A stretch of 64,000 bases of DNA, from contig CM074768.1 of assembly GCA_037355855.1 (NCBI GenBank), forward strand, positions 2,418,001-2,482,000, written 5' to 3'. Both the position numbers and the translations under genes were made by a program. This DNA is from Pseudo-nitzschia pungens (lineage: Eukaryota; Bacillariophyta; Bacillariophyceae; Bacillariales; Bacillariaceae). Each line of letters opens with the position of its first letter. The stretch's first letter is position 1. This document shows positions 1-64,000 of the stretch, one piece after another. The notes below the pieces were generated by a model. It did not search any database. It had not been told where the DNA came from and saw only the letters and a program-made list of their open reading frames with translations.

Positions 1-640
1 CAGAATATCTGCAACCAATATAAATGGTTTTGTAAACGATGAACTCACCGTTTCAAATGTACAGCAACGCCGCATGAAATTGATGGTGCGATACAGGATG
101 AATTGGATCGCCCACGAAATCATTCGAGCCAGGGCTGAGGACCCACCACAAATCGAGCAAAAATCAGAAGAGAATCACAATAGGATCTCGCTGGTGACAC
201 CTACTTTGCAATAGCCAGCAGCGTATAATTTAAGAACAAGGTATTGTTATGAACACTTCAATACGTATCAACAATCCTGTTCAGCATCAGACATTCTTGT
301 TGTTCTTCATCTTCTGCCGAAAAGAATTGCGTCAATTTTAAGGTGGTCATACATGAATTACTTTCTGTAAATAACAAGAAAGGTGGTAGCGTGGAAAGCG
401 GGGACAAAGCTCCTCGTTGCTGATATCTGGAAGTCAAAATTACATGAACTTGCTAGATATATTTGCTCTCAGTCCCTGTGACCAACCGCAGCCACATGGT
501 ATGACTTCTTCTAATGAACTTGTTATTAACAGTTTTACAGATGTTTGTTGGACAAAAGGCAAAAACAAGAGAGGATTACCAATACAAGTCCTCGTAGTCC
601 CAAGCATCCACGTCCTTGTTCAAATTATACTAGTAGTAAA
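1..640. other. No gene recognised
   Basis: AT-rich sequence with only short unrelated open frames. The frame at 417-734 runs into the TAG/TAC repeat and has no recognisable domain. I see nothing else here. Confidence 0.5.
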
Positions 641-681
641 ATCGAGACTGTCCACCACCACTCCCACTTTTTGCGCACGAG

Positions 682-1175
682 GAGTAGTAGTACTACTACT
701 ACGAGTAGTAGTGGTACTACTACTACTAGTTTAGATAGAACCAATAGTAGTAGTGCTACTAGTACTACTACTAGTACTAGTACTAGTGGTGCTGGAACTC
801 GTAGTACTACTAGTAGTAGTAACCATCAAGTGAGGACATTCCTCGTCACGCTACTACTAGTAGTACTACTAGCTAGTGCTGATCAGCCTCCTGGTGGTGT
901 GGTACCAAATTTAGATATTCGTCATAGTAACATTTTAAAAGATGACGACGAGGAGTTGAATCCCCATTCTACTACCATTAGGACCGCCGTCTGTCAAGGA
1001 ACAAACAAATCCAGCGGGCAAAAGCGGTGAGAAAGGATCGCTACAAATAGGCATCCATACCGTGCATCGGTGACTAGTAGTAGTACTACTACTAGTACTA
1101 CTAGTACTAGTAGCACTAATACTACTAGTAATACTAGTACTAGTAGCACTAATACTACTAGTAATACTAGTACTA
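682..1175. repeat. TACTAG/TAGTAC microsatellite tracts
   Basis: Impure trinucleotide tracts built from TAG, TAC, ACT and AGT lie at about 682-870 and 1068-1175, separated by unique sequence. They are self-complementary (ACTAGT, GTAC) and can fold. The Ser/Thr/Val-rich frames here (545-1030 plus, 994-1293 minus) are translations of the repeat. Similar tracts recur at 41555-41625 and near several element insertion sites. Confidence 0.8.
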
Positions 1176-1445
1176 CTTTCGTCTTCGAGGGTGGATTTGA
1201 TTGAATGAATGTCGTCGAATTGCGTTGTTTTCCGAAGGATAGTAGTAGTAGTAGAATCAATGAATCAGAATTGGCCGCCTTGTTGGAAGCCACCTTGCCA
1301 CCCCTGAAAGATCGACGCCCGACTGTTCACACATTAGTAGGGTGGAGGACAGCACCGTCCATCGCCTCGTCTGTTCTGCCCTTGTGCTTCCAACACCAAG
1401 GATGTCATGATTGAGCAGTTTTATTAAGTGCACACAGCACAAGAT

Positions 1446-1519
1446 GCAGAGGTGGTCTAGTTGGTTATGACGCGGCTTTAACACAGCTGAGGTCGTGGGT
1501 TCGATTCCCATCCACTGTA
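1446..1519 (+). tRNA. tRNA-Val (anticodon AAC)
   Basis: A cloverleaf can be drawn by hand. Acceptor 1446-1452 pairs with 1512-1518 (one G-T pair and one A-A mismatch at 1450/1514); 1519 is discriminator A. The D arm carries AGTTGG. The anticodon stem 1473-1477/1485-1489 encloses loop TTAACAC with AAC at 1480-1482. The T arm is GTGGG-TTCGATT-CCCAT at 1495-1511. The A box TGGTCTAGTTGG and B box GGTTCGATTCC fit the pol III consensus. There is no intron and CCA is not encoded, as in eukaryotes. The A-A mismatch leaves a slight chance of a decayed copy. Confidence 0.85.
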
Positions 1520-1522
1520 TAG

Positions 1523-1527
1523 TTTTT
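1523..1527 (+). terminator. Pol III T-run terminator of the tRNA
   Basis: TTTTT begins four bases after the discriminator base, the usual position and form of a pol III stop signal. Confidence 0.7.
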
Positions 1528-1529
1528 GC

Positions 1530-2424
1530 TATGTCTTTTGCGTGCACGAAAGTTCATGTTAAGCTTGCAAAGAATTTATTATGTCAACAGTGGTGAAATT
1601 TTTTAATACCAAGTATCGGGTAAGATTACGGTCGTAGTGGGCTAAGAAGGGACATTAAAAAGCTAAGCAAAACATATTTTCGACTCATTGCCATTGCAGG
1701 GCCTTCTACAGAAAGTTGAGAGAACGCAATAGGTTGGAACTCATGATGTGGTGCTTTAAAGGATCCTCAGATTCATGCATTGTCTGTTCAAACTCCAGCA
1801 TGATGGTTCCTTGGTGTGCGTCGGCAAAGTAGGTAGTCGCTTAAAAATGAATATTTTGATTCATATCAGAGAGTCTATTTTCCTGTGAAGAGTTGGGCAG
1901 ATCCTTCTCGTGAAGAGTTGGGCAATCATGATTTGCCAAGTACGTGTGATCAGAACTTCCTAGGAAGAACGAACAAGAAGTTTTTCATTCTTTCTCTCTG
2001 ACGCGCTTGAATGGTGCAACATAGATTCATCAGAAGTGTTTACTACTGCGTAAGATGCACACGTTGCACGGTAATTGCCTTCGGTCTTCTCCGATAATGC
2101 TGGGATTTATTCTTTCCAACGTTGAAGTTTGTGTTTTTACTTTGAATGATGAGTGCGTGGATCTAGCAACTAGGCGAGGGAATACATGAAAAGAGAAAAC
2201 TGTATATTCTAGTAGTAAAGTACATCCGACTTCGACGCTCTTCATGTACCATTGTTTGCTGCTAAAATATGTATTACACGTAATAAGGTTGTAAACACTT
2301 TATATAAGAAATATGTATGAAGTTTCGTATGATAGGTGTACACGTACACCGTTGCGTCAAGAAAATAGAGTATTGCGCAATGTAGTCGAGAAAAGGTAAA
2401 TTGCTTTGTCAAAATCAATGTTCG
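1530..2424. other. Intergenic, no gene recognised
   Basis: AT-rich. An approximate duplication of 'gtgaagagttgggca' occurs around 1890-1925. The minus frame at 2030-2245 has no recognisable features. The 3' flank of the downstream minus-strand gene probably lies within 2300-2424. Confidence 0.4.
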
Positions 2425-3971
2425 CTAGTTCTTTGCAGAACTTCGAAGATTACGAAGTTGAATAACACTTGTTAGTGGACTCTGTGGATCGGCTTCACAC
2501 GAGCAGTCGATTGCCAGTGTGTAGCACACTGTTGGGGTTCCCTCAGGTACAGGGGATTCGCAGCATGTGGGAACAGAAGCGTTTTCATTGGCATCGACGA
2601 CTTCTCCTGTTTCGCCTTGGATGCAAATCTTGAGAATGGCACTTTTGCTCAGCACGCTGCAAGTCATAGAAATCGTCTCAATAGTGTTGCCTGGACCCAT
2701 TAGCTCTGTTTCCTCCTTTGAAAAGCATTTCCTATCGAACAGAGATGTCTGGTATTCGTAGTAGTACGCGTCGACGTTTGTTGAATCCCACGCTTCTATC
2801 AGATTTACCATCACCATTGATCCATCACTGGCAAGGATATCTACCGCATCTAGAATGTTTAATCCACCTCCGAGATAATTGGGATTCCCAATCAAGGCCA
2901 ACAATTCAATCTCACCATCGCAACGTTCTCTATCTTCTTCGAATCCAGTGGGATCCTCGGTGGGTTCCGGAGTGGGAACGGGAGCAATTGTCGGTGCCGA
3001 TGTAATGCATTTTGCCTCGTCATTCATTTGGTCTTGCTGCCCAGCGAAAAAGAAGTTCGACCCACCGTACCAAGTGCAATGCTGTTTGGGTGTTTCCAGT
3101 TCATACGGACAGTATGCATCGTACACAAGAGTCCAGCAACTTGTGCCCTCGAACGTAAACGTGATACTACGCTTCATTTGTAGCTCGGTCAGATTGTTGG
3201 GATCCGTGGGATTATCATCTTTGGTCCCATCGTGTGTAGCTTCGAAGATCGTGCGGACACCTGCGTCACATGGTATGGGCTGGCCATCTTCACAGCTTTG
3301 TTTGATTTGGGATTCGTAATCGTTCGGGTACATAAAAAAATTAGTCACTTGAGTCAAATCCATTAACATCCTCTCATGGATGCCTCTCTTTCCATCGCTG
3401 TTCTTGCGACGATCCATGTCGAAGATCGTCCTGTCAAATGGAGAGAGATTTCGTTAACAAAAAATAATACGACATATCCAAAAGATTGAGAGGTGGCTTG
3501 TCAGAATTGTATCGATCCATGTTGTGTTTTTCCGCATTGCAAAACGTACCATTGGAACGAATCGGCTGTAACCGCATTGTTGGTATCTGGTTCCATCAAG
3601 CAAAACTCGAAGACTCCGCTCCCGGATGATGGTTCATCCTGCACAGTGTTCAATCCAATCTGACCAAACTCTCCGGCAAGGCCGGGCGTGTTGTAGCCGA
3701 TTTCATAGTCCGATGCCGTAACAACAAGGTCGACGGAATCGCCCCGGACTTTTCCAATGTTGCCAAAACGGAGTTCTCCACCATCTTTCAAATCATTTTT
3801 CTTCAAAGTGCAATCCCCAAAGTTGAGTTGGGTGTCGAGTGTGAACTTGGTGCCCTTGCAACCGTCAAATTGGTTGAGATGAAAACTTGCATCTCCACAT
3901 GCAACTCCAGCTGCAATCAAAACATAGAATGCAGTGGACGTTGTTGAAAAGTGACGCATTGTGGTTTTCAA
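2425..3971 (-). CDS. Secreted protein of unknown function, two exons
   Basis: Exon 1 is 3971-3550, the intron 3549-3431 (119 nt), and exon 2 3430-2425, giving 475 aa. The donor reads G|GTACGT and the acceptor TTTGACAG|GACG. The split codon rebuilds a Trp in frame, so the two open frames are one gene. The N terminus has a basic start, a hydrophobic stretch (about residues 13-26) and an Ala-Cys-Gly region, consistent with a signal peptide. The mature part is Cys-rich throughout. A Pro/Thr/Glu linker (APTIAPVPTPEPTEDPTG) separates an N-terminal part from a C-terminal Cys-containing part ending in RNLRSSAKN. Such PT-rich linkers are common in diatom secreted and cell-wall proteins. No enzyme motif is seen. 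An extracellular or wall role is inference. Confidence 0.8.
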
Positions 3972-6749
3972 CTTTAAATACTATGCAATAATATATAATA
4001 CTGATAACAACAATCACAAGTGTGCGCGAGGCTTTAGGCTACTGCATACGTAGTTACGTTTTAGTTGTGGTTGTGACAGAAGTTGTTTGTCAAATTCTCG
4101 TGTTTGAGCTGCAAGATCATTACTACCGTAGCACTCTCACGAAGAGAGAAAACAGACTTTGAAAGAAGGAAAGAAAGTTAGAAGCGAAATGGATCGACTT
4201 CTATTATGCCTGAATTTCGCGTGCCTGTTGCCGTTATCTAAGTACTTCACAGGCCATTGTTCATGACCCTCATGTCCTTGTTTCATGCATCCCGGGTAGG
4301 ACTTTCCATTCTTTGTTCTGGTCATCGATTGATTTTTGTGGTTTCAGGCGTCATGCTGTGAGGGGAAAAGTCGCTGACGTTTAATTCAAAAGACTGCATA
4401 TGTCAGAATCATGTGAGCATATCAAAAATATTTTTGTCTAGATATTTAACATGAGATAAGCGATATCTCGATTGTGTAGTTGAAACATAAGCAATGCGTT
4501 CATTTTGATACTTTTTTCTCATCAATCGCATTATCTTAAAGCACTATCGAACAATGACTTTGGGCGTAGACATCGAATCTCGAAAACACATTACCAAATA
4601 TCTTTACTTAATTTCATATTTGTTCTTTCAGATGAGCAATTTTATTCTCTGTCGAAGGATGCATCATTATTTAGTTTCCGAAGATTCTTCCTTGTTCCAG
4701 ATTCATCGAAGAGTATACTCTTGATTCGAATACCATTGAGACCCATTACCAGGAAGTAGCATCCACGACCCAGTCTATGCGTCACTGAAATACGAAATAG
4801 TGATACTGTATTATTCATAATCGATACCTGATCCTTAGAATTTAGCCCAATGCGTCTATACGACCTACCATGTCAGATGGGAAATGAATCACTTCCTACA
4901 GTATTATGAAGGTAACCTTACTACAATACTGCATGAAACAAAGAACCTTTTTTCAAAAGACCGAGACCGCCTACACGTATTCTTGCAGTAACCCAGAATT
5001 GTCAATGGGTAATACTAAATCGATATCCATGACCCAACCAGCCAGCATTAGCGTTTGGCGTCGTTTCGAAGATTTTCCCCTATTCGTTCAACAACAGGGC
5101 AGGAAAACTCCGTCGCATGTCCGGGTGCAGATATTATTGACCCAACCCATCTACTAAACGATACGACCCACCAATTAACGACCCGGCTCGGACTCGATAT
5201 GACCATGAAATTGACATGCTACTTTCTTTCCCCTATGCATTTTTGAACTGAGAAAGCACGTACGCACTGCCGATTAAGATTTAGCCACGACTACATGTGA
5301 ACGATACCCTTTCTCGACCGCACCTCCGATAGGAAGTTTCCTAGACACAACATGCCCGTTTACGTACGGTACTGGTATGATGCTGGCTGACCCTAAGTAC
5401 TTGTACCTACGGTAGACTCGCTTTTCGATGCGTTCCCCAGTATTGAGTATGGATATTCATTCAATATGTTCTTTCTGTACAGCGTGGTACAAGTACGGCT
5501 ATGATGGTATAATCTTCCAGTTTGTATATTTTTACGGTCTGCGTCATGGCAATCGTCCGAAAAAGCTGGATGGTTGTTATCGCTGGAGGTCAATAGAATG
5601 GAATGAATCCAACGAAAATCTCTGTTCCGACATAGGTATGGTGGCCTGTTCTGCTGCGTCACTTGTCGGAAGGATCCACCTGAGAACGTTGTGTGCGACG
5701 GCATGGCATCGTAGTATGATACATGATACACCATATTGACTATGTGTCGTACGGGTAGTCAACGGAGAAGATATGAGAATATTTATCGGTATCCTCTTTA
5801 CCATGCCTGCAACGTTCAAATATTTTGTGCTACGATGATTGCTTTTGGGTCAAGTCGATATGGAGACCACTCTAGCTCGGCAATCACATCGTGGGCACAT
5901 TCACATGCCTCGGTTACGCATATTCCATAGATTCCTTTCCTGCGCACGTACGACTGGTTGTTGCCAAATGTTTCTTCCCCAAGTGCGCAATGCATTTGCT
6001 CTTTGGATGTCTGGGCTTCGGTGTATCCAAAGCTCCTGACTTATGGTGCTCTCGCAATTGTCAGAGTGTCGCACATAATTCCTTACTGCGATGACGATGC
6101 TGGTTTGAAACGTTTTTGCCCAAAGACTGAAGTGCTTGTAGCGAACAAAGATGAGTTTCAATCCGTCGCTCTCTTTTATCAACACAATTGCTGCAGCAGT
6201 TGAACCGCACACTTCCAGCGGACTAGTCTTTGGGTAGAAACTACGGCCCTGCTGAACAGCCCGATCAATCCGGTACCTGCCTGTGACGATGAAGGAAAGC
6301 CACGACGTGCACAACTACAGTAGACGAAAGCTTCATCCCCTGCACAATTCCGGTACTTCTCGGATACAACCGTGTCTCTGTTCTCTCTCGTGTCTTCCGC
6401 AGTCACGACGACCAAAGCGCTTTCCGCTCCATCCAATTCGACGGCCGCTACTCTCAAATTCGTCTCAATATGTTCTTCGTGAAACGCAACAAAGACTAAG
6501 GTTACAAAATCACGGTCACAAAATGTTTTGCTTGGTTGATGCGATCCATTCAAATTTCATCTCTATAATATTATTATATATAAAAATAATAATGATAGTA
6601 ATTCGTTTGGTGCAGTCGTACAATTGGTCAACCAACAACTCCGGTATTTCGGGCTCAGCGCAGCACGACATCGTGTCGATACACATCAGTTCATTTCCTA
6701 GCGATGGTACCGCTCGGGTAAATCTCTATCGTGAGACTCTCTCCCAAAA
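3972..6749. other. Long gene-poor stretch, possible decayed or unmodelled gene at 5824-6553
   Basis: Most of this is unique AT-rich DNA with small overlapping open frames on both strands and no recognisable domain. On the minus strand, 6553-5824 has protein-like frames without a clear single model. A 70-codon stop-free stretch from about 6032 to 5824 lacks an ATG but follows an acceptor-like TCAG. GTAAGG and GTACCG donor-like sites lie upstream. Alternative joins give different proteins, so I do not call a gene. Confidence 0.3.
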
Positions 6750-7249
6750 NNNNNNNNNNNNNNNNNNNNNNNNNNNNNNNNNNNNNNNNNNNNNNNNNNN
6801 NNNNNNNNNNNNNNNNNNNNNNNNNNNNNNNNNNNNNNNNNNNNNNNNNNNNNNNNNNNNNNNNNNNNNNNNNNNNNNNNNNNNNNNNNNNNNNNNNNNN
6901 NNNNNNNNNNNNNNNNNNNNNNNNNNNNNNNNNNNNNNNNNNNNNNNNNNNNNNNNNNNNNNNNNNNNNNNNNNNNNNNNNNNNNNNNNNNNNNNNNNNN
7001 NNNNNNNNNNNNNNNNNNNNNNNNNNNNNNNNNNNNNNNNNNNNNNNNNNNNNNNNNNNNNNNNNNNNNNNNNNNNNNNNNNNNNNNNNNNNNNNNNNNN
7101 NNNNNNNNNNNNNNNNNNNNNNNNNNNNNNNNNNNNNNNNNNNNNNNNNNNNNNNNNNNNNNNNNNNNNNNNNNNNNNNNNNNNNNNNNNNNNNNNNNNN
7201 NNNNNNNNNNNNNNNNNNNNNNNNNNNNNNNNNNNNNNNNNNNNNNNNN
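6750..7249. other. Assembly gap, 500 N
   Basis: Exactly 500 unknown bases, a conventional fixed-size scaffold gap. Its right edge lies inside the CCCCAA array, so the gap was probably caused by that array. Open frames spanning it are not real. Confidence 0.99.
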
Positions 7250-7940
7250 AACAACCCCAACAACCCAACACCCAACCCCAACAACCCCAACAACCCAACA
7301 ACCCCAACAACAACAACAACCCAACCCCAACAACCCCAACACCCAAAAAACCACAACAACCCCAACCCAACCCAAACCCCACAAACAACAACCCCAACCC
7401 CAACAACCCCAACCCCAAACAACCCCAACCCCAACAACAACCCCAACCCCAACAACCCAACAACCCCAACAACCCCAACCCCAACAACCCCAACCCCAAC
7501 AACCCCAACCCCAACAACAACAACCCCAACCCCAACAACCCCAACAACCCCAACCCCAACAACCCCAACCCCAACAACCCCAACCCCAACAACCCCAACA
7601 ACCCCAACCCCAACAACAACAACAACCCCAACCCCCAACAACCAACAAACCCCCAACCCCAACCCCAACCCCAACAACCCCAACCCCAACAACCCCAACC
7701 CCAACAACCCCAACCCCAACAACCCCAACCCCAACCCCAACAACAACAACCCCAACCCCAACAAACCCCAACAACCCCAACCCCAACAACCCCAACAACC
7801 CAACCCCAACAACCCCAACCCCAACAACCCCAACCCCAACAACCCCAACCCCAACAACCCCAACCCCAACAACCCCAACAACCCCAACCCCAACCCCAAC
7901 AACCCCAACCCCAACAACAACCCCAACCCAACCCCAACAA
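7250..7940. repeat. CCCCAA / CCCCAACAA low-complexity array
   Basis: Almost only C and A on the plus strand, alternating 6-nt CCCCAA and 9-nt CCCCAACAA units with a few longer CAA runs. The minus strand is TTGGGG/TTGTTGGGG, with G-runs suited to G-quadruplexes. All frames are open because the units contain no stops, giving artefactual Pro/Asn/Gln or Gly/Leu/Val frames. A second array of the same kind is at 14538-15125. Confidence 0.95.
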
Positions 7941-9216
7941 GGCCACAAATCCAATCTCAAAACCAAACTTTTGGGTTATTTCAGAGCTTTTCAGCAGACA
8001 CTTGACCCATCCAAGCGTCCTTGACAGACTCAACACCTAAAAATGTGTTCAAACAATGAGTTAGAAAAAGCCACACAACCTGCCAGAATCAGAGAAAATG
8101 ACACAATTTGTGAGCCTGTGAGGCCACAAATCCAATCTCAAAACCAAACTTTTGGGTTATTTCAGAGCTTTTCAGCAGACACTTGACCCATCCAAGCGTC
8201 CTTGACAGACTCAACACCTAAAAATGTGTTCAAACAATGAGTTAGAAAAAGCCACACAACCTGCCAGAATCAGAGAAAATGACACAATTTGTGAGCCTGT
8301 GAGGCCACAAATCCAATCTCAAAACCAAACTTTTGGGTTATTTCAGAGCTTTTCAGCAGACACTTGACCCATCCAAGCGTCCTTGACAGACTCAACACCT
8401 AAAAATGTGTTCAAACAATGAGTTAGAAAAAGCCACACAACCTGCCAGAATCAGAGAAAATGACACAATTTGTGAGCCTGTGAGGCCACAAATCCAATCT
8501 CAAAACCAAACTTTTGGGTTATTTCAGAGCTTTTCAGCAGACACTTGACCCATCCAAGCGTCCTTGACAGACTCAACACCTAAAAATGTGTTCAAACAAT
8601 GAGTTAGAAAAAGCCACACAACCTGCCAGAATCGGAGAAAATGACACAATTTGTGAGCCTGTGAGGCCACAAATCCAATCTCAAAACCAAACTTTTGGGT
8701 TATTTCAGAGCTTTTCAGCAGACACTTGACCCATCCAAGCGTCCTTGACAGACTCAACACCTAAAAATGTGTTCAAACAATGAGTTAGAAAAAGCCACAC
8801 AACCTGCCAGAATCAGAGAAAATGACACAATTTGTGAGCCTGTGAGGCCACAAATCCAATCTCAAAAGCAAACTTTTGGGTTATTTCAGAGCTTTTCAGC
8901 AGACACTTGACCCATCCAAGCGTCCTTGACAGACTCAACACCTAAAAATGTGTTCAAACAATGAGTTAGAAAAAGCCACACGACCTGCAAGAATCAGAGA
9001 AAATGACACAATTTGTGAGCCTGTGAGGCCACAAATCCAATCTCAAAACCAAACTTTTGGGTTATTTCAGAGCTTTTCAGCAGACACTTGACCCATCCAA
9101 GCGTCCTTGACAGACTCAACACCTAAAAATGTGTTCAAACAATGAGTTAGAAAAAGCCACACAACCTGCCAGAATCAGAGAAAATGACACAATTTGTGAG
9201 CCTGTGAGGCCACAAA
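7941..9216. repeat. 181-bp tandem satellite, 7 copies
   Basis: Seven nearly identical head-to-tail copies. The marker GGCCACAAATCC recurs at 7941, 8122, 8303 and so on, every 181 bp, and a short stub ends at 9216. Differences between copies are single bases, for example near 8633, 8868 and 8982-8991. The array abuts the CCCCAA array directly on the left. Short minus frames in it are translations of the repeat. Confidence 0.97.
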
Positions 9217-9560
9217 GCTTAGCATTTCAGCAATCAACCTATCATTTTGCAAAATCACCAAAGCTTAGCATTTGGTTAAGCAATAAGGCAAGCATTTAGC
9301 TCAGTAACAAACCAAGCTTGGCATGAAGCCCATATTTTGGCTAAGCAACAAAACTGGGGATTGGGTTCAGCAACAAGCCTAGCATTCTGCTGAGCAACAA
9401 GCCTAGCATTCTGCTGAGCAACAGGCCTAGGATTTTGGTCAGCAACAAGCCTAGCATTTTTGCTTAGCAACAAGCCTAGCATTTTACACATCAGCAAAAG
9501 CCTAGCATTTTTGCTCAGCAACAAGGCTAGCATTTTGCTGGGCAACAAGCACAGAATCTT
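9217..9560. repeat. Degenerate minisatellite, about 27-30-bp unit
   Basis: Loose tandem copies built around AGCAACAAGCCTAGCATTTT with variable spacing. The minus frame at 9276-9548 (repeats of Ala-Arg-Leu-Val-Ala) is only its translation. A related 12-bp motif (TGCTAAGCCTGT) occurs at 31800-31890. Confidence 0.8.
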
Positions 9561-9651
9561 TGGTGATCAACCAGCTAAAGCATCTTGCGTAACACTTTGA
9601 TAATTGCTTACAAACACAGTTTAACATCTATTCAAAATAAAAAGATAAGAT

Positions 9652-11703
9652 TCACTCGCCATCGCTGCTGTTTTCTGACTCATGAGCATCGTACTGTCTC
9701 AACTGATCAGGAGTCTTCAACATCACAGCTTGCTCCCAATCGTCGCCTTCAGCATACAAGAGGTAAATTGCGAGGTCCCGTTCCGTGGTGCCAGTCTTAA
9801 ATGTGCCTCCACTTCTGGTACAAAGGCGGAGCTTTCCACGGTAGTTGTAGAATCTGACACGTCTCAAGATATCAAGAAGGGTTTGTTCTCTGACGTCCTC
9901 CTCATTTTCAAGCTGTTCGTCGTCGACCTGTTCCTCGTCAACACTACCAAGCTCCGTGTGGCCTTGTGCTGCTTCTTCTAAATTTGTCATGAAGTCTCCA
10001 ACCTGTTCGTAGTCTGCGAGAAACTGTCGACGACTTTCCCTTGCGGCATCAGCAGCCTCTCTGATTTCTTGTTGCTGTGCTTCGTTGAGTCCACGCTCAA
10101 TGGCCAGACGCAGTGCCATGTGGTGAGCCGTTTCGAAAACACGGGCTCCGAGAGTTGGGTGGTTAGTGAGACGGATTGTTTCGTAATTCCCATTGGGATC
10201 CAGTCGAGTGGTACGATACTTGAAGTTAACAGCAGAAAAAACATGAATGTCGATCACAAACGGACTGTACCGGTAATTTTCATTGTGAAATTTTCTGTTT
10301 GCAAAAAGCTTGCTCCACTTTTTAGTTGAAGGAATGGAGATATCGTCATCTCGCTCACGACGAGTTGAATGATGCAAACCACCAATCTTGAGATTGAAAA
10401 CTTTGAACCGATTGACCTCATCCTTATGATTCTTGATCAAAAGGGGGGTATCGGTAATGTAAATGCCCAGAGAATTCATCAACTCCATGTAGGCGACTCG
10501 CTTTAACGGAGTGAGCTTGTTTGATGCTCTTTCACCTTTGAAAAACGGTAGACACTGAGCAAAAAGGGCTTCGTGCATTGCAAACACAACAGATTGCGGC
10601 ACTTCCATCACAATGGTGGAAGCCTTGACTCGTTTGTGGATACAAAATGCTTCGCGGACGGCATCGTACAATCCTGCTTCTCGACTGGATTCCTCAACTT
10701 TAATTCTGTATTCGTAGCGGAGCATTCCACATGTACATGGATTTTCCTTGTAAGCTTGGAGAATATTCCCCATGTAGTGACGTGAATTCTTGAACGAGGC
10801 AAAGTTCTTGGGAATCCAAACAGATGTGGATCTCTGAATACCTTTCCAGATGTGAGCACTCTTGTTGTAAATACGAATAAGCTCGCACCTGTGCGATTCA
10901 TGGTGGGATGTTAAAGTAGCCTTGATGCCACCAAATTGGTTGACGGGAATGTCAGCTTGGTAGTTTCTAAACAATGGATAAACGTAATCATGAAAACGAG
11001 GAAAATTCTTTTTCCAGTGCACCAGCAATGGTGAAACAATGGGAAAGCAAGGCTCAACAGGCTTTGTGGGAGTTTCTTCAATTCCGACATCAATCTTCAC
11101 CGTAATGTCATCACCAAAACGGTCTTTGATTGACATCAACGATTCAAAGCCATAAACAGTGGCTTTCATCCCATACTGTTCGACAATAATCTCGTCCACC
11201 TCCGCATGAGTAAGTACGGACATTAGATCATACGATGAGAGACGTTTTGGGGGAGTATCGAACAGAAATTTTGGAGATCGTGCATGCTTCATTGGATGAC
11301 CATAGTGGTTGCGAATGGCTTGACAGATATCGCTCTTGTATCGGCGCTTGACAGAAACATAATAGGGTCCATGTGCAACCAAACACCAAAAAGACCGGGG
11401 CTTGTATGACGGAACAGTCTTCCCAATGTCCCAGTGAGACTTTGTGATGAGTTGGAGTACGGATAATCGTTGAGTCTGAAAGAAAACATAGTCAATGTCA
11501 ATGTAATCATAGCAGAACTCATACCAGTCATCATCATCAGAGTTGTGGTGAGGAGGGTTTATCTTTGGTACCTTCTCCTGAACATTGGTTGGGTTGATTG
11601 GCATGATTGGTGTTGGTGGTAAAAATTCTGGTGTTTTTTTGCTTGGTTTTGGTTTTCCAGATTTTGAAATTGTGAGAAGAAAAAAGTGTGAGACAAAAAC
11701 CAT
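9652..11703 (-). CDS. Orphan 683-aa protein within a satellite field
   Basis: A single uninterrupted frame of mixed composition, unlike the surrounding repeats, so probably a real gene or a recently active element gene. I do not recognise the family. Visible parts are a basic, Pro-rich N terminus (about 1-55), an acidic SDDDD patch, a long globular part, a Glu/Ala/Arg helical segment (about 545-600) and an acidic tail. One stretch has the pattern IRIYNKS followed about 55 residues later by LRYEYRIK. This recalls the Tyr-containing strands of some rolling-circle replication initiators, but it is only a resemblance. The ATG at 11703 directly follows a long A-run on the coding strand; a later ATG near 11607 is an alternative start. 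Satellites on both sides suggest a selfish-element origin (inference). Confidence 0.6.
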   Translation of the reverse strand: MVFVSHFFLLTISKSGKPKPSKKTPEFLPPTPIMPINPTNVQEKVPKINPPHHNSDDDDWYEFCYDYIDIDYVFFQTQRLSVLQLITKSHWDIGKTVPSYKPRSFWCLVAHGPYYVSVKRRYKSDICQAIRNHYGHPMKHARSPKFLFDTPPKRLSSYDLMSVLTHAEVDEIIVEQYGMKATVYGFESLMSIKDRFGDDITVKIDVGIEETPTKPVEPCFPIVSPLLVHWKKNFPRFHDYVYPLFRNYQADIPVNQFGGIKATLTSHHESHRCELIRIYNKSAHIWKGIQRSTSVWIPKNFASFKNSRHYMGNILQAYKENPCTCGMLRYEYRIKVEESSREAGLYDAVREAFCIHKRVKASTIVMEVPQSVVFAMHEALFAQCLPFFKGERASNKLTPLKRVAYMELMNSLGIYITDTPLLIKNHKDEVNRFKVFNLKIGGLHHSTRRERDDDISIPSTKKWSKLFANRKFHNENYRYSPFVIDIHVFSAVNFKYRTTRLDPNGNYETIRLTNHPTLGARVFETAHHMALRLAIERGLNEAQQQEIREAADAARESRRQFLADYEQVGDFMTNLEEAAQGHTELGSVDEEQVDDEQLENEEDVREQTLLDILRRVRFYNYRGKLRLCTRSGGTFKTGTTERDLAIYLLYAEGDDWEQAVMLKTPDQLRQYDAHESENSSDGE

Positions 11704-11802
11704 TTTTTTTTTTCATTTCGTGCGCGAGGACCTTTGTACAAGGGTTCACAAAAAAAAAGATTTTATTCAACCGTTCGCGAACTGAAAGATTTCGTTCGAA
11801 CG

Positions 11803-12000
11803 AAAATTCGAAAATCCGGGTTCCTATTGCTGCTTCGTACGTACGTACTATTTGTAATTTCGAAAATCCGGGTTCCTATTGCTGCTTCGTACGTACGTAC
11901 TATTTGTAATTTCGAAAATCCGGGTTCCTATTGCTGCTTCGTACGTACGTACTATTTGTAATTTCGAAAATGCGGGTTCCTATTGCTGCTTCGTACGTAC
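11803..12000. repeat. 52-bp tandem repeat, 4 copies
   Basis: The marker TTCCTATTGCTGCTTCGTAC recurs at 11821, 11873, 11925 and 11977, every 52 bp. Each unit includes a GTACGTACGTAC palindromic stretch and TTCGAAAA. It runs directly into the 38-bp minisatellite. Confidence 0.95.
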
Positions 12001-14050
12001 ACCGAGACAATTTTGAGACATGTGTGGTGTGGGACTAAAACCCTGTAGTTTTGAGACATGTGTGGTGTGGGACTAAAACCCTGTAAATTTGAAACATGTG
12101 TGGTATGGGACTCGAACCCGATAATTTTGAGACCTGTGTGGTATGTGACTCGAACCCTGTAATTTTGAGACATGTGTGGTGTGTGACCCGAACCCTGTAA
12201 ATTTGAAACATGTGTGGTATGGGACTCGAACCCGATAATTTTGAGACCTGTGTGGTATGTGACTCGAACCCTGTAATTTTGAGACCTGTGTGGTGTGGGA
12301 CCCGAACCCTGTAATTTTGAGACCACTGTGGTGTGGGACCGAAACCCGATAATTTTGAGAAATGTGTGGTACATGTATGTGACTCGAACCCTGTAATTTT
12401 GAGACCTGTGTGGTGTGTGACCCGAACCCTGTAATTTTGAGACCTGTGTGGTGTGGGACCCGAACCCTGTAATTTTGAGACCACTGTGGTGTGTGACCCG
12501 AACCCTGTAAATTTGAGACATGTGTGGTATGTGACTCGAACCCTGTAATTTTGAGACCTGTGTGGTGTGTGACCCGAACCCTGTAATTTTGAGACCTGTG
12601 TGGTGTGGGACCCGAACCCTGTAATTTTGAGACCAGTGTGGGGTGGGACCGAAACCCGATAATTTTGAGACCTGTGTGGTGTGTGACCGGAACCCTGTAA
12701 ATTTTGAGACACATGTGGTATGGGACCGAAACCCGATAATTTTGACACATGTGTGGTATGGGACCAAAACCCTACAGTTTTGAGACCGGTATGGTGTGGG
12801 ACCCGAACCTTATATTTTTGAGACCGGTGTGGTGTGGGACCGAAACCCGATAATTTTGACACATGTGTGGTATGGGACCGAAACCCTACAGTTTTTGAGA
12901 CCGGTATGGTGTGGAACCGAAACCCGTTAATTTTGAAGCCGGTATGGTGTGGGACCGAAACCCGATAATTTTGAGACACATGTGGTATGGGACCGAAACC
13001 CGATAATTTTGACACATGTGTGGTATGGGACCGAAACCCTACAGTTTTTGAGACCGGTATGGTGTGGAACCGAAACCCGTTATTTTTGAAGCCGGTATGG
13101 TGTGGGACCGAAACCCGATAATTTTGAGACACATGTGGTATGGGACCGAAACCCGATAATTTTGACACATGTGTGGTACGAGTATGGGACCGAAACCCTA
13201 CAGTTTTTGAGACCGGTATAGTGTGGAACCGAAACGCGATAAATTTGAGACACGTGTGGTATGGGACCGAAACCCGATAATTTTGACACAGGTGTGGTAT
13301 GGGACCGAAACCCTACAGTTTTGAGACCGGTATGGTGTGGGACCGAAACCCGATAATTTTGAGACACATATGGTATGTATGGGACCGAAACCCGATAATT
13401 TTGACACATGAGTGGTGTGTGACCCGAACCCTACAGTTTTGAGACCGGTATGGTGTGGGACCGAAACCCGATAAATTTGAGACACATGTGGTGTGGGACC
13501 GAAACCCGATAATTTTGAGACACATGTGGTATCGTACGGTATGGGACCGAAACCCGATAATTTTGACACATGAGTGGTGTGTGACCCGAACCCTACAGTT
13601 TTGAGACCGGTATGGTGTGGGACCGAAACCCGATAAATTTGAGACACATGTGGTATGGGACCGAAACCCGATAATTTTGAGACACATGTGGTACGGTATG
13701 GGACCGAAACCCGATAATTTTGACACATGAGTGGTGTGTGACCCGAACCCTACAGTTTTGAGACCGGTATGGTGTGGGACCGAAACCCGATAATTTTGAG
13801 ACCTTTGTGGTGTGTGGTGTGGGACCGAAACCGGATAATTTTGAGACATGAGTGGTGTGTGACCCGAACCCTACAGTTTTGAGACCGGTATGGTGTGGGA
13901 CCGAAACCCGATAAATTTGAGACACATGTGGTGTGGGACCGAAACCCGATAATTTTGAGACATGTGTGGTGTGTGACCCGAACCCTATAGTTTTGAGCCA
14001 TGTGTGGTGCGGGACTCAATAATTTTGAGACCGTGTAGTGCGGGACTCAA
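12001..14050. repeat. 38-bp minisatellite, about 50 copies
   Basis: The unit is roughly TTTTGAGACMTGTGTGGTRT followed by GGGACCGAAACCCGATAA. Spacing of 38 bp was checked at several places (for example 12166 and 12204). Several units carry local expansions such as extra GTATG or GTACG. The minus strand of the unit lacks stops in all frames, and 38 is not a multiple of 3, so long frames (377 aa, 271 aa and others) cycle through His/Thr/Gly/Phe-rich repeats. They are not genes. Some units contain GGACTCGAACC, the exact complement of a pol III B box. Confidence 0.95.
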
Positions 14051-14059
14051 TAATTTTTC

Positions 14060-14537
14060 GTCTTGGTATCAGGCCGAAAACCCAAGGGTTAAGGTTATCC
14101 CCCCCCTGGAGCCTAAGGCAATCAGCTGTAACTTTTTTTTCACTAAGTCATTTTCAAAATTTTTTTTTACCCAAACTCAACATATTTGGGTTCTAGATGC
14201 CAAGTTTGCTGAAGATATGTAAGAAAAAAATAAAAATTTTACCAAAAATTTTTAGGTCCAGCGGAGATATTTTCAAAAATATTTTTTGGTCAAACCCAGC
14301 ACATTTGGGTTGTAGACGCCATGTTTGCTCAAGATATTTCGAAAAAAAAAATTTGAAAAAATTTTCACCCTCTAGCATTTTATATGGGGACCATAAAATT
14401 TTCTCTAAGTTTTTGCTGTTTTTTTTGACCCATTTTTTTAAGTGTCCAAGGCCACTCCCGGGTCCAGAGGGGTCTAAAGAGTAGCAAAAAGGTCTGAACG
14501 GACCTAAAAGTCCATTTTAAACTCTGGGAAAAGCCTA
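14060..14537. other. AT-rich spacer with a roughly 118-bp imperfect tandem duplication
   Basis: Two related segments (about 14165-14260 and 14282-14385) share the pattern ACATATTTGGGTT..TAGA.GCCA.GTTTGCT.AAGATAT with A/T-rich flanks. No gene is seen. The block lies between the 38-bp minisatellite and the second CCCCAA array. Confidence 0.6.
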
Positions 14538-15125
14538 CTAACCCCAACAACAACAACCCCAACCCCAACCCCAACAACCCCAACAACCCCAACCCCAACA
14601 ACCCCAACCCCAACAACCCCAACCCCAACAACCCCAACCCCAACAACCCCAACAACCCCAACCCCAACAACCCCAACAACCCCAACCCCAACAACCCCAA
14701 CCCCAACAAACCCCAACCCCAACAACCCCAACAACCCCAACCCCAACAACCCCAACAACCCCAACAACCCCAACCCCAACAACCCCAACCCCAACCCCAA
14801 CCCCAACAACCCCAACAACCCCAACCCCAACAACCCCAACAACCCCAACCCCAACCCCAACAACCCCAACCCCAACAACCCCAACAACCCCAACAACCCC
14901 AACAACCCCAACAACCCCAACAACCCCAACAAACCCCAACAACCCCAACCCCAACAACAAACCCCAACCCCAACAACCCCAACCCCAACAACCCCAACCC
15001 CAACAACCCCAACCCCAACAACCCCAACCCCAACAACAAACAACCCCAACCCCAACAACAACCAACAAAACCCCAACAACCCCAACAACAACAACCCCTA
15101 CAACAACAAACCCCGGCAACAACAA
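14538..15125. repeat. Second CCCCAA / CCCCAACAA array
   Basis: Same motif mix and strand orientation as 7250-7940. It ends in CAACAACAAACCCC variants. Open frames through it on the minus strand (272-301 aa, Gly/Leu/Val/Trp-rich) are artefacts. Confidence 0.95.
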
Positions 15126-15149
15126 ACCCCAACTCCAGCCCCAACCAAG

Positions 15150-15400
15150 CGGTGAGGGAGTCGAGCCCAATAATTTTGAAACCCGTGTGGTGTGAGAGTC
15201 GAACCGAATAATTTTGAGACCCGTGTGGTGAGGGAGTCGAACACAACAATTTTGAGACCCGTGTTGTGAGGGAGTGGAATACCACAATTTTGAGACCCGT
15301 GCGGTGAGTAACTGGAACAATAGTTTCGAAACAGGTGCGGTGTGGGAGTCGAACACAACAATTTTGAGACCCGTGTGGTGAGTGACTGAATAATTTTGTT
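15150..15400. repeat. Diverged continuation of the 38-bp minisatellite
   Basis: Units such as TTTTGAGACCCGTGTGGTGA followed by GGGAGTCGAACACAACAA are variants of the 12001-14050 array. The CCCCAA block and AT-rich spacer therefore appear to have been inserted or expanded inside one original array. Confidence 0.85.
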
Positions 15401-15760
15401 ACGTTTTGTCGTTGTATTTTTGTGAAGTTGTTGCTTGGTGTCGTTCTTAGTTGTTGTTCTTGTTTTCGTTGTTGTTTGGTTTTTCTTGTAGCTGTTCGTC
15501 GGCATTGTTGTCATCATCGGCGTTGGGCGTTCTTCCGTCGTTGCTTGGTTCTTGGTTGTTGGTGGTGTTTCTTGTTGTTGTTCGTCGTTGCTGTTTGTTG
15601 TTGTTCTGGTCGTCATCGTCGTCGTCGTCGTTATTGTCGTCGTATTCGTATGTCGTTGCGGCGTTGCGGCGTTGTTGCTCGTTGCGTCGTTAATGTTTGT
15701 TGTTTCTGCTCGCTGTCGTTGTCGTTGTCGTTGTTGTCGTCGTTCGCCTACAAATACAAC
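15401..15760. repeat. GTT/GTC-rich low-complexity stretch
   Basis: Plus strand dominated by GTT, GTC and GTTGTT. The minus frame of 276 aa starting at 15928 is Thr/Asn/Gln-rich and merges into the minisatellite, so I do not treat it as a gene. Confidence 0.75.
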
Positions 15761-15954
15761 AAGAAAGAAACATTTGAACAGAAACTTTGTAACAGAGGTG
15801 TAGTGGTTGTTGTTTTCAAATGACAGCAACAGCGTCGTTATGGGGTTGTCGTCGTCGTTTGCGATCGACGATCGACCTGTTTTTTTGTTCGTCTCAGGTT
15901 TTTTTTTCAGGTTTTCGTTGTTGCTCAATTTAAAAATTTAAAAACACGATCCTT

Positions 15955-16240
15955 TTCGCTCTTTCCTTAAGTCTTACCGGTACAGTACGAAGTAGGATAG
16001 AAATAAATGAACATCGCATCGATTGGGTGCCGTACAAGTAGAATGACAGACGGTGTCAGTTACGCTTTAACGATTAGATTATGGATTACTTCGTATGTTA
16101 TGAAAGCGTAAGTTACGGTAAGGTTAGGGTAAACCTGAGGTACGGAAGCTTTTATGCCGGAATTTCGTTCAGGAGCGTACAACTTCTACATGTTTTCTAC
16201 ACAAACGAACAGTTAATTCGGAACGCACACATTTCGGTCA
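15955..16240 (+). repeat. Dispersed repeat copy A (pair with 20290-20550)
   Basis: Shared pieces in the same order as at 20290-20550 are CCTTTTCGC, TCCTTAAG, CATTGGGTAGAATGA or its variant, GACGGTGT, CGTAACTTACG or its variant, ATGAAAGCG, GAATTTCGTTC and GCGTACA. Copy A ends about 200 bp before the FkbM-like gene and could hold its promoter. Confidence 0.6.
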
Positions 16241-16448
16241 TCGAACAGATATTTCCGAACGGAGGAAGCAGTATTTATTATTTATGACTTGGTATCAATT
16301 TTAAGATTACCTGTAAGGTTAAAATTGATACAAAATAGACACTCATCTGCAACATGTTTACGAAGTATTTATGACTTGGTAACCTTATCCATTACCTGTA
16401 CCCATACAATTTCACAAACAAAGCAAACTACGATACAAAATAGACAAA

Positions 16449-17474
16449 ATGTCATACAAAACCAGAACGAACAATCCCAGCGCTGGCTTCAAGGTGATCA
16501 TTATCTTTGCACTCTCGACACTTTTTGTCATACTTTTCATCCGTGATGGTATTAACGGAGCTTGGAATCGGGACTACATCAATTCACTGAAGAGGGAGTC
16601 TGTCGTCGAACATACCGCTGATTCATTGGAGAACTTCGTCCCGGTGGCAGAATCCCGACTAGAACGCATTTCAATGTACAAAGAGCGCTACAATTACCAG
16701 CTTCCAGAACCGTACGAGGAGCACGCTTCGAGAGACGAGCTCTGCGGCACCGGTCCGGACTACGAAAAATTTTTTGGGAGGACAGGGTACGAAAGATCTG
16801 CAAACAACGAGGACAGAACAATCTACGAACTTTTCTTCAAGAAAGGGCCGAATAACACTCCTGTCAAAGGGAATATTGTGGAGATGGGAGCCTTTAATGG
16901 GGTGCGAGAGTCCAACAGTCGTTTCTTTGAAACGTGCTTGGGATGGAACACCCTTCTGGTGGAGGGCAATCCGAGAATGTTTGAGCGTCTCGTTCCAAAC
17001 CGCCCCCACGCCCATCGGTTCAACTTTGCACCGTCATGCAGTGAAGAAGACGAACGAAACAACAAGACGGTGCCGTTTGACTACGTAATTTTTACAAATG
17101 CCGGGCTCCACGATGGATCGGTGAACACGGCCTACGTGGATAGCGACGAAACCAAAGTCGTGGACGTCCCCTGCGGAAGTCTAACCAAAGTCCTTCTCGA
17201 TGTTTTTCCCGGAGGACACGTCTCATTCTTCTCGCTGGATGTGGAGGGAGCCGAACCGCTTGTGTTGGAAAACATTGATCTCAACAAGGTATTTGTGGAG
17301 ATGTTCATGGTGGAAAACAGAAACAGTTTTTGTACAGAGAGATGTGCGTCGCGGGATAAATTTCGAAAGATACTTACCGATCATGGTTACGTTCTGTTTG
17401 ACAACACGGTGAGAAAATCGGATTTGTTCATCCACCCGCTATCGGAGCATCTAGAGAAATTGTCGGTAAGTTGA
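16449..17474 (+). CDS. FkbM-family methyltransferase-like type II membrane protein
   Basis: 341 aa, single exon. Residues 1-13 are basic and polar, and 14-31 form one hydrophobic span (FKVIIIFALSTLFVILFI), predicting a type II anchor with a lumenal catalytic domain. The domain shows VEMGAFNG at 144-151 (SAM-binding motif I), LLVEGNP at 169-175 (acidic ribose-binding loop) and SLDVEGAE at 262-269, the hallmark of the Methyltransf_21/FkbM group. Family members O-methylate glycans and small molecules, and membrane-anchored versions are common in diatoms and algae. Methylation of a Golgi glycan is inference. The ATG at 16449 follows AGACAAA. An upstream small frame (16289-16546) is out of frame. 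The C terminus ends shortly after a conserved-looking FDNTVRKSDLFIHP segment. Confidence 0.85.
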   Translation: MSYKTRTNNPSAGFKVIIIFALSTLFVILFIRDGINGAWNRDYINSLKRESVVEHTADSLENFVPVAESRLERISMYKERYNYQLPEPYEEHASRDELCGTGPDYEKFFGRTGYERSANNEDRTIYELFFKKGPNNTPVKGNIVEMGAFNGVRESNSRFFETCLGWNTLLVEGNPRMFERLVPNRPHAHRFNFAPSCSEEDERNNKTVPFDYVIFTNAGLHDGSVNTAYVDSDETKVVDVPCGSLTKVLLDVFPGGHVSFFSLDVEGAEPLVLENIDLNKVFVEMFMVENRNSFCTERCASRDKFRKILTDHGYVLFDNTVRKSDLFIHPLSEHLEKLSVS

Positions 17475-17599
17475 CAAAACATCGGAAACTGCAAATGCTA
17501 CCGTTGCGTAGACAATTCTGTAAACTGCTTTCCAAAAACTTTTAACATCCGTTAAGATACCATCCTTATTACAGTAAGCTAGTACTTCGTATTTCGAAG

Positions 17600-17710
17600 T
17601 ACGAGTAATTCAATGTATTGGACCTCGGGGGGTACTGGAGTTGTATTCCGCCATCACGGCCTCTATTTTTAAGTACCGGTATATTTTTTTGTTTACTGTT
17701 ATACAGTAGA
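17600..17710. repeat. Dispersed repeat, copy related to 41990-42125
   Basis: Both copies contain ATTGGACC.YGGGGGGTA.TGGAGT, then TGCCGTCATGGCCTCTATT or close variants, then ACCGGTATATTTTTTTGTT. On the minus strand both translate to a similar peptide (QKNIPV ... NRGxDG ... YPPRSN), so the repeat may descend from a coding exon. Confidence 0.65.
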
Positions 17711-17724
17711 AGTAACTTCGTAGT

Positions 17725-18350
17725 AGAGTACGATCGTAGGGGTTGAAAGGATCGAACCACAGGCTTGGACCGAAGGATCGTAGGGGTTGGATCGAAGAAT
17801 CGTAGAGGTTGAAAGGAACAAACCACCGGCTTGGAATCACACACCGGCTTGGATCGTAGGAACGTATGGGTTTGGATTGGATCGAAAGATCGTAGTAGGG
17901 GTTGAAAGAAACAAGCCACCGGCTTGGATCGAAGGATCGTAGGATCGTAGGGGTTGAAACAAACCACCGACTTGGAATCACACACCGGCTTGGATCGAAG
18001 GATCGTAGTAGGGGTTGAAAAAAACAAAAAACGGGCTTGGAATCACACACCGGCTTGGATCGAAGGATCGAAGGATCGTAGTAGGGGTTGAAAGGAACAA
18101 ACCACGGGCATGGAATCACACACCGGCTTGGATCGTAGGAACGTAGGGGTTGAAGGAAACAAGCCACCGGCTTGGATCGAAGGATCATAGTAGGGGTTGA
18201 AAGGAACAAACCACGGGCTTGGAATCACACACCGGCTGGGAGCGAAGGACCGTAGGATCGTAGGGGTTGAAAGAATCAAACAACACACCCGCTTGGTTGG
18301 AATCACTCACCGGCTTGGAATGGATCGTACGGCGGGAAACAAATAACACG
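17725..18350. repeat. Compound minisatellite with GATCGTAGGGGTTGAAA and CACCGGCTTGGA units
   Basis: Alternating short modules: GGATCGAAGGATCGTAGGGG, TTGAAAGGAACAAACCACCG, GCTTGGAATCACACACC. They recur in variable order and number, with an overall period of about 70-110 bp. The Phe/Pro/Ser-rich minus frames (152-199 aa) are translations of the repeat. Confidence 0.9.
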
Positions 18351-18720
18351 GGCGGGAAATGAATAAGAACACTGCCGTTGTTTTCTTCCTCCTACGTCAC
18401 GAAAACAAAGAACTTGGTCCTGTTGAAATCCTACCAACAATGGATGCAGATTTATTGCTTTCAGGACGTATATGTTTGGGGGCCAGTCAAACAATACCTT
18501 TCCAGCAAACAATCTCTTGTCCAATGGGTGATCTTCCTTTTTCCAGCCAAGCAAGGTTGTTATTCGGACTAAAGTACAATGAGCCAAGAGCCTACCGAAG
18601 GGTTCTCTTCGTTCTTGGGACGGAGTGCAATAAAGAAACTCTGCTCAAAATAAGTCGTCGGATTGTGAATCGAAACAGCAGTGATTTGTGTTATTCCTGA
18701 AGAAAAGTTCTGTTCTTATC
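18351..18720. other. Short unique stretch, no supported gene
   Basis: A plus frame of 113 aa (18359-18700) and a minus frame of 94 aa overlap here. Neither has a recognisable domain. Non-repetitive, so a small gene or remnant cannot be excluded. Confidence 0.3.
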
Positions 18721-19720
18721 TTAGCCTCCTCCTGTATATCTTATAATATATAGGGTTGCTAAATTGGGGTATGTAGATCTGGTACAAGTCCAACTTGAAG
18801 GGCCTAGCATGTATTCATGGACATAAGAACTGTAACACACATAGCGCAAAGCTCTGTGCCCCATGAATGAAGGATGGGCAATAGCGTAGAGAATGCGCCC
18901 CATGTTGAATGAAAGATTGGGCAATAGCGCAGAGAGTGCACCCCATGTTGAATGGAAGGATGGGCAATAGCGCAGAGATTGCACCCCATATGGATGAGTT
19001 ATGCACAGGGCTTGAAGTAGCGCCCCATGTTGTTGGGCAATATCAGCTCGAAGAGCTTGGAGTTGCGCCCCATGTAGTGGACTGGCTTGGGTCCAGGTAT
19101 GAAAGGTCTCATGGTTACAATTTAATACATCCTGTCTAGCATCCTGTTTGTTAGTATCGCCTTCTTTTTGGTTATACTACTACAGTTCCATTCTTATCTT
19201 AGCCTCCTGTATATCTTATATTGTAGTAGGGCTGCTAAGAGTTGGGGTATGTAGATCTGGTACAAATCCTACTTGAAGGGCCTAGCATCCTGTCTAGCAT
19301 CCTGTTTAGTATCACCTTCTTTTTGGTTCTCTACAGTTCCATTCTTATCTTAGCATCCTGTTTATCTTATATTATAGGGCTGCTAAAAGCTGGGGTATGT
19401 ACTCACACTATTATAGGGCTGCTAAAAGCTGGGGTATGTAATTATGGTACAAATCCTACTGGAAGGGCCTAGCATCCTGTCTAGCATCCTGTTTAGTATT
19501 GCCTTTTTGGTTCTACAGTCGTTCTGTTCTTATCTTAGCATCTTGTATATCTTATATTATAGGGCTGCTCAGAGTTGGGGTATGTAAATCTGATACAAAT
19601 CCTACTGGAAGGGCCTAGCATCTTGTCTACCACCATACTGTTTAGTATCGCTTCTTTTTGGTTCTACAGTTCCGTTCTTATCTTAGCATCGAACATTCCC
19701 TTGAAATTTAAATTTGGTTG
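18720..19720 (+). repeat. Tandem family marked by GGGGTATGTAGATCTGGTAC, about 4 copies
   Basis: Repeated blocks run in the order: TTCTTATCTTAGC, a 10-20 bp TATATCTTATA stretch, GGGCTGCTAA, GGGGTATGTAGATCTGGTAC, AAATCCTACTGGAAGGGCC, TAGCATCCTGTCTAGCATCC, TTTTTGGTTCTACAG. The same family forms the DNA around elements 2 and 3 (42220-42421, 56316-56427, 62907-63240), where it is the insertion target. Confidence 0.85.
18840..19080. repeat. 43-bp minisatellite inside the previous family
   Basis: The marker CCCCATGTTGAATG recurs about every 43 bp (18899, 18942), with GGGCAATAGCGCAGAGA in each unit. More diverged copies follow to about 19075. Confidence 0.85.
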
Positions 19721-20289
19721 CATATTCTGGAGGAGGCAAGTATGTCTCCTCCAGAATATGAAAAAATCGGTAAAGAATTTCATAAATCTATGTTATAGGC
19801 AGATAATAATATGTGTGCCACCTCAGTTATTATGTAATACGACACGTGCATATTCGTTTCGGGAATCACTCATATCTATTACTACTATTCCTGAAGAAAA
19901 AAAATGAGTCGTGAAGAAAAAGAGTCATTCTGCGAGGAAACACAGTGAAAATACAAAATACAGTGATTTGCAAAAAGATTCATTACAGTAACCTTACGTA
20001 ATTACCGTACCGAGATTTTGTGACACCTGGATATCAATTGGTCAGCTCATTGGACACCCACATTGTCATGATGACGTAAGGTCACCACCCCGCTTGTAGA
20101 AAAGATACCAAATGAGTACGGTAAGATTAATCGTATGCGAGATAGTGTGTGTGCTACCGTCGGGGTATGGTCATTGTGTACAATAAGTACTATAATGGCA
20201 TACCCGGCCCCTGCAGTTCCTCCCAGTCATTGGACACCAGGGTTTCAAACGGGTTTCACGCGCAGCGCGAGAAGCTCGACAGTTGTATT
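19721..20289. other. Intergenic, no gene recognised
   Basis: Unique AT-rich sequence with a TCATTGGACACC motif appearing twice (near 20047 and 20228). No coding signal is seen. Confidence 0.4.
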
Positions 20290-20550
20290 AGACATAATCC
20301 TTTTCGCCCTAATTAAGGTTACCGTATCCTTAAGACTTAGGGGAGAAGGGAACAAGCGCATCCATTGGGTAGAATGAGAGACGGTGTGAGTCGAGCTTTC
20401 ACGAATACATTAGAAAACGTAACTTACGATAAGGTTACCGGTACTAGTAATCTTCATTTCGTCTTCGTGTATTATTATTATTACTTCTATTTTTATGAAA
20501 GCGGAAGCGTGTATCCCCGAATTTCGTTCTGTAGCGTACAGCATCCAACC
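20290..20550 (+). repeat. Dispersed repeat copy B (pair with 15955-16240)
   Basis: Collinear with copy A, but interrupted by a TAT/TTA-rich stretch at about 20470-20495. The pairing by eye is patchy and the boundaries are approximate. Confidence 0.6.
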
Positions 20551-20764
20551 TTAACCCTGTAGCACTATGCTACATTACAGTGTTCCTCTAGTGATGCATC
20601 ACCTTCAGCAACAACGGAGAACGTCGCGAAAAGTTGGTAGATGTAGGGGTCAATTTTGAAATTCGCGGTCCTCCCCCCCTCGTTAAAAATATGAGAATCG
20701 CACGCTTTGTGCGATTTGAAAAATTATTTTAAAAAACATAATTTCCCGGAGGACCCAGACTTTT

Positions 20765-20832
20765 GTCATCTTGTGTCATCTGGTGTCATCTGGTGTCCGC
20801 TGGTGTCATCCGGTGTCATCTGGTGTCATGAC
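20765..20832. repeat. 10-bp tandem repeat TGGTGTCATC
   Basis: Seven consecutive imperfect copies of TGGTGTCATC/TGTGTCATCT. The same GTGTC core returns at 21105-21125 (GTGTCGACTG twice) and 21190-21300. Confidence 0.9.
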
Positions 20833-20904
20833 GAACAGGGACAGACGAAGCAGTACCAGTACTTGTACGTAATTACCGTTTGTACTGATTACTTCGTGGG
20901 TAAC

Positions 20905-21102
20905 CTAGTATGTTTGTATGTTCTTCTGTTTGTCTGCTTGTACGTTAGTATGTTCGTACGTTCATATGTTCTTCTGTTCGTCTGTCCGGCAATTCATGTT
21001 CGTATGTTTGTCTCTTGATACGTTGGTACAGAAGAACAGACGAGCATACGAACAGATGAATGTACGAACGTACGAACGTACGAACACACGAACATACGAA
21101 CA
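20905..21102. repeat. Large inverted repeat of GTAYGTTC units (hairpin)
   Basis: The left arm (about 20905-21015) is made of TATGTTC, TACGTTC, TTCTTCTGT and GTCTG words. The right arm (about 21025-21102) is the complement (GAACATAC, GAACGTAC, CAGAAGAA, CAGACGAG). The centre lies near 21015-21025. The sequence can fold into a long imperfect stem. Short frames on both strands are mirror translations of one another. Confidence 0.85.
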
Positions 21103-21189
21103 CCAGTGTCGACTGGTGTCGACTGGAACATGATTGATTTTTGTTTTTTGACAAATTTCAAAAATTCCCGGTCCTCCCCACACTGAATC

Positions 21190-21300
21190 AGTGTCAAAGT
21201 GACACCCGGTGTCAAAGTGACACTTGACACTCGCTGATACTTTTGGGTGTCAAAGTGACCCCGGGTGTCAATGTGACCCTGGGTGTCAAAGTGACACCAA
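21190..21300. repeat. GTGTCAAAGTGACACC tandem/inverted repeat
   Basis: Five to six copies of GGGTGTCAAAGTGACMCC at roughly 20-bp steps. GTGTCA and TGACAC are complementary, so each unit is itself a small hairpin. Confidence 0.85.
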
Positions 21301-21985
21301 GCGCTAAGAAGCAGTGGTGCGCGGGGGGCTGGAAAAACTTAAATTCTTAGAAAAAAATTAAATCAACCATGTTCCTGGTGTCGTCTGGTGTGGGATAGAG
21401 GTTGCGAGAATTTAATTTTTATTTTCAAAATTTTATCGCTCGCGAAGCGATTGGATCTTGCGCGATTTTCGGGATGCTGGTTGAAGAATTCAATATCTTC
21501 CGGTAGGATTTAGCTACTACCTTCGTTCCGTAATACTGTAGCTTTTAGCACATATGAAGTAATCTTATTTTTGAACTTGGAATCAATTTTCAACCAATTC
21601 AAACCGTTCTTTTTGGGTTAAACTCTCCTCAACAAACTCCCTATGCCTGGTTAGTAGTAACCTTACCGGTAAGCCTTACTTCTTTATTTTTTTCAAAAAA
21701 ATCAATCATGTTCCTGTACCGTAATCTTAGTAGTACGGTTGCCCTGGCAGAGTTCTCGACGCAGGGACCTTAGCTTCCCGGCAAGACAACTCCCTCGCCC
21801 CTGCAAAGCCACAAATCGAACATCTTGTACATGAAAAAAATGAGACGCACTTTATTTTTCAAGATTGCAACGGTTCAGAAAGACCCTTCCAAATTCGAAA
21901 CAACCCCAACCCTTTCAAGTGTCGTGGACACGTCGTCGACCTTCGGCGGCAACGGAGAACATCGCGAAACGGTTCCAATAACCTT
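21301..21985. other. Intergenic, no gene recognised
   Basis: AT-rich with A-runs. The plus frame 21825-22127 extends into the foldback described below and has no domain. Confidence 0.4.
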
Positions 21986-21992
21986 ACTGTAC

Positions 21993-22195
21993 TACTACAA
22001 CATTCCTAACAGCTGTCCGTTGGTTCCACGCGCCTTCTACAAAATTCTTATCAGCTGTCCCCCGGCTCTACGTCCCCGACTACTAATTTCTACTGAGACC
22101 CGGGGACAGCTGATAAGAATTCTGTAGTGAGTAATCTTAATTACTATCTTACTTTCTACGTAGACTTCAGGACAGCTGTTAGGAATTTTGTAGTA
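21993..22195. repeat. Nested double foldback around CAGCTGTCC
   Basis: Outer arms 21993-22018 and 22170-22195 are complementary at 25 of 26 positions. Inner arms 22038-22064 and 22101-22127 are complementary at about 25 of 27. All four arms contain a version of ATTCYTAWCAGCTGTCC. The structure ends 285 bp upstream of the oxidoreductase ATG. It looks like a MITE-type hairpin, possibly made by one foldback landing in another. Confidence 0.8.
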
Positions 22196-22340
22196 ATCTT
22201 GCCTTACTCGTATCTTTGTCCGTATTGAAGATCTTATTGTACGGTAAGATTGCTACTGTGACGGTAGATTGCAGAGCAGGATTGTACGTAGAGCAGGATT
22301 GTACGTACGGTACAGAATTCGACAAGATGTACATCGCGTC

Positions 22341-22405
22341 CTTTCTCCCTGGTTTGCTGGTGGAGAAGATCTTCTTTCTCCCTGGTTTGCTGGTGGAGAA
22401 GGTCT
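22341..22405 (+). repeat. 33-bp tandem duplication upstream of the oxidoreductase
   Basis: CTTTCTCCCTGGTTTGCTGG starts at 22341 and again at 22374, followed in both cases by TGGAGAAGRTCTT. It lies 75-140 bp upstream of the ATG at 22481, in the likely promoter or 5' UTR. Confidence 0.9.
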
Positions 22406-22480
22406 TGGTGTGCCGGGCGAAAACAACGTTTTCTCATCGGGGACATAATTACTTTTGACCCTTTTCTTGAACGGATCAAC

Positions 22481-24214
22481 ATGATTTTCAGAAGCGTCTC
22501 CCTCATCCTAGCGTCTCTAGCCCTTGTCGATGGGTTTGCCCTCCAACCCAGCGGGTTAAAGCGCCAATCGTCGCAACTGCACATGGGAGTTTTTCCTCGG
22601 GAGGACTACGTGGCACGGTATCTCGATGTCTTCAAGCTCCCGGTCACAGCCGGCGATCCCCGATTCCCTTCCATGCTCGTCGGCTTTAACCAGCGCTTTA
22701 AAGCCGAGAACGCCAAGGCGGTGTACCTGGTGCAGAATCCCCAGGAGGTTGCCGTCGCCATGGACGACATCCTGAAAAACTGGAAGACCGGTCTCAAGGT
22801 TCGAAGCGGTGGGCACTGCTACGAAAATTTCGTCATGAACGAGGGAACCAACGGCATCATCGACGTTGGAGACCTGCTGGACTGGGGCCGGGACGAGAGG
22901 GGATACTACCTGAGCTCGGGAGAAACCAACTGGTCGGCCTTCAAGAAGATCTTCAGGCACTGGGGAGTCGTCCTGCCGGGAGGTTCGTGCTACTCGGTCG
23001 GACTCGGTGGACACGTCTCCGGTGGCGGAGACGGCATCATGTCGAGATTGTATGGCACAACGGTCGATTGGCTCACCGGCATCGAGATCGTTGTCAAGGA
23101 CGACCCCGACAAACCGGCCTATGTCCATTACGTCAGCGATGAGTCCGAGGGCGACGACGCCGACCTGTTCTGGGCCTGCAAGGGTGCCGGAAACGGCAAC
23201 TTCGGAGTCATCACCAAGTACTACTTCAGGGAGCTGCCAAAGGCTCCCGAGGGTGCCGTTATTTCGACACTCGCCTTCAACTGGCACGACGACGACGGCA
23301 ACATCATCCTCGATGCCGAGTCCCTCAAGAAAATCCTCGACGAATACGTCGACTTTGCGTCCAGGAACGACAACCGCGAGTCGTCCGGCAAGTTCCAGAT
23401 CTACCACGAGGCGGCCGGACAGGCCCTGATGACTATCCACACGGCCTACTTCGACGACGCTTCCAAGTGCGAGGCCAAGAAATTCCACTACGAACTCCAG
23501 AAGAAGCTCGAGGAAAACTACGAGGTGTCGACCCCCAAAGGCGCCTTCGGTGGCGGCCACATTGGGTACTGTGTCGGGCGCACCAAGACATTCAAGGACG
23601 TGGGGGACGCGGTGGAAGACACCATCCACGATTTCTCCTTTTACGACTCTACCCAGACCATGAACCCCTCGGGGGCAAACCAGCGAGGAAAGTACAAGTC
23701 TGCCTACATGAAGAAGAAGTTCCCCATCGAGCAGTGCGAGGCCATCATCAATAATATGAAGCGGGTTCCCGAGGGACTCGAGAGGGACGACATGAAGCAA
23801 TCCATCTGCCAGATCGATTGCTTCGGCGGGCGAATCAACGATTTCACCCAGGAAGACACCGCTCTCGGTCAGCGAGAATACGTCGTCAAGCTCCAGTTCC
23901 AGACCTACTGGGTGGATGAGGACAAGGACGACCTCCACTTGGGCTGGATCCGCAAGTTCTACCACGAGGACATGTACGGAGACTACGGCGGAATCCCGGA
24001 TCCGAAGAAGGACGACATGTTCGAGGGGTGTTACTACAACTACCCCGACGTCGATCTCAACGACGAAAAGTACGGTGGCCTGGAGAAAGCCATGTACCTC
24101 TATTTCTTGGAAAACTACCGTGAAAACAAGCGCAACCTCGTCGATGTCAAGAAGCGCTGGGATCCCGCAAACTACTTCAACAACGAGCAGTCTATTCCCA
24201 TCGATGCCAACTAG
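22481..24214 (+). CDS. Secreted FAD-linked oxidoreductase, berberine-bridge type
   Basis: 577 aa, single exon. Residues 1-20 form a signal peptide (hydrophobic run ending VDGFA). The FAD-binding PCMH fold is clear: VRSGGHCYE at 108-115 with His112 as a probable 8-alpha-histidyl flavin site, and PGGSCYSVGLGGHVSGGGDG at 166-185 with Cys170 in the place of the second, 6-S-cysteinyl flavin bond. Bicovalent flavin is known in this family, for example AknOx and glucooligosaccharide oxidase. The C terminus, WDPANYFNNEQSIP, is the BBE domain signature. Length is usual. Relatives oxidise sugars or secondary alcohols with O2 and make H2O2; the substrate here is unknown. The coding DNA is markedly richer in GC than its flanks, with strong C/G third-position preference, suggesting high expression or a different history. 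Confidence 0.93.
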   Translation: MIFRSVSLILASLALVDGFALQPSGLKRQSSQLHMGVFPREDYVARYLDVFKLPVTAGDPRFPSMLVGFNQRFKAENAKAVYLVQNPQEVAVAMDDILKNWKTGLKVRSGGHCYENFVMNEGTNGIIDVGDLLDWGRDERGYYLSSGETNWSAFKKIFRHWGVVLPGGSCYSVGLGGHVSGGGDGIMSRLYGTTVDWLTGIEIVVKDDPDKPAYVHYVSDESEGDDADLFWACKGAGNGNFGVITKYYFRELPKAPEGAVISTLAFNWHDDDGNIILDAESLKKILDEYVDFASRNDNRESSGKFQIYHEAAGQALMTIHTAYFDDASKCEAKKFHYELQKKLEENYEVSTPKGAFGGGHIGYCVGRTKTFKDVGDAVEDTIHDFSFYDSTQTMNPSGANQRGKYKSAYMKKKFPIEQCEAIINNMKRVPEGLERDDMKQSICQIDCFGGRINDFTQEDTALGQREYVVKLQFQTYWVDEDKDDLHLGWIRKFYHEDMYGDYGGIPDPKKDDMFEGCYYNYPDVDLNDEKYGGLEKAMYLYFLENYRENKRNLVDVKKRWDPANYFNNEQSIPIDAN

Positions 24215-24566
24215 ATGGTAGCAACAACGTACCCAGTGTCTATAGTTCTCTTATCCGTAGCAAAGTAAATGGTAGCATCAATTTACTGCCTTTAGTTCTC
24301 GTTTCCGTACTAGTAGTAATTCTAGCCTATGATGGTTCTATCTCAACTCATCTTCACATGGTAGATTCGAATCGACATAGTTGTACCGGTACAGTGCTAA
24401 CCAAAAAAATCGGAATCTCGACGACCCCAACCACAACCCCAACATGCCCTACTAGCCTAGCTGCCTGTCTCGTATCAACTTCTATGATGTTGCTCTTTGT
24501 AATAATCTCCTTCTTCTGCTTCTTGTAACAGGGACAACATGTCCCCGTTACCAGGGCACCATTCCT
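24215..24566. other. 3' flank of the oxidoreductase up to the copia insertion
   Basis: Unique sequence, no gene. A short duplication of 'atggtagca' occurs at 24212 and 24268. It runs into the AGCGT target duplication of the retrotransposon. Confidence 0.5.
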
Positions 24567-24571
24567 AGCGT
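24567..24571. other. Target site duplication AGCGT (left)
   Basis: AGCGT directly precedes the left LTR and matches AGCGT at 38912-38916 directly after the right LTR. Five bp is the usual Ty1/copia duplication length. Confidence 0.95.
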
Positions 24572-24881
24572 TGTTTGGAGGGCTCGTAGAGTCGGTAGAT
24601 TTTGTACAAGTTTAGGGATTTTGTTGTTTTAATGTTTTGCTTACTTTAATTGTGAGCAGAAATGAATCCACTCTAATTTTCACTAAATTTCTCTTTTCAT
24701 TCTCTTTTACATGCATTCTCGTGTTATTTCTTGTTTGGAGAATATTTGCTGATTCACTTGGTTCTCCGCGATGCTGATTCACTTAATTCTCTACGATGCT
24801 GAGTCACTTAATTCTCCATTTATGTTCTGAATCGTGTTGATCAAGTCACAGTTTGAGCACGTCTGGAATCAGGTCCAAACA
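24572..24881 (-). repeat. Copia 3' LTR
   Basis: 310 bp starting TGTTTGGAGGGC and ending GGTCCAAACA. Inverted termini TGTTTGGA/TCCAAACA are 8 bp. Matches 38602-38911 base for base as far as I compared. Contains a GCTGATTCACTTRRTTCTC motif repeated about three times. Confidence 0.97.
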
Positions 24882-24890
24882 CTCTCCCCT
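24882..24890 (-). other. Polypurine tract of the copia element
   Basis: On the coding strand AGGGGAGAG lies directly next to the 3' LTR, the expected place and composition for plus-strand priming. Confidence 0.75.
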
Positions 24891-24908
24891 GCTTCAAAGG
24901 TTACTTGT

Positions 24909-27396
24909 TCAATCAACCATACTGCTCCAGAAAGCAGTGTACTCAGCGCATGCTTCCTTAGCCTGCACAGAGACTCCACTGATGTCTCTGGTTGGTTCTT
25001 TGGGTTCATTCGCCTTTTCAAAATATTCATCCTTACCATAAAATTTGGAGCCATGTTTCTCAAACAACATACCTGGTAGGTTCTTGGTGAAGATATCACT
25101 CGTCATGTCATCACCCTCTTTCCACTTGACTCTCACCAAACCCATTTCTTTCAGCTCTCTCAGAAAATACTGTTTCACTTCAATGTGTCTTGTTCTTCCA
25201 GCAACAGACCAATTGTTACAAAAATCAACTGCTCCTTTGTTGTCAACATACAAAACCATTGGGAGCTTGATTGTAAGCCCCAGGCACATCATCACTCGCC
25301 AAGCATACAGCATATCCTGCACACATTGAATTGCTGAATATAGCTCTGCTTCCATAACAGACAGGGCTATGATTGGCATCATCCTGGACCTTGCAGAAAG
25401 ATTTGCACCATTCAACCAGGTGCTCCATCCATTCACACTGTGTCTGGATTCATCTTTGGCATACTCTGAATCACTCATTCCAATCAGTTCAAACACAAAA
25501 TCTTTGGTACCATCCCACTTTCCAAATGGGGCCAAGGTCAAACCTCTCTTGGCTGTACCAACACAATATTTCATCACTCTCTTCAGTGCCTTCATGTGAG
25601 ACTTCCTTGCAGTCGTCATGAACCTGGACAGTTCCCTGACCGCATTCTGCGTCTCAATTCTGGTCCATCTCATCATGTGCAGAAGAATGGCTGTACCAGA
25701 TCTGTAGGTAGTCTGCTCTTCCTTTGACAGCACAGCATCTGTCGGGCCTTCCCCCTCCTGCTTCAATACAGAACCAGGTTCAGCTGGAGTGACAGGATTG
25801 CCTCTGCACTCATCCAGCTGAAACTCATCAGAAAATCTCTTGATCTTCACGGGTTGTGTCAAACGCATAGTCCTTTTCTTCCGATCGCGCTCAACATGGC
25901 AACCCACATACTCATCCATTTCTCCAACGTCCTTACACTCAAAGAGTTTCTTCAGTTGCTCTTTGTGCCTCAGTACCTCTTCATCAGGGCCCATAATGCA
26001 AAAATCATCTACCCACACCAGCATCAAAAGGAGTTTGCCTTCAATCCATTTGAAAAACAAGCATGGATCTGCCTTGCACCTCTCCATTCTCATTGCTGAC
26101 ATAGCCTGCCGTGCTTCTCTCCAGAATTGCATGGCGGCCTGGACTGTACCGTACAAAGTCTTCATCAGCTTGAGAACAACATAGGATGGGTAATACTTTT
26201 GATAGCCTTCTGGAACCTTGGTAAAAATCTGCTCCCCATTCTGGAATCTTCCATTTAGGAAAGCGCCTTCAACATCCACAATATATGCCATCCAATTGGC
26301 CATAACCATTAGGATCATACACAGTCTGATTGTGATATCACTTACAACAGGCGCTGACTTGTCTTGGGAGTCAAAATGCTTGCCATCAACTTGCTTGAAT
26401 CCTCTCACAGCATTCCGGCATCTCACCGTGCCATCTGGCTTCATCTTGTTGGCCCATGTAGTGTCCATCAGCTTGGTTCCGGGTGGAACATCTCTTTCAT
26501 CCACTTCCTGAAACACTCCATACTTCACCATCTTGTCATGCTCTGCATCAATACCTTTCTCAAATGCCTCTCGCATAGGACTTGCCATGGACTCTTGGTA
26601 ATTCATAGTTCTCAGCTCATCAGTATTCTTGAATGCAGTTCCAGTTGCACCAACAAGCGCGAGCTCATTCATACCTGCATCCTTGCTTGGTAGGGACACG
26701 TTAAGCAGATTCAGTTCATTGAGACTGGTCATGTCCTTATGGAACTTGGCTTCTGCTGGGGTCCATGCACATGCATATCCGGCATATTCATACATGGCAT
26801 TGGACTTGGAATACCTTGGATCTCTCACAACTCTGCCAAATCTGGATGTTCGGAGGATTGAAACTGGTGTGTCTCCGGCCTCCTCTGCATCCTCTTCATC
26901 ATCATCTTCATCTTCTTCATCATCTTCTTCTTCTTCATCAGAATCTTCAATTGCATCTTGGTTGGCATCTTCATACATCTCGATGTCCAAATCATCTTCA
27001 CTGTCACTGTCGCTTTGCCCCCCACTCATGGTGGCCTCCAGGGCTTCAAACGCTTCAAATTCAGGATGCAATGTGGATTGCACTTGCACACGCTCACTCC
27101 CCCCACTTGCAGCTTGAAATTGGACCTTCCTGGAGCCGTAGCGAGTGACACCTTCATGTTCTTCACGTTCGGGTTGTCGTTGAATAGCACCATACTTGCC
27201 ATCCAGGGATTCAAAATAGTCAAACGGGAGCTCAGCTGGGGCGTTTGCAAAATATTGTCGATTTAACCAAAGAACGTCTCGTGTCTCTGTCATGGTATTC
27301 GACTCGGGGTGATACATCAAATAGCAATCACCCGGCTTGTTAGGACAATACCCAGCAAACATGTAGGTCTTGCCCCTGTAGTTGGTTTTAGGGCTT
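24909..27396 (-). pseudogene. Copia polyprotein, C-terminal part: reverse transcriptase and RNase H
   Basis: Open from the element 1 junction (27396) to a stop at 24909. The first in-frame Met is at 27362. Counting from that Met, a short integrase tail is followed by a very acidic linker (about 115-163), then RT with DVEGAFLNG at 363-371, LYGTVQAA at 403-410 and the catalytic VDDF at 451-454. RNase H follows with SDSEYAKD, MEAELYSA and DNKGAVD, and the tether ends in HIEVKQYFLREL. These are standard copia features. It is intact except for being cut from its N-terminal part by element 1, so it is called a broken gene. Left alone it has no promoter or start of its own. Confidence 0.95.
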
Positions 27397-27420
27397 CGTC
27401 CGAAAACTGGTTCGCGACCC
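27397..27420. repeat. Element 1 left terminal inverted repeat (3' end)
   Basis: 24 bp, perfect complement of 35312-35335. Followed by CTCCCAAGAATTTATTT and two GGGTCGCGA-type subterminal motifs. Identical termini occur at 42422, 56292, 56428 and 62883. Confidence 0.97.
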
Positions 27421-28011
27421 CTCCCAAGAATTTATTTAGGGGGGTCGCGATTTATTCCTGGCTCATTTTGACGTAGCTCGATTCCTAGCTCTCTCCCGAT
27501 TCGCAACCCCCAATCGCGACCCAGTTACTACCTCAATTACGAAAATTACCAAAAAAAAAAAATAAAATTCATACTCGACCCGATTTTTTTTAAGACTCAA
27601 TTTTTTTTCTTCAGTCACTTAATCAAATTAATCAACATTTAAAAAAAAAAAATTTGTTTTCTCAAAATAATCCCCCCCTTCCCCCAATTTTTTTTCAATC
27701 TGACTCATTATTACCGACCCTACCAACATTATATATTATGAGACTGTTGCAGAAATTCACTCTCAAAAATTGATTTCTCATCCCGACACAAGTATTTCCC
27801 ATCACACCCCTCAAGAAATTCATCAGGAAAATCACAATTATTACCCGAATTACAGGAATCGCGACCCCCATGAAAAAAATTTTAAAACACTATGATGCAA
27901 AATATAAGTCTTTCTTTTGATAAATATTGATACTACTCTAATAATTGTTTATTCTCTGTTCAGTTTTCTCACACACTCACACACAAATTTTGGTTCGATC
28001 TCGAACAATTT
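27421..28011 (-). other. Element 1 3' untranslated region and subterminal DNA
   Basis: A- and T-runs, CGCGACC motifs and TTATTACCGACCCTACCAAC. Almost the same sequence, inverted, lies at 55695-56291 in element 2 and 62430-62882 in element 3, so it is conserved although it has no gene. Confidence 0.8.
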
Positions 28012-29606
28012 TTAAAGACTGGCCAACGCGATATCGTTACTGCCAGTAAAGTCCTCCTCATCTTCATTTACATCTAGCAAAGCTTGTAGCTCCGGACTAA
28101 TGTATTCAGTAACTTCTTCCTCCTGCACCCAGTCCTCATCGTACGGACTGTTGTTGTTGTCATCGTTTACACTCTCGCGACGGAGCCTCTCTCTCAATCT
28201 TTCCTCACACTCTCTACTTCTCGGATCTTTCCTCAGCACATCAATCTCCCTGCACAAGTTATTGAACAGTGCTAGACCTTCCTTCGACCATGATTGCTCC
28301 TCTCCACTGTATTGGTCACAAAATTTCTTTTTCTTCTTCCTTCTCACAATCCTGCCACTGCCGTTCCTTTTTTGCTCAACATGATTCACCCAAACATCAT
28401 ACTCATTATGAATCATCATCAATGCAAATGCTTCATCGCTTTCTGTGAATATTTCACTCAGCAAACATGTCGTCTTTTTCCATCTGTAGCCCCTCTCTAT
28501 TGGAGAGATGCTTGATAGAATCCGAGTCACAAAGTAATAAAAATCATCATTTTCACTGTTGTTGTCATACCTTCTGTACTCTGGGTTCAGTCCCAGCCTC
28601 TTTCTACTAGTTCCATTACTACTAATACTCTCCCGCATCACAATCTCCACTTTACCTGGAAAGGAATCTGGCACAATGCCTTCGCGATCGAGTCTGTCCT
28701 CTAGTACGACGCGTACACCACAGCAGTAGAAAGTGTTAGAGTAGCAGGGGATATACCATCAATCTCCACCAAGCAGTAATAGCAACCAATGTATTCACTT
28801 AGTAAGCACGTACCGAGAAAATGTTTTCTAGCCAAAGTTTGAGCATTGTGCCGCAGATTTGAAAGACCCTTGTACACCAACCTTCTGTTAAACCCATAAA
28901 AAATTTCAAATGAAATACCATGGGGTGGAACGACAGCTCGGGACGCAATCGCTTCCTTCAAAATTTTTTTGACCTTACTCTCATCCATGATAAACTTCAA
29001 GCCACGAAACCAACTATTTCTTATGTGCCGTGTCAACTGTGCTTCCAAACCCGCGTCTTTTTGATGTTTCTTAAGTTGATCCGATTGCGCCTTAGTTATC
29101 TCTAATTTTGCTTCACTTACGGTTCGTACCATCTGTGGCTTTGGCTTCTTCCCTGTTGTAGTTGCCTCCAGCGTGGGTTCTTCTTTTTTTGTATCCTTCT
29201 GCAGTGTTGTCACATCCCTCTCTAAAGAAGCTACCTTCTGCTGGCTCTCTTTTAGCTGTTGTAGCAATGCTTCGTATGTGGGTCTTGGTGTTGTTTTGGT
29301 ACCGGTCGTAATAGGTCTTGGTGTAACAACACCCGGGGCGGCGGGGGGTTTGTTGGTTGGTGGTGTGGTACCAACGAAAACCGCGGTCGGGTTGTTCTTG
29401 GTTCTTTTATTTTTTTCATCAGCACCACCTGAGGTGGGTGGTAGTTTTCTACTTGTCTTTGGGTTCGATTTCGTAGGGGTAATACTAGCAGTAGTATCCT
29501 CACCTGTATTAGCATTGGATACAATTTTTCCACTTCGATTCTTTCTTGGTGCATTGCAATCTGCTTTCTTTTCTATTTGCTGATACTCATCATATACGGT
29601 AGGCAT
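28012..29606 (-). CDS. Transposon accessory protein (spliced), element 1 copy
   Basis: Exon 1 is 29606-28814, the intron 28813-28701 (113 nt), and exon 2 28700-28012, giving 493 aa. The donor is CTCG|GTACGT and the acceptor GTACTAG|AGGAC. The split Glu codon and the exon sizes match the element 2 copy. The start MPTVYDEYQQ is chosen because upstream residues differ between the two copies while everything after is conserved. Residues 1-110 are basic and Thr/Pro-rich, about 113-140 could form a coiled coil (LLQQLKESQQKVASLERD), and about 195-260 look like a compact, basic helical domain (RHIRNSWF...LKEAIASRAV). The C-terminal exon is charged and ends in an acidic tail. A DNA-binding or transposase-partner role is inference; I do not recognise the family. 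Confidence 0.8.
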
Positions 29607-30290
29607 TTTTTCGGGCGTCGGAAGTAAAAAAAATATGAAGTAAAAAAAATATGTGAAGCCATAAAATTGTGAACACAGTTTTTTCACTACTAACAAAAAA
29701 CCTGTTAATCATTTTCCTTTCACCATCCACGCGACTTGTAATGGCATACACTTCACTATGGAAATTGTAGGTGACGTGGCCAAATGTTTAAGAGGATTCC
29801 CACCCGCGCCATAATTTTTTTCTATTCACCTGTGCACATCTCTGTTCATTCTCTACTGTACCCATACGGTATTCAGTATTGATTGTATTTTTGGCTCTAC
29901 TATTCCCTGCGGGACAGTAGGTAAAAATTACTAGTAGTAGTACTACTACATAAGTGTACCAGCAGCACCACCAGTTCAACCACTACGCGTACGTGCAGTA
30001 GTACCGGCAGTGATAGATTCACATATATAATGACAATCTCCATAGATATCAAAAGGATCGTACAGCCTCTGTGGTACCCTTATGACCATAAGGGTCAGAT
30101 GTGGTAGGATGGAGTCCTTCACAAGAAATATATTTTTGTTTGCCAAGGGACTGGACTACTACTTTTTTTGTCAAATTTTTCATCCTGGTTTATTCTATTT
30201 CATATTCTTGGACATACTAGTAACCAAATAATCACCATTATCTTACATAGCCACTTGTGATTCTGTGCATTTTTAACAATAGAACCCCAA
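29607..30290 (-). other. Element 1 promoter-proximal region of the accessory gene
   Basis: Noncoding. Closely matches 53400-54093 of element 2 in inverted orientation, including ATTATGGCGCGGGTGGGAAT and the TAGTAGTAGTAC tract. Conservation in both copies fits a promoter plus 5' leader. Confidence 0.6.
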
Positions 30291-31110
30291 AAAATGCCGG
30301 AACCTGTGACCCATAGACAGGGAAAATGCACATTCTGTGGTGTACTGGGTATGGTCCCCAGACACCAGGTGTCACATCCAAAATATAATTTGCAGCAAGT
30401 TTATTCCTTTTTACTATTCTAATAGATGCATATTCTGACCATTATTCAGCGTGGAATACAACAAATGATAGTTAGTGCGACCCCTACACAGCAAATATGC
30501 ATTTTCTGTGGTGTAAACTCGGAAACTGTGAATTTTTCTGACAAATCAGAACTTACATTCATAATATAATTGTTAGCCAGAAGTTTTTTTCTCCTATTTA
30601 CTATTCTAATAGATGCATATACTCACCATTATTCAGTGTGGAATACCAAAAAATTTCGTGACAGTGTGACCCAAACACAGGAAATGTGCACATTCTGTTG
30701 TGTTAACTCCGGTGCTGGGAATTTCACTGAGAAAGCAGAACTTACATCCATAATATAATTGATAGCAAGTTTATTCATTTTTAATATTCTAATAGATGCA
30801 TATTCTGACCATTATTCAGTGTGGAATACAACAAATGATAGTTAGTGCGACCCATACACAGCAAATATGCCTTTTCTGTGGTGTAAACTCGGTTCCTGAG
30901 AATTTTTCTGACAAATCAGAACTTCTTACATTCATAATATAATTGTTAGCCAGAAGTTTTTTTCTCCTATTTACTATTCTAATAGATGCATATACTCACC
31001 ATTATTCAGTGTGGAATACCAAAAAATTTCGTGACAGTGTGCTGACCCATACACAGGAAATATGCACAGTCTGTTGTGTAAACTCTTGTGCTGGGACTGC
31101 GTTGATATTC
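30290..31110 (-). repeat. Tandem repeat of about 183-190 bp inside element 1
   Basis: The marker AATAGATGCATAT recurs at 30421, 30608, 30791 and 30981. On the minus strand it is homologous to the 181-bp repeat of element 2 at 52620-53395 (shared ATGTAAGTTCTGATTT and GAATAATGGTCAG). Short frames (30570-30758, 30943-31146) are translations of the repeat. Confidence 0.9.
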
Positions 31111-31374
31111 GCTCGTCAGCGATCTTCGGGGTCTAATCGTAGATAAACATCTTGTACTACGTACTGGAAAAAATAGGGGAAAGCCTTAACAATAATAGGA
31201 CGTAAAGTCCTGGCAAATCGTGAGTCTACAGTGGACTGTTCAAGGTCTATTGCATACGCTCAAGCAATACAAGGCACTTCCCTAGAGGTACATCGGAATC
31301 GATCGATAGGAGGGCATGATAGGCGTGTTTATTTTAGAGCATAAAGAAAAGAGTGAATAAAGGGGAGCTGAGCC

Positions 31375-31790
31375 AAAGCGCTCAGCTCTGTATCGTGACA
31401 GCGCTCCGATAACTCGTATAATAACAGAGCTCTGTAGCTCTGGTACTGTATTCTACGGGTAGCGTATCGGAATATCGTAGCGTAGCTTCGCTTAATTAAG
31501 CTTCGCTTAATTATTAGCGATCCAATCGTATGCTAGCTCACTTATGCTAGCGCATTGGGTAACTGTTTGGGCCGGGCATCCAGTCATGGTACATATTATA
31601 CACCAATGACCTGGCCCCGGCGGTAGCATCATATCTTACCATTGGTATCATGGTAGGTTAGCATCTTTCAGTATCTCGTAGCATTAGCAACCCTAACCCT
31701 GTAGTATTTAGCTACACCATAAAAGGTGCTTTACTCGGGGTACGTACGATTGGTACAAATCGTACGCGGCGACCCTAGTAAACTCTGCTA
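31375..31790. repeat. Dispersed ~410-bp repeat inside element 1 (pair with 40445-40850)
   Basis: Collinear with 40445-40850: CAGCTCTGTATCGTGACAGC, then ACTGTATTCTACGGGTAGCG, then TACATATTATACACCAATGA, then GGTACAAATCGTACGCG. It is absent from element 2, so it was acquired by element 1. Its 3' part resembles the GGGGTATGTAGATCTGGTAC host family. Confidence 0.85.
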
Positions 31791-31799
31791 GCAATACTA

Positions 31800-31890
31800 G
31801 ACAGGATAGGTCTGCTGCTAAGCCTGCTGCTAAGCCTGTTGCTAAGCCTGTTGCTAAGCCTGTTGCTGAGCCTGTATGCTAGCAATTAGC
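31800..31890. repeat. 12-bp tandem repeat TGCTAAGCCTGT
   Basis: About six copies of TGCTAAGCCTGY with single changes, just before the truncated end of the transposase gene. It belongs to the filler that replaced the middle of element 2. Confidence 0.85.
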
Positions 31891-31928
31891 ACACAGCTCT
31901 AGCACTCAGCTCAGCACCTGTTAGTCAG

Positions 31929-34900
31929 TTACTGCAGTTCCGAAAGAATAGTGTCAGTGTTAAATAAATATAAAGTATTGTCAAGATAGCCACTTTTTAC
32001 AAAGTGAGATGATGTAGACCTTGGATCTTCTCTAAACTTTCTGACAACCGCGTAGATGCCATCTGAATCGACATTGTATCCATTCACAGCCGATGTGGGT
32101 TGTTTCAAATCTTTCACGTGCAGAAAACACATCATTTGACAGGGGATTTCAGTGTTGTCATCAACTGCAAACATTGCCCAGTCAAACCATACACTGTTCA
32201 CTTGGCCGGAATCGGACCTGTATGAGGGGTGACATCGGAACAGGTAGTTGACGCGATTCACAGAATCCCATCTGTTGTGTTCGGTGAACCCAAATATGCT
32301 GGATGTGTCGTTGAGCAAAGGAAGGACAGAGTTGCAAACAAAATCTAGTACAATTGATGAATGAAATGGTTTGTTGTAGTTCCGTTGTCTGATCCATCGC
32401 ATCGAACTTTTGGTTCCATCCAGAAAAATGGTGAAACGGGCACCATACTGTGTAGGACGGGGGGAAATGACTTTAGGATCACCACCCACTTTCTTCAACT
32501 TGTAATGAGAGGTTGCGAGTCGAAGGAGAGATGCTTCTTCTTTCCGACGGGTTGTCTGATGGACTAAGGTTGCGGCATTTTGTTGAGTATTTTTGGACGG
32601 TGCTTTTATTTCAGTCTTGTGGTGACTTTCACTGTATGCAGAATCGAAACCTAATGTTGGACCCCAAAGACTGATGTACTTCGGAATGTGAAAGTAGAGG
32701 TGATTTTTGATAAGTTTTGTTCCCATTCCCTTCCTAAGGCAGGTGCCATTGATAGAGTTGAGGAAATGAATAATGGTTTTGGGAAGATTTTTGATGCACT
32801 TTGTGGTTGGACGGCCGTGTTTGAGAAATTCTTCCATAGAGATGATTTGTTCGATAACATCAATGTGCTTCTTCACAAATGAGTTGTCCCTCAAAACTGC
32901 ATTGCCGGATTCAGAAACCAATGTTAGAAGAATCGAAATCAGCATACCACTGTAATCGTGCCCCTCTTTTTTAGTGACAGATAGAAGATTGGAGCTGAAT
33001 TTAGTTCTGGGAAAGTCACGATCCGACTGCCTTGACAGTAGGGCTCCATATTTTTGAGAGACATGCCCAATTGTATTTACTGTGGAAACACCGGTCTTTA
33101 GGTGATCAGCATACGGGCATGGTATTGAACCCTTCATCAGTTGCTCCAGGGATTCTACCTCTCGTTTGGCACACCCGAGCTGGTGCATGTGGAGGCATTC
33201 ACCGGGCGTGGCTAGGTGGATGTTGTTTACATTGGTACCAAAGTTGAGACTGTGGAATGCATTTCTGATTTGGTGGTGAGAAATATTGTTGAAATATTCC
33301 TTGGTGGTGGTGGCATCTGAGTCTGGAAATGTATGAAAATCTGATGGGACCCAAAGAGAGGCTGTTTGTTGTGCTGATGGAATATTTATGTCCTTGGTGG
33401 AACAGTTACAGTGACGGCAAAGCTTTTGTACACCTCCCGACCGGGAACCATATTTGCCACATAATTTATCATGCAGTTCTGTGTCACCGATGACATAGGC
33501 TATTGCAAATTTCATTTTGACTTGCCACAATTGGCCGGCATAAGGGAGAAAATCCCATTGGATGCCTTCATGGGTGGACTCGCATGCTTCTTTGAAAGAA
33601 CGGAGCGCCACTTCTAGGGCATTATGGAGGTTTTGGATTGATTCTTTTGGAGATGGTTTTCTTGAATGGTGAATGCTCTCCAAATCAGAGTCAGGATGAA
33701 AATAGATTGTTGTCCATGCTTCCGGCCTTTTCCTGGTTTCGATGTTGAATATGCCTAGGGTCATGTTGAGTGGAGTCAGTGATAGTCTTCCATGCGCATC
33801 CAAGCTAATTCCATCCATGTAAAAAATGATGGGAACAAGGATTTCAGAATTTTCTTCTATGCAGAGGGATCTCCAGGAATCCGACCACCATGATCCGTGA
33901 TGCAACTCTGTGATGGGACAGGAATCAGTTCGAACCGGGAGATGCTCTGGTGACAAGGGGGTATTGCTGTTGGGGAATGACAAATTTTCTTCCATCATTA
34001 AATCTGGGTTCGACAGCAGGGAATACAAAGCATCCAGAAAAGAGCGGACATATATTTGAGCAGGTTTGTTGTCGGGAAGCCAATTCACAATTTTGGGCTC
34101 AAATTTGGGTTCGGAAGATATGCCAAGATTTTTTTTAATTTCTTGGAAAATGGCGTCACGTTTTCTTGTTGGTGTAATATTGAAATCGAAACCGGGAAGA
34201 TTGTTGCTGTCTTTCGCCCAATTGAAAATGGTTTGATAAGTGGAAAGAGGTAGCTTGTGCTGCGATATAATGTTGAGGAGGTTGATTTCAGCAATAAGTT
34301 CCGGGCGGGGTGGGAACAGAGTGCGATTCCGGAATGTTTCCTCTCTTTCGTTTATGGAAATGGTGGTGCTTTTCATGATTTCGGAATCAGATATTTCGGT
34401 GTCAGAACTGGCATCAAAATTGTCAGGTGCATCAACATCGGAATCGATTGCATTCATTTGTTCCTCATTTTCAGCCATATGCGATTCAATTGCCTGTCTG
34501 TCCATGGGTGGGATGAGTACATTGGCGATCACTTGAGGATTGAGTGAGGTATGGATAGAAGTTGTTGCGGCGGGGTTCGTTTTGGCAAGGGAGGGGGGGA
34601 TTTGTGGTCCATTCTGTGTCATTGTCAGTCCATACTGTGATGGTGTGTGTCGGACCAAAGGGAGGGTGACTTCGGCTTTCGCAGAAGAAATAAAATCCAT
34701 AAGATCGTTCTTAACATAATAAGTTCGGCAATCAATGTTGGACTTCAAGTGGAATGAAAGTCCTCTACAGACATATCGGTAGGTGTGAAAGTGGCTCGAT
34801 TCTTGTTTGTATCCCTTGAAGGATTTTGATTTTCTACTTCTTCCGGAGGCAATGCAGTTGCGACAATGGAATGTCTTGGGTATCCTGGGCTCATTGGCAA

Positions 34901-34931
34901 AGTGCCTTGGGTCGGAGGAAGCTTTTGGCAT
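31929..34931 (-). pseudogene. Element 1 transposase-like gene, C-terminally truncated
   Basis: Same protein as 42827-46018, starting MPKASSDPRHF, with only scattered substitutions. After TDTILSEL the sequence diverges from element 2 and stops within one residue, removing about 60 C-terminal residues. All putative catalytic positions and the N-terminal Cys/His cluster remain. Whether the truncated protein works is unknown. The break coincides with the start of foreign repeat filler, as expected from an internal deletion. Confidence 0.85.
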
Positions 34932-35311
34932 GGTGGTGTGTGTTTTTGTGATGGTGCGATGTCCCGGTATGTGATGTGACACCACTGAAAAAAAAAGTTC
35001 ACAAAGGTGCGTGACGGAACACTTTGGTGTGATTGAAGTAAATTGGATTAAAAATTATTTGTTGTGTTGAGTCAAGTGTGTCAAATGTGTAAAAATGGAA
35101 TGAAAATGTGAAGAGGGACTGAATGTCAGGGTCTAGAACAGAACATTTCCGTCGACACGTTGGGGGAGTTGAGAAAAGGGAGAAATGTGGTTGAGAATAA
35201 TGGAAAAAAGTGGAGAATAATGGAAAAAAGGTTGTGAAATAAAAAATTGGGGTTGAATTTTTTTTAGACAAGTCGCGATTGGGTCGCGATCCGGTCGCGA
35301 TTGGTCGCGAT

Positions 35312-35335
35312 GGGTCGCGAACCAGTTTTCGGACG
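35312..35335. repeat. Element 1 right terminal inverted repeat (5' end)
   Basis: 24 bp ending CGGACG, preceded by four further GGTCGCGA motifs (35275-35310). The same arrangement is found at the 5' ends of elements 2 and 3. Confidence 0.97.
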
Positions 35336-35337
35336 TT

Positions 35338-38183
35338 GTTTTTCTCTTTCTTCTTACAACACCGGCCTCACCGAACACTCGTAGGTGGTGTGTATAAGGT
35401 GGTAGCTTGCCCGAAAAATGCTCATGCTTGGTGGCCCACACTCCATTTACCTTGGTGACCACCAACCGGTCCACTTGCACAGCACAATGCACAGCAAGGG
35501 GAAACATTCTGTATCTGTACTTACGTGGAACCTGGGCATGGCTGCATAGAGCCATGGCACGACACACTGTGGTGTAAATCGCCGTCTCAGCCACACTGTT
35601 CTGCTGAGGGGTATCCACAGATGTGTACTCAAAATCAGCAGGAATTTTCCAAGCTGCTGACTTCATTCTGTCTTCAAGAGCTTCATTCTCGCCTGCAGGA
35701 TCACATCTGATGCGCTGAACTTGCAGGCCCTTCACATTCCAGTGGTGAAATAATTCACATGTGGGCTCAACCATATCGTCTTTGTGCTTGAAGAATTGCA
35801 CAAATCTGCATCCGGAGTACTCATCCACAATCATCCGGAAATTGGGCTTGTGAATAAATGGGGATCCATCCTGGGGCTTCTTCACTGACGCCATATCCAG
35901 AAACAGCCGTCCTCCTGGTTGCCCTGCAACTTGGTGGGTGTTGGTGATGGGAAACACCTTTCGCTTTGCCTTGGCCTTGGCACAATCCTCACAAGGTTTT
36001 AGAGGTCCTTCCTTTATGATCCACTTCAGTGCTTTGGCTGTTGCTCTGACCTTCCTCTCGTTGGCATGCCCCAGGAGTTTGTGGGCTTGGTTGATGCTCA
36101 TCTTCACCCCTGGTCCTGTGGCGTCTCCAACTGCAGCTGCATTCACTTCCATTTCCAGGCCTTGGGTGTCTTCAAGTCGTCTGAAATAGCCCACCCACAC
36201 ACAGCTTGTCAACGTAGGAACTCTGATATCAAACCTCAATTCCATATTGCCTTTCTTCAGGGTCCAGCCTTTGCACTTGCTGCCTTCAGCGCTCCATCCG
36301 CTTTCCATGGCAACATTGGCTGAGAACAAATTAAATGCAAACTTTGGATTGAAACTCACATTGCTCAACATCATCCGGTTTTGAAACTTGCCTTTGTTAT
36401 CCAATTTCTCACAGAATAAATCACCAACTGTGCAGGATTGCATATCTCCACTCTGGGTTGTAATGGTGGTTGAGTTGTTATGGAGGTTGATGGCGCCTCT
36501 CAAACTGTTGGAACTGTGGCTGGTTGCTCCACTGTCAAACACAAACACGTTGTCATCATAAAGTAGATCAAATCCTTTGGGCGCATCCTCACCTGACTGC
36601 TGAGTGTTCCATAGTTGCAGTGCTATTTGGGTTTGCAAGGAGGGCAACATGATGGACGCCAAAATGAAATCACACTGAACACTGTTGTAATTCATGCTCA
36701 TAGCAGCTCCCTGCATGTCTCGTTTCATGGATGATTTCCAGTTGCGTGGGCGCTTGTCCTTGTTTCGATCATCCTCCCAACACTTTTCAGTTGGATGCTG
36801 CTTCCCACAGATACTGCAAACTGCCCCGCCATTGCCGTTCCTTCTTCTGTTGCCTCCACCGCTTCCTCCGTGGTTCCCTCCATTGTTGCCGCCGTTGTTC
36901 CCTCCATTGTTGCCGCCGTTGTTCCCTCCATTGTTGCCGCCGTTGTTCCCTCCACTGTTGTTGTCACCTGGTTGGATTCTGGGTAATCCAGCCTGTCTTC
37001 TTGGACACTGAAAGGCCTTGTGGTTTTCTCCTTGGCAATAATAACAGATGATCTTGCTCGTCCACTGGTCTCTGGGATCCCGGAAGTCAGCTCCAATCAG
37101 GCTCATGTCTCTGGCATTGCTGCTTGCTCCTCTTCCCTTCAACACCACCACGGAACTGTACAAGTTGGTCGCTGTCCTCTCAAGGCGTTCCCAAATTTCA
37201 AAGTCATTCACTCCAGGCTTGTCCTTCAATTCATTCAGCTGGTTGGTGATCGTAATCACCAGGTATGGTGGGATCGCATGCAACAATGTAGCAAATAACT
37301 CTTCATTCGTAGGTTGAATTGTCTTGTGCTGATACTTCTGTATTAGTCCATATATCTGCTCAAAAATCTCTTTGGGATGGTCCAAAGCCCCCATCTTGAT
37401 TGCCCTTCGGTCCTTGTCCAGCTGAATCCTATCTGACGTGTCGGTCCTTCTGTACAGTTTGAACAGCTCGTCAAAAATCCTATGCACTCTGCCTCGGGGC
37501 CAATTCTTCTTGTTTATCGTGTTCTGCTCTTCGGTCACTCCAATGTCGAGCTTGGATTTCTCAATGATGGCAAGTCCCGTCTTGTTGTTTTGGAATGCCG
37601 TACACAAATCGTTTATGGCTTTGATGTGCTTTCTCATTGCTCTTCTCTGCTCTGAGGTCATGGATTCGTGGGATACTGAGTTGCCTTCGCTTGGTAGGTC
37701 TGGATGTTGTTTTGACGTTACAAATCCCTCGTACTTGCTTCTGCTCGCATGAGCCAGAAACTGTTGGAACCATCCTTCAAAATCAACGTCTCCTGCATTG
37801 GACAGCTTCGGAACCTTGGTGTATGGCATGTTGGAATCACTGGAGTCACTATCACTCGAATCGCTCTCGTCTGAATCGTAATCGCTCTCGGAGGAATCGT
37901 CACTGCTGCTTTCGTCGTCGTCGTCGTCGTCGTCACTGCTGCTGTCCGATGGGTCGTCTGCTCCTGCTCCAATCCGCTGATCCGCCGCCGCTTCTCCAAT
38001 CCGCTGATCCAATGCCGCAAGCTCCGCCGCCAGACCTTCCTCGTTTGGATCTTCAACACTCAGCTCCTCTTCTTCTAAATCTCTCTGGGTCCTCTCTCTG
38101 CTTCTCTCTTCTCTTCTTCTTTGTGCATCCGCAAGTTGTCGTCTGCCACGTTCTCTTAATTCTGCTTGTTGTATCTCTTCCAT
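35338..38183 (-). pseudogene. Copia polyprotein, N-terminal part: Gag, protease and integrase
   Basis: Starts at 38183. Residues 1-120 are charged with a Ser/Asp run. The Gag core follows, then a zinc knuckle CYYCQGENHKAFQC at 380-393, a GGNN repeat (410-438) and a second knuckle at 456-468. The protease motif DSGATSH is at 550-556. The integrase HHCC zinc site is H701, H706, C731 and C734, and the core acidic residues are D763, D828 and E866. The frame is cut after RRKRK by the element 1 insertion and otherwise reads on into element 1 sequence without biological meaning. Two knuckles and the GGNN linker are notable for copia Gag. Confidence 0.95.
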
Positions 38184-38601
38184 TAATCGTCGTCGTATTT
38201 TCTTTCTTTCTTCCGCAATCGTACTCGTCTCAGCAAGTCGATAATGATCGTATTCGGTGCAATTTGTTAGCTCTCCAGAATAGATCCACAGCTGATCAGT
38301 GCTGTCTGCAGGACTGGCTTTATACCTCTTGGTCTGCTCCCTTAGTCCACCGCAATCTTATCCGCTTCCGCTTATTGGACAGATCCAAACCGTGTCCGTG
38401 CCCAAGTTCTATGCTCCGGACCGATCTGATGACAATTATATCGTATCCACCGTTGTCGACGTACGGTGAATAGATCTGCAATCGTACCCCCTCCGTATCG
38501 ATCCGACGTTATCGTATACGGTCGAAGGTAGATATGTAAGCCTCCTTATCCTTGTATTAGATCTATTCGTCTTTACGAGCGCTTCGTAATTCTTCGAAGA
38601 A
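38184..38601 (-). other. Copia 5' untranslated leader
   Basis: Between the 5' LTR and the Gag start. The sequence next to the LTR on the coding strand is TTCTTCGAAGAATTACGAAG, containing a TTCTTCGAAGAA palindrome. I could not match it to a tRNA 3' end. Confidence 0.7.
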
Positions 38602-38911
38602 TGTTTGGAGGGCTCGTAGAGTCGGTAGATTTTGTACAAGTTTAGGGATTTTGTTGTTTTAATGTTTTGCTTACTTTAATTGTGAGCAGAAATGAATCCA
38701 CTCTAATTTTCACTAAATTTCTCTTTTCATTCTCTTTTACATGCATTCTCGTGTTATTTCTTGTTTGGAGAATATTTGCTGATTCACTTGGTTCTCCGCG
38801 ATGCTGATTCACTTAATTCTCTACGATGCTGAGTCACTTAATTCTCCATTTATGTTCTGAATCGTGTTGATCAAGTCACAGTTTGAGCACGTCTGGAATC
38901 AGGTCCAAACA
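38602..38911 (-). repeat. Copia 5' LTR
   Basis: 310 bp, apparently identical to 24572-24881. Right flank AGCGT (38912-38916) duplicates the left flank. Confidence 0.97.
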
Positions 38912-39224
38912 AGCGTTACAGATCGTCTCTTCGCAGCTTCGTACGTGCTGTATAACTCCGTATATGAAGACTCGATCTTTGCAAGGCTCGGAGAACATCT
39001 ACTTTGTCCCCGCGAGTCTTCAAGGCATTGCCTGAGAACTCCTCATATGCGCAACTCCTCTCTTTCTTGCGCTTCCATTGTTCCAGCCTACACTACTAGT
39101 ACGTCTGATAACTGATTTTAGACGTGGGTCGAAAATTTTCGTGCCGGGTCCTTTTGGGGTTAAATTTTTGACCTCTTCCTTGTCCCTGGCTTAATTTTTT
39201 CAGTCCCGTACCATAAATATTCTA

Positions 39225-39860
39225 GAGGCAATGCCTATCATTTTTACAGGCAACGCCCATTAATTTTTGAGGCAACGTCCATCAATTTTAGAGCCATCGT
39301 CCATCATTTTTTGAGGCAACGCCCATCATTTTTTGACGCAATGCCCATCGTTTCTAGACGGAACGTCCATCATTTTTAGAGGCAACGCCCATCGTTTCTA
39401 GACGGAACGCCCATCATTTCAAGAGGCAACCCCCATCATTTTTAGAGGCAACGCCCATCATTTTTAGAGGCAACGCCCATCATTTTTAGAGGCAACGCCC
39501 ATCATTTCAAGAGGCAACGCCCATTGTTTCTAGACGGAACGCCCATCATTTCAAGAGGCAATGCCCATTGTTTCTAGACAGAACGCCCATCATTTCAAGA
39601 GGCAACCCCCATCATTTTTAGAGGCAACGCCCATTGTTTCTAGACGGAATGCCCATCATTTCAAGAGGCAATGCCCATCATTTTTAAAGCCATCCCCCAT
39701 CATTTTTAGAGGCAATGCCCATCATTTCTAGACGGAACGCCCATCATTTTTAGAGGCAACGCCCATCGTTTCTAGACGGAACGCCCATCATTTCAAGAGG
39801 CAACGCCCATCATTTCTACACGCAACGATCATCATTTGGAGACGGTGCCCTAATCGTTTT
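39225..39860. repeat. Minisatellite of GAGGCAACGCCCATCATTTTT units
   Basis: About 28 copies of a 22-23-bp unit. Two alternating variants, RAGGCAACGCCCATCATTT and TAGACGGAACGCCCATCRTT, intermix. Fills the left half of the 2.1-kb element. Confidence 0.95.
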
Positions 39861-40149
39861 GTCTACCCTATGGTATTCCAATCACAAATTGCTTTTAATT
39901 TAAACTAGTATCACTAACGAACCTCAATATTACCATCCATTTTACAATTCCTCCAACCACTTCCTTCTCTCATTACTCATTATTGGATCAATACTATGCT
40001 TTCTCCTCTTCTTTCTCTTTGTCTTGTTACTAGCTGAATCTGATTGTAATGCCACACCTCCATCTCCACCTTTTCGTTTCGAAGCCATGTTGATTCGTCT
40101 CATTATGGCGATTTCAAAATCTACCACTTTTTCCTTTTTGTTGGGGTTG

Positions 40150-40205
40150 CTTGCTGTCCCCCCCCCTGTATTATCGACGCCCTGTATTATCGACGCGTTG
40201 CTGCT
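40150..40205 (-). repeat. Short copy of the element 3 minisatellite unit
   Basis: On the minus strand, CGCGTCGATAATACAGGG is followed by GCGTCGATAATACAGGGGGG and GGACAGCAAGCAACC. These are about 1.5 units of the large array at 56735-58545. Confidence 0.85.
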
Positions 40206-40445
40206 ACAGCGCTACAGGGGAAACAGCGCTACAGGGGATACACCGCTAAAGGGGATACAGCGCTACAGCGATACAGCGATACAGGGATACAGCGCTACGA
40301 TACAGCGCTACAGGGATACAGGGATACAGGGATACAGGGATACAGGGATACAGCGCTGCAACGCTACAGCGCTACAGGGGAAACAGCGATACAGCGCTAC
40401 AGGGATACAGGGATACAGCGGTGCAGCGCTACAGCGCTACAGGGG
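40190..40445. repeat. CAGCGCTACAGGGATA short tandem repeats
   Basis: Mixed 8-10-bp words CAGCGCTA, CAGGGATA and CAGCGATA in irregular order. A second block is at 40870-40975. No coding content. Confidence 0.9.
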
Positions 40446-40850
40446 ATGAGCGCAGCTCAGCTCAGCTCTGTATCGTATCGTGACAGCGCTCCGCTAACTC
40501 GTAAAATAACAGAGCTCTGTAGCTCCAGTACTGTATTCTACGGGTAGCGTAGTAGTGTGTGCGGAGTAGCGTAGCGTAGCTCCGCTTAATTAGATTCAAA
40601 GGTGTGCTAGCGCGTTGGGTAACTGTCTGGGTCAGGTATCCGGTCATAGTACATATTATACACCAATGACCCGACCCCGGCGGTAGCATAGTATCTTAGC
40701 ATGGTAGCATCGTAGGTTAACATATCTAATATTTCGTAGCATTAGCAACCCTAACCTTGTAGCACTCAGCTACACTGTATTAGTGCGGATGCTATACCCG
40801 GGGTATGTACAACTGGTACAAATCGTACGCGACAACCCTAGTATCTTTGG
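40445..40850. repeat. Dispersed ~410-bp repeat (pair with 31375-31790)
   Basis: See the shared blocks listed for 31375-31790. This copy lies within the 2.1-kb element, the other within element 1, so both copies sit inside DNA transposons. Confidence 0.85.
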
Positions 40851-41518
40851 AGTTAGCAGCCCTTACCACACGTGCGCTACAGCGCTACAGCGATAAAGGG
40901 GATACAGCGCTACAGCGTTACAGCGCTACAGCGCTACAGGGATACAGGGATACAGCGCTACAGCGTTACAACCCTTAACCCTAATGGTGGTTCAATAACG
41001 AATTTCGACCCCGGCTCTTAATTTTTCGACCCAAATATTCGAGTTTGCAGCGAAAAATTAATTTTTGGAGCCAAAAAATAATAATTCGAGCTTAAGAAAG
41101 GCACTTTCGCTCCAAATAATAAAAATAATGGAGCAAAAACAAAAAAAAAACATCTAAAAAATAAGAGGGGGGTGGTCGAAACGGGTAAAAATGGTCGAAA
41201 ATCAGTTATTAGACGTAAGCCTTACTACTACTACGAGCGTTCAACCTATAACAGGCAAGGCATGTCCACGTAGCTGAAGCAATATTGCGCTTCCTACTAG
41301 TAATGTTCAATGCTCTTGGGCTTGTCAAATGTACTGTGTTCTGTGTTCTAACTTCTTACTGTGTCACGAGGACTTCACGCACTAAACCCTTACTTCGTGG
41401 TGCTGTACCGTAACTTCGTACGTAGTACTAGTACTATCTTGATTCGTACTTCGTGAACTTGTTACCTGTACCGGTAAGATTATGATGTGTAAGGTTAATT
41501 TACTTCGTACATCGTTCA

Positions 41519-41634
41519 TACCGTAAGTTAGTCAAAATAGGAGCCGAAAATCCAAACACTAGTAGTACTAGTAGTACTACTACTAGTAGTACTACTAGTA
41601 GTACTACTAGTAGTACTACTACTAACTTACGGTA
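41519..41634. repeat. Palindromic hairpin with TACCGTAAGTTAGT ends
   Basis: A perfect 14-bp inverted repeat, TACCGTAAGTTAGT at 41519-41532 and ACTAACTTACGGTA at 41621-41634, encloses an AGTAGTACTACT-rich core that is self-complementary. Possibly a tiny foldback element. Confidence 0.75.
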
Positions 41635-41773
41635 AACCTTCTTGTTACCTGTACCCCTAGTACCGATACGATACAACAAGGACTACTGATGATCAATCAA
41701 CAGAATGATCAATCAATCAACAGAATGATCAACAAGCAACCAACAACGGAGGAAGAATGATCAATCAACAGAA

Positions 41774-41941
41774 CTGATCAACTGGTCCAATGGCTTCGCC
41801 ATGATCAGACCACGATTGCTCACTTTGGGTTTCGGAGGAACAGTCGTGAACCCCCCCCTGATCAACTGGTCCAATGGCTTCGCCATGATCAGACCACGAT
41901 TGCTCACTTTGGGTTTCGGAGGAACAGTCGTGAACCCCCCC
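41774..41941. repeat. 84-bp tandem duplication
   Basis: CTGATCAACTGGTCCAATGG starts at 41774 and again at 41858. The two copies match to the CCCCCCC run. Its minus frame contains the repeated peptide GGFTTVPPKPKVSNRG, but there is no further support for a gene. Confidence 0.95.
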
Positions 41942-41989
41942 TTTTCATTATCAGTAAGAATGGACATACCGATAACAATAAACAAGACA

Positions 41990-42125
41990 AAAAGATTGGA
42001 CCTTGGGGGGTAGTGGAGTAGTATCATTCTGCCGTCATGGCCTCTATTAAGTAAGAAGTTATGAGGTAGTATGTACAAGTAAGTTCTTACCGGTATATTT
42101 TTTTGTTGAATAACTTCTTCTTCGT
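41990..42125. repeat. Dispersed repeat, copy related to 17600-17710
   Basis: Shares the GGGGGGTA-TGGAGT, TGCCGTCATGGCCTCTATT and ACCGGTATATTTTTTTGTT blocks. The middle is about 40 bp longer than in the other copy. Confidence 0.65.
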
Positions 42126-42219
42126 TGTAGTAGTAGTAGAGAACATTTTTTAAAAGTAGTACCTTACTACCGTACAATAGTACAAGAAGTACCATGTCCC
42201 CATTATTTCTGTACTACTA

Positions 42220-42421
42220 CAGTTCCTCCATCTATCGTAGCACACTGAATATCTTATAAAACAAAGGGCTGCTAAGAGCTGATGGGGTATGTAGATCTGT
42301 TACAAATCCTGCCTACTTGAAAGACCCAACATCCTGTCTACTAGTACTACTAGCATCATCCTGTCTAGCATCCTATCTAGCATGATCCTCCTGTCTAGCA
42401 TCCTGTCTAGCATCCTATTTA
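42220..42421 (+). repeat. Host tandem repeat, left of element 2
   Basis: CACTGAATATCTTATAAAAC, GGGCTGCTAAGAGCTG, GGGGTATGTAGATCTG and several TCCTGTCTAGCATCCT copies, ending ATCCTATTTA at the element border. Same family as 18720-19720. Confidence 0.85.
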
Positions 42422-42445
42422 CGTCCGAAAACTGGTTCGCGACCC
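42422..42445. repeat. Element 2 5' terminal inverted repeat
   Basis: Starts CGTCCGAAAACTGGTTCGCG. Followed by four more CGCGACC/CGCGACT heptads up to about 42487, candidate transposase binding sites. Confidence 0.97.
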
Positions 42446-42487
42446 ATCGCGACCAATCGCGACCCGATCGCGACCCAATCGCGACTT

Positions 42488-42826
42488 GTCTTAAAAAAAT
42501 TCGACCCCAATTTTTTATTTCACAACCTTTTTTTCCATTATTCTCCACTTTTTTCCATTATTCTCAACCACATTTCTCCCTTTTCTCAACTCCCCCAACG
42601 TGTCGACGGAAATGTTCTGTTCTAGACCCTGACATTCAGTCCCTCTTCACATTTTCATTCCATTTTTACACATTTGACACACTTGACTCAACACAACAAA
42701 TAATTTTTAATCCAATTTACTTCAATCACACCAAAGTGTTACGTCGTGCACCTTTGTGAACTTTTTTTTTCAGTGGTGTCACATCACATACCGGGACATC
42801 GCACCATCACAAAAACACATACCACC
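42488..42826 (+). promoter_or_regulatory. Element 2 5' leader of the transposase-like gene
   Basis: AT-rich leader conserved in elements 1 and 3 (TTTTTATTTCACAACCTTTT, CAGTCCCTC, TTTACTTCAATCACAC). CTTTTTTTTTTCAG at about 42755-42772 looks like a 3' splice site, so an intron in the 5' UTR is possible. No TATA box can be assigned with confidence. Confidence 0.45.
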
Positions 42827-45800
42827 ATGCCGAAAGCTTCCTCGGACCCAAGGCACTTTGCCAATGAGCCCAGAATACCCAAGACATTCCATTGTCGCAA
42901 CTGCATTGCCTCCGGAAGAAGAAGAAAATCACAGCAATCCTTCAAGGGATACAAACAAGAATCGAGCCACTTTCACACCTACCGATACGTATCTCAAGGC
43001 CTCTCCAGGCATCTCTATTCCAACAATGATTGCCGAACTTATTATGTCAAGAACGATCTTATGGATTTTATTTCTTCTGCGAAAGCCGAAGTCACCCTCC
43101 CTTTGGTCCGACACACACCATCACAGTATGGACTGACAATGACACAGAATGGACCACAAATCCCCCCCTCCCTTGCCGAAACGAACACCGCCGCAACAAC
43201 TTCTATCCATACCTCACTCAATCCTCAAGTGATCGCCAATGTATTGATCCCACCCATGGACAGACAGGCAATCGAATCGCATATGGCTGAGAACGAGGAA
43301 ATGAATTCAATCGGTTCCGCTGTTGATGCCTCAGACCATTTTGATGCCAGTTCCGACACCGAAGTATCTGATTCCGAAATCACGAAACGCACCACCATTT
43401 CCATAAACGAAAGAGAGGAAACATTCCGGAATCGCACTCTGTTCCCACCCCGTCCGGAACTTATTGCTGAAATCAACCTCCTCAACATTATATCGCAGCA
43501 CAAGCTACCTCTTTCCACTTATCAAACCATTTTCAATTGGGCAAAAGACAGCAACAATCTTCCCGGTTTCGATTTCAATATTACACCAACAAGAAAACGT
43601 GACGCCATTTTCCAAGAAATTAAAAAAAATCTTGGCATAGCGTCGGAACCAAAATTTGAGCCCAAAATTGTGAATTGGCTTCCCGACAACAAACCCACCC
43701 AAATCTACGTCCGCTCTTTTCTGGATGCTTTGCATTCCCTGCTGTCGAACCCAGATTTAATGATGGAAGAAAATTTGTCATTCCCCAACAGCAACACCCC
43801 CTTGTCACCAGAGCATTTCCCGGTTCGAACTGATTCTTGTCCCATCACAGAGTTGCATCACGGATCATGGTGGTCGGATTCCTGGAGATCCCTCTGCATA
43901 GAAGAAAATTCTGAAATCCTTGTTCCCATCATTTTTTACATGGATGGAATTAGCTTGGATGCGCACGGAAGACTATCACTGACTCCACTCAACATGACCC
44001 TAGGCATATTCAACATTGAAACCAGGAAAAGGCCGGAAGCATGGACAACAATCTATTTTCATCCTGACTCTGATTTGGAGTGCATCCACCATTCAAGAAA
44101 ACCATCTCCAAAAGAATCAATCCAAAACCTCCATAATGCCCTAGAAGTGGCGCTCCGATCTTTCAAAGAAGCATGTGAGTCCACCCACGAAGGCATCCAA
44201 TGGGATTTTCTCCCATATGCCGGCCAATTGTGGCAAGTCAAAATGAAATTTGCAATAGCCTATGTCATCGGTGACACAGAACTGCATGATAAATTATGTG
44301 GCAAATATGGTTCCCGGTCGGGTGGTGTACAAAAGCTTTGCCGACACTGTAATTGTTCCACCAAGGACATAAATATTCCATCAGCACAACAAACAGCCTC
44401 TCTTTGGGTCCCATCAGATTTTCATACATTTCCAGACTCAGATGCCACCACCACCAAGGAATATTTCAACAATATTTCTCACCACCAAATCAGAAATGCA
44501 TTCCACGGTCTCAACTTTGGTACCAATGTAAACAATATTCACCTAGCCACGCCCGGTGAATGCCTCCACATGCACCAGCTGGGGTGTGCCAAACGAGAGG
44601 TAGAATCCCTGGAGCAACTGATGAAGGGTTCAATACCATGCCCGTATGCTGATCACCTAAAGACCGGTGTTTCCACAGTAAATACAATTGGGCATGTCTC
44701 TCAAAAATATGGAGCCCTACTCTCAAGGCAGTCGGATCGTGACTTTCCCAGAACTAAATTCAGCTCCAATCTTCTATCTGTCACTAAAAAGGAGGGGCAC
44801 GATTACAGTGGTATGCTGATTTCGATTCTTCTAACATTGGTTTCTGAATCCGGCATTGCAATTTTGAGGGACAACTCATTTGTGAAGAAGCACATTGATG
44901 TTATCGAACAAATCATCTCTATGGAAGAATTTCTCAAACACGGCCGTCCAACCACAAAGTGCATCAAAAATCTTCCCAAAACCATTATTCATTTCCTCAA
45001 CTCTATCAATGGCACCTGCCTTAGGAAGGGAATGGGAACAAAACTTATCAAAAATCACCTCTACTTTCACATTCCGAAGTACATCAGTCTTTGGGGTCCA
45101 ACATTAGGTTTCGATTCTGCATACAGTGAAAGTCACCACAAGACTGAAATAAAAGCACCGTCCAAAAATACTCAACAAAATGCCGCAACCTTAGTCCATC
45201 AGACAACCCGTCGGAAAGAAGAAGCATCTCTCCTTCGACTCGCAACCTCTCATTACAAGTTGAAGAAAGTGGGTGGTGATCCGAAAGTCATATCCCCCCG
45301 TCCTACACAGTATGGTGCCCGTTTCACCATTTTTCTGGATGGAACCAAAAGTTCGATGAGATGGATCAGACAACGGAACTACAACAAACCATTTCATTCA
45401 TCAATTGTACTAGATTTTGTTTGCAACTCTGTCCTTCCTTTGCTCAACGACACATCCAGCATATTTGGGTTCACCGAACACAACAGATGGGATTCTGTGA
45501 ATCGCGTCAACTACCTGTTCCGATGTCACCCCTCATATAGGTCTGATTCAGGCCAAGTTAACAGTGTATGGTTTGACTGGGCAATGTTTGCAGTTGATGA
45601 CAACACTGAAATCCCATGTCAAATGCTGTGTTTTCTGCATGTAAAAGATTTGAAACAACCCACATCGGCTGTGAATGGATACAATGTCGATTCAGATGGC
45701 ATCTACGCGGTTGTCAGAAAGTTTAGAGAGGATCCGAGGTCTACATCTTCTCACTTTGTAAAAAGTGGCTACCTTGACAATACTTTATATTTATTTAACA

Positions 45801-46018
45801 CTGACACTATTCTTTCCGAACTGGCAGTTGTTCCTGAACTGGAAGAGAATGCGGAACCGGTAAACAATGGTCGTTGGTTGGTTGTTCACAATCGATTGCA
45901 ATGGCTCGAATTCTTTGAAAAGAGGAATAATTCTATGACCTATACTACCTACGAGAGCCTCTACTCCGCTTGTCCTGTACAACGTGAGGCATCAGACAGC
46001 ACCGGCATTGCTGAATGA
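42827..46018 (+). CDS. Transposase-like protein of element 2 (CMC/Plavaka-type resemblance)
   Basis: 1063 aa from the ATG at 42827 (context ACCACCATGC), preferred over earlier Met codons that lie in the leader. N terminus: zinc-finger-like cluster C23, C26, H62, C69. Acidic spacer about 155-185. Core: LVPIIFYMDGISLDAHGRLSLTPLNMTLGIFN at 365-395, resembling large plant, fungal and oomycete TIR transposases, where the Asp (D373) is the first catalytic residue. D483 in VIGDTELHD is a candidate second residue. C505, C508 and C510 form a second Cys cluster, and PGECLHMHQLGCAKREVESLE (576-596) resembles the third conserved block with a candidate Glu. Expected to cut and join the TIRs. Nearly identical to the truncated copy in element 1. 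Family placement is by eye; the coding frame is certain. Confidence 0.85.
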   Translation: MPKASSDPRHFANEPRIPKTFHCRNCIASGRRRKSQQSFKGYKQESSHFHTYRYVSQGLSRHLYSNNDCRTYYVKNDLMDFISSAKAEVTLPLVRHTPSQYGLTMTQNGPQIPPSLAETNTAATTSIHTSLNPQVIANVLIPPMDRQAIESHMAENEEMNSIGSAVDASDHFDASSDTEVSDSEITKRTTISINEREETFRNRTLFPPRPELIAEINLLNIISQHKLPLSTYQTIFNWAKDSNNLPGFDFNITPTRKRDAIFQEIKKNLGIASEPKFEPKIVNWLPDNKPTQIYVRSFLDALHSLLSNPDLMMEENLSFPNSNTPLSPEHFPVRTDSCPITELHHGSWWSDSWRSLCIEENSEILVPIIFYMDGISLDAHGRLSLTPLNMTLGIFNIETRKRPEAWTTIYFHPDSDLECIHHSRKPSPKESIQNLHNALEVALRSFKEACESTHEGIQWDFLPYAGQLWQVKMKFAIAYVIGDTELHDKLCGKYGSRSGGVQKLCRHCNCSTKDINIPSAQQTASLWVPSDFHTFPDSDATTTKEYFNNISHHQIRNAFHGLNFGTNVNNIHLATPGECLHMHQLGCAKREVESLEQLMKGSIPCPYADHLKTGVSTVNTIGHVSQKYGALLSRQSDRDFPRTKFSSNLLSVTKKEGHDYSGMLISILLTLVSESGIAILRDNSFVKKHIDVIEQIISMEEFLKHGRPTTKCIKNLPKTIIHFLNSINGTCLRKGMGTKLIKNHLYFHIPKYISLWGPTLGFDSAYSESHHKTEIKAPSKNTQQNAATLVHQTTRRKEEASLLRLATSHYKLKKVGGDPKVISPRPTQYGARFTIFLDGTKSSMRWIRQRNYNKPFHSSIVLDFVCNSVLPLLNDTSSIFGFTEHNRWDSVNRVNYLFRCHPSYRSDSGQVNSVWFDWAMFAVDDNTEIPCQMLCFLHVKDLKQPTSAVNGYNVDSDGIYAVVRKFREDPRSTSSHFVKSGYLDNTLYLFNTDTILSELAVVPELEENAEPVNNGRWLVVHNRLQWLEFFEKRNNSMTYTTYESLYSACPVQREASDSTGIAE

Positions 46019-46079
46019 ACCATTCTACACTAGGCAGGTAACTAAACAATAAAAAATCTTTGTATCATTTGCTTCCGGC

Positions 46080-46400
46080 GTGATTGAAATCGATTGTCTT
46101 CGTCGTCATTAAAATCGTCGTCGCTCTTCGATTCGATTATCTTCGTCGTCATTGAAATCGTCGTTGCTCTTCGCTACGATGGCCTTTCTCTTCGTCTTCC
46201 TCCCTAAAATCGTCGTTGCTCTTCGTCGTCTTCCCTGAAATCGTCGTTCTGCCTGAAATCGTCGTTGCTGTTCGCTTCGATCATAGTCGTCGTTGTCCTT
46301 GAAATCGTCGTTGCTCTTGAAGTCGTCGTTGCTTCTCGCTTCGATCGTCTTCGTGGTCGTCTCTCCGATCTTCTATTTGAATCAGTCGTTCCGCCCGAAC
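46080..46400. repeat. GTCGTCGTT-type minisatellite, left of the 731-aa gene
   Basis: Units such as TCTTCGTCGTCATTGAAATC followed by GTCGTTGCTCTTCG, about 50-65 bp. Same family and orientation as 48597-49375, so the 731-aa gene lies between direct copies of one array. Confidence 0.9.
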
Positions 46401-48596
46401 TCAGTCGTTCCGCCCGAACTCTGAAACGTCCTCTGCCTCCGTGTCTGATTCCGAAAGTTCCAAATCGGAGTCGTAGAATTCCGCATCCGAATCTGAATCT
46501 GAATCAGAACCAGCATCACCCGCATCCTCATCGTCATTCCCAGGGGGACTATTGGCTGCAGCATCAGCCTCATCAACGGCCGCATCAGAACCAGCATCAC
46601 CAGCATCCTCATCGTCATTCCCAGGGGGATTATTGGCTGCAGCATCAGCCTCAGCAACGGCCGCATCTGCTTGATCAAAGGCAACTTGGGCAGCGTCTCT
46701 GGCTGCCACGGCTTCATCACGAGCTGCTTGGGTTGCCATTTCTTCCGCCTCTGCCTCATACCTTTCATCCTGAGTGGCATTTTGATTCTCATCGATTTCT
46801 ATCCAACGGTCCAACGCAGCTTGCCACTCAGCCTGTCGTTGCGCGAGCTCTACTTGCGCTGCCTGCAAATTAACTTCGGCCACACGTCTTGCTCTTCTGT
46901 GTTTGCCCCAATCAAGCAAACAGAACACAAATGTTTCTGGACCACGACCTCCCCTTCCCATTCCGTATTTTCTGTGAAATTCAGGGTTTTTGGTGGCAAA
47001 ACCAATCTTGTTCTCCAGACTGAAAACAGTACCTTCTTCGTCTGTACCAAATTTGTCATAGTGAAGACCGACCGGGTGTTGCACAAGTGTTGTGGAATTA
47101 AGGGAACAAAACTGATACAAAATTTCACCAATGTCATTCGAACCTGCACGGGTCGTGGCTTTCTTGTGGTTTCTCAACTCGCGCGCAACAGCAAGAGGTA
47201 CCACATTCAGCACCCCTTCCATTCCTTCAACAACAATGTTGCTCAGCTCTCTCAGAAGTAACGCACTGACTATCTTCGACGCTGTGAATGGCTGAAAGAA
47301 TTTGTATCGCGAAAACAAATCCTTGGTGATCGGCCCGATCTGTCCTCCATACTGAGGGTTGGAATATGCCCAATGAATTGGACGTCCTCTTCTGTTGATG
47401 TAAAACACACGTATTTTGTGCCCGTCTGGAACAACGAAGGTTGCATTTCCCTTCCTAGGTGTAACACTCGGGTTTTCAAGCATCTGGAAGAGGGCTCGAG
47501 TTGGTCCACTGTATACTCCACTGCTGCCCCCAGAACGACTCCTTTCTATGTGGTTAGTTCTCGTCATTTTCTGAACTTCCAGAAACAACGATCGAACCTC
47601 CTTCTGCTTCATTTGAAGAGCATCACTTCCATGATAGAACCGAGCCAAAAGCAGGTTCTGTTTCTGTCCCAATTTAGGTGATTCAGAAAAACTTCCAACA
47701 ATGATGGTAACGTCACATTCTTCTCCACGATCCTGAACTGAGAACACCCTGGAATTGCTGAGTGATGCCGCTGTATATTCCGGAACTTCATTGATGCCTT
47801 TGGTACACTGGGAACCATGCACTACGATGAGTTGCACCCTGTACATTCTTTTTTTATTTGGATTGGCAATCCCGGGACACATGACATTCACCACACTTGT
47901 TTTCACCGTGTCGGAATTGTTGGTAAGTTTGATGGGTCTAACATCCATTGCTGCAGCTTCTCTAGCAAGATTGTACCCCACGACAAAATGTTTCACTCCA
48001 GCAAGGTTTGGCTCCTTCCCGAATCCATGGCAATCAATGACATTCTCCGAGATAAGAGGGGTGTCGATTATCACATTGTACTCTGGTAACACGATGTAAC
48101 CATCAAACCTAAGTTGCACTTGTCTGCATTCCACATGAATGAAATGACGATGGGACCTCAGTACCTCCTCTCTTTGATCAACAAAAATACAGCCGTGACA
48201 AACTGATACCTCTCTCCGGTTATCAATCAAAGCATTTTTCATTTGTTTGATCCCATCAGGCAGATCGACGCTGCTACCGCCTGTCCTTTTTTCTATGAGT
48301 CTAAAAATAGACTGCAAGCATTTTCTGCAAGAAAATGTGTTACACCTTGTGCAAACAATTCCATCAGAGGTGCGTCGACAGTTCTTAGTGCCCTTCTTCC
48401 CCCTTGTACTTGCCTGCGTCAACGTCGATATGCGACCCAAATTGCACCGGCACGAATTGTCCTTACTTTTCTGCTCGTCCTTTCTCCTCAACCTCTCCTG
48501 CCTTATCTCCTTGTTTTCAACAAGGTCGGTCCCAATTTTTTTGTTCCTCTTGGAAGATGTGGATCGTGTCATTATGTGAGGGTCGTTGCTCTTCAC
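46401..48596 (-). CDS. 731-aa Cys-rich cargo protein of element 2, family unknown
   Basis: Single frame on the strand opposite to the transposase. The start is at 48596; a second Met eight residues on is possible. Basic N terminus (1-45), then Cys at 49, 51, 73, 82, 85, 90, 93, 133 and 136, a spacing like zinc-binding domains (CTRCNTFSCRKC at 82-93). The middle (about 150-560) looks globular, including KIRVFYINRRGRPIHWAY and LHYDKFGTDEEG. The C-terminal quarter is an Ala/Glu/Gln coiled-coil-like region followed by two copies of ADAAANxPPGNDDEDAGDAG and an acidic tail. I recognise no catalytic motif. It is missing from elements 1 and 3. The flanking direct minisatellites could mean the gene was captured as a unit. 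Confidence 0.65.
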   Translation of the reverse strand: MKSNDPHIMTRSTSSKRNKKIGTDLVENKEIRQERLRRKDEQKSKDNSCRCNLGRISTLTQASTRGKKGTKNCRRTSDGIVCTRCNTFSCRKCLQSIFRLIEKRTGGSSVDLPDGIKQMKNALIDNRREVSVCHGCIFVDQREEVLRSHRHFIHVECRQVQLRFDGYIVLPEYNVIIDTPLISENVIDCHGFGKEPNLAGVKHFVVGYNLAREAAAMDVRPIKLTNNSDTVKTSVVNVMCPGIANPNKKRMYRVQLIVVHGSQCTKGINEVPEYTAASLSNSRVFSVQDRGEECDVTIIVGSFSESPKLGQKQNLLLARFYHGSDALQMKQKEVRSLFLEVQKMTRTNHIERSRSGGSSGVYSGPTRALFQMLENPSVTPRKGNATFVVPDGHKIRVFYINRRGRPIHWAYSNPQYGGQIGPITKDLFSRYKFFQPFTASKIVSALLLRELSNIVVEGMEGVLNVVPLAVARELRNHKKATTRAGSNDIGEILYQFCSLNSTTLVQHPVGLHYDKFGTDEEGTVFSLENKIGFATKNPEFHRKYGMGRGGRGPETFVFCLLDWGKHRRARRVAEVNLQAAQVELAQRQAEWQAALDRWIEIDENQNATQDERYEAEAEEMATQAARDEAVAARDAAQVAFDQADAAVAEADAAANNPPGNDDEDAGDAGSDAAVDEADAAANSPPGNDDEDAGDAGSDSDSDSDAEFYDSDLELSESDTEAEDVSEFGRND

Positions 48597-49375
48597 TTCG
48601 GTCGTCGTCGTCGTCCCTGAAATCGTCGTTGCTCTTCGCTTCGATCGTCTTCGTCGTCCCTGAGATCGTCGTTGTGCTACGTTTCGATCGTCTTTGTCGT
48701 CGTCCCTGAAATCGTCGTTGCTCTTCGCTACGATCGAAATCGTCGTCGCCCTTCGTCGTCCCTGAGATCGTCGTTGTGCTACGTTTCGATCGTCTTTGTC
48801 GTCGTCCCTGAAATCGTCGTTGCTCTTCGCTACGATCGAAATCGTCGTCGCCCTTCGTCGTCCCTGAGATCGTCGTTGTGCTACGTTTCGATCGTCTTTG
48901 TCGTCGTCCCTGAAATCGTCGTCGCTCTTCGCTACGATCGAAATCGTCGTCGCCTTTCGCTTCCCTCTTCGCTTCGATCGTCTTCGTCGTCCCTGAGATC
49001 GTCGTCGTGCTATGTTTCGATCGTCTTTGTCGTCGTCCCTGAAATCGTCGTCGCTCTTCGCTACGATCGAAATCGTCGTCGCCCTTCGCTTCCCTATTCG
49101 CTTCGATCGTCTTCGTCGTCCCTGAGATCGTCGTCGTGCTATGTTTCGATCGTCTTTGTCGTCGACCCTGAAATCGTCGTCGCTCTTCGCTACGATCGTC
49201 TTCGTCGTCGCCCTTCGCTTCCCTCTTCGCTTCGATCGTCTTCGTCGTCCCTGAGATCGTCGTCGTGCTATGTTTCGATCGTCTTTGTCGTCGACCCTGA
49301 AATCGTCGTCGCTCTTCGCTACGATCGTCTTCGTCGAAATCGTCGTCGCTTTTTGTTCCGATCGTGTTAGGCGAC
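48597..49375. repeat. GTCGTCGTC minisatellite, right of the 731-aa gene
   Basis: About 12 units built from TCGCTACGATCGAAATCGTC, GTCGTCCCTGAGATCGTCGT, TGTGCTAYGTTTCGATCG and TCTTTGTCGTCGTCCCTGAA, forming higher-order repeats of about 120-130 bp. Both strands are open over most of it. The minus frame (286 aa, RSEERRRFQGRRQRRSK) and the plus frame (232 aa) are translations of the array. Its inverse occurs at 62105-62415. Confidence 0.95.
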
Positions 49376-49559
49376 AAGCGGTGGATAGATGTGAAAAATG
49401 TTAGTACTAGTAATGAGTCTAAATCAAAAATACACGATTCACCTACATCTTAAAGGCAGAAAATATGAAAATATTTTTAGGAAGCTATGCATACCTTTTC
49501 CGATCGTTCCGGTCGTCGTCGTCGCCTGGTCTGTATGATGTTGCTAGTATGTACCGTAC

Positions 49560-50025
49560 ATATGACCTTGTGTTACGTGTCCATATTAGTAGTGCTGTGG
49601 GTAGCACCAACCAGTGCCTGATATTAGTATTAGTAGCAAAATAATATTGCCTGATATTACTACTAGTAGCAAAATAATAGCACCGGTAATATTATTTGCT
49701 AGGCATCATAATACTGCCCACTGTATGTTGCTAGCACTACTAAGCATCATAACACTGCCCACTGTATGTTGCTAGCACTCGGCTGTAATATTATTTGCTA
49801 GCATCGTAATAGTGCCCACTGTATGTTGCTAGCACTACTAGGCTGTTATATTATTTGCTAGTAGTGCCCACTGTATGTTGCTAGCACTACTAGGCTGTAA
49901 TATTATTTGCTAGCATCATAATAGTGCCCACTGTATGTTGCTAGCACTACTAGGCTGTAATATTATTTGCTAGTAGTGACCACTGTATGTTGCTAGCACT
50001 ACTAGGCTGTAATACTACAATACAT
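49560..50025. repeat. Minisatellite of GCCCACTGTATGTTGCTAGC units
   Basis: Six to seven units of about 50-60 bp containing GCCCACTGTATGTTGCTAGC, ACTACTAGGCTGTAATATTA and TTTGCTAG. Noncoding DNA upstream of the 721-aa gene. Confidence 0.9.
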
Positions 50026-50383
50026 TTTAACACGATGCGAACAGAAAGTGGTGGGAGTAACATTGATTTCTTTGCAAACCAATACGTTATTCCTATCATT
50101 ATTATTACCCCCTAAACAAAACCTTGCCCACGACGCATGACCGACCCCTGACTGTTAGTAGTGCCTATGGACAACGGTTTTTTTTCAGTTTCCAAAACAT
50201 TCAGTTCAAACTTGTTTTGTTCCACGGTGAAAAAAAGGATCACATCGTGTTTACATTTTAAACATTTTGAGATCAATTGTTACGATCAAGCAATTGCCTA
50301 ATGAATTCATGCTTCGGAGCCTTTAAGATGAACAAACATAATTTCAATTTTCAGACAGGAGCATCAGTTCACTGTGAAACATC
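50026..50383 (+). promoter_or_regulatory. Upstream region of the 721-aa gene
   Basis: Unique AT-rich sequence between a minisatellite and the ATG at 50384. Likely holds the promoter; no motif can be assigned. Confidence 0.35.
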
Positions 50384-52549
50384 ATGGCAAGGCACAAAAG
50401 GAATAGAGATTCACCATCTCGTCGGTCTGGAAATCCATCTCGGTCCAGACGGCGACGAACAAATCCTCCGAGAAGATCACCTCGTTCACCCCCCGAACAA
50501 AACTATCGTGAGGATTCATCTAGCAGTGATGATGGTGCTGAAGCAGTACCTGCTCGTGACCAATATGTACCTCCACCAGTATCGGAGAATGAGGAGGAAC
50601 TTGAGCAAGATTCCACCGACACTGAACAACCCCAACAAGAGAATGAGGAGGAAATTGAGCAAGATTCCACCGACACTGAAGAATCTTCTGATGGAGAATC
50701 GGAAAGTGAGAATGAAGACAGTGATTCGGAAAGTGAGAATGAAGACAGTGAGGATGAAGACAACGACCAAGAATCGGAGCGTGACACCCATCCGCGAATG
50801 CCTGACTTCCCATGGGAAAAAAAAGACGAAACAACCAAAACAAATCCTACTCCCGTCGGGGCTAAGGGAGCCGACGATCCCAAAGATAACGAAGGCGAAG
50901 ATGATGAACAAAATAAAATTAATCCTGTCGTCGGGGCTAAGGAAATCGACGATCCTGCGGATAATGAAGAGAACGCAAAAAATAAAACTAATCCTTCCGT
51001 CGGGGCTAAGGGAACCGACGATCCTGACAATGACCAAGACTGGGTAAGTGTGATAACAAATATCACTTTGCAGGAGGTTCTACGCCATCCTCCGAACCAG
51101 ACCAACAATTCTTTCGGGGCTCGCGGTGCCGACGATTTCAGCGAGGACCGAACCGAAAAGAAAGATAATGACGACGATTCGAGCAAGGACGAAGACGAGG
51201 TCCGAAAGGAAAAGAAAGATAATCCTCCCGTCGGGGCCAAGGGCAACGACGAACGCAAAACCAACAATTCTTTCGAGGCTCATGGTGCCGACGATTCAAG
51301 CGAGGACGACGATTCGAGCAAGGACGAAGACAAGGATCGAAAGGAAAAGAAAGGTAATCCTCCCGTCGGGGCCAAGGGCAACGATGACCGAAAAACCATT
51401 AATTCTTTCGAGGCTCGTGCTGCCGACGATTTGAGCGAGGACGATGATTCGAGCGAAGACGACGATGCCAAAGCCAACGACAGGGATGGGGAAGACGACG
51501 AGCCTAAAGCGAACGAAGCCACAAACCAAAACAAAGCCATCGGGGCTGTGGAGGACGACGTTCCTAAAGCGAACGAAGCCACAAACCCAAAAAAAAAAAA
51601 AAAAATCGACTATGACAATAACGAGGTACGGATTGAACGCAGGCTCGGCCGCAAACAAAGTACACTGCCAAAAAATGCCAAGAACATGAAAGACAAAGGC
51701 GTTAGAGGAAAACTAACAACGGTTGCAAAAAACGTAAAAGAACTTCAGTTTTGCAGCACCTATGGAGATATGACAAAACAAAAAGATAGTCCCGGCTTTA
51801 TTAACTTTTTGGGTTCCTACGACGACATCATTCCAAGAACAAGTGCTAAATCAAATTTTGAGTCCGATTGGGACTATCAGAGAAAGAAAGGACCAAAACT
51901 CACATTTCTTGTCGATCCCGCATTTGACCTATATAGAAAAAAAATTGGTGATCAATTAATCAGTGCTGGCAATTGGTTTAAGGAGAATGAATGTAAAAAG
52001 ACCGGACCGTATCACACACAAACTGTGGAAGATTATTTCGATAGGAACTTCGGTGATGCTGCGCCGGCAACAAATGGGAAATTCAAACGTGATGACATCA
52101 AGAGTGTGTCCCCCTCTGAAATAGAAAAGTGGACGGAGAAACAGATGGAAGATATCGTTCAGGAGGAGACTAAGGCTATGACAACAGAAGAAAAAGGGTT
52201 GTTCCGACGCTCGGTGAATGCTGTGATGGGCGAGCAGCAACGCTACAAGAAGAAAGGGAATGGTGCAATCCGTGAAGGAAAGAAAAATTGTTTCGTAGTC
52301 GCCCACGAGAACGTCAACCAGAAAAGAAGGGGGGACGAGAAGGAGAAGAAATTAGCAAGCCTCAGTAATAGTGTTCAAAACAAGGAACAGGAGACTGAAC
52401 AAGACAGAGTGAAAAAGAAGAAAAGGAAAAAAAAGGGGAAGAGGATACAGAACTCAACGTCCAACCTTCCACCTCATATGAAGAAGCATCCTCCACCAGG
52501 TCCACCGAAGCCAGAGAAAAAGCCTCCAGCAGGGGCACAACAGAAGTAG
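50384..52549 (+). CDS. 721-aa charged cargo protein of element 2, family unknown
   Basis: The ATG at 50384 has context CATCATGG. Residues 1-40 are Arg/Ser/Pro-rich (RSRRRRTNPPRR), followed by a long acidic stretch. About five copies of an internal motif PVGAKGxDD / SFEARGADDxSED then spread over about 150-395. A Lys run encoded by an A-run near 51590 leads into a non-repetitive C-terminal part (about 410-620; ELQFCSTYGDMTKQKDSPGFINFLGSYDD within it), and the tail is strongly basic with KKKKRKKKGKR and Pro-rich ends. A nucleic-acid or chromatin role would fit, but no known domain is seen. Absent from elements 1 and 3. An inner GTAAGT...TTTGCAG pair 30 nt apart (51044-51073) keeps the frame but is too short for a normal intron. 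Confidence 0.65.
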   Translation: MARHKRNRDSPSRRSGNPSRSRRRRTNPPRRSPRSPPEQNYREDSSSSDDGAEAVPARDQYVPPPVSENEEELEQDSTDTEQPQQENEEEIEQDSTDTEESSDGESESENEDSDSESENEDSEDEDNDQESERDTHPRMPDFPWEKKDETTKTNPTPVGAKGADDPKDNEGEDDEQNKINPVVGAKEIDDPADNEENAKNKTNPSVGAKGTDDPDNDQDWVSVITNITLQEVLRHPPNQTNNSFGARGADDFSEDRTEKKDNDDDSSKDEDEVRKEKKDNPPVGAKGNDERKTNNSFEAHGADDSSEDDDSSKDEDKDRKEKKGNPPVGAKGNDDRKTINSFEARAADDLSEDDDSSEDDDAKANDRDGEDDEPKANEATNQNKAIGAVEDDVPKANEATNPKKKKKIDYDNNEVRIERRLGRKQSTLPKNAKNMKDKGVRGKLTTVAKNVKELQFCSTYGDMTKQKDSPGFINFLGSYDDIIPRTSAKSNFESDWDYQRKKGPKLTFLVDPAFDLYRKKIGDQLISAGNWFKENECKKTGPYHTQTVEDYFDRNFGDAAPATNGKFKRDDIKSVSPSEIEKWTEKQMEDIVQEETKAMTTEEKGLFRRSVNAVMGEQQRYKKKGNGAIREGKKNCFVVAHENVNQKRRGDEKEKKLASLSNSVQNKEQETEQDRVKKKKRKKKGKRIQNSTSNLPPHMKKHPPPGPPKPEKKPPAGAQQK

Positions 52550-52619
52550 GAGTCTGCAAAATTTGGTACACCCAACAAGAAAAGGAAGACAACGGGCGTG
52601 TAATGGAATATTATAAAAG

Positions 52620-53395
52620 ATAGTATAATGTGATTTGGTAATTTTATCTAATAAATTCTGAATAATTCGTAATGTTTGAATACTTCTTTTTGAATACTTT
52701 AAATAATGGTGAGTAAATGCATATATTAGAATACTAAAAGGGTATAAAGTTGCTACCAATTATATTTCGGATGTAAGTTCTGATTTCTGAGAGAAATTCT
52801 GGGTACACAAAATTACAGCACAGAATGTGCAAATTTCCTGTGGATGGGTGAAATTGTCCTAGATTATTTGTGTTCCGCACTGAATAATGGTCAGTATATG
52901 CATCTATTAGAATACTAAAAGGGTATAAAGTTGCTACCAATTATATTTCGGATGTAAGTTCTGATTTCTTAGAGAAATTCTGGGTACACAAAATTACAGC
53001 ACAGAATGTGCAAATTTCCTGTGGATGGGTGAAATTATCCTAGATTACTTGTGTTCCGCTCTGAATAATGGTCAGTATATGCATCTATTAGAATACTAAA
53101 AGGGTATAAAGTTGCTACCAATTATATTTCGGATGTAAGTTCTGATTTCTGAGAAAAATTCTGAGTACACAAAATTACAGCACAGAATGTGCATATTTCC
53201 TGTGCATGGGTGAAATTGTGCTAGATTATTTGTGGTCCGCACTGAATAATGGTCAGTATATGCATCTATTAGAATACTAAAAGGGTATAAAGTTGCTGCA
53301 ACTTATATTTTGGATGTGACACTTGCTTTGTAAAAAAAATCCTTGGTAGACCAAAATCCACCCCAAAATATGATTTTTTCCGGAACAGGCATCAT
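52620..53395 (+). repeat. 181-bp tandem repeat inside element 2
   Basis: ATACTAAAAG recurs at 52731, 52912, 53093 and 53274, exactly 181 bp apart. The left edge (52620-52690, GTGATTTGGTAATTTT and TGAATACTTCTTTTTGAATA) matches the repeat of element 3 at 59825-61245, so two related satellites meet here. Confidence 0.95.
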
Positions 53396-54093
53396 ACTGA
53401 CCAATGTTTTCTTGTCTTAGAGTGTTAAAAATGCATGGTAACACAAGTGGCTATGTAAGATAATGGTGATTATTTGGTTACTAGTATGTCCAAGAATATG
53501 AAATAGAATAAACCAGGATGAAAAATTTGACAAAAAAAGTAGTAGTCCAGTCCCTTGGCAAAGAAAAATATATTTCTTGTGAAGGACTCCATCCTACCAC
53601 ATCTGACCCTTATGGTCATAAGGGTACCACAGAGACTGTACGATCCTTTTGTTATAGCTATGAATATTGTCATTATATATGTGAATCTATCACAGCCAGT
53701 ACTATCCCTCGTACAACTCATACTTGAACCGGTGGTGCTGCTGGTATACTTGTGTAGTAGTAGTACTACTAGTAATTATTGCCTACTGTACAGCAGGGAA
53801 TAGTAGAGCCAACAATACAATCAGTAGTGAATATGGGTACAGTAGAGAATGAACAGAGATGTGCACAGGTGGATAGAAAAAAATTATGGCGCGGGTGGGA
53901 ATCCTCTTAAACATTTGGCCACGTCACCTACAATTTCCTTAGTGAAGTGTATGACATTACAAGTTGCGGGGATGGTGAGAGGAAAATGATTAACAGGTTT
54001 TTTGTTAGTAGTGAAAAAACTGTGTTCACAATTTTATGGCTTCACGTATTTTTTTTTACTTCATATTTTTTTTTACTTCCGACGCCCGCAAAA
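53396..54093 (+). promoter_or_regulatory. Upstream region of the element 2 accessory gene
   Basis: Conserved with 29607-30290 of element 1 (inverted) and partly with 61300-61430 of element 3 (AAAAATTATGGCGC). Contains TTATGGCGCGGGTGGGAATC and a short TAGTAGTAGTAC tract. The most plausible promoter region of the spliced gene. Confidence 0.5.
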
Positions 54094-55694
54094 ATGCCTA
54101 CCGTATATGATGAGTATCAGCAAATAGAAAAGAAAGCAGATTGCAATGCACCAAGAAAGAATCGAAGTGGAAAAATTGTATCCAATGCTAATACAGGTGA
54201 GGATACTACTGCTAGTGTTACCCATACGAAATCGAACCCAAAGACGAGTAGAAAACTACCACCCACCTCAGGTGGTGCTGATGAAAAAAATAAAAGAACC
54301 AAGAACAACCCGACCGCGGTTTTCGTTGGTACCACACCACCAACCAACAAACCCCCCGCCGCCCTTGGTGTTGTTACACCAAGACCGATTACGACCGGTA
54401 CCAAAACAACACCAAGACCCACATACGAAGCATTGCTACAACAGCTAAAAGAGAGCCAGCAGAAAGTAGCTTCTTTGGAGAGGGATGTGACAACACTGCA
54501 GAAGGATACAAAAAAAGAAGAACCCACGCTGGAGGCAACTACAACAGGGAAGAAGCCAAAGCCACAGATGGTACGAACCGTAAGTGAAGCAAAATTAGAG
54601 ATAACTAAGCCGCAATCGGATAAACTTAAGAAACATCAAAAAGACGCGGGTTTGGAAGCACAGTTGACACGGCACATAAGAAATAGTTGGTTTCGTAGCT
54701 TGAAGTTTATCATGGATGAGAGTAAGGTCAAAAAAATTTTGAAGGAAGCGATTGCGTCCCGAGCTGTCATTCCACCCCATGGTATTTCATTCGAAATTTT
54801 TTATGGGTTTAACAGAAGGTTGGTGTACAAGGGTCTTTCAAATCTGCGGCACAATGCTCAAACTTTGGCTAGAAAACATTTTCTCGGTACGTGCTTACTA
54901 AGTGAATAAATTGGTTGCTATTACTGCTTGGTTGAGATTGATGGTATATCCTCCCCTGCTACTCTAACACTTTCTACTGCTGTGTACGCGTCGTACTAGA
55001 GGACACACGCGATCGCGAAGGCATTGTGCCAGATTCCTTTCCAGGTAAAGTGGAGATTGTGATGCGGGAGAGTACTAGTAGTAGTGGAACTAGTACTAGA
55101 AAGAGGCTGGGACTGAACCCAGAGTACAGAAGGTATGACAACAACAGTGAAAATGATGATTTTTATTACTTTGTGACTCGGATTCTATCAAGCATCTCTC
55201 CAATAGAGAGGGGCTACAGATGGAAAAAGACGACATGTTTGCTGAGTGAAATATTCACAGAAAGCGATGAAGCATTTGCATTGATGATGATTCATAATGA
55301 GTATGATGTTTGGGTGAATCATGTTGAGCAAAAAAGGAACGGTGGTGGCAGGATTGTGAGAAGGAGGAAGAAAAAGAAATTTTGTGACCAATACAGTGGA
55401 GAGGAACAATCATGGTCGAAGGAAGGTCTAGCACTGTTCAATAACTTGTGCAGGGAGATTGATGTGCTGAGGAAAGATCCGAGAACGGGTAGAGAGTGTG
55501 AGGAAAGATTGAGAGAGAGGCTCCGTCGCGAGAGTGAAAACGATGACAACAACAACAGTCCGTACGATGAGGACTGGGTGCAGGAGGAAGAAGTTACTGA
55601 ATACATTAGTCCGGAGCTACAAGCTTTGCTAGATGTAAATGAAGATGAGGAGGACTTTACTGGCAGTAACGATATCGCGTTGGCCAGTCTTTAA
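54094..55694 (+). CDS. Transposon accessory protein (spliced), element 2 copy
   Basis: Exon 1 is 54094-54886, the intron 54887-54999 (113 nt, GTACGT...TACTAG), and exon 2 55000-55694, giving 495 aa. Without splicing exon 1 stops inside the intron, and the second frame would need a GTG start; splicing joins both in frame through a Glu codon. The product is close to the element 1 copy, with substitutions and two extra residues near the Ser/Thr run. Features are a basic Thr/Pro-rich N terminus, a possible coiled coil, a basic helical block (RHIRNSWFRSLKF...PHGISFEIFYGF), a charged middle (RMRRRKKKKFCDQYSGEEQSW-like) and an acidic C terminus (EDFTGSNDIALASL). Its presence in both gene-bearing copies suggests it matters for transposition. 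Function unknown. Confidence 0.85.
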
Positions 55695-56291
55695 AAATTG
55701 TTCGAGATCGAACCAAAATTTGTGTGTGAGTGTGTGAGAAAACTGAACAGAGAATAAACAATTATTATAGTAGTATCAATATTTATCAAAAGAAAGACTT
55801 ATATTTTGCATCGTAGTGTTTCAAAATTTTTTTCATGGGGGTCGCGATTCCTGTAATTCGGGTAATAATTGTGATTTTCCTGATGAATTTCTTGAGGGGT
55901 GTGATGGGAAATACTTTGGGTCGGGATGAGAAATCAATTTTTGGGAGTGAATTTCTGCAACAGTCTCATAATATATAATGTTGGTAGGGTCGGTAATAAT
56001 GAGTCAGATTGAAAAAAAATTGGGGGAAGGGGGGGATTATTTTGAGAAAACAAATATTTTTTTTTTTAAAATGTTGATTAATTTGATTAAGTGACTGAAG
56101 AGAAAAAATTCGAGTCTTTAAAAAAATCGGGTTGAGTATGAATTTTTTTTTTTTTTTTTTTCGTAATTTTCGTAATTGAGGTAGTTACTGGGTCGCGATT
56201 GGGGGTTGCGAATCGGGAGAGAGCTAGGAATCGAGCTACGTCAAAATGAGCCAGGGAGAAATCGCGACCCCCCTAAATAAATTCTTGGGAG
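55695..56291 (+). other. Element 2 3' untranslated and subterminal DNA
   Basis: Matches 27421-28011 of element 1 (inverted) and 62430-62882 of element 3. Contains AATAAA (near 55754), a possible poly(A) signal for the accessory gene, long A/T runs and CGCGA motifs. Confidence 0.7.
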
Positions 56292-56315
56292 GGGTCGCGA
56301 ACCAGTTTTCGGACG
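56292..56315. repeat. Element 2 3' terminal inverted repeat
   Basis: Perfect complement of 42422-42445. Confidence 0.97.
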
Positions 56316-56427
56316 TAGTAGTAGTATGTCCCCCTTACTTCTGTACAGTTCTGTCCATATCTATTTGTTACTACTAGTACTAGTAGCACCACACTGAAGA
56401 ATATCTTACTATGATATAGGCGGGCTC
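56316..56427 (+). repeat. Host repeat sliver between elements 2 and 3
   Basis: 112 bp: TAGTAGTAGTATGTCCCCC, TCTGTACAGTTC, CACTGAAGAATATCTTAC and GCGGGCT. It aligns with 63028-63150, the next unit of the same host repeat. Confidence 0.85.
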
Positions 56428-56734
56428 GTCCGAAAACTGGTTCGCGACCCATCGCGACCAATCGCGACCGGATCGCGACCCAATCGCCACTTGTCTCAGA
56501 AAAATGCGACCCCAATTTTTTATTTCACAACCTTTTTTCCACTATTCTCAACCTTATTTCTCCTTTTTCTCGATCCCCACATCGTTTACAGGAAAATGTT
56601 CTGATCTAGACCCTGATATTCAGTCCCTCGTCACCCTTTCATTCCATTTTACACATTTGACACATTTGACTCAACATAACAAATAATTTTTAATCAGATT
56701 TACTTCAATCACACAAAAGTGACAGCAAGCAGCA

Positions 56735-58545
56735 ACCAATGCGTCGATAATACAGGGGGGAAAGCAAGCAGCAGCAACGCGTCGATAATACAAACGCGTC
56801 GATAATACAGGGGGGACAGCAAGCAGCAGCAACGCGTCGATAATACAGCAGGGGGGACAGCAAGCAGCAACGCGTCAATAATACAGCAGAGGGGACAGCA
56901 AGCAGCAGCAAGCAGCAACGCGTCGATAATACAGGGGGGGGGGACAGCAAGCAGCAACCAACGCGTCGATAATACAGGGGGGGACAGCAAGCAGGAGCAA
57001 CGCGTCGATAATACACCAGGGGGGACAGCAAGCAGCAGCAACGTGTCGATAATACAGCAGGGGGGACAGCAAACAGCAACGCGTCTATAATACACCAGGG
57101 GGGACAGCAAGCAGCAGCAAGCAGCGACGTGTCGGTAATACAGGGGGGACAGCAAGCAAATAGAGGTGCTGAGTGAATGAGCCAATCAAAAAAATCGATT
57201 TTCCAGTACAAATTGTACAGGAATATACGTAGAAAAAAATTAATACAGGGGGGACAGCAAACAGCAAACAGCAGCAGCAACGCGTCGATAATACAGGGGG
57301 GACAGCAAGCAACAACGCGTCGATAATACAGGGGGGACAGCAAGCAACAACGCGTCGATAATACAGGGGGGACAGCAAACAGCAAACAGCAGCAGCAACG
57401 CGTCGACAATACAGGGGGGACAGCAAGCAGCAACGATCTGTCGCTCCTGCAAGCTGCAACGCGTCGATAATACAGGGGGGACAGCAAGCAACAACGCGTC
57501 GATAATACAGAGAGACAGCAAACAGCAAACAGCAGCAGCAACGCGTCGATAATACAGGGGGGTGAGCAAGCAGCAACGAACGCGTCGACAATACAGGGGG
57601 GACAGCAAGCAGCAACGAACGCGTCGAAAATACAGGGGGGGGACACCAAGCAGCAGCAACGCGTCGATAATACAGGGGGGGGGGACAGCAAGCAGCAGCA
57701 ACGCGTCGATAATACACCAGGGACAGCAATCAGCAACGCGTCGATAATACAGGGGGGACAGCAAGCAGCAACGCGTTGATAATACAGGGGGGGGACAGCA
57801 AGCAGCAGCAACGCGTCGATAATACAGGGGGGGGGACAGCAAGCAGCAACAAACGCGTCGACATTACAGGGGGGACAGCAAGCAGCAACAAACGCGTCGA
57901 TAATACAAGGGGGACAGCAAGCAGCAACGCGTCGATAATACAGGGGGGACAGCAAGCAGCAGCAACGCGTCGATAATACAGGGGGGGGGACAGCAAGCAG
58001 CAGCAACGCGTCGATAATACACCAGGGACAGCAAGCAGCAACGCGTCGACAATACAGGGGGGGGACAGCAAGCAGCGGCAACGCGTCGAGAATACAAAAG
58101 CGTCTATAATACAGGGGGCGACAGCAAGCAGCAACGCGTCGATAATACAGGGGCGGACAGCAAGCAGCAGCAACGCGTCGATAATACAGGGGGGGACAGC
58201 AAGCAGGAACCAACGCGTCGACAATACAGGGGGGGGACAGCAAGCAGCAGCGCGTCGATAATACAAACGCGTCGATAATACAGGGGGGACAGCAAGCAGC
58301 AACGCGTTGATAATACAAACGCGTCGATAATACAGGGGGGACAGCAAGCAGCAGCAACGCGTCGATAATACAAACGCGTCGATAATACAGGGGGGACAGC
58401 AATGCTGCGCGTCGATAATACGGGGGGGGACAGCAAGCAGCAACGCGTCGATAATACAGCAAGCAGCAACCAATGCGTCGACAATACAAGGGGGGGGGAC
58501 AGCAAGCAGCAGCAAGCAGCAACGCATTGAAAATACAGGGGGGAT
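56735..58545 (+). repeat. 35-bp minisatellite CGCGTCGATAATACAGGGGG ACAGCAAGCAGCAA
   Basis: About 50 units with variable G-runs (6-10 G), AGC duplications and shortened units. It is interrupted once by AT-rich sequence at 57180-57240. On the minus strand all frames stay open, giving frames up to 615 aa rich in Cys, Leu, Tyr and Arg (for example LLAVPPVLSTRCC). They are not genes. It begins where the transposase leader of element 2 would reach the start of the gene. Confidence 0.95.
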
Positions 58546-58559
58546 AATACACGAGAATA

Positions 58560-59110
58560 TTTTTAAAGAACTGTCGCCTTCGTCGCCTTATTACCTTTTC
58601 CGATCGTTCCGGTTGTCGTCGTCGTCCCTATTCGTCGTCGTCCCTCTTGGCTCCGATATCTCCTGTGTGAATGTATAAAATAAACAACAGACGGTTAGTC
58701 GTCATTATCATTCCGGTCGTCATCGTCGTCTCTCTCTGTCTCGATCGGTTTTCAATTACGGTACCTTTTATTGTCGTCGTCCCTATTTGTTTCGATCGTC
58801 GTCGTCGTTTCTCTTTGCTCCCATCTCTCCTGTGTGAATGTACAAAATAAACAAAAGGCGGTTAGTCGTCATTATCGTTCCCGTTGTCGTCGTCATCCCG
58901 GTCATCGTCGTGTCGGTCGTCGTCATCCCGGTTGTCGTCATCCCGGTGGTCGTCGTCGTGTCGGTCATCATTGTCCCGGTCGTCGTCGTCCCGGTCGTCG
59001 TCTCGCTCGTCATCGTCGTCCCCCTCTTCTACGATCGTACCTTCGTCGTACCTTTTACTAGTGTCGTCATCCCTCCCCGATCGTCTTCGTCGTCCTCTGC
59101 AGGTTCGTTC
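58560..59110 (+). repeat. CGTCGTCGT/CGGTCGTC-rich low-complexity region
   Basis: Irregular GTCGTC words with two longer near-copies around CATCTCTCCTGTGTGAATGT (about 58665 and 58825) and CCCGGTCGTCGTC runs. Related in style to 48597-49375. Frames on both strands are repeat translations. Confidence 0.85.
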
Positions 59111-59824
59111 GCGGGTCGTACTCGTAGATATCTGGGTAAGCCAGATGACTCAAGGTCTGCAGCCCACCCTACCTTGATAACAAAAGATAACAGGAAGGAT
59201 TTCAAGAGTGATCAGTTCTTTACTTTCTTTGCCATTAGTCTCTCCAAGATGGTACCAGGCGCCTTGCTCCCACTTTAAACTGGACCGGCCAGAAAATTCC
59301 AACGCCGAAACGAAAATGAAAATTATGACACATCCTTCACGAGGGAGATGTGGGGCGGAAAATTCACCCCGATGATGATGATGCACGTAATGTACGTAGG
59401 TAACAGTACTGTTTGTACAGGCTGACTGGAAAAAATGACAGCAATGTACGTAGATTACAGTACTGTTTGTACAGGCTGACTGGAAAAAATGACAGCAATG
59501 TACGTAGATTACAGTACTAAGTCTACAGTCTTAGTAAAAGAAAAAATGACATGTCTGCATACATACCTAGTAGTACGTATGTATGTATGCAGGGGATGTG
59601 TAGGTTTCCAGTACTGTGTATACTGTACGTAGGGTACTGGTAGAAATCTTTTGGTAGTAGCATTATAAGATAGAGAGAACACCATTAAAGCAGTAGTAGA
59701 CAGTAATAGTGGTATCACTGGATGTGACTGATGTGGTGTTGTTGGTTCGAGTGCCATGGTGGAAATATATTTTGCTACATCACGATGCGATAACAATATT
59801 TTTGCTGCGAAGCACATGTCAGAA
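59111..59824. other. Unique stretch in element 3 with a 54-bp tandem repeat
   Basis: TGTACGTAG recurs at 59391, 59445 and 59499, every 54 bp. TGTATGTATGC/GCATACATAC words form a hairpin near 59555-59590. No gene is supported. Confidence 0.6.
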
Positions 59825-61245
59825 TAAGTGAGCTATTCAGTTATTCAATGGTGACATCCATACTATTGGTGATTTTTGAATACTTCTTTTTGCATACTCT
59901 TGCCCATGCATAGGATGAGGAATATTCACACTGGAATCACACAACTATTGGCCAGATTCATTCAGATATGTGATTTGGTAATTTTTTCTAGTAAATTCTG
60001 CAGTAGTGGACCAAATATCAATTATTCAGTGGTGACACCCAAATTATAGGTGATTTTTGCATATTTCTTTTTGCATACTCTTGCCCATGCACAGGATGAG
60101 GAATATTCACACTGGAATCACAGAAATATTGGTCAGATTCATTCAGATATGTGATTTTACAGTATTTTCTAGTAAATTCTGCAGTAGTGGACCAAATATT
60201 AATTATTCAGTGGTGACACCCAAATTATAGGTGATTTTAGAATACTTCTTTTTGCATACTCTTGCCCATGCATAGGATGAGAAATATTCACACCGGAATC
60301 ACACAAATATTGGATAGATTCATTCAGATATTTGATTTTACAGTATTTTCTACTAAATTTTCCAGTAGTGGACCAAATATTAATTATTCAGTGGTGACAC
60401 CCAAACTATTGGTGATTTTTGAATACTTCTTTTTGAATTCTCTTGCTCATGCATAGGATGAGGAATATTCACACCGGAATCACACAAATATTGGACAGAT
60501 TCATTCAGATATTTGATTTGGTACTTTTTTCTAGTGAATTCCGCAGTAGTGGAACAAATATTAATTATTCAGTGGTGACACCCATACCATTGGTGATTTT
60601 TGAATACTTCTTTTTGCATACTCTTGCCCATGCACAGGATGAGGAATATTCACACTGGAATCACACAAATATTGGCCAGATTTGTTCAGGTATGTGATTT
60701 TACAGTATTTTCTAGTAAATGCTGCGGTACTGGACCAAATATTAATTATTCAGTGGTGACACCCAAATTATTGGTGATTTTTGAATACTTCTTTTTGCAT
60801 ACTCTTGACCATGCATAGGATGAGGAATATTTACACTGGAATCACACAAAGATTGGCCACATTCATTCAGATATGTGATTTGGTACTTTTTTCTAGTGAA
60901 TTTTCCAGTAGTGGACCAAATATTAATTATTCAGTGGTGACACCCAAATTATAGGTGATTTTTGAATACTTCTTTTTGCATACTCTTGACCATGCATAGG
61001 ATGAGGAATATTCACACTGGAATCACACAAAGATTGGCCAGATTCATTCAGATATGTGATTTTACAGTATTTTCTAGTGAATTTTCCAGTAGTGGACCAA
61101 ATATTAATTATTCAGTGGTGACACCCAAATTATAGGTGATTTTTGAATACTTCTTTTTGCATACTCTTGCCCATGCATAGGATGAGAAATATTCACATTG
61201 GAATCACACAAAGATTGGCCAGATTCATTCAGTTATTTGATTTGA
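59825..61245 (+). repeat. 181-bp satellite of element 3, about 8 copies
   Basis: TTGCATACTC or its variant recurs at 59890, 60071, 60252, 60433, 60614, 60795, 60976 and 61157, always exactly 181 bp. Units share ATTAATTATTCAGTGGTGAC and TGAGGAATATTCACACTGGA. Small frames starting MPMHRMRNIHTGITQILDRF are repeat translations. Confidence 0.97.
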
Positions 61246-62104
61246 TGGTATATTCACTGAGGTAGTAGTACTATTCTTGCTGCTTGTAGTAGTAGTACCA
61301 CAGTTATACGCTGCTGCTACATACTACTGCAGTGCGTAGGTAGTAGTACATAAGAGGCAGTCAAAAATTATGGCGCAGCGGGGCAGGCTCTCTGTGGTTT
61401 AGGTGGCGCGCGATATCACCATCAGCTTTCTACTGGTTTCTACTACTATTACTTCAGTACGGTACATACTACTAGTAGTAACTCTACTGCTAGTATCATG
61501 TAGAAGAAATCAATTCTCAGCAAATAAATGCATGACAGAAAATGCATGTGTCGTAAATCTTACTTCACATAATTTTGGGTCGAAATGGAACAAGAAAGAC
61601 GGCAACTGGAAATGGTAAGTGAACCACATCAAGGTTGGAGGAGGTATTAATAATGGATTTTGATTCGTCTAACTGTGCATCATTGACTTGCCTGCTTGCT
61701 CCTGATAGGGAGGCGACCGCAACTGCTGATGAAATAGGATGCAACGGCAAATGAAATATAATGCAACGGTGAGTGAAGCACATCAAGATCTGGGGTATTG
61801 ATAATGGATTTCAATTGTTCTAATTCTGAATTGAGTTGCCTGCTTGCTACTGATAGGGAAGAATCAACTTTAGTAATTCGACGGGGCAACTGAAAAATGA
61901 TGCGAAAAATGATGCGACGGGGCAACTGACACATATTGCGATCGCAAGACAAATATGATGTGATCGCAACTGACAAAATGATGCGATTGCAACTGATGAA
62001 ATATGATGCGATGTGAGGAGACCTTTACTGGCAGTACAGATACCGGTATGGATGAAATTATCACGATGACCATTATTTAAAAATCGTTTGAACCAAAATT
62101 TGTG
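61246..62104. other. Element 3 remnant of the accessory-gene region
   Basis: TAGTAGTAC tracts and AAAATTATGGCGC recall the upstream region of the accessory gene. At 62015-62104, CTTTACTGGCAGTA and TTTAAAAATCGTTTGAACCA match the last codons and 3' UTR of that gene. The coding part between is missing. At 61615-62015 there are GATGCGAYRGCAACTGAYRAA words in loose repetition. Confidence 0.65.
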
Positions 62105-62415
62105 TGGTGTGCATGAGGACGAAGACGATCGGAGCAAAGAGCAACGACGATTTCAAGGACGACGAAGACGATCAAAGCGAAGAGCAACGACGATTTCAGA
62201 GAGGACGACGAAGACAATCGAAGCGAAGAGCAACGACAATTTCAGAGAGGACGACGATTTCAGGGAGGACGATGAAGAGGAAGGCAATCGGAGCGAAGAG
62301 CAACGATGCCTTCAGGGAGGACGAAGACGATCGAAGCGAGAAGCAACGACGCCTTCAAGGACGACGAAGACGAGGACGATCGAAACGAAGAGCGACGACG
62401 ATTTCAAGGACGACG
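62105..62415. repeat. GACGACGAAGACGATCGAAG minisatellite, inverse of the element 2 array
   Basis: The units, complemented, equal those at 48597-49375. It is bracketed by AATTTGTGTG on the left (62098) and the right (about 62417), at a point where elements 1 and 2 have this motif only once. Charged plus frames (110-122 aa) are translations of it. Confidence 0.9.
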
Positions 62416-62908
62416 AATTTGTGTGTGCGTGTGTGAGAAAATTGAACAGAGAATAAACAATTATTAGAGTAGTATCAATATTTATCAAAAGAAAGACTTA
62501 TATTTTGCTTCATAGTGTTTCAAAATTTTTTTTCATGGGGGTCGCGATTCCTGGGCTTCGGGTAATAATTGTGATTTTTGTGATGAATTTCTTGAGGGGT
62601 GTGATGGGAAATACTTTGTGTCGGGATGAGAAATCAATTTTTGGGAGTGAATTTCTGCAACAGTCTCATAATATATAATGATGGTAGGGTCGGTAATAAT
62701 GAGTCAGATTGAAAAAAAATTTGGGTCGAGTTTGAATTTTATTTTTTTTTCTCGTATTTTCTCGTAATTGAGGTAGTTACTGGGTCGCGATTGGGGTTGC
62801 GAATCGCGAGAGAGCTAGGAATCGAGCTACGTCAAAATGAGCCAGGAATAAATCGCGACCCCCCTAAATAAATTCTTGGGAGGGGTCGCGAACCAGTTTT
62901 CGGACGCT

Positions 62909-63240
62909 GCTACTACTAGTAAGAGCTGGTGGGGTATCATGTAGATCTGGAACAAATCCTACTACTACTTGAAAGACCCAGCATCCTGTCTAGCATCATG
63001 TCTACTACTAGCATCCTGTCTAGCATCCTATTTAGTAGTAGTAGTATGTCCTCCCCCTTCTGCTTGTTATTTCTGTACTACAGTTCCAGCATCTATATCA
63101 TCTATTATTTGTTTGCACACTGAATATCTTATGCGATATATAGGGGCTGCTAAGAAGAACTGGTGGGGTATGTACTAGATCTGGTACAAATCCTACTGGA
63201 AGGGCCCAGCATCCTGTCTAGCATCCTATTTAGTAGGTAG
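62909..63240 (+). repeat. Host tandem repeat, right of element 3, with an uninterrupted target unit
   Basis: Two units. The second (about 63015-63180) runs uninterrupted through CATCCTATTTAGTAGTAGTA and GGGGCTGCTAAGAAG, the positions that carry elements 2 and 3 in the neighbouring unit. Confidence 0.9.
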
Positions 63241-63329
63241 TAAGGTCTTAGTACTGCTGCTGGATGACAGGGCCCTCCTCTAATAGGATAGATATGTATC
63301 ATAGTTACTACTACATACCTCAGCTCTTA
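63241..63329. other. Spacer before element 4
   Basis: Short unique sequence ending CAGCTCTTA at the element border. No feature. Confidence 0.4.
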
Positions 63330-64000
63330 CGTCCGAAAACTGGTTCGCGACCCTTTTTGAGAAATTTTTTGGGGGGTCGCGATGAATTCCTGGCTGTTTT
63401 TTTTGTGTAGCTTGACCCGTTGCACCCTCGCGATTCCCTACCCCCATCGCGTACTTATCGTGAAATGACATCACCATGTCGCACCGGAAAACTCCTTATG
63501 CAGTAGGTTCGCCTGAATGAGATATACGATGACAAAGGATCGTCTTGCCCTACGAGAGGTGTATTCATCCATGATGTCAACTATGTCGAGTAAATAGAAA
63601 AGTCGCGTAAGAATGTGTCAGTGAAACAATAAAAAGATTTACTTATTTTAAAATGCTTGTCATCAATTTGCAAGTGACGTATTGGAAACCTTGCCCTCGT
63701 TTTCATGGACGTTGCCCTTTGTGACTCATTCTTCTCGTCAAAAAACAATTGGCACACTAAATGACGAACATGAGAATATTTCGCTCAAGAAGAACGTCAA
63801 AGAACCTATTCTCTGCAACTTTAATAATTGATAAAGAACGCAGAATGTGACTCAGAAAGACGTTTTTTAGATTAAGATTCATGTCTTTTCTTCTTATTTC
63901 GTGCGCCTATCTTGACACTTCTTACTAAGGTTTACTGAGATAACTCGTAAAGAACAGATTACAAGTAACTTCGTACGATAACTTACTTTTATGATGTGAA
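63330..64000 (-). mobile_element. Element 4: left end of another CGTCCG-TIR copy, running off the window
   Basis: Begins CGTCCGAAAACTGGTTCGCG, preceded by TA. The next ~100 bp (GGGGGGTCGCGATGAATTCC, then TGTAGCTTGACCCG) are a diverged version of the 3' end of elements 1-3, so it is probably oriented like element 1. From about 63480 I see no similarity to the other copies and no gene. Only one end is inside the window, so a solitary fragment is possible. Confidence 0.75.

Follow-up and report, generated by a model that had tools for sequence, protein, structure and literature searches.

A four-gene Plavaka/CACTA-clade DNA transposon in a diatom genome, with genes that look like an exchangeable middle module

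The window analysed here is a 64,000-nucleotide stretch of the genome of the diatom Pseudo-nitzschia pungens. It contains a four-gene DNA transposon of about 14 kb at 42422-56315 (element A), recognised by ends that match perfectly over 24 bp and by a duplication of 2 bp at the target, together with element C of the same family and two further relatives, elements B and D. The features are as follows.

42420..42421, no strand: left copy of the 2-bp target duplication (TA), read from the sequence
42422..42445, + strand: left terminal inverted repeat, 24 bp, beginning CGTCCG (sequence, repeat search)
42437..42484, no strand: subterminal array at the left end, five TCGCGA palindromes spaced 10-11 bp (42437, 42447, 42457, 42468, 42479)
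42827..46018, + strand: gene 1, 1063-aa Plavaka/CACTA-clade DDE transposase, ORF from ATG 42827
46074..46382, no strand: TCGTCG-rich tandem repeats between genes 1 and 2 (repeat search)
46401..48572, - strand: gene 2, 723 aa, with a Cys-rich N part and an acidic tail (ORF)
48582..49362, no strand: second block of TCGTCG-rich tandem repeats, past the other end of gene 2 (repeat search)
50384..52549, + strand: gene 3, 721 aa, with a low-complexity repeated N half and a conserved C-terminal half (ORF)
52697..53358, no strand: 181-bp tandem repeats (repeat search)
54094..55694, + strand: gene 4, 495 aa, two exons (54094-54886, 55000-55694; ORF and intron model)
56292..56315, - strand: right terminal inverted repeat, 24 bp (sequence, repeat search)
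56316..56317, no strand: right copy of the target duplication (TA), read from the sequence
27397..35335, - strand: element C, a 7.9-kb deletion derivative of the same family, duplication TT (sequence comparison)
56427..62906, + strand: element B, a 6.5-kb relative, duplication CT, with only the ends in common and none of the four genes
63330..64000, + strand: element D, the end of a further relative that extends past the window edge (end match)

The terminal inverted repeat CGTCCGAAAACTGGTTCGCGACCC is a perfect 24-bp match between the ends at 42422 and 56315, as the preliminary description had stated, and the inverted-repeat search returned the same end pair as 29 nt at 97% with the TA included. 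The termini thus read CGTCCG..CGGACG. The 23-mer of the end occurs seven times in the window, where 100 shuffles gave an expectation of 0, and the genome-wide search proposed at the outset found it 218 times in the host genome, both strands summed, against 0 for the reversed control. All 26 TCGCGACC octamers in the window lie within 475 bp of ends, which makes this a subterminal motif. Elements A, B and C all carry a 2-bp target duplication. The TA reported earlier is correct for this copy but does not extend to the others: the duplication is perfect in nine of the ten fetched end pairs (the tenth has CA/AA), and because the dinucleotide varies among these nine, the target is any 2 bp and not TA specifically.

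The four-gene element at 42422-56315 is a real, multi-copy mobile DNA transposon. Ten copies that run from end to end have matches to all four genes, always in one order, which bears out the earlier claim of a large four-gene mobile element with several full-length copies and excludes separate nested insertions as the source of the genes. Some gene matches within these ten elements are interrupted by a stop or split into pieces; at C9:3741022-3752972, for example, only a fragment of gene 2 is present and one stop interrupts each of genes 1 and 3, and at C7:4700127-4714802 gene 2 is in two pieces. Most copies lack the four-gene form, since 52 of 61 strictly paired elements contain none of the gene places entered in the count, where a pair counted as empty may still contain a gene fragment or a gene 1 that was not scored. 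Complete four-gene sets, with genes 2 and 3 in the same position and orientation, occur at 30 of the 42 gene-1 places scored (from 272 candidates), a count that is conditional on this module orientation and includes two sets (C1:5166624 and C9:3834493) that span more than 20 kb and may combine the genes of neighbours. The set and pair counts used 42 of 42 rows for gene 1, 52 of 64 for gene 2, 50 of 97 for gene 3 and 59 of 125 for gene 4, with 100 of the 101 right ends; the omitted rows were mainly fragments of included rows and distant gene-4 relatives.

Gene 1, correctly described before as a 1063-aa transposase-like gene, is a DDE transposase of the Plavaka/CACTA clade (CMCT), as judged from the Pfam Plavaka cut-off, the clade motifs and a predicted RAG1 fold. 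In the suggested profile check, the ATG-started protein reached 29.4 bits against a Pfam Plavaka (PF18759) cut-off of 26.3, and 17 of the 19 aligned gene-1 members matched at E<=0.01. A version of 1090 aa that is extended at the N terminus had no Plavaka match, and the copy in element C (25.8 bits) and the relative P0001 (24.5 bits) fall slightly under the cut-off. The Plavaka/CMCT motif definition, as worded in the excerpted text of PMC12730594, is a DDE triad in which C(2)C and H(3-4)H stand between the second D and the E; gene 1 has D373, D483, C505xxC508, H744xxxH748 and E768, conserved in 18-19 of the 19. E578 and E700 match E768 in invariance, so the choice of E768 as the catalytic residue depends on its position after the H(3)H motif. 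Structure prediction gives residues 207-817 a RAG1-like fold, as in RAG1/Transib, and residues 824-1019 may tentatively be modelled as a BAH-like fold; none of the 12 literature matches listed, out of 355, contained the words BAH domain. The preliminary description had raised a possibly undescribed family, an idea that falls in so far as it meant a transposase outside the known superfamilies.

The 495-aa length given for gene 4 is obtained only after removal of a 113-bp GT-AG intron (54887-54999), using the first of five frame-keeping acceptors found by script. A gene-4 relative lies close behind four other Plavaka transposase places in the genome, in a space too short to accommodate genes 2 and 3. 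Because its relatives adjoin other Plavaka transposases in this way, gene 4 goes with the transposase; of the three genes earlier taken for cargo, this leaves gene 2 and gene 3 as the likely ones. Pfam scans of the gene-4 pieces and relatives found no domain above cut-off. By analogy with strict CACTA/EnSpm elements, gene 4 is a candidate for a second protein that binds subterminal motifs, and as a TNPA-like partner it would bind the phased TCGCGA sites near the ends.

The 731-aa ORF reported for gene 2 exists but starts at GTG; its first ATG (48572), which coincides with the start of most aligned relatives, gives 723 aa. Gene 2 is the one gene on the opposite strand, as noted previously, and the 721-aa ORF of gene 3 was likewise correctly reported. 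Pfam scans of genes 2 and 3 and some of their relatives found no recognised domain. Gene 2 is under purifying selection, with dN/dS of 0.15-0.30 in 14 of 15 comparisons and 0.56 in one. The deep splits of gene 2 and gene 3 coincide, dividing the 30 sets into 19 and 11 with no mixtures.

When two elements are compared, gene 4 and the tail of gene 1 have a dS of 0.00-0.09, whereas gene 2 and gene 3 reach approximately 1.8-2.1. Identity to the C8 element is high up to 46073 and again from 52702, and the flanks of the divergent middle are 91.9-97.1% identical. At C7:3836593, gene 2 is old (dS 0.72) and the adjacent gene 3 is young (0.037). Mosaic divergence was observed in two element pairs, and the module borders fall at tandem repeats. 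From these sequence comparisons, genes 2 and 3 seem to form a middle module that is exchanged between copies, while the outer genes stay nearly identical. We propose a two-part design, in which a core of ends, gene 1 and gene 4 would surround a module of gene 2 (reverse strand) and gene 3, and the module may pass from one copy to another through recombination within or close to the bracketing tandem repeats. The element would move by cut-and-paste chemistry, and copies that retain the ends alone would be mobilised in trans. Our best explanation, which we regard as probable, is an autonomous-type cut-and-paste Plavaka/CACTA (CMCT) transposon with a core and an exchangeable accessory module; the ends, duplications, gene order, copy number, gene-1 clade, gene-2 selection and two-pair mosaic divergence are the observed parts of it.

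The same contrast might arise without exchange if genes 2 and 3 evolve faster, as in an arms race, and recent amplification of a single lineage has made the ends, gene 1 and gene 4 uniform. The low-complexity N half of gene 3 and the coinciding deep splits of the two genes are consistent with such a history, which we nevertheless consider quite unlikely: the contrast sits in synonymous sites, gene 2 is under purifying selection, and at C7:3836593 gene 2 alone is old beside its neighbour. A higher rate in genes 2 and 3 by itself might widen the gap, but it would scarcely account for a 20-fold difference in dS next to flanks of such high identity.

Element C, which sits in a copia-type pol ORF, has kept genes 1 and 4, with gene 1 shortened, and has lost genes 2 and 3. 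Its lack of these two genes, like the four other Plavaka places without room for them, would also fit a single insertion of a second transposon, made up of genes 2 and 3, into an ancestral element whose descendants have kept it. However, no inverted repeat of at least 10 bp links the module borders (45951-46450 and 52501-52800), and the module keeps its place and orientation in the 30 complete sets, this orientation being required for the count. Moreover, the gap in element C takes part of the gene-1 end with it, which marks element C as a deletion rather than an empty site. A nested second transposon is thus an unlikely origin of the module.

Polintons and virus-like elements are marked by DNA polymerase B, a retroviral-type integrase and capsid genes. 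Size and multi-gene content are all that would point to such an element here, with the extra genes serving replication and packaging. Pfam found none of the Polinton hallmark genes among the four genes, a test that for genes 2-4 is at the sequence level only, and the scans of the genes and some relatives showed no polymerase, capsid, packaging ATPase or protease. Scans of viral contigs found no relative of the end or of genes 1-4, where the single-protein queries used for genes 1 and 3 reach close relatives only, and the transposase is RAG1-like in its predicted fold. We therefore judge a virus-like or Polinton-like element extremely improbable, and the earlier suggestion of cargo for replication or packaging finds no support in either scan.

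Returning to the core-and-module transposon, our guess is that genes 2 and 3 benefit the element in its host, for example in regulation, chromatin or escape from silencing. A more specific proposal, which we hold to be doubtful, is that they form a co-adapted exchangeable cassette for escaping or reading host silencing, with the transposase using its C-terminal BAH-type chromatin-reader fold to steer insertion. If true, this would be a RAG1-like recombinase with its own chromatin reader plus swappable accessory genes. The usual picture of a DNA transposon is one or two genes that are passed on together. The combination, in one genome, of nearly identical ends, transposase and partner gene with long-separated middle genes makes cassette exchange between cut-and-paste elements measurable, and, in this abundant element, two conserved gene families without a recognised domain can be studied in many intact copies. 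Its transposase resembles RAG1, the enzyme that rearranges human antibody genes, and a large RAG1-fold transposase from a diatom could help to trace the spread of the RAG1/CACTA clade.

Among known systems, the element shares with the Plavaka DNA transposons of the CMCT clade, as excerpted in PMC12730594, a PF18759 match above cut-off and the DDE residues together with the C(2)C and H(3-4)H motifs. The 2-bp duplication agrees with that of PlavakaA and lies within the 2-5 bp of the clade, and differs from the 8 bp given there for Zisupton, which separates it from KDZ/Zisupton. Some fungal Plavaka elements carry an extra (TET/JBP) gene, whereas the host here is a diatom and the element has three other genes, in which Pfam scans found no TET/JBP match. 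The termini speak against the placement, CGTCCG..CGGACG being unlike those that the same excerpt gives for either Plavaka (TGT..ACA or CATCA..TGATG, for PlavakaA or PlavakaB) or CACTA. Because of these termini, the element, despite its Plavaka-type transposase, is outside PlavakaA and PlavakaB as described there. By title and opening of the abstract, none of the literature matches listed concerned a diatom Plavaka element, most subscription journals lying outside the search. Strict CACTA/EnSpm elements have CACTA (CAC..GTG) termini and a 3-bp duplication, both absent here, and repeated subterminal motifs, which are present here too. Maize En/Spm, with TNPD and TNPA (PMC2613891, in part), is alike in its transposase and second protein, repeated subterminal motifs and deletion derivatives; it has CACTA termini, and gene 4 is likened to TNPA by its proposed role, not by homology. 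The preliminary description was right that cut-and-paste elements usually carry one or two genes, but giant En/Spm (CACTA) elements of 16-20 kb with 4-5 ORFs are already known from the red alga Chondrus crispus, going by the portion of PMC6431247 seen. They share size class, ORF number, superfamily and an algal host with our element, which differs in its Plavaka-type transposase; the comparison covers the features described there. In Ectocarpus, the giant EnSpm and KDZ elements, as far as the excerpt of PMC12477816 extends, exceed 10 kb, carry accessory genes mostly of unknown function, as here, and often have a broken transposase, for which mobilisation in trans was inferred. In contrast to those giants, the same two accessory genes recur here in a fixed order and are seemingly exchanged as a module.

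Element A, the CGTCCG-ended four-gene transposon, belongs to a populous family. Its 23-mer end has seven exact matches in the window against none in 100 shuffles, and 218 in the 66.9-Mb host genome against none for a reversed control. The elements of the window, and the gene that one of them splits, are:

Elements in the window and the interrupted gene
42422–56315 (13,894 bp): element A; perfect 24-bp inverted ends, TA on either side
27397–35335: element C, a deletion derivative; TT duplication
56427–62906: element B, a relative; CT duplication
From 63330: start of element D, a relative
24909–27362 and 35133–38183, minus strand: Ty1/copia-type pol ORF, its halves flanking element C

Nine of the ten end pairs fetched from the genome carry a perfect 2-bp duplication (TA, TA, TA, TG, TC, AT, TT, AA, and TA), and the remaining pair is mismatched (CA/AA). 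The copia-type pol gene split by element C offers a natural empty-site test. When the 120-bp flanks of the element are joined, the pol ORF reads through in one frame only with exactly one TT, which fixes the 2-bp duplication independently.

The ends enclose a recurrent gene set. Matches to all four genes lie within nine of the ten fetched end pairs, the CA/AA pair included, and one pair is gene-less. The preliminary description had proposed a transposon family with this cargo, and further full-length copies bear it out: there are ten four-gene elements, element A counted, nine with a perfect duplication and some with partly broken genes. At 30 of the 42 scored gene-1 (transposase) places, gene 2 in reverse and genes 3 and 4 in forward orientation follow within 22 kb downstream, and 24 of these complete sets fit within 11 kb. 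By manual count, 26 of 64 gene-2 rows extend over more than 700 query residues with no stop, and gene-2 dN/dS is 0.15–0.30 in 14 of 15 comparisons (0.56 in the other), a tally that counts six pairs in both whole-gene and core form. The set at C7:3653602-3666582 keeps the same order at lower identities (gene 1, 86%; gene 2, 59%; gene 3, 38%; gene 4, 45%), which marks it as an older set and shows the four-gene layout to be old. The named gene-1 relatives carry either the name Cylindrotheca fusiformis or the prefix Psemu1, the code for Pseudo-nitzschia multiseries, which makes a diatom the likely host.

Not all four genes belong together equally. The genome is rich in distant gene-4 relatives, and the best-scoring four of 57 Plavaka places (C1:3056743, C2:6496963, C5:4925450, and C3:274392), none of them on the gene-1 list, are each followed on the same strand, ~2.8 kb downstream, by such a relative. 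If all four have the 1051-aa frame found at two of them, the gap between transposase and relative is estimated at 0.5 kb, in which genes 2 and 3 would not fit. Gene 4 thus appears to be part of the core, and genes 2 and 3 look like a module. By analogy with TNPD and TNPA, we take genes 1 and 4 as a putative functional pair. In that system, binding to subterminal repeats is described (PMC2613891). None of the 26 TCGCGACC octamers of the window is more than 475 bp from an element end. The left end has five TCGCGA sites spaced 10–11 bp apart; this array would be a candidate counterpart of the repeats bound there. There are also 13 gene-4 relatives free of interruptions, with 490 aa aligned and 91–100% alike, e.g., L090:4007-5500. 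The 4 kb upstream of L090, the sole one fetched, contain no ORF for a transposase or for gene 2 or 3; gene 4 may survive in separate elements. At C4:6301987-6309133, three tandem gene-4 copies stand 3.1 kb apart within one 20-kb element.

The module appears to be exchanged among copies. Element A and C8:1678039-1692478 are 97.1% identical over 45798–46073, from the start of the compared stretch to 55 bp past gene 1, and identity returns to 91.9% from 52702 through the right end. In the middle, gene 2 is ~70% identical as DNA and gene 3 gives no DNA alignment. Over 72 codons of the gene-1 tail, synonymous divergence (dS) is 0.088; the gene-4 exons give 0.040 and 0.000, against 1.78 for gene 2 and 2.07 for gene 3, values near 2 being saturated. 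For the C7:3836593 element, dS is 0.090 in the gene-1 tail, 0.72 in gene 2, 0.037 in gene 3, and 0.046 in gene 4 exon 1; by these values, gene 2 alone is old there. The borders coincide with TCGTCG-rich repeats, which flank gene 2 on both sides, and with 181-bp repeats that follow gene 3. These border repeats are plausible candidate recombination places, the crossover point being putative as alignments also tend to stop there. By gene-2 identity, the 30 complete sets divide into groups of 11, 6, 2, and 11; the last group comprises exactly the sets with the divergent gene 3. Either linkage or co-adaptation could produce this match, for which a Fisher value is no clean probability because the sets share descent.

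Similarity searches with gene 2 returned one relative outside the host genome (38%), no Pfam match (best rows at chance level), and no PDB or viral match; gene 3 had neither a Pfam nor a viral match. A role for the two genes in regulation, chromatin or silencing escape is a guess.

Most elements with strictly paired ends show no listed gene place. Matching 85 left ends with 100 of 101 right ends, all found by strict patterns, yielded 61 paired elements: six hold all four genes, one has genes 1, 2, and 4, two have just genes 1 and 4, and 52 hold none of the listed gene places. Forty-five of the 61 measure 4.9–7.7 kb. The interiors of B and of L089, another such element, are 73–88% alike where they align, which places at least B and L089 in a single non-autonomous family. 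Element B includes a minisatellite (56705–58552) with units mostly 35–48 bp apart, and similar repeats occur in ORF translations of L089 and L090. In element C, ~0.8 kb adjoining the deletion point (31097–31930) has no match to A or to the parts retrieved from two other elements.

Enlarged En/Spm elements with 4–5 ORFs are described in Chondrus crispus (PMC6431247) and giant EnSpm and KDZ elements in Ectocarpus (PMC12477816), so an algal multi-gene CACTA-type element is already a known kind. As far as the literature searched shows, what is novel here is the combination of a Plavaka-type transposase with CGTCCG ends, together with the constant pairing of genes 2 and 3 in one module and the apparent exchange of that module among copies.
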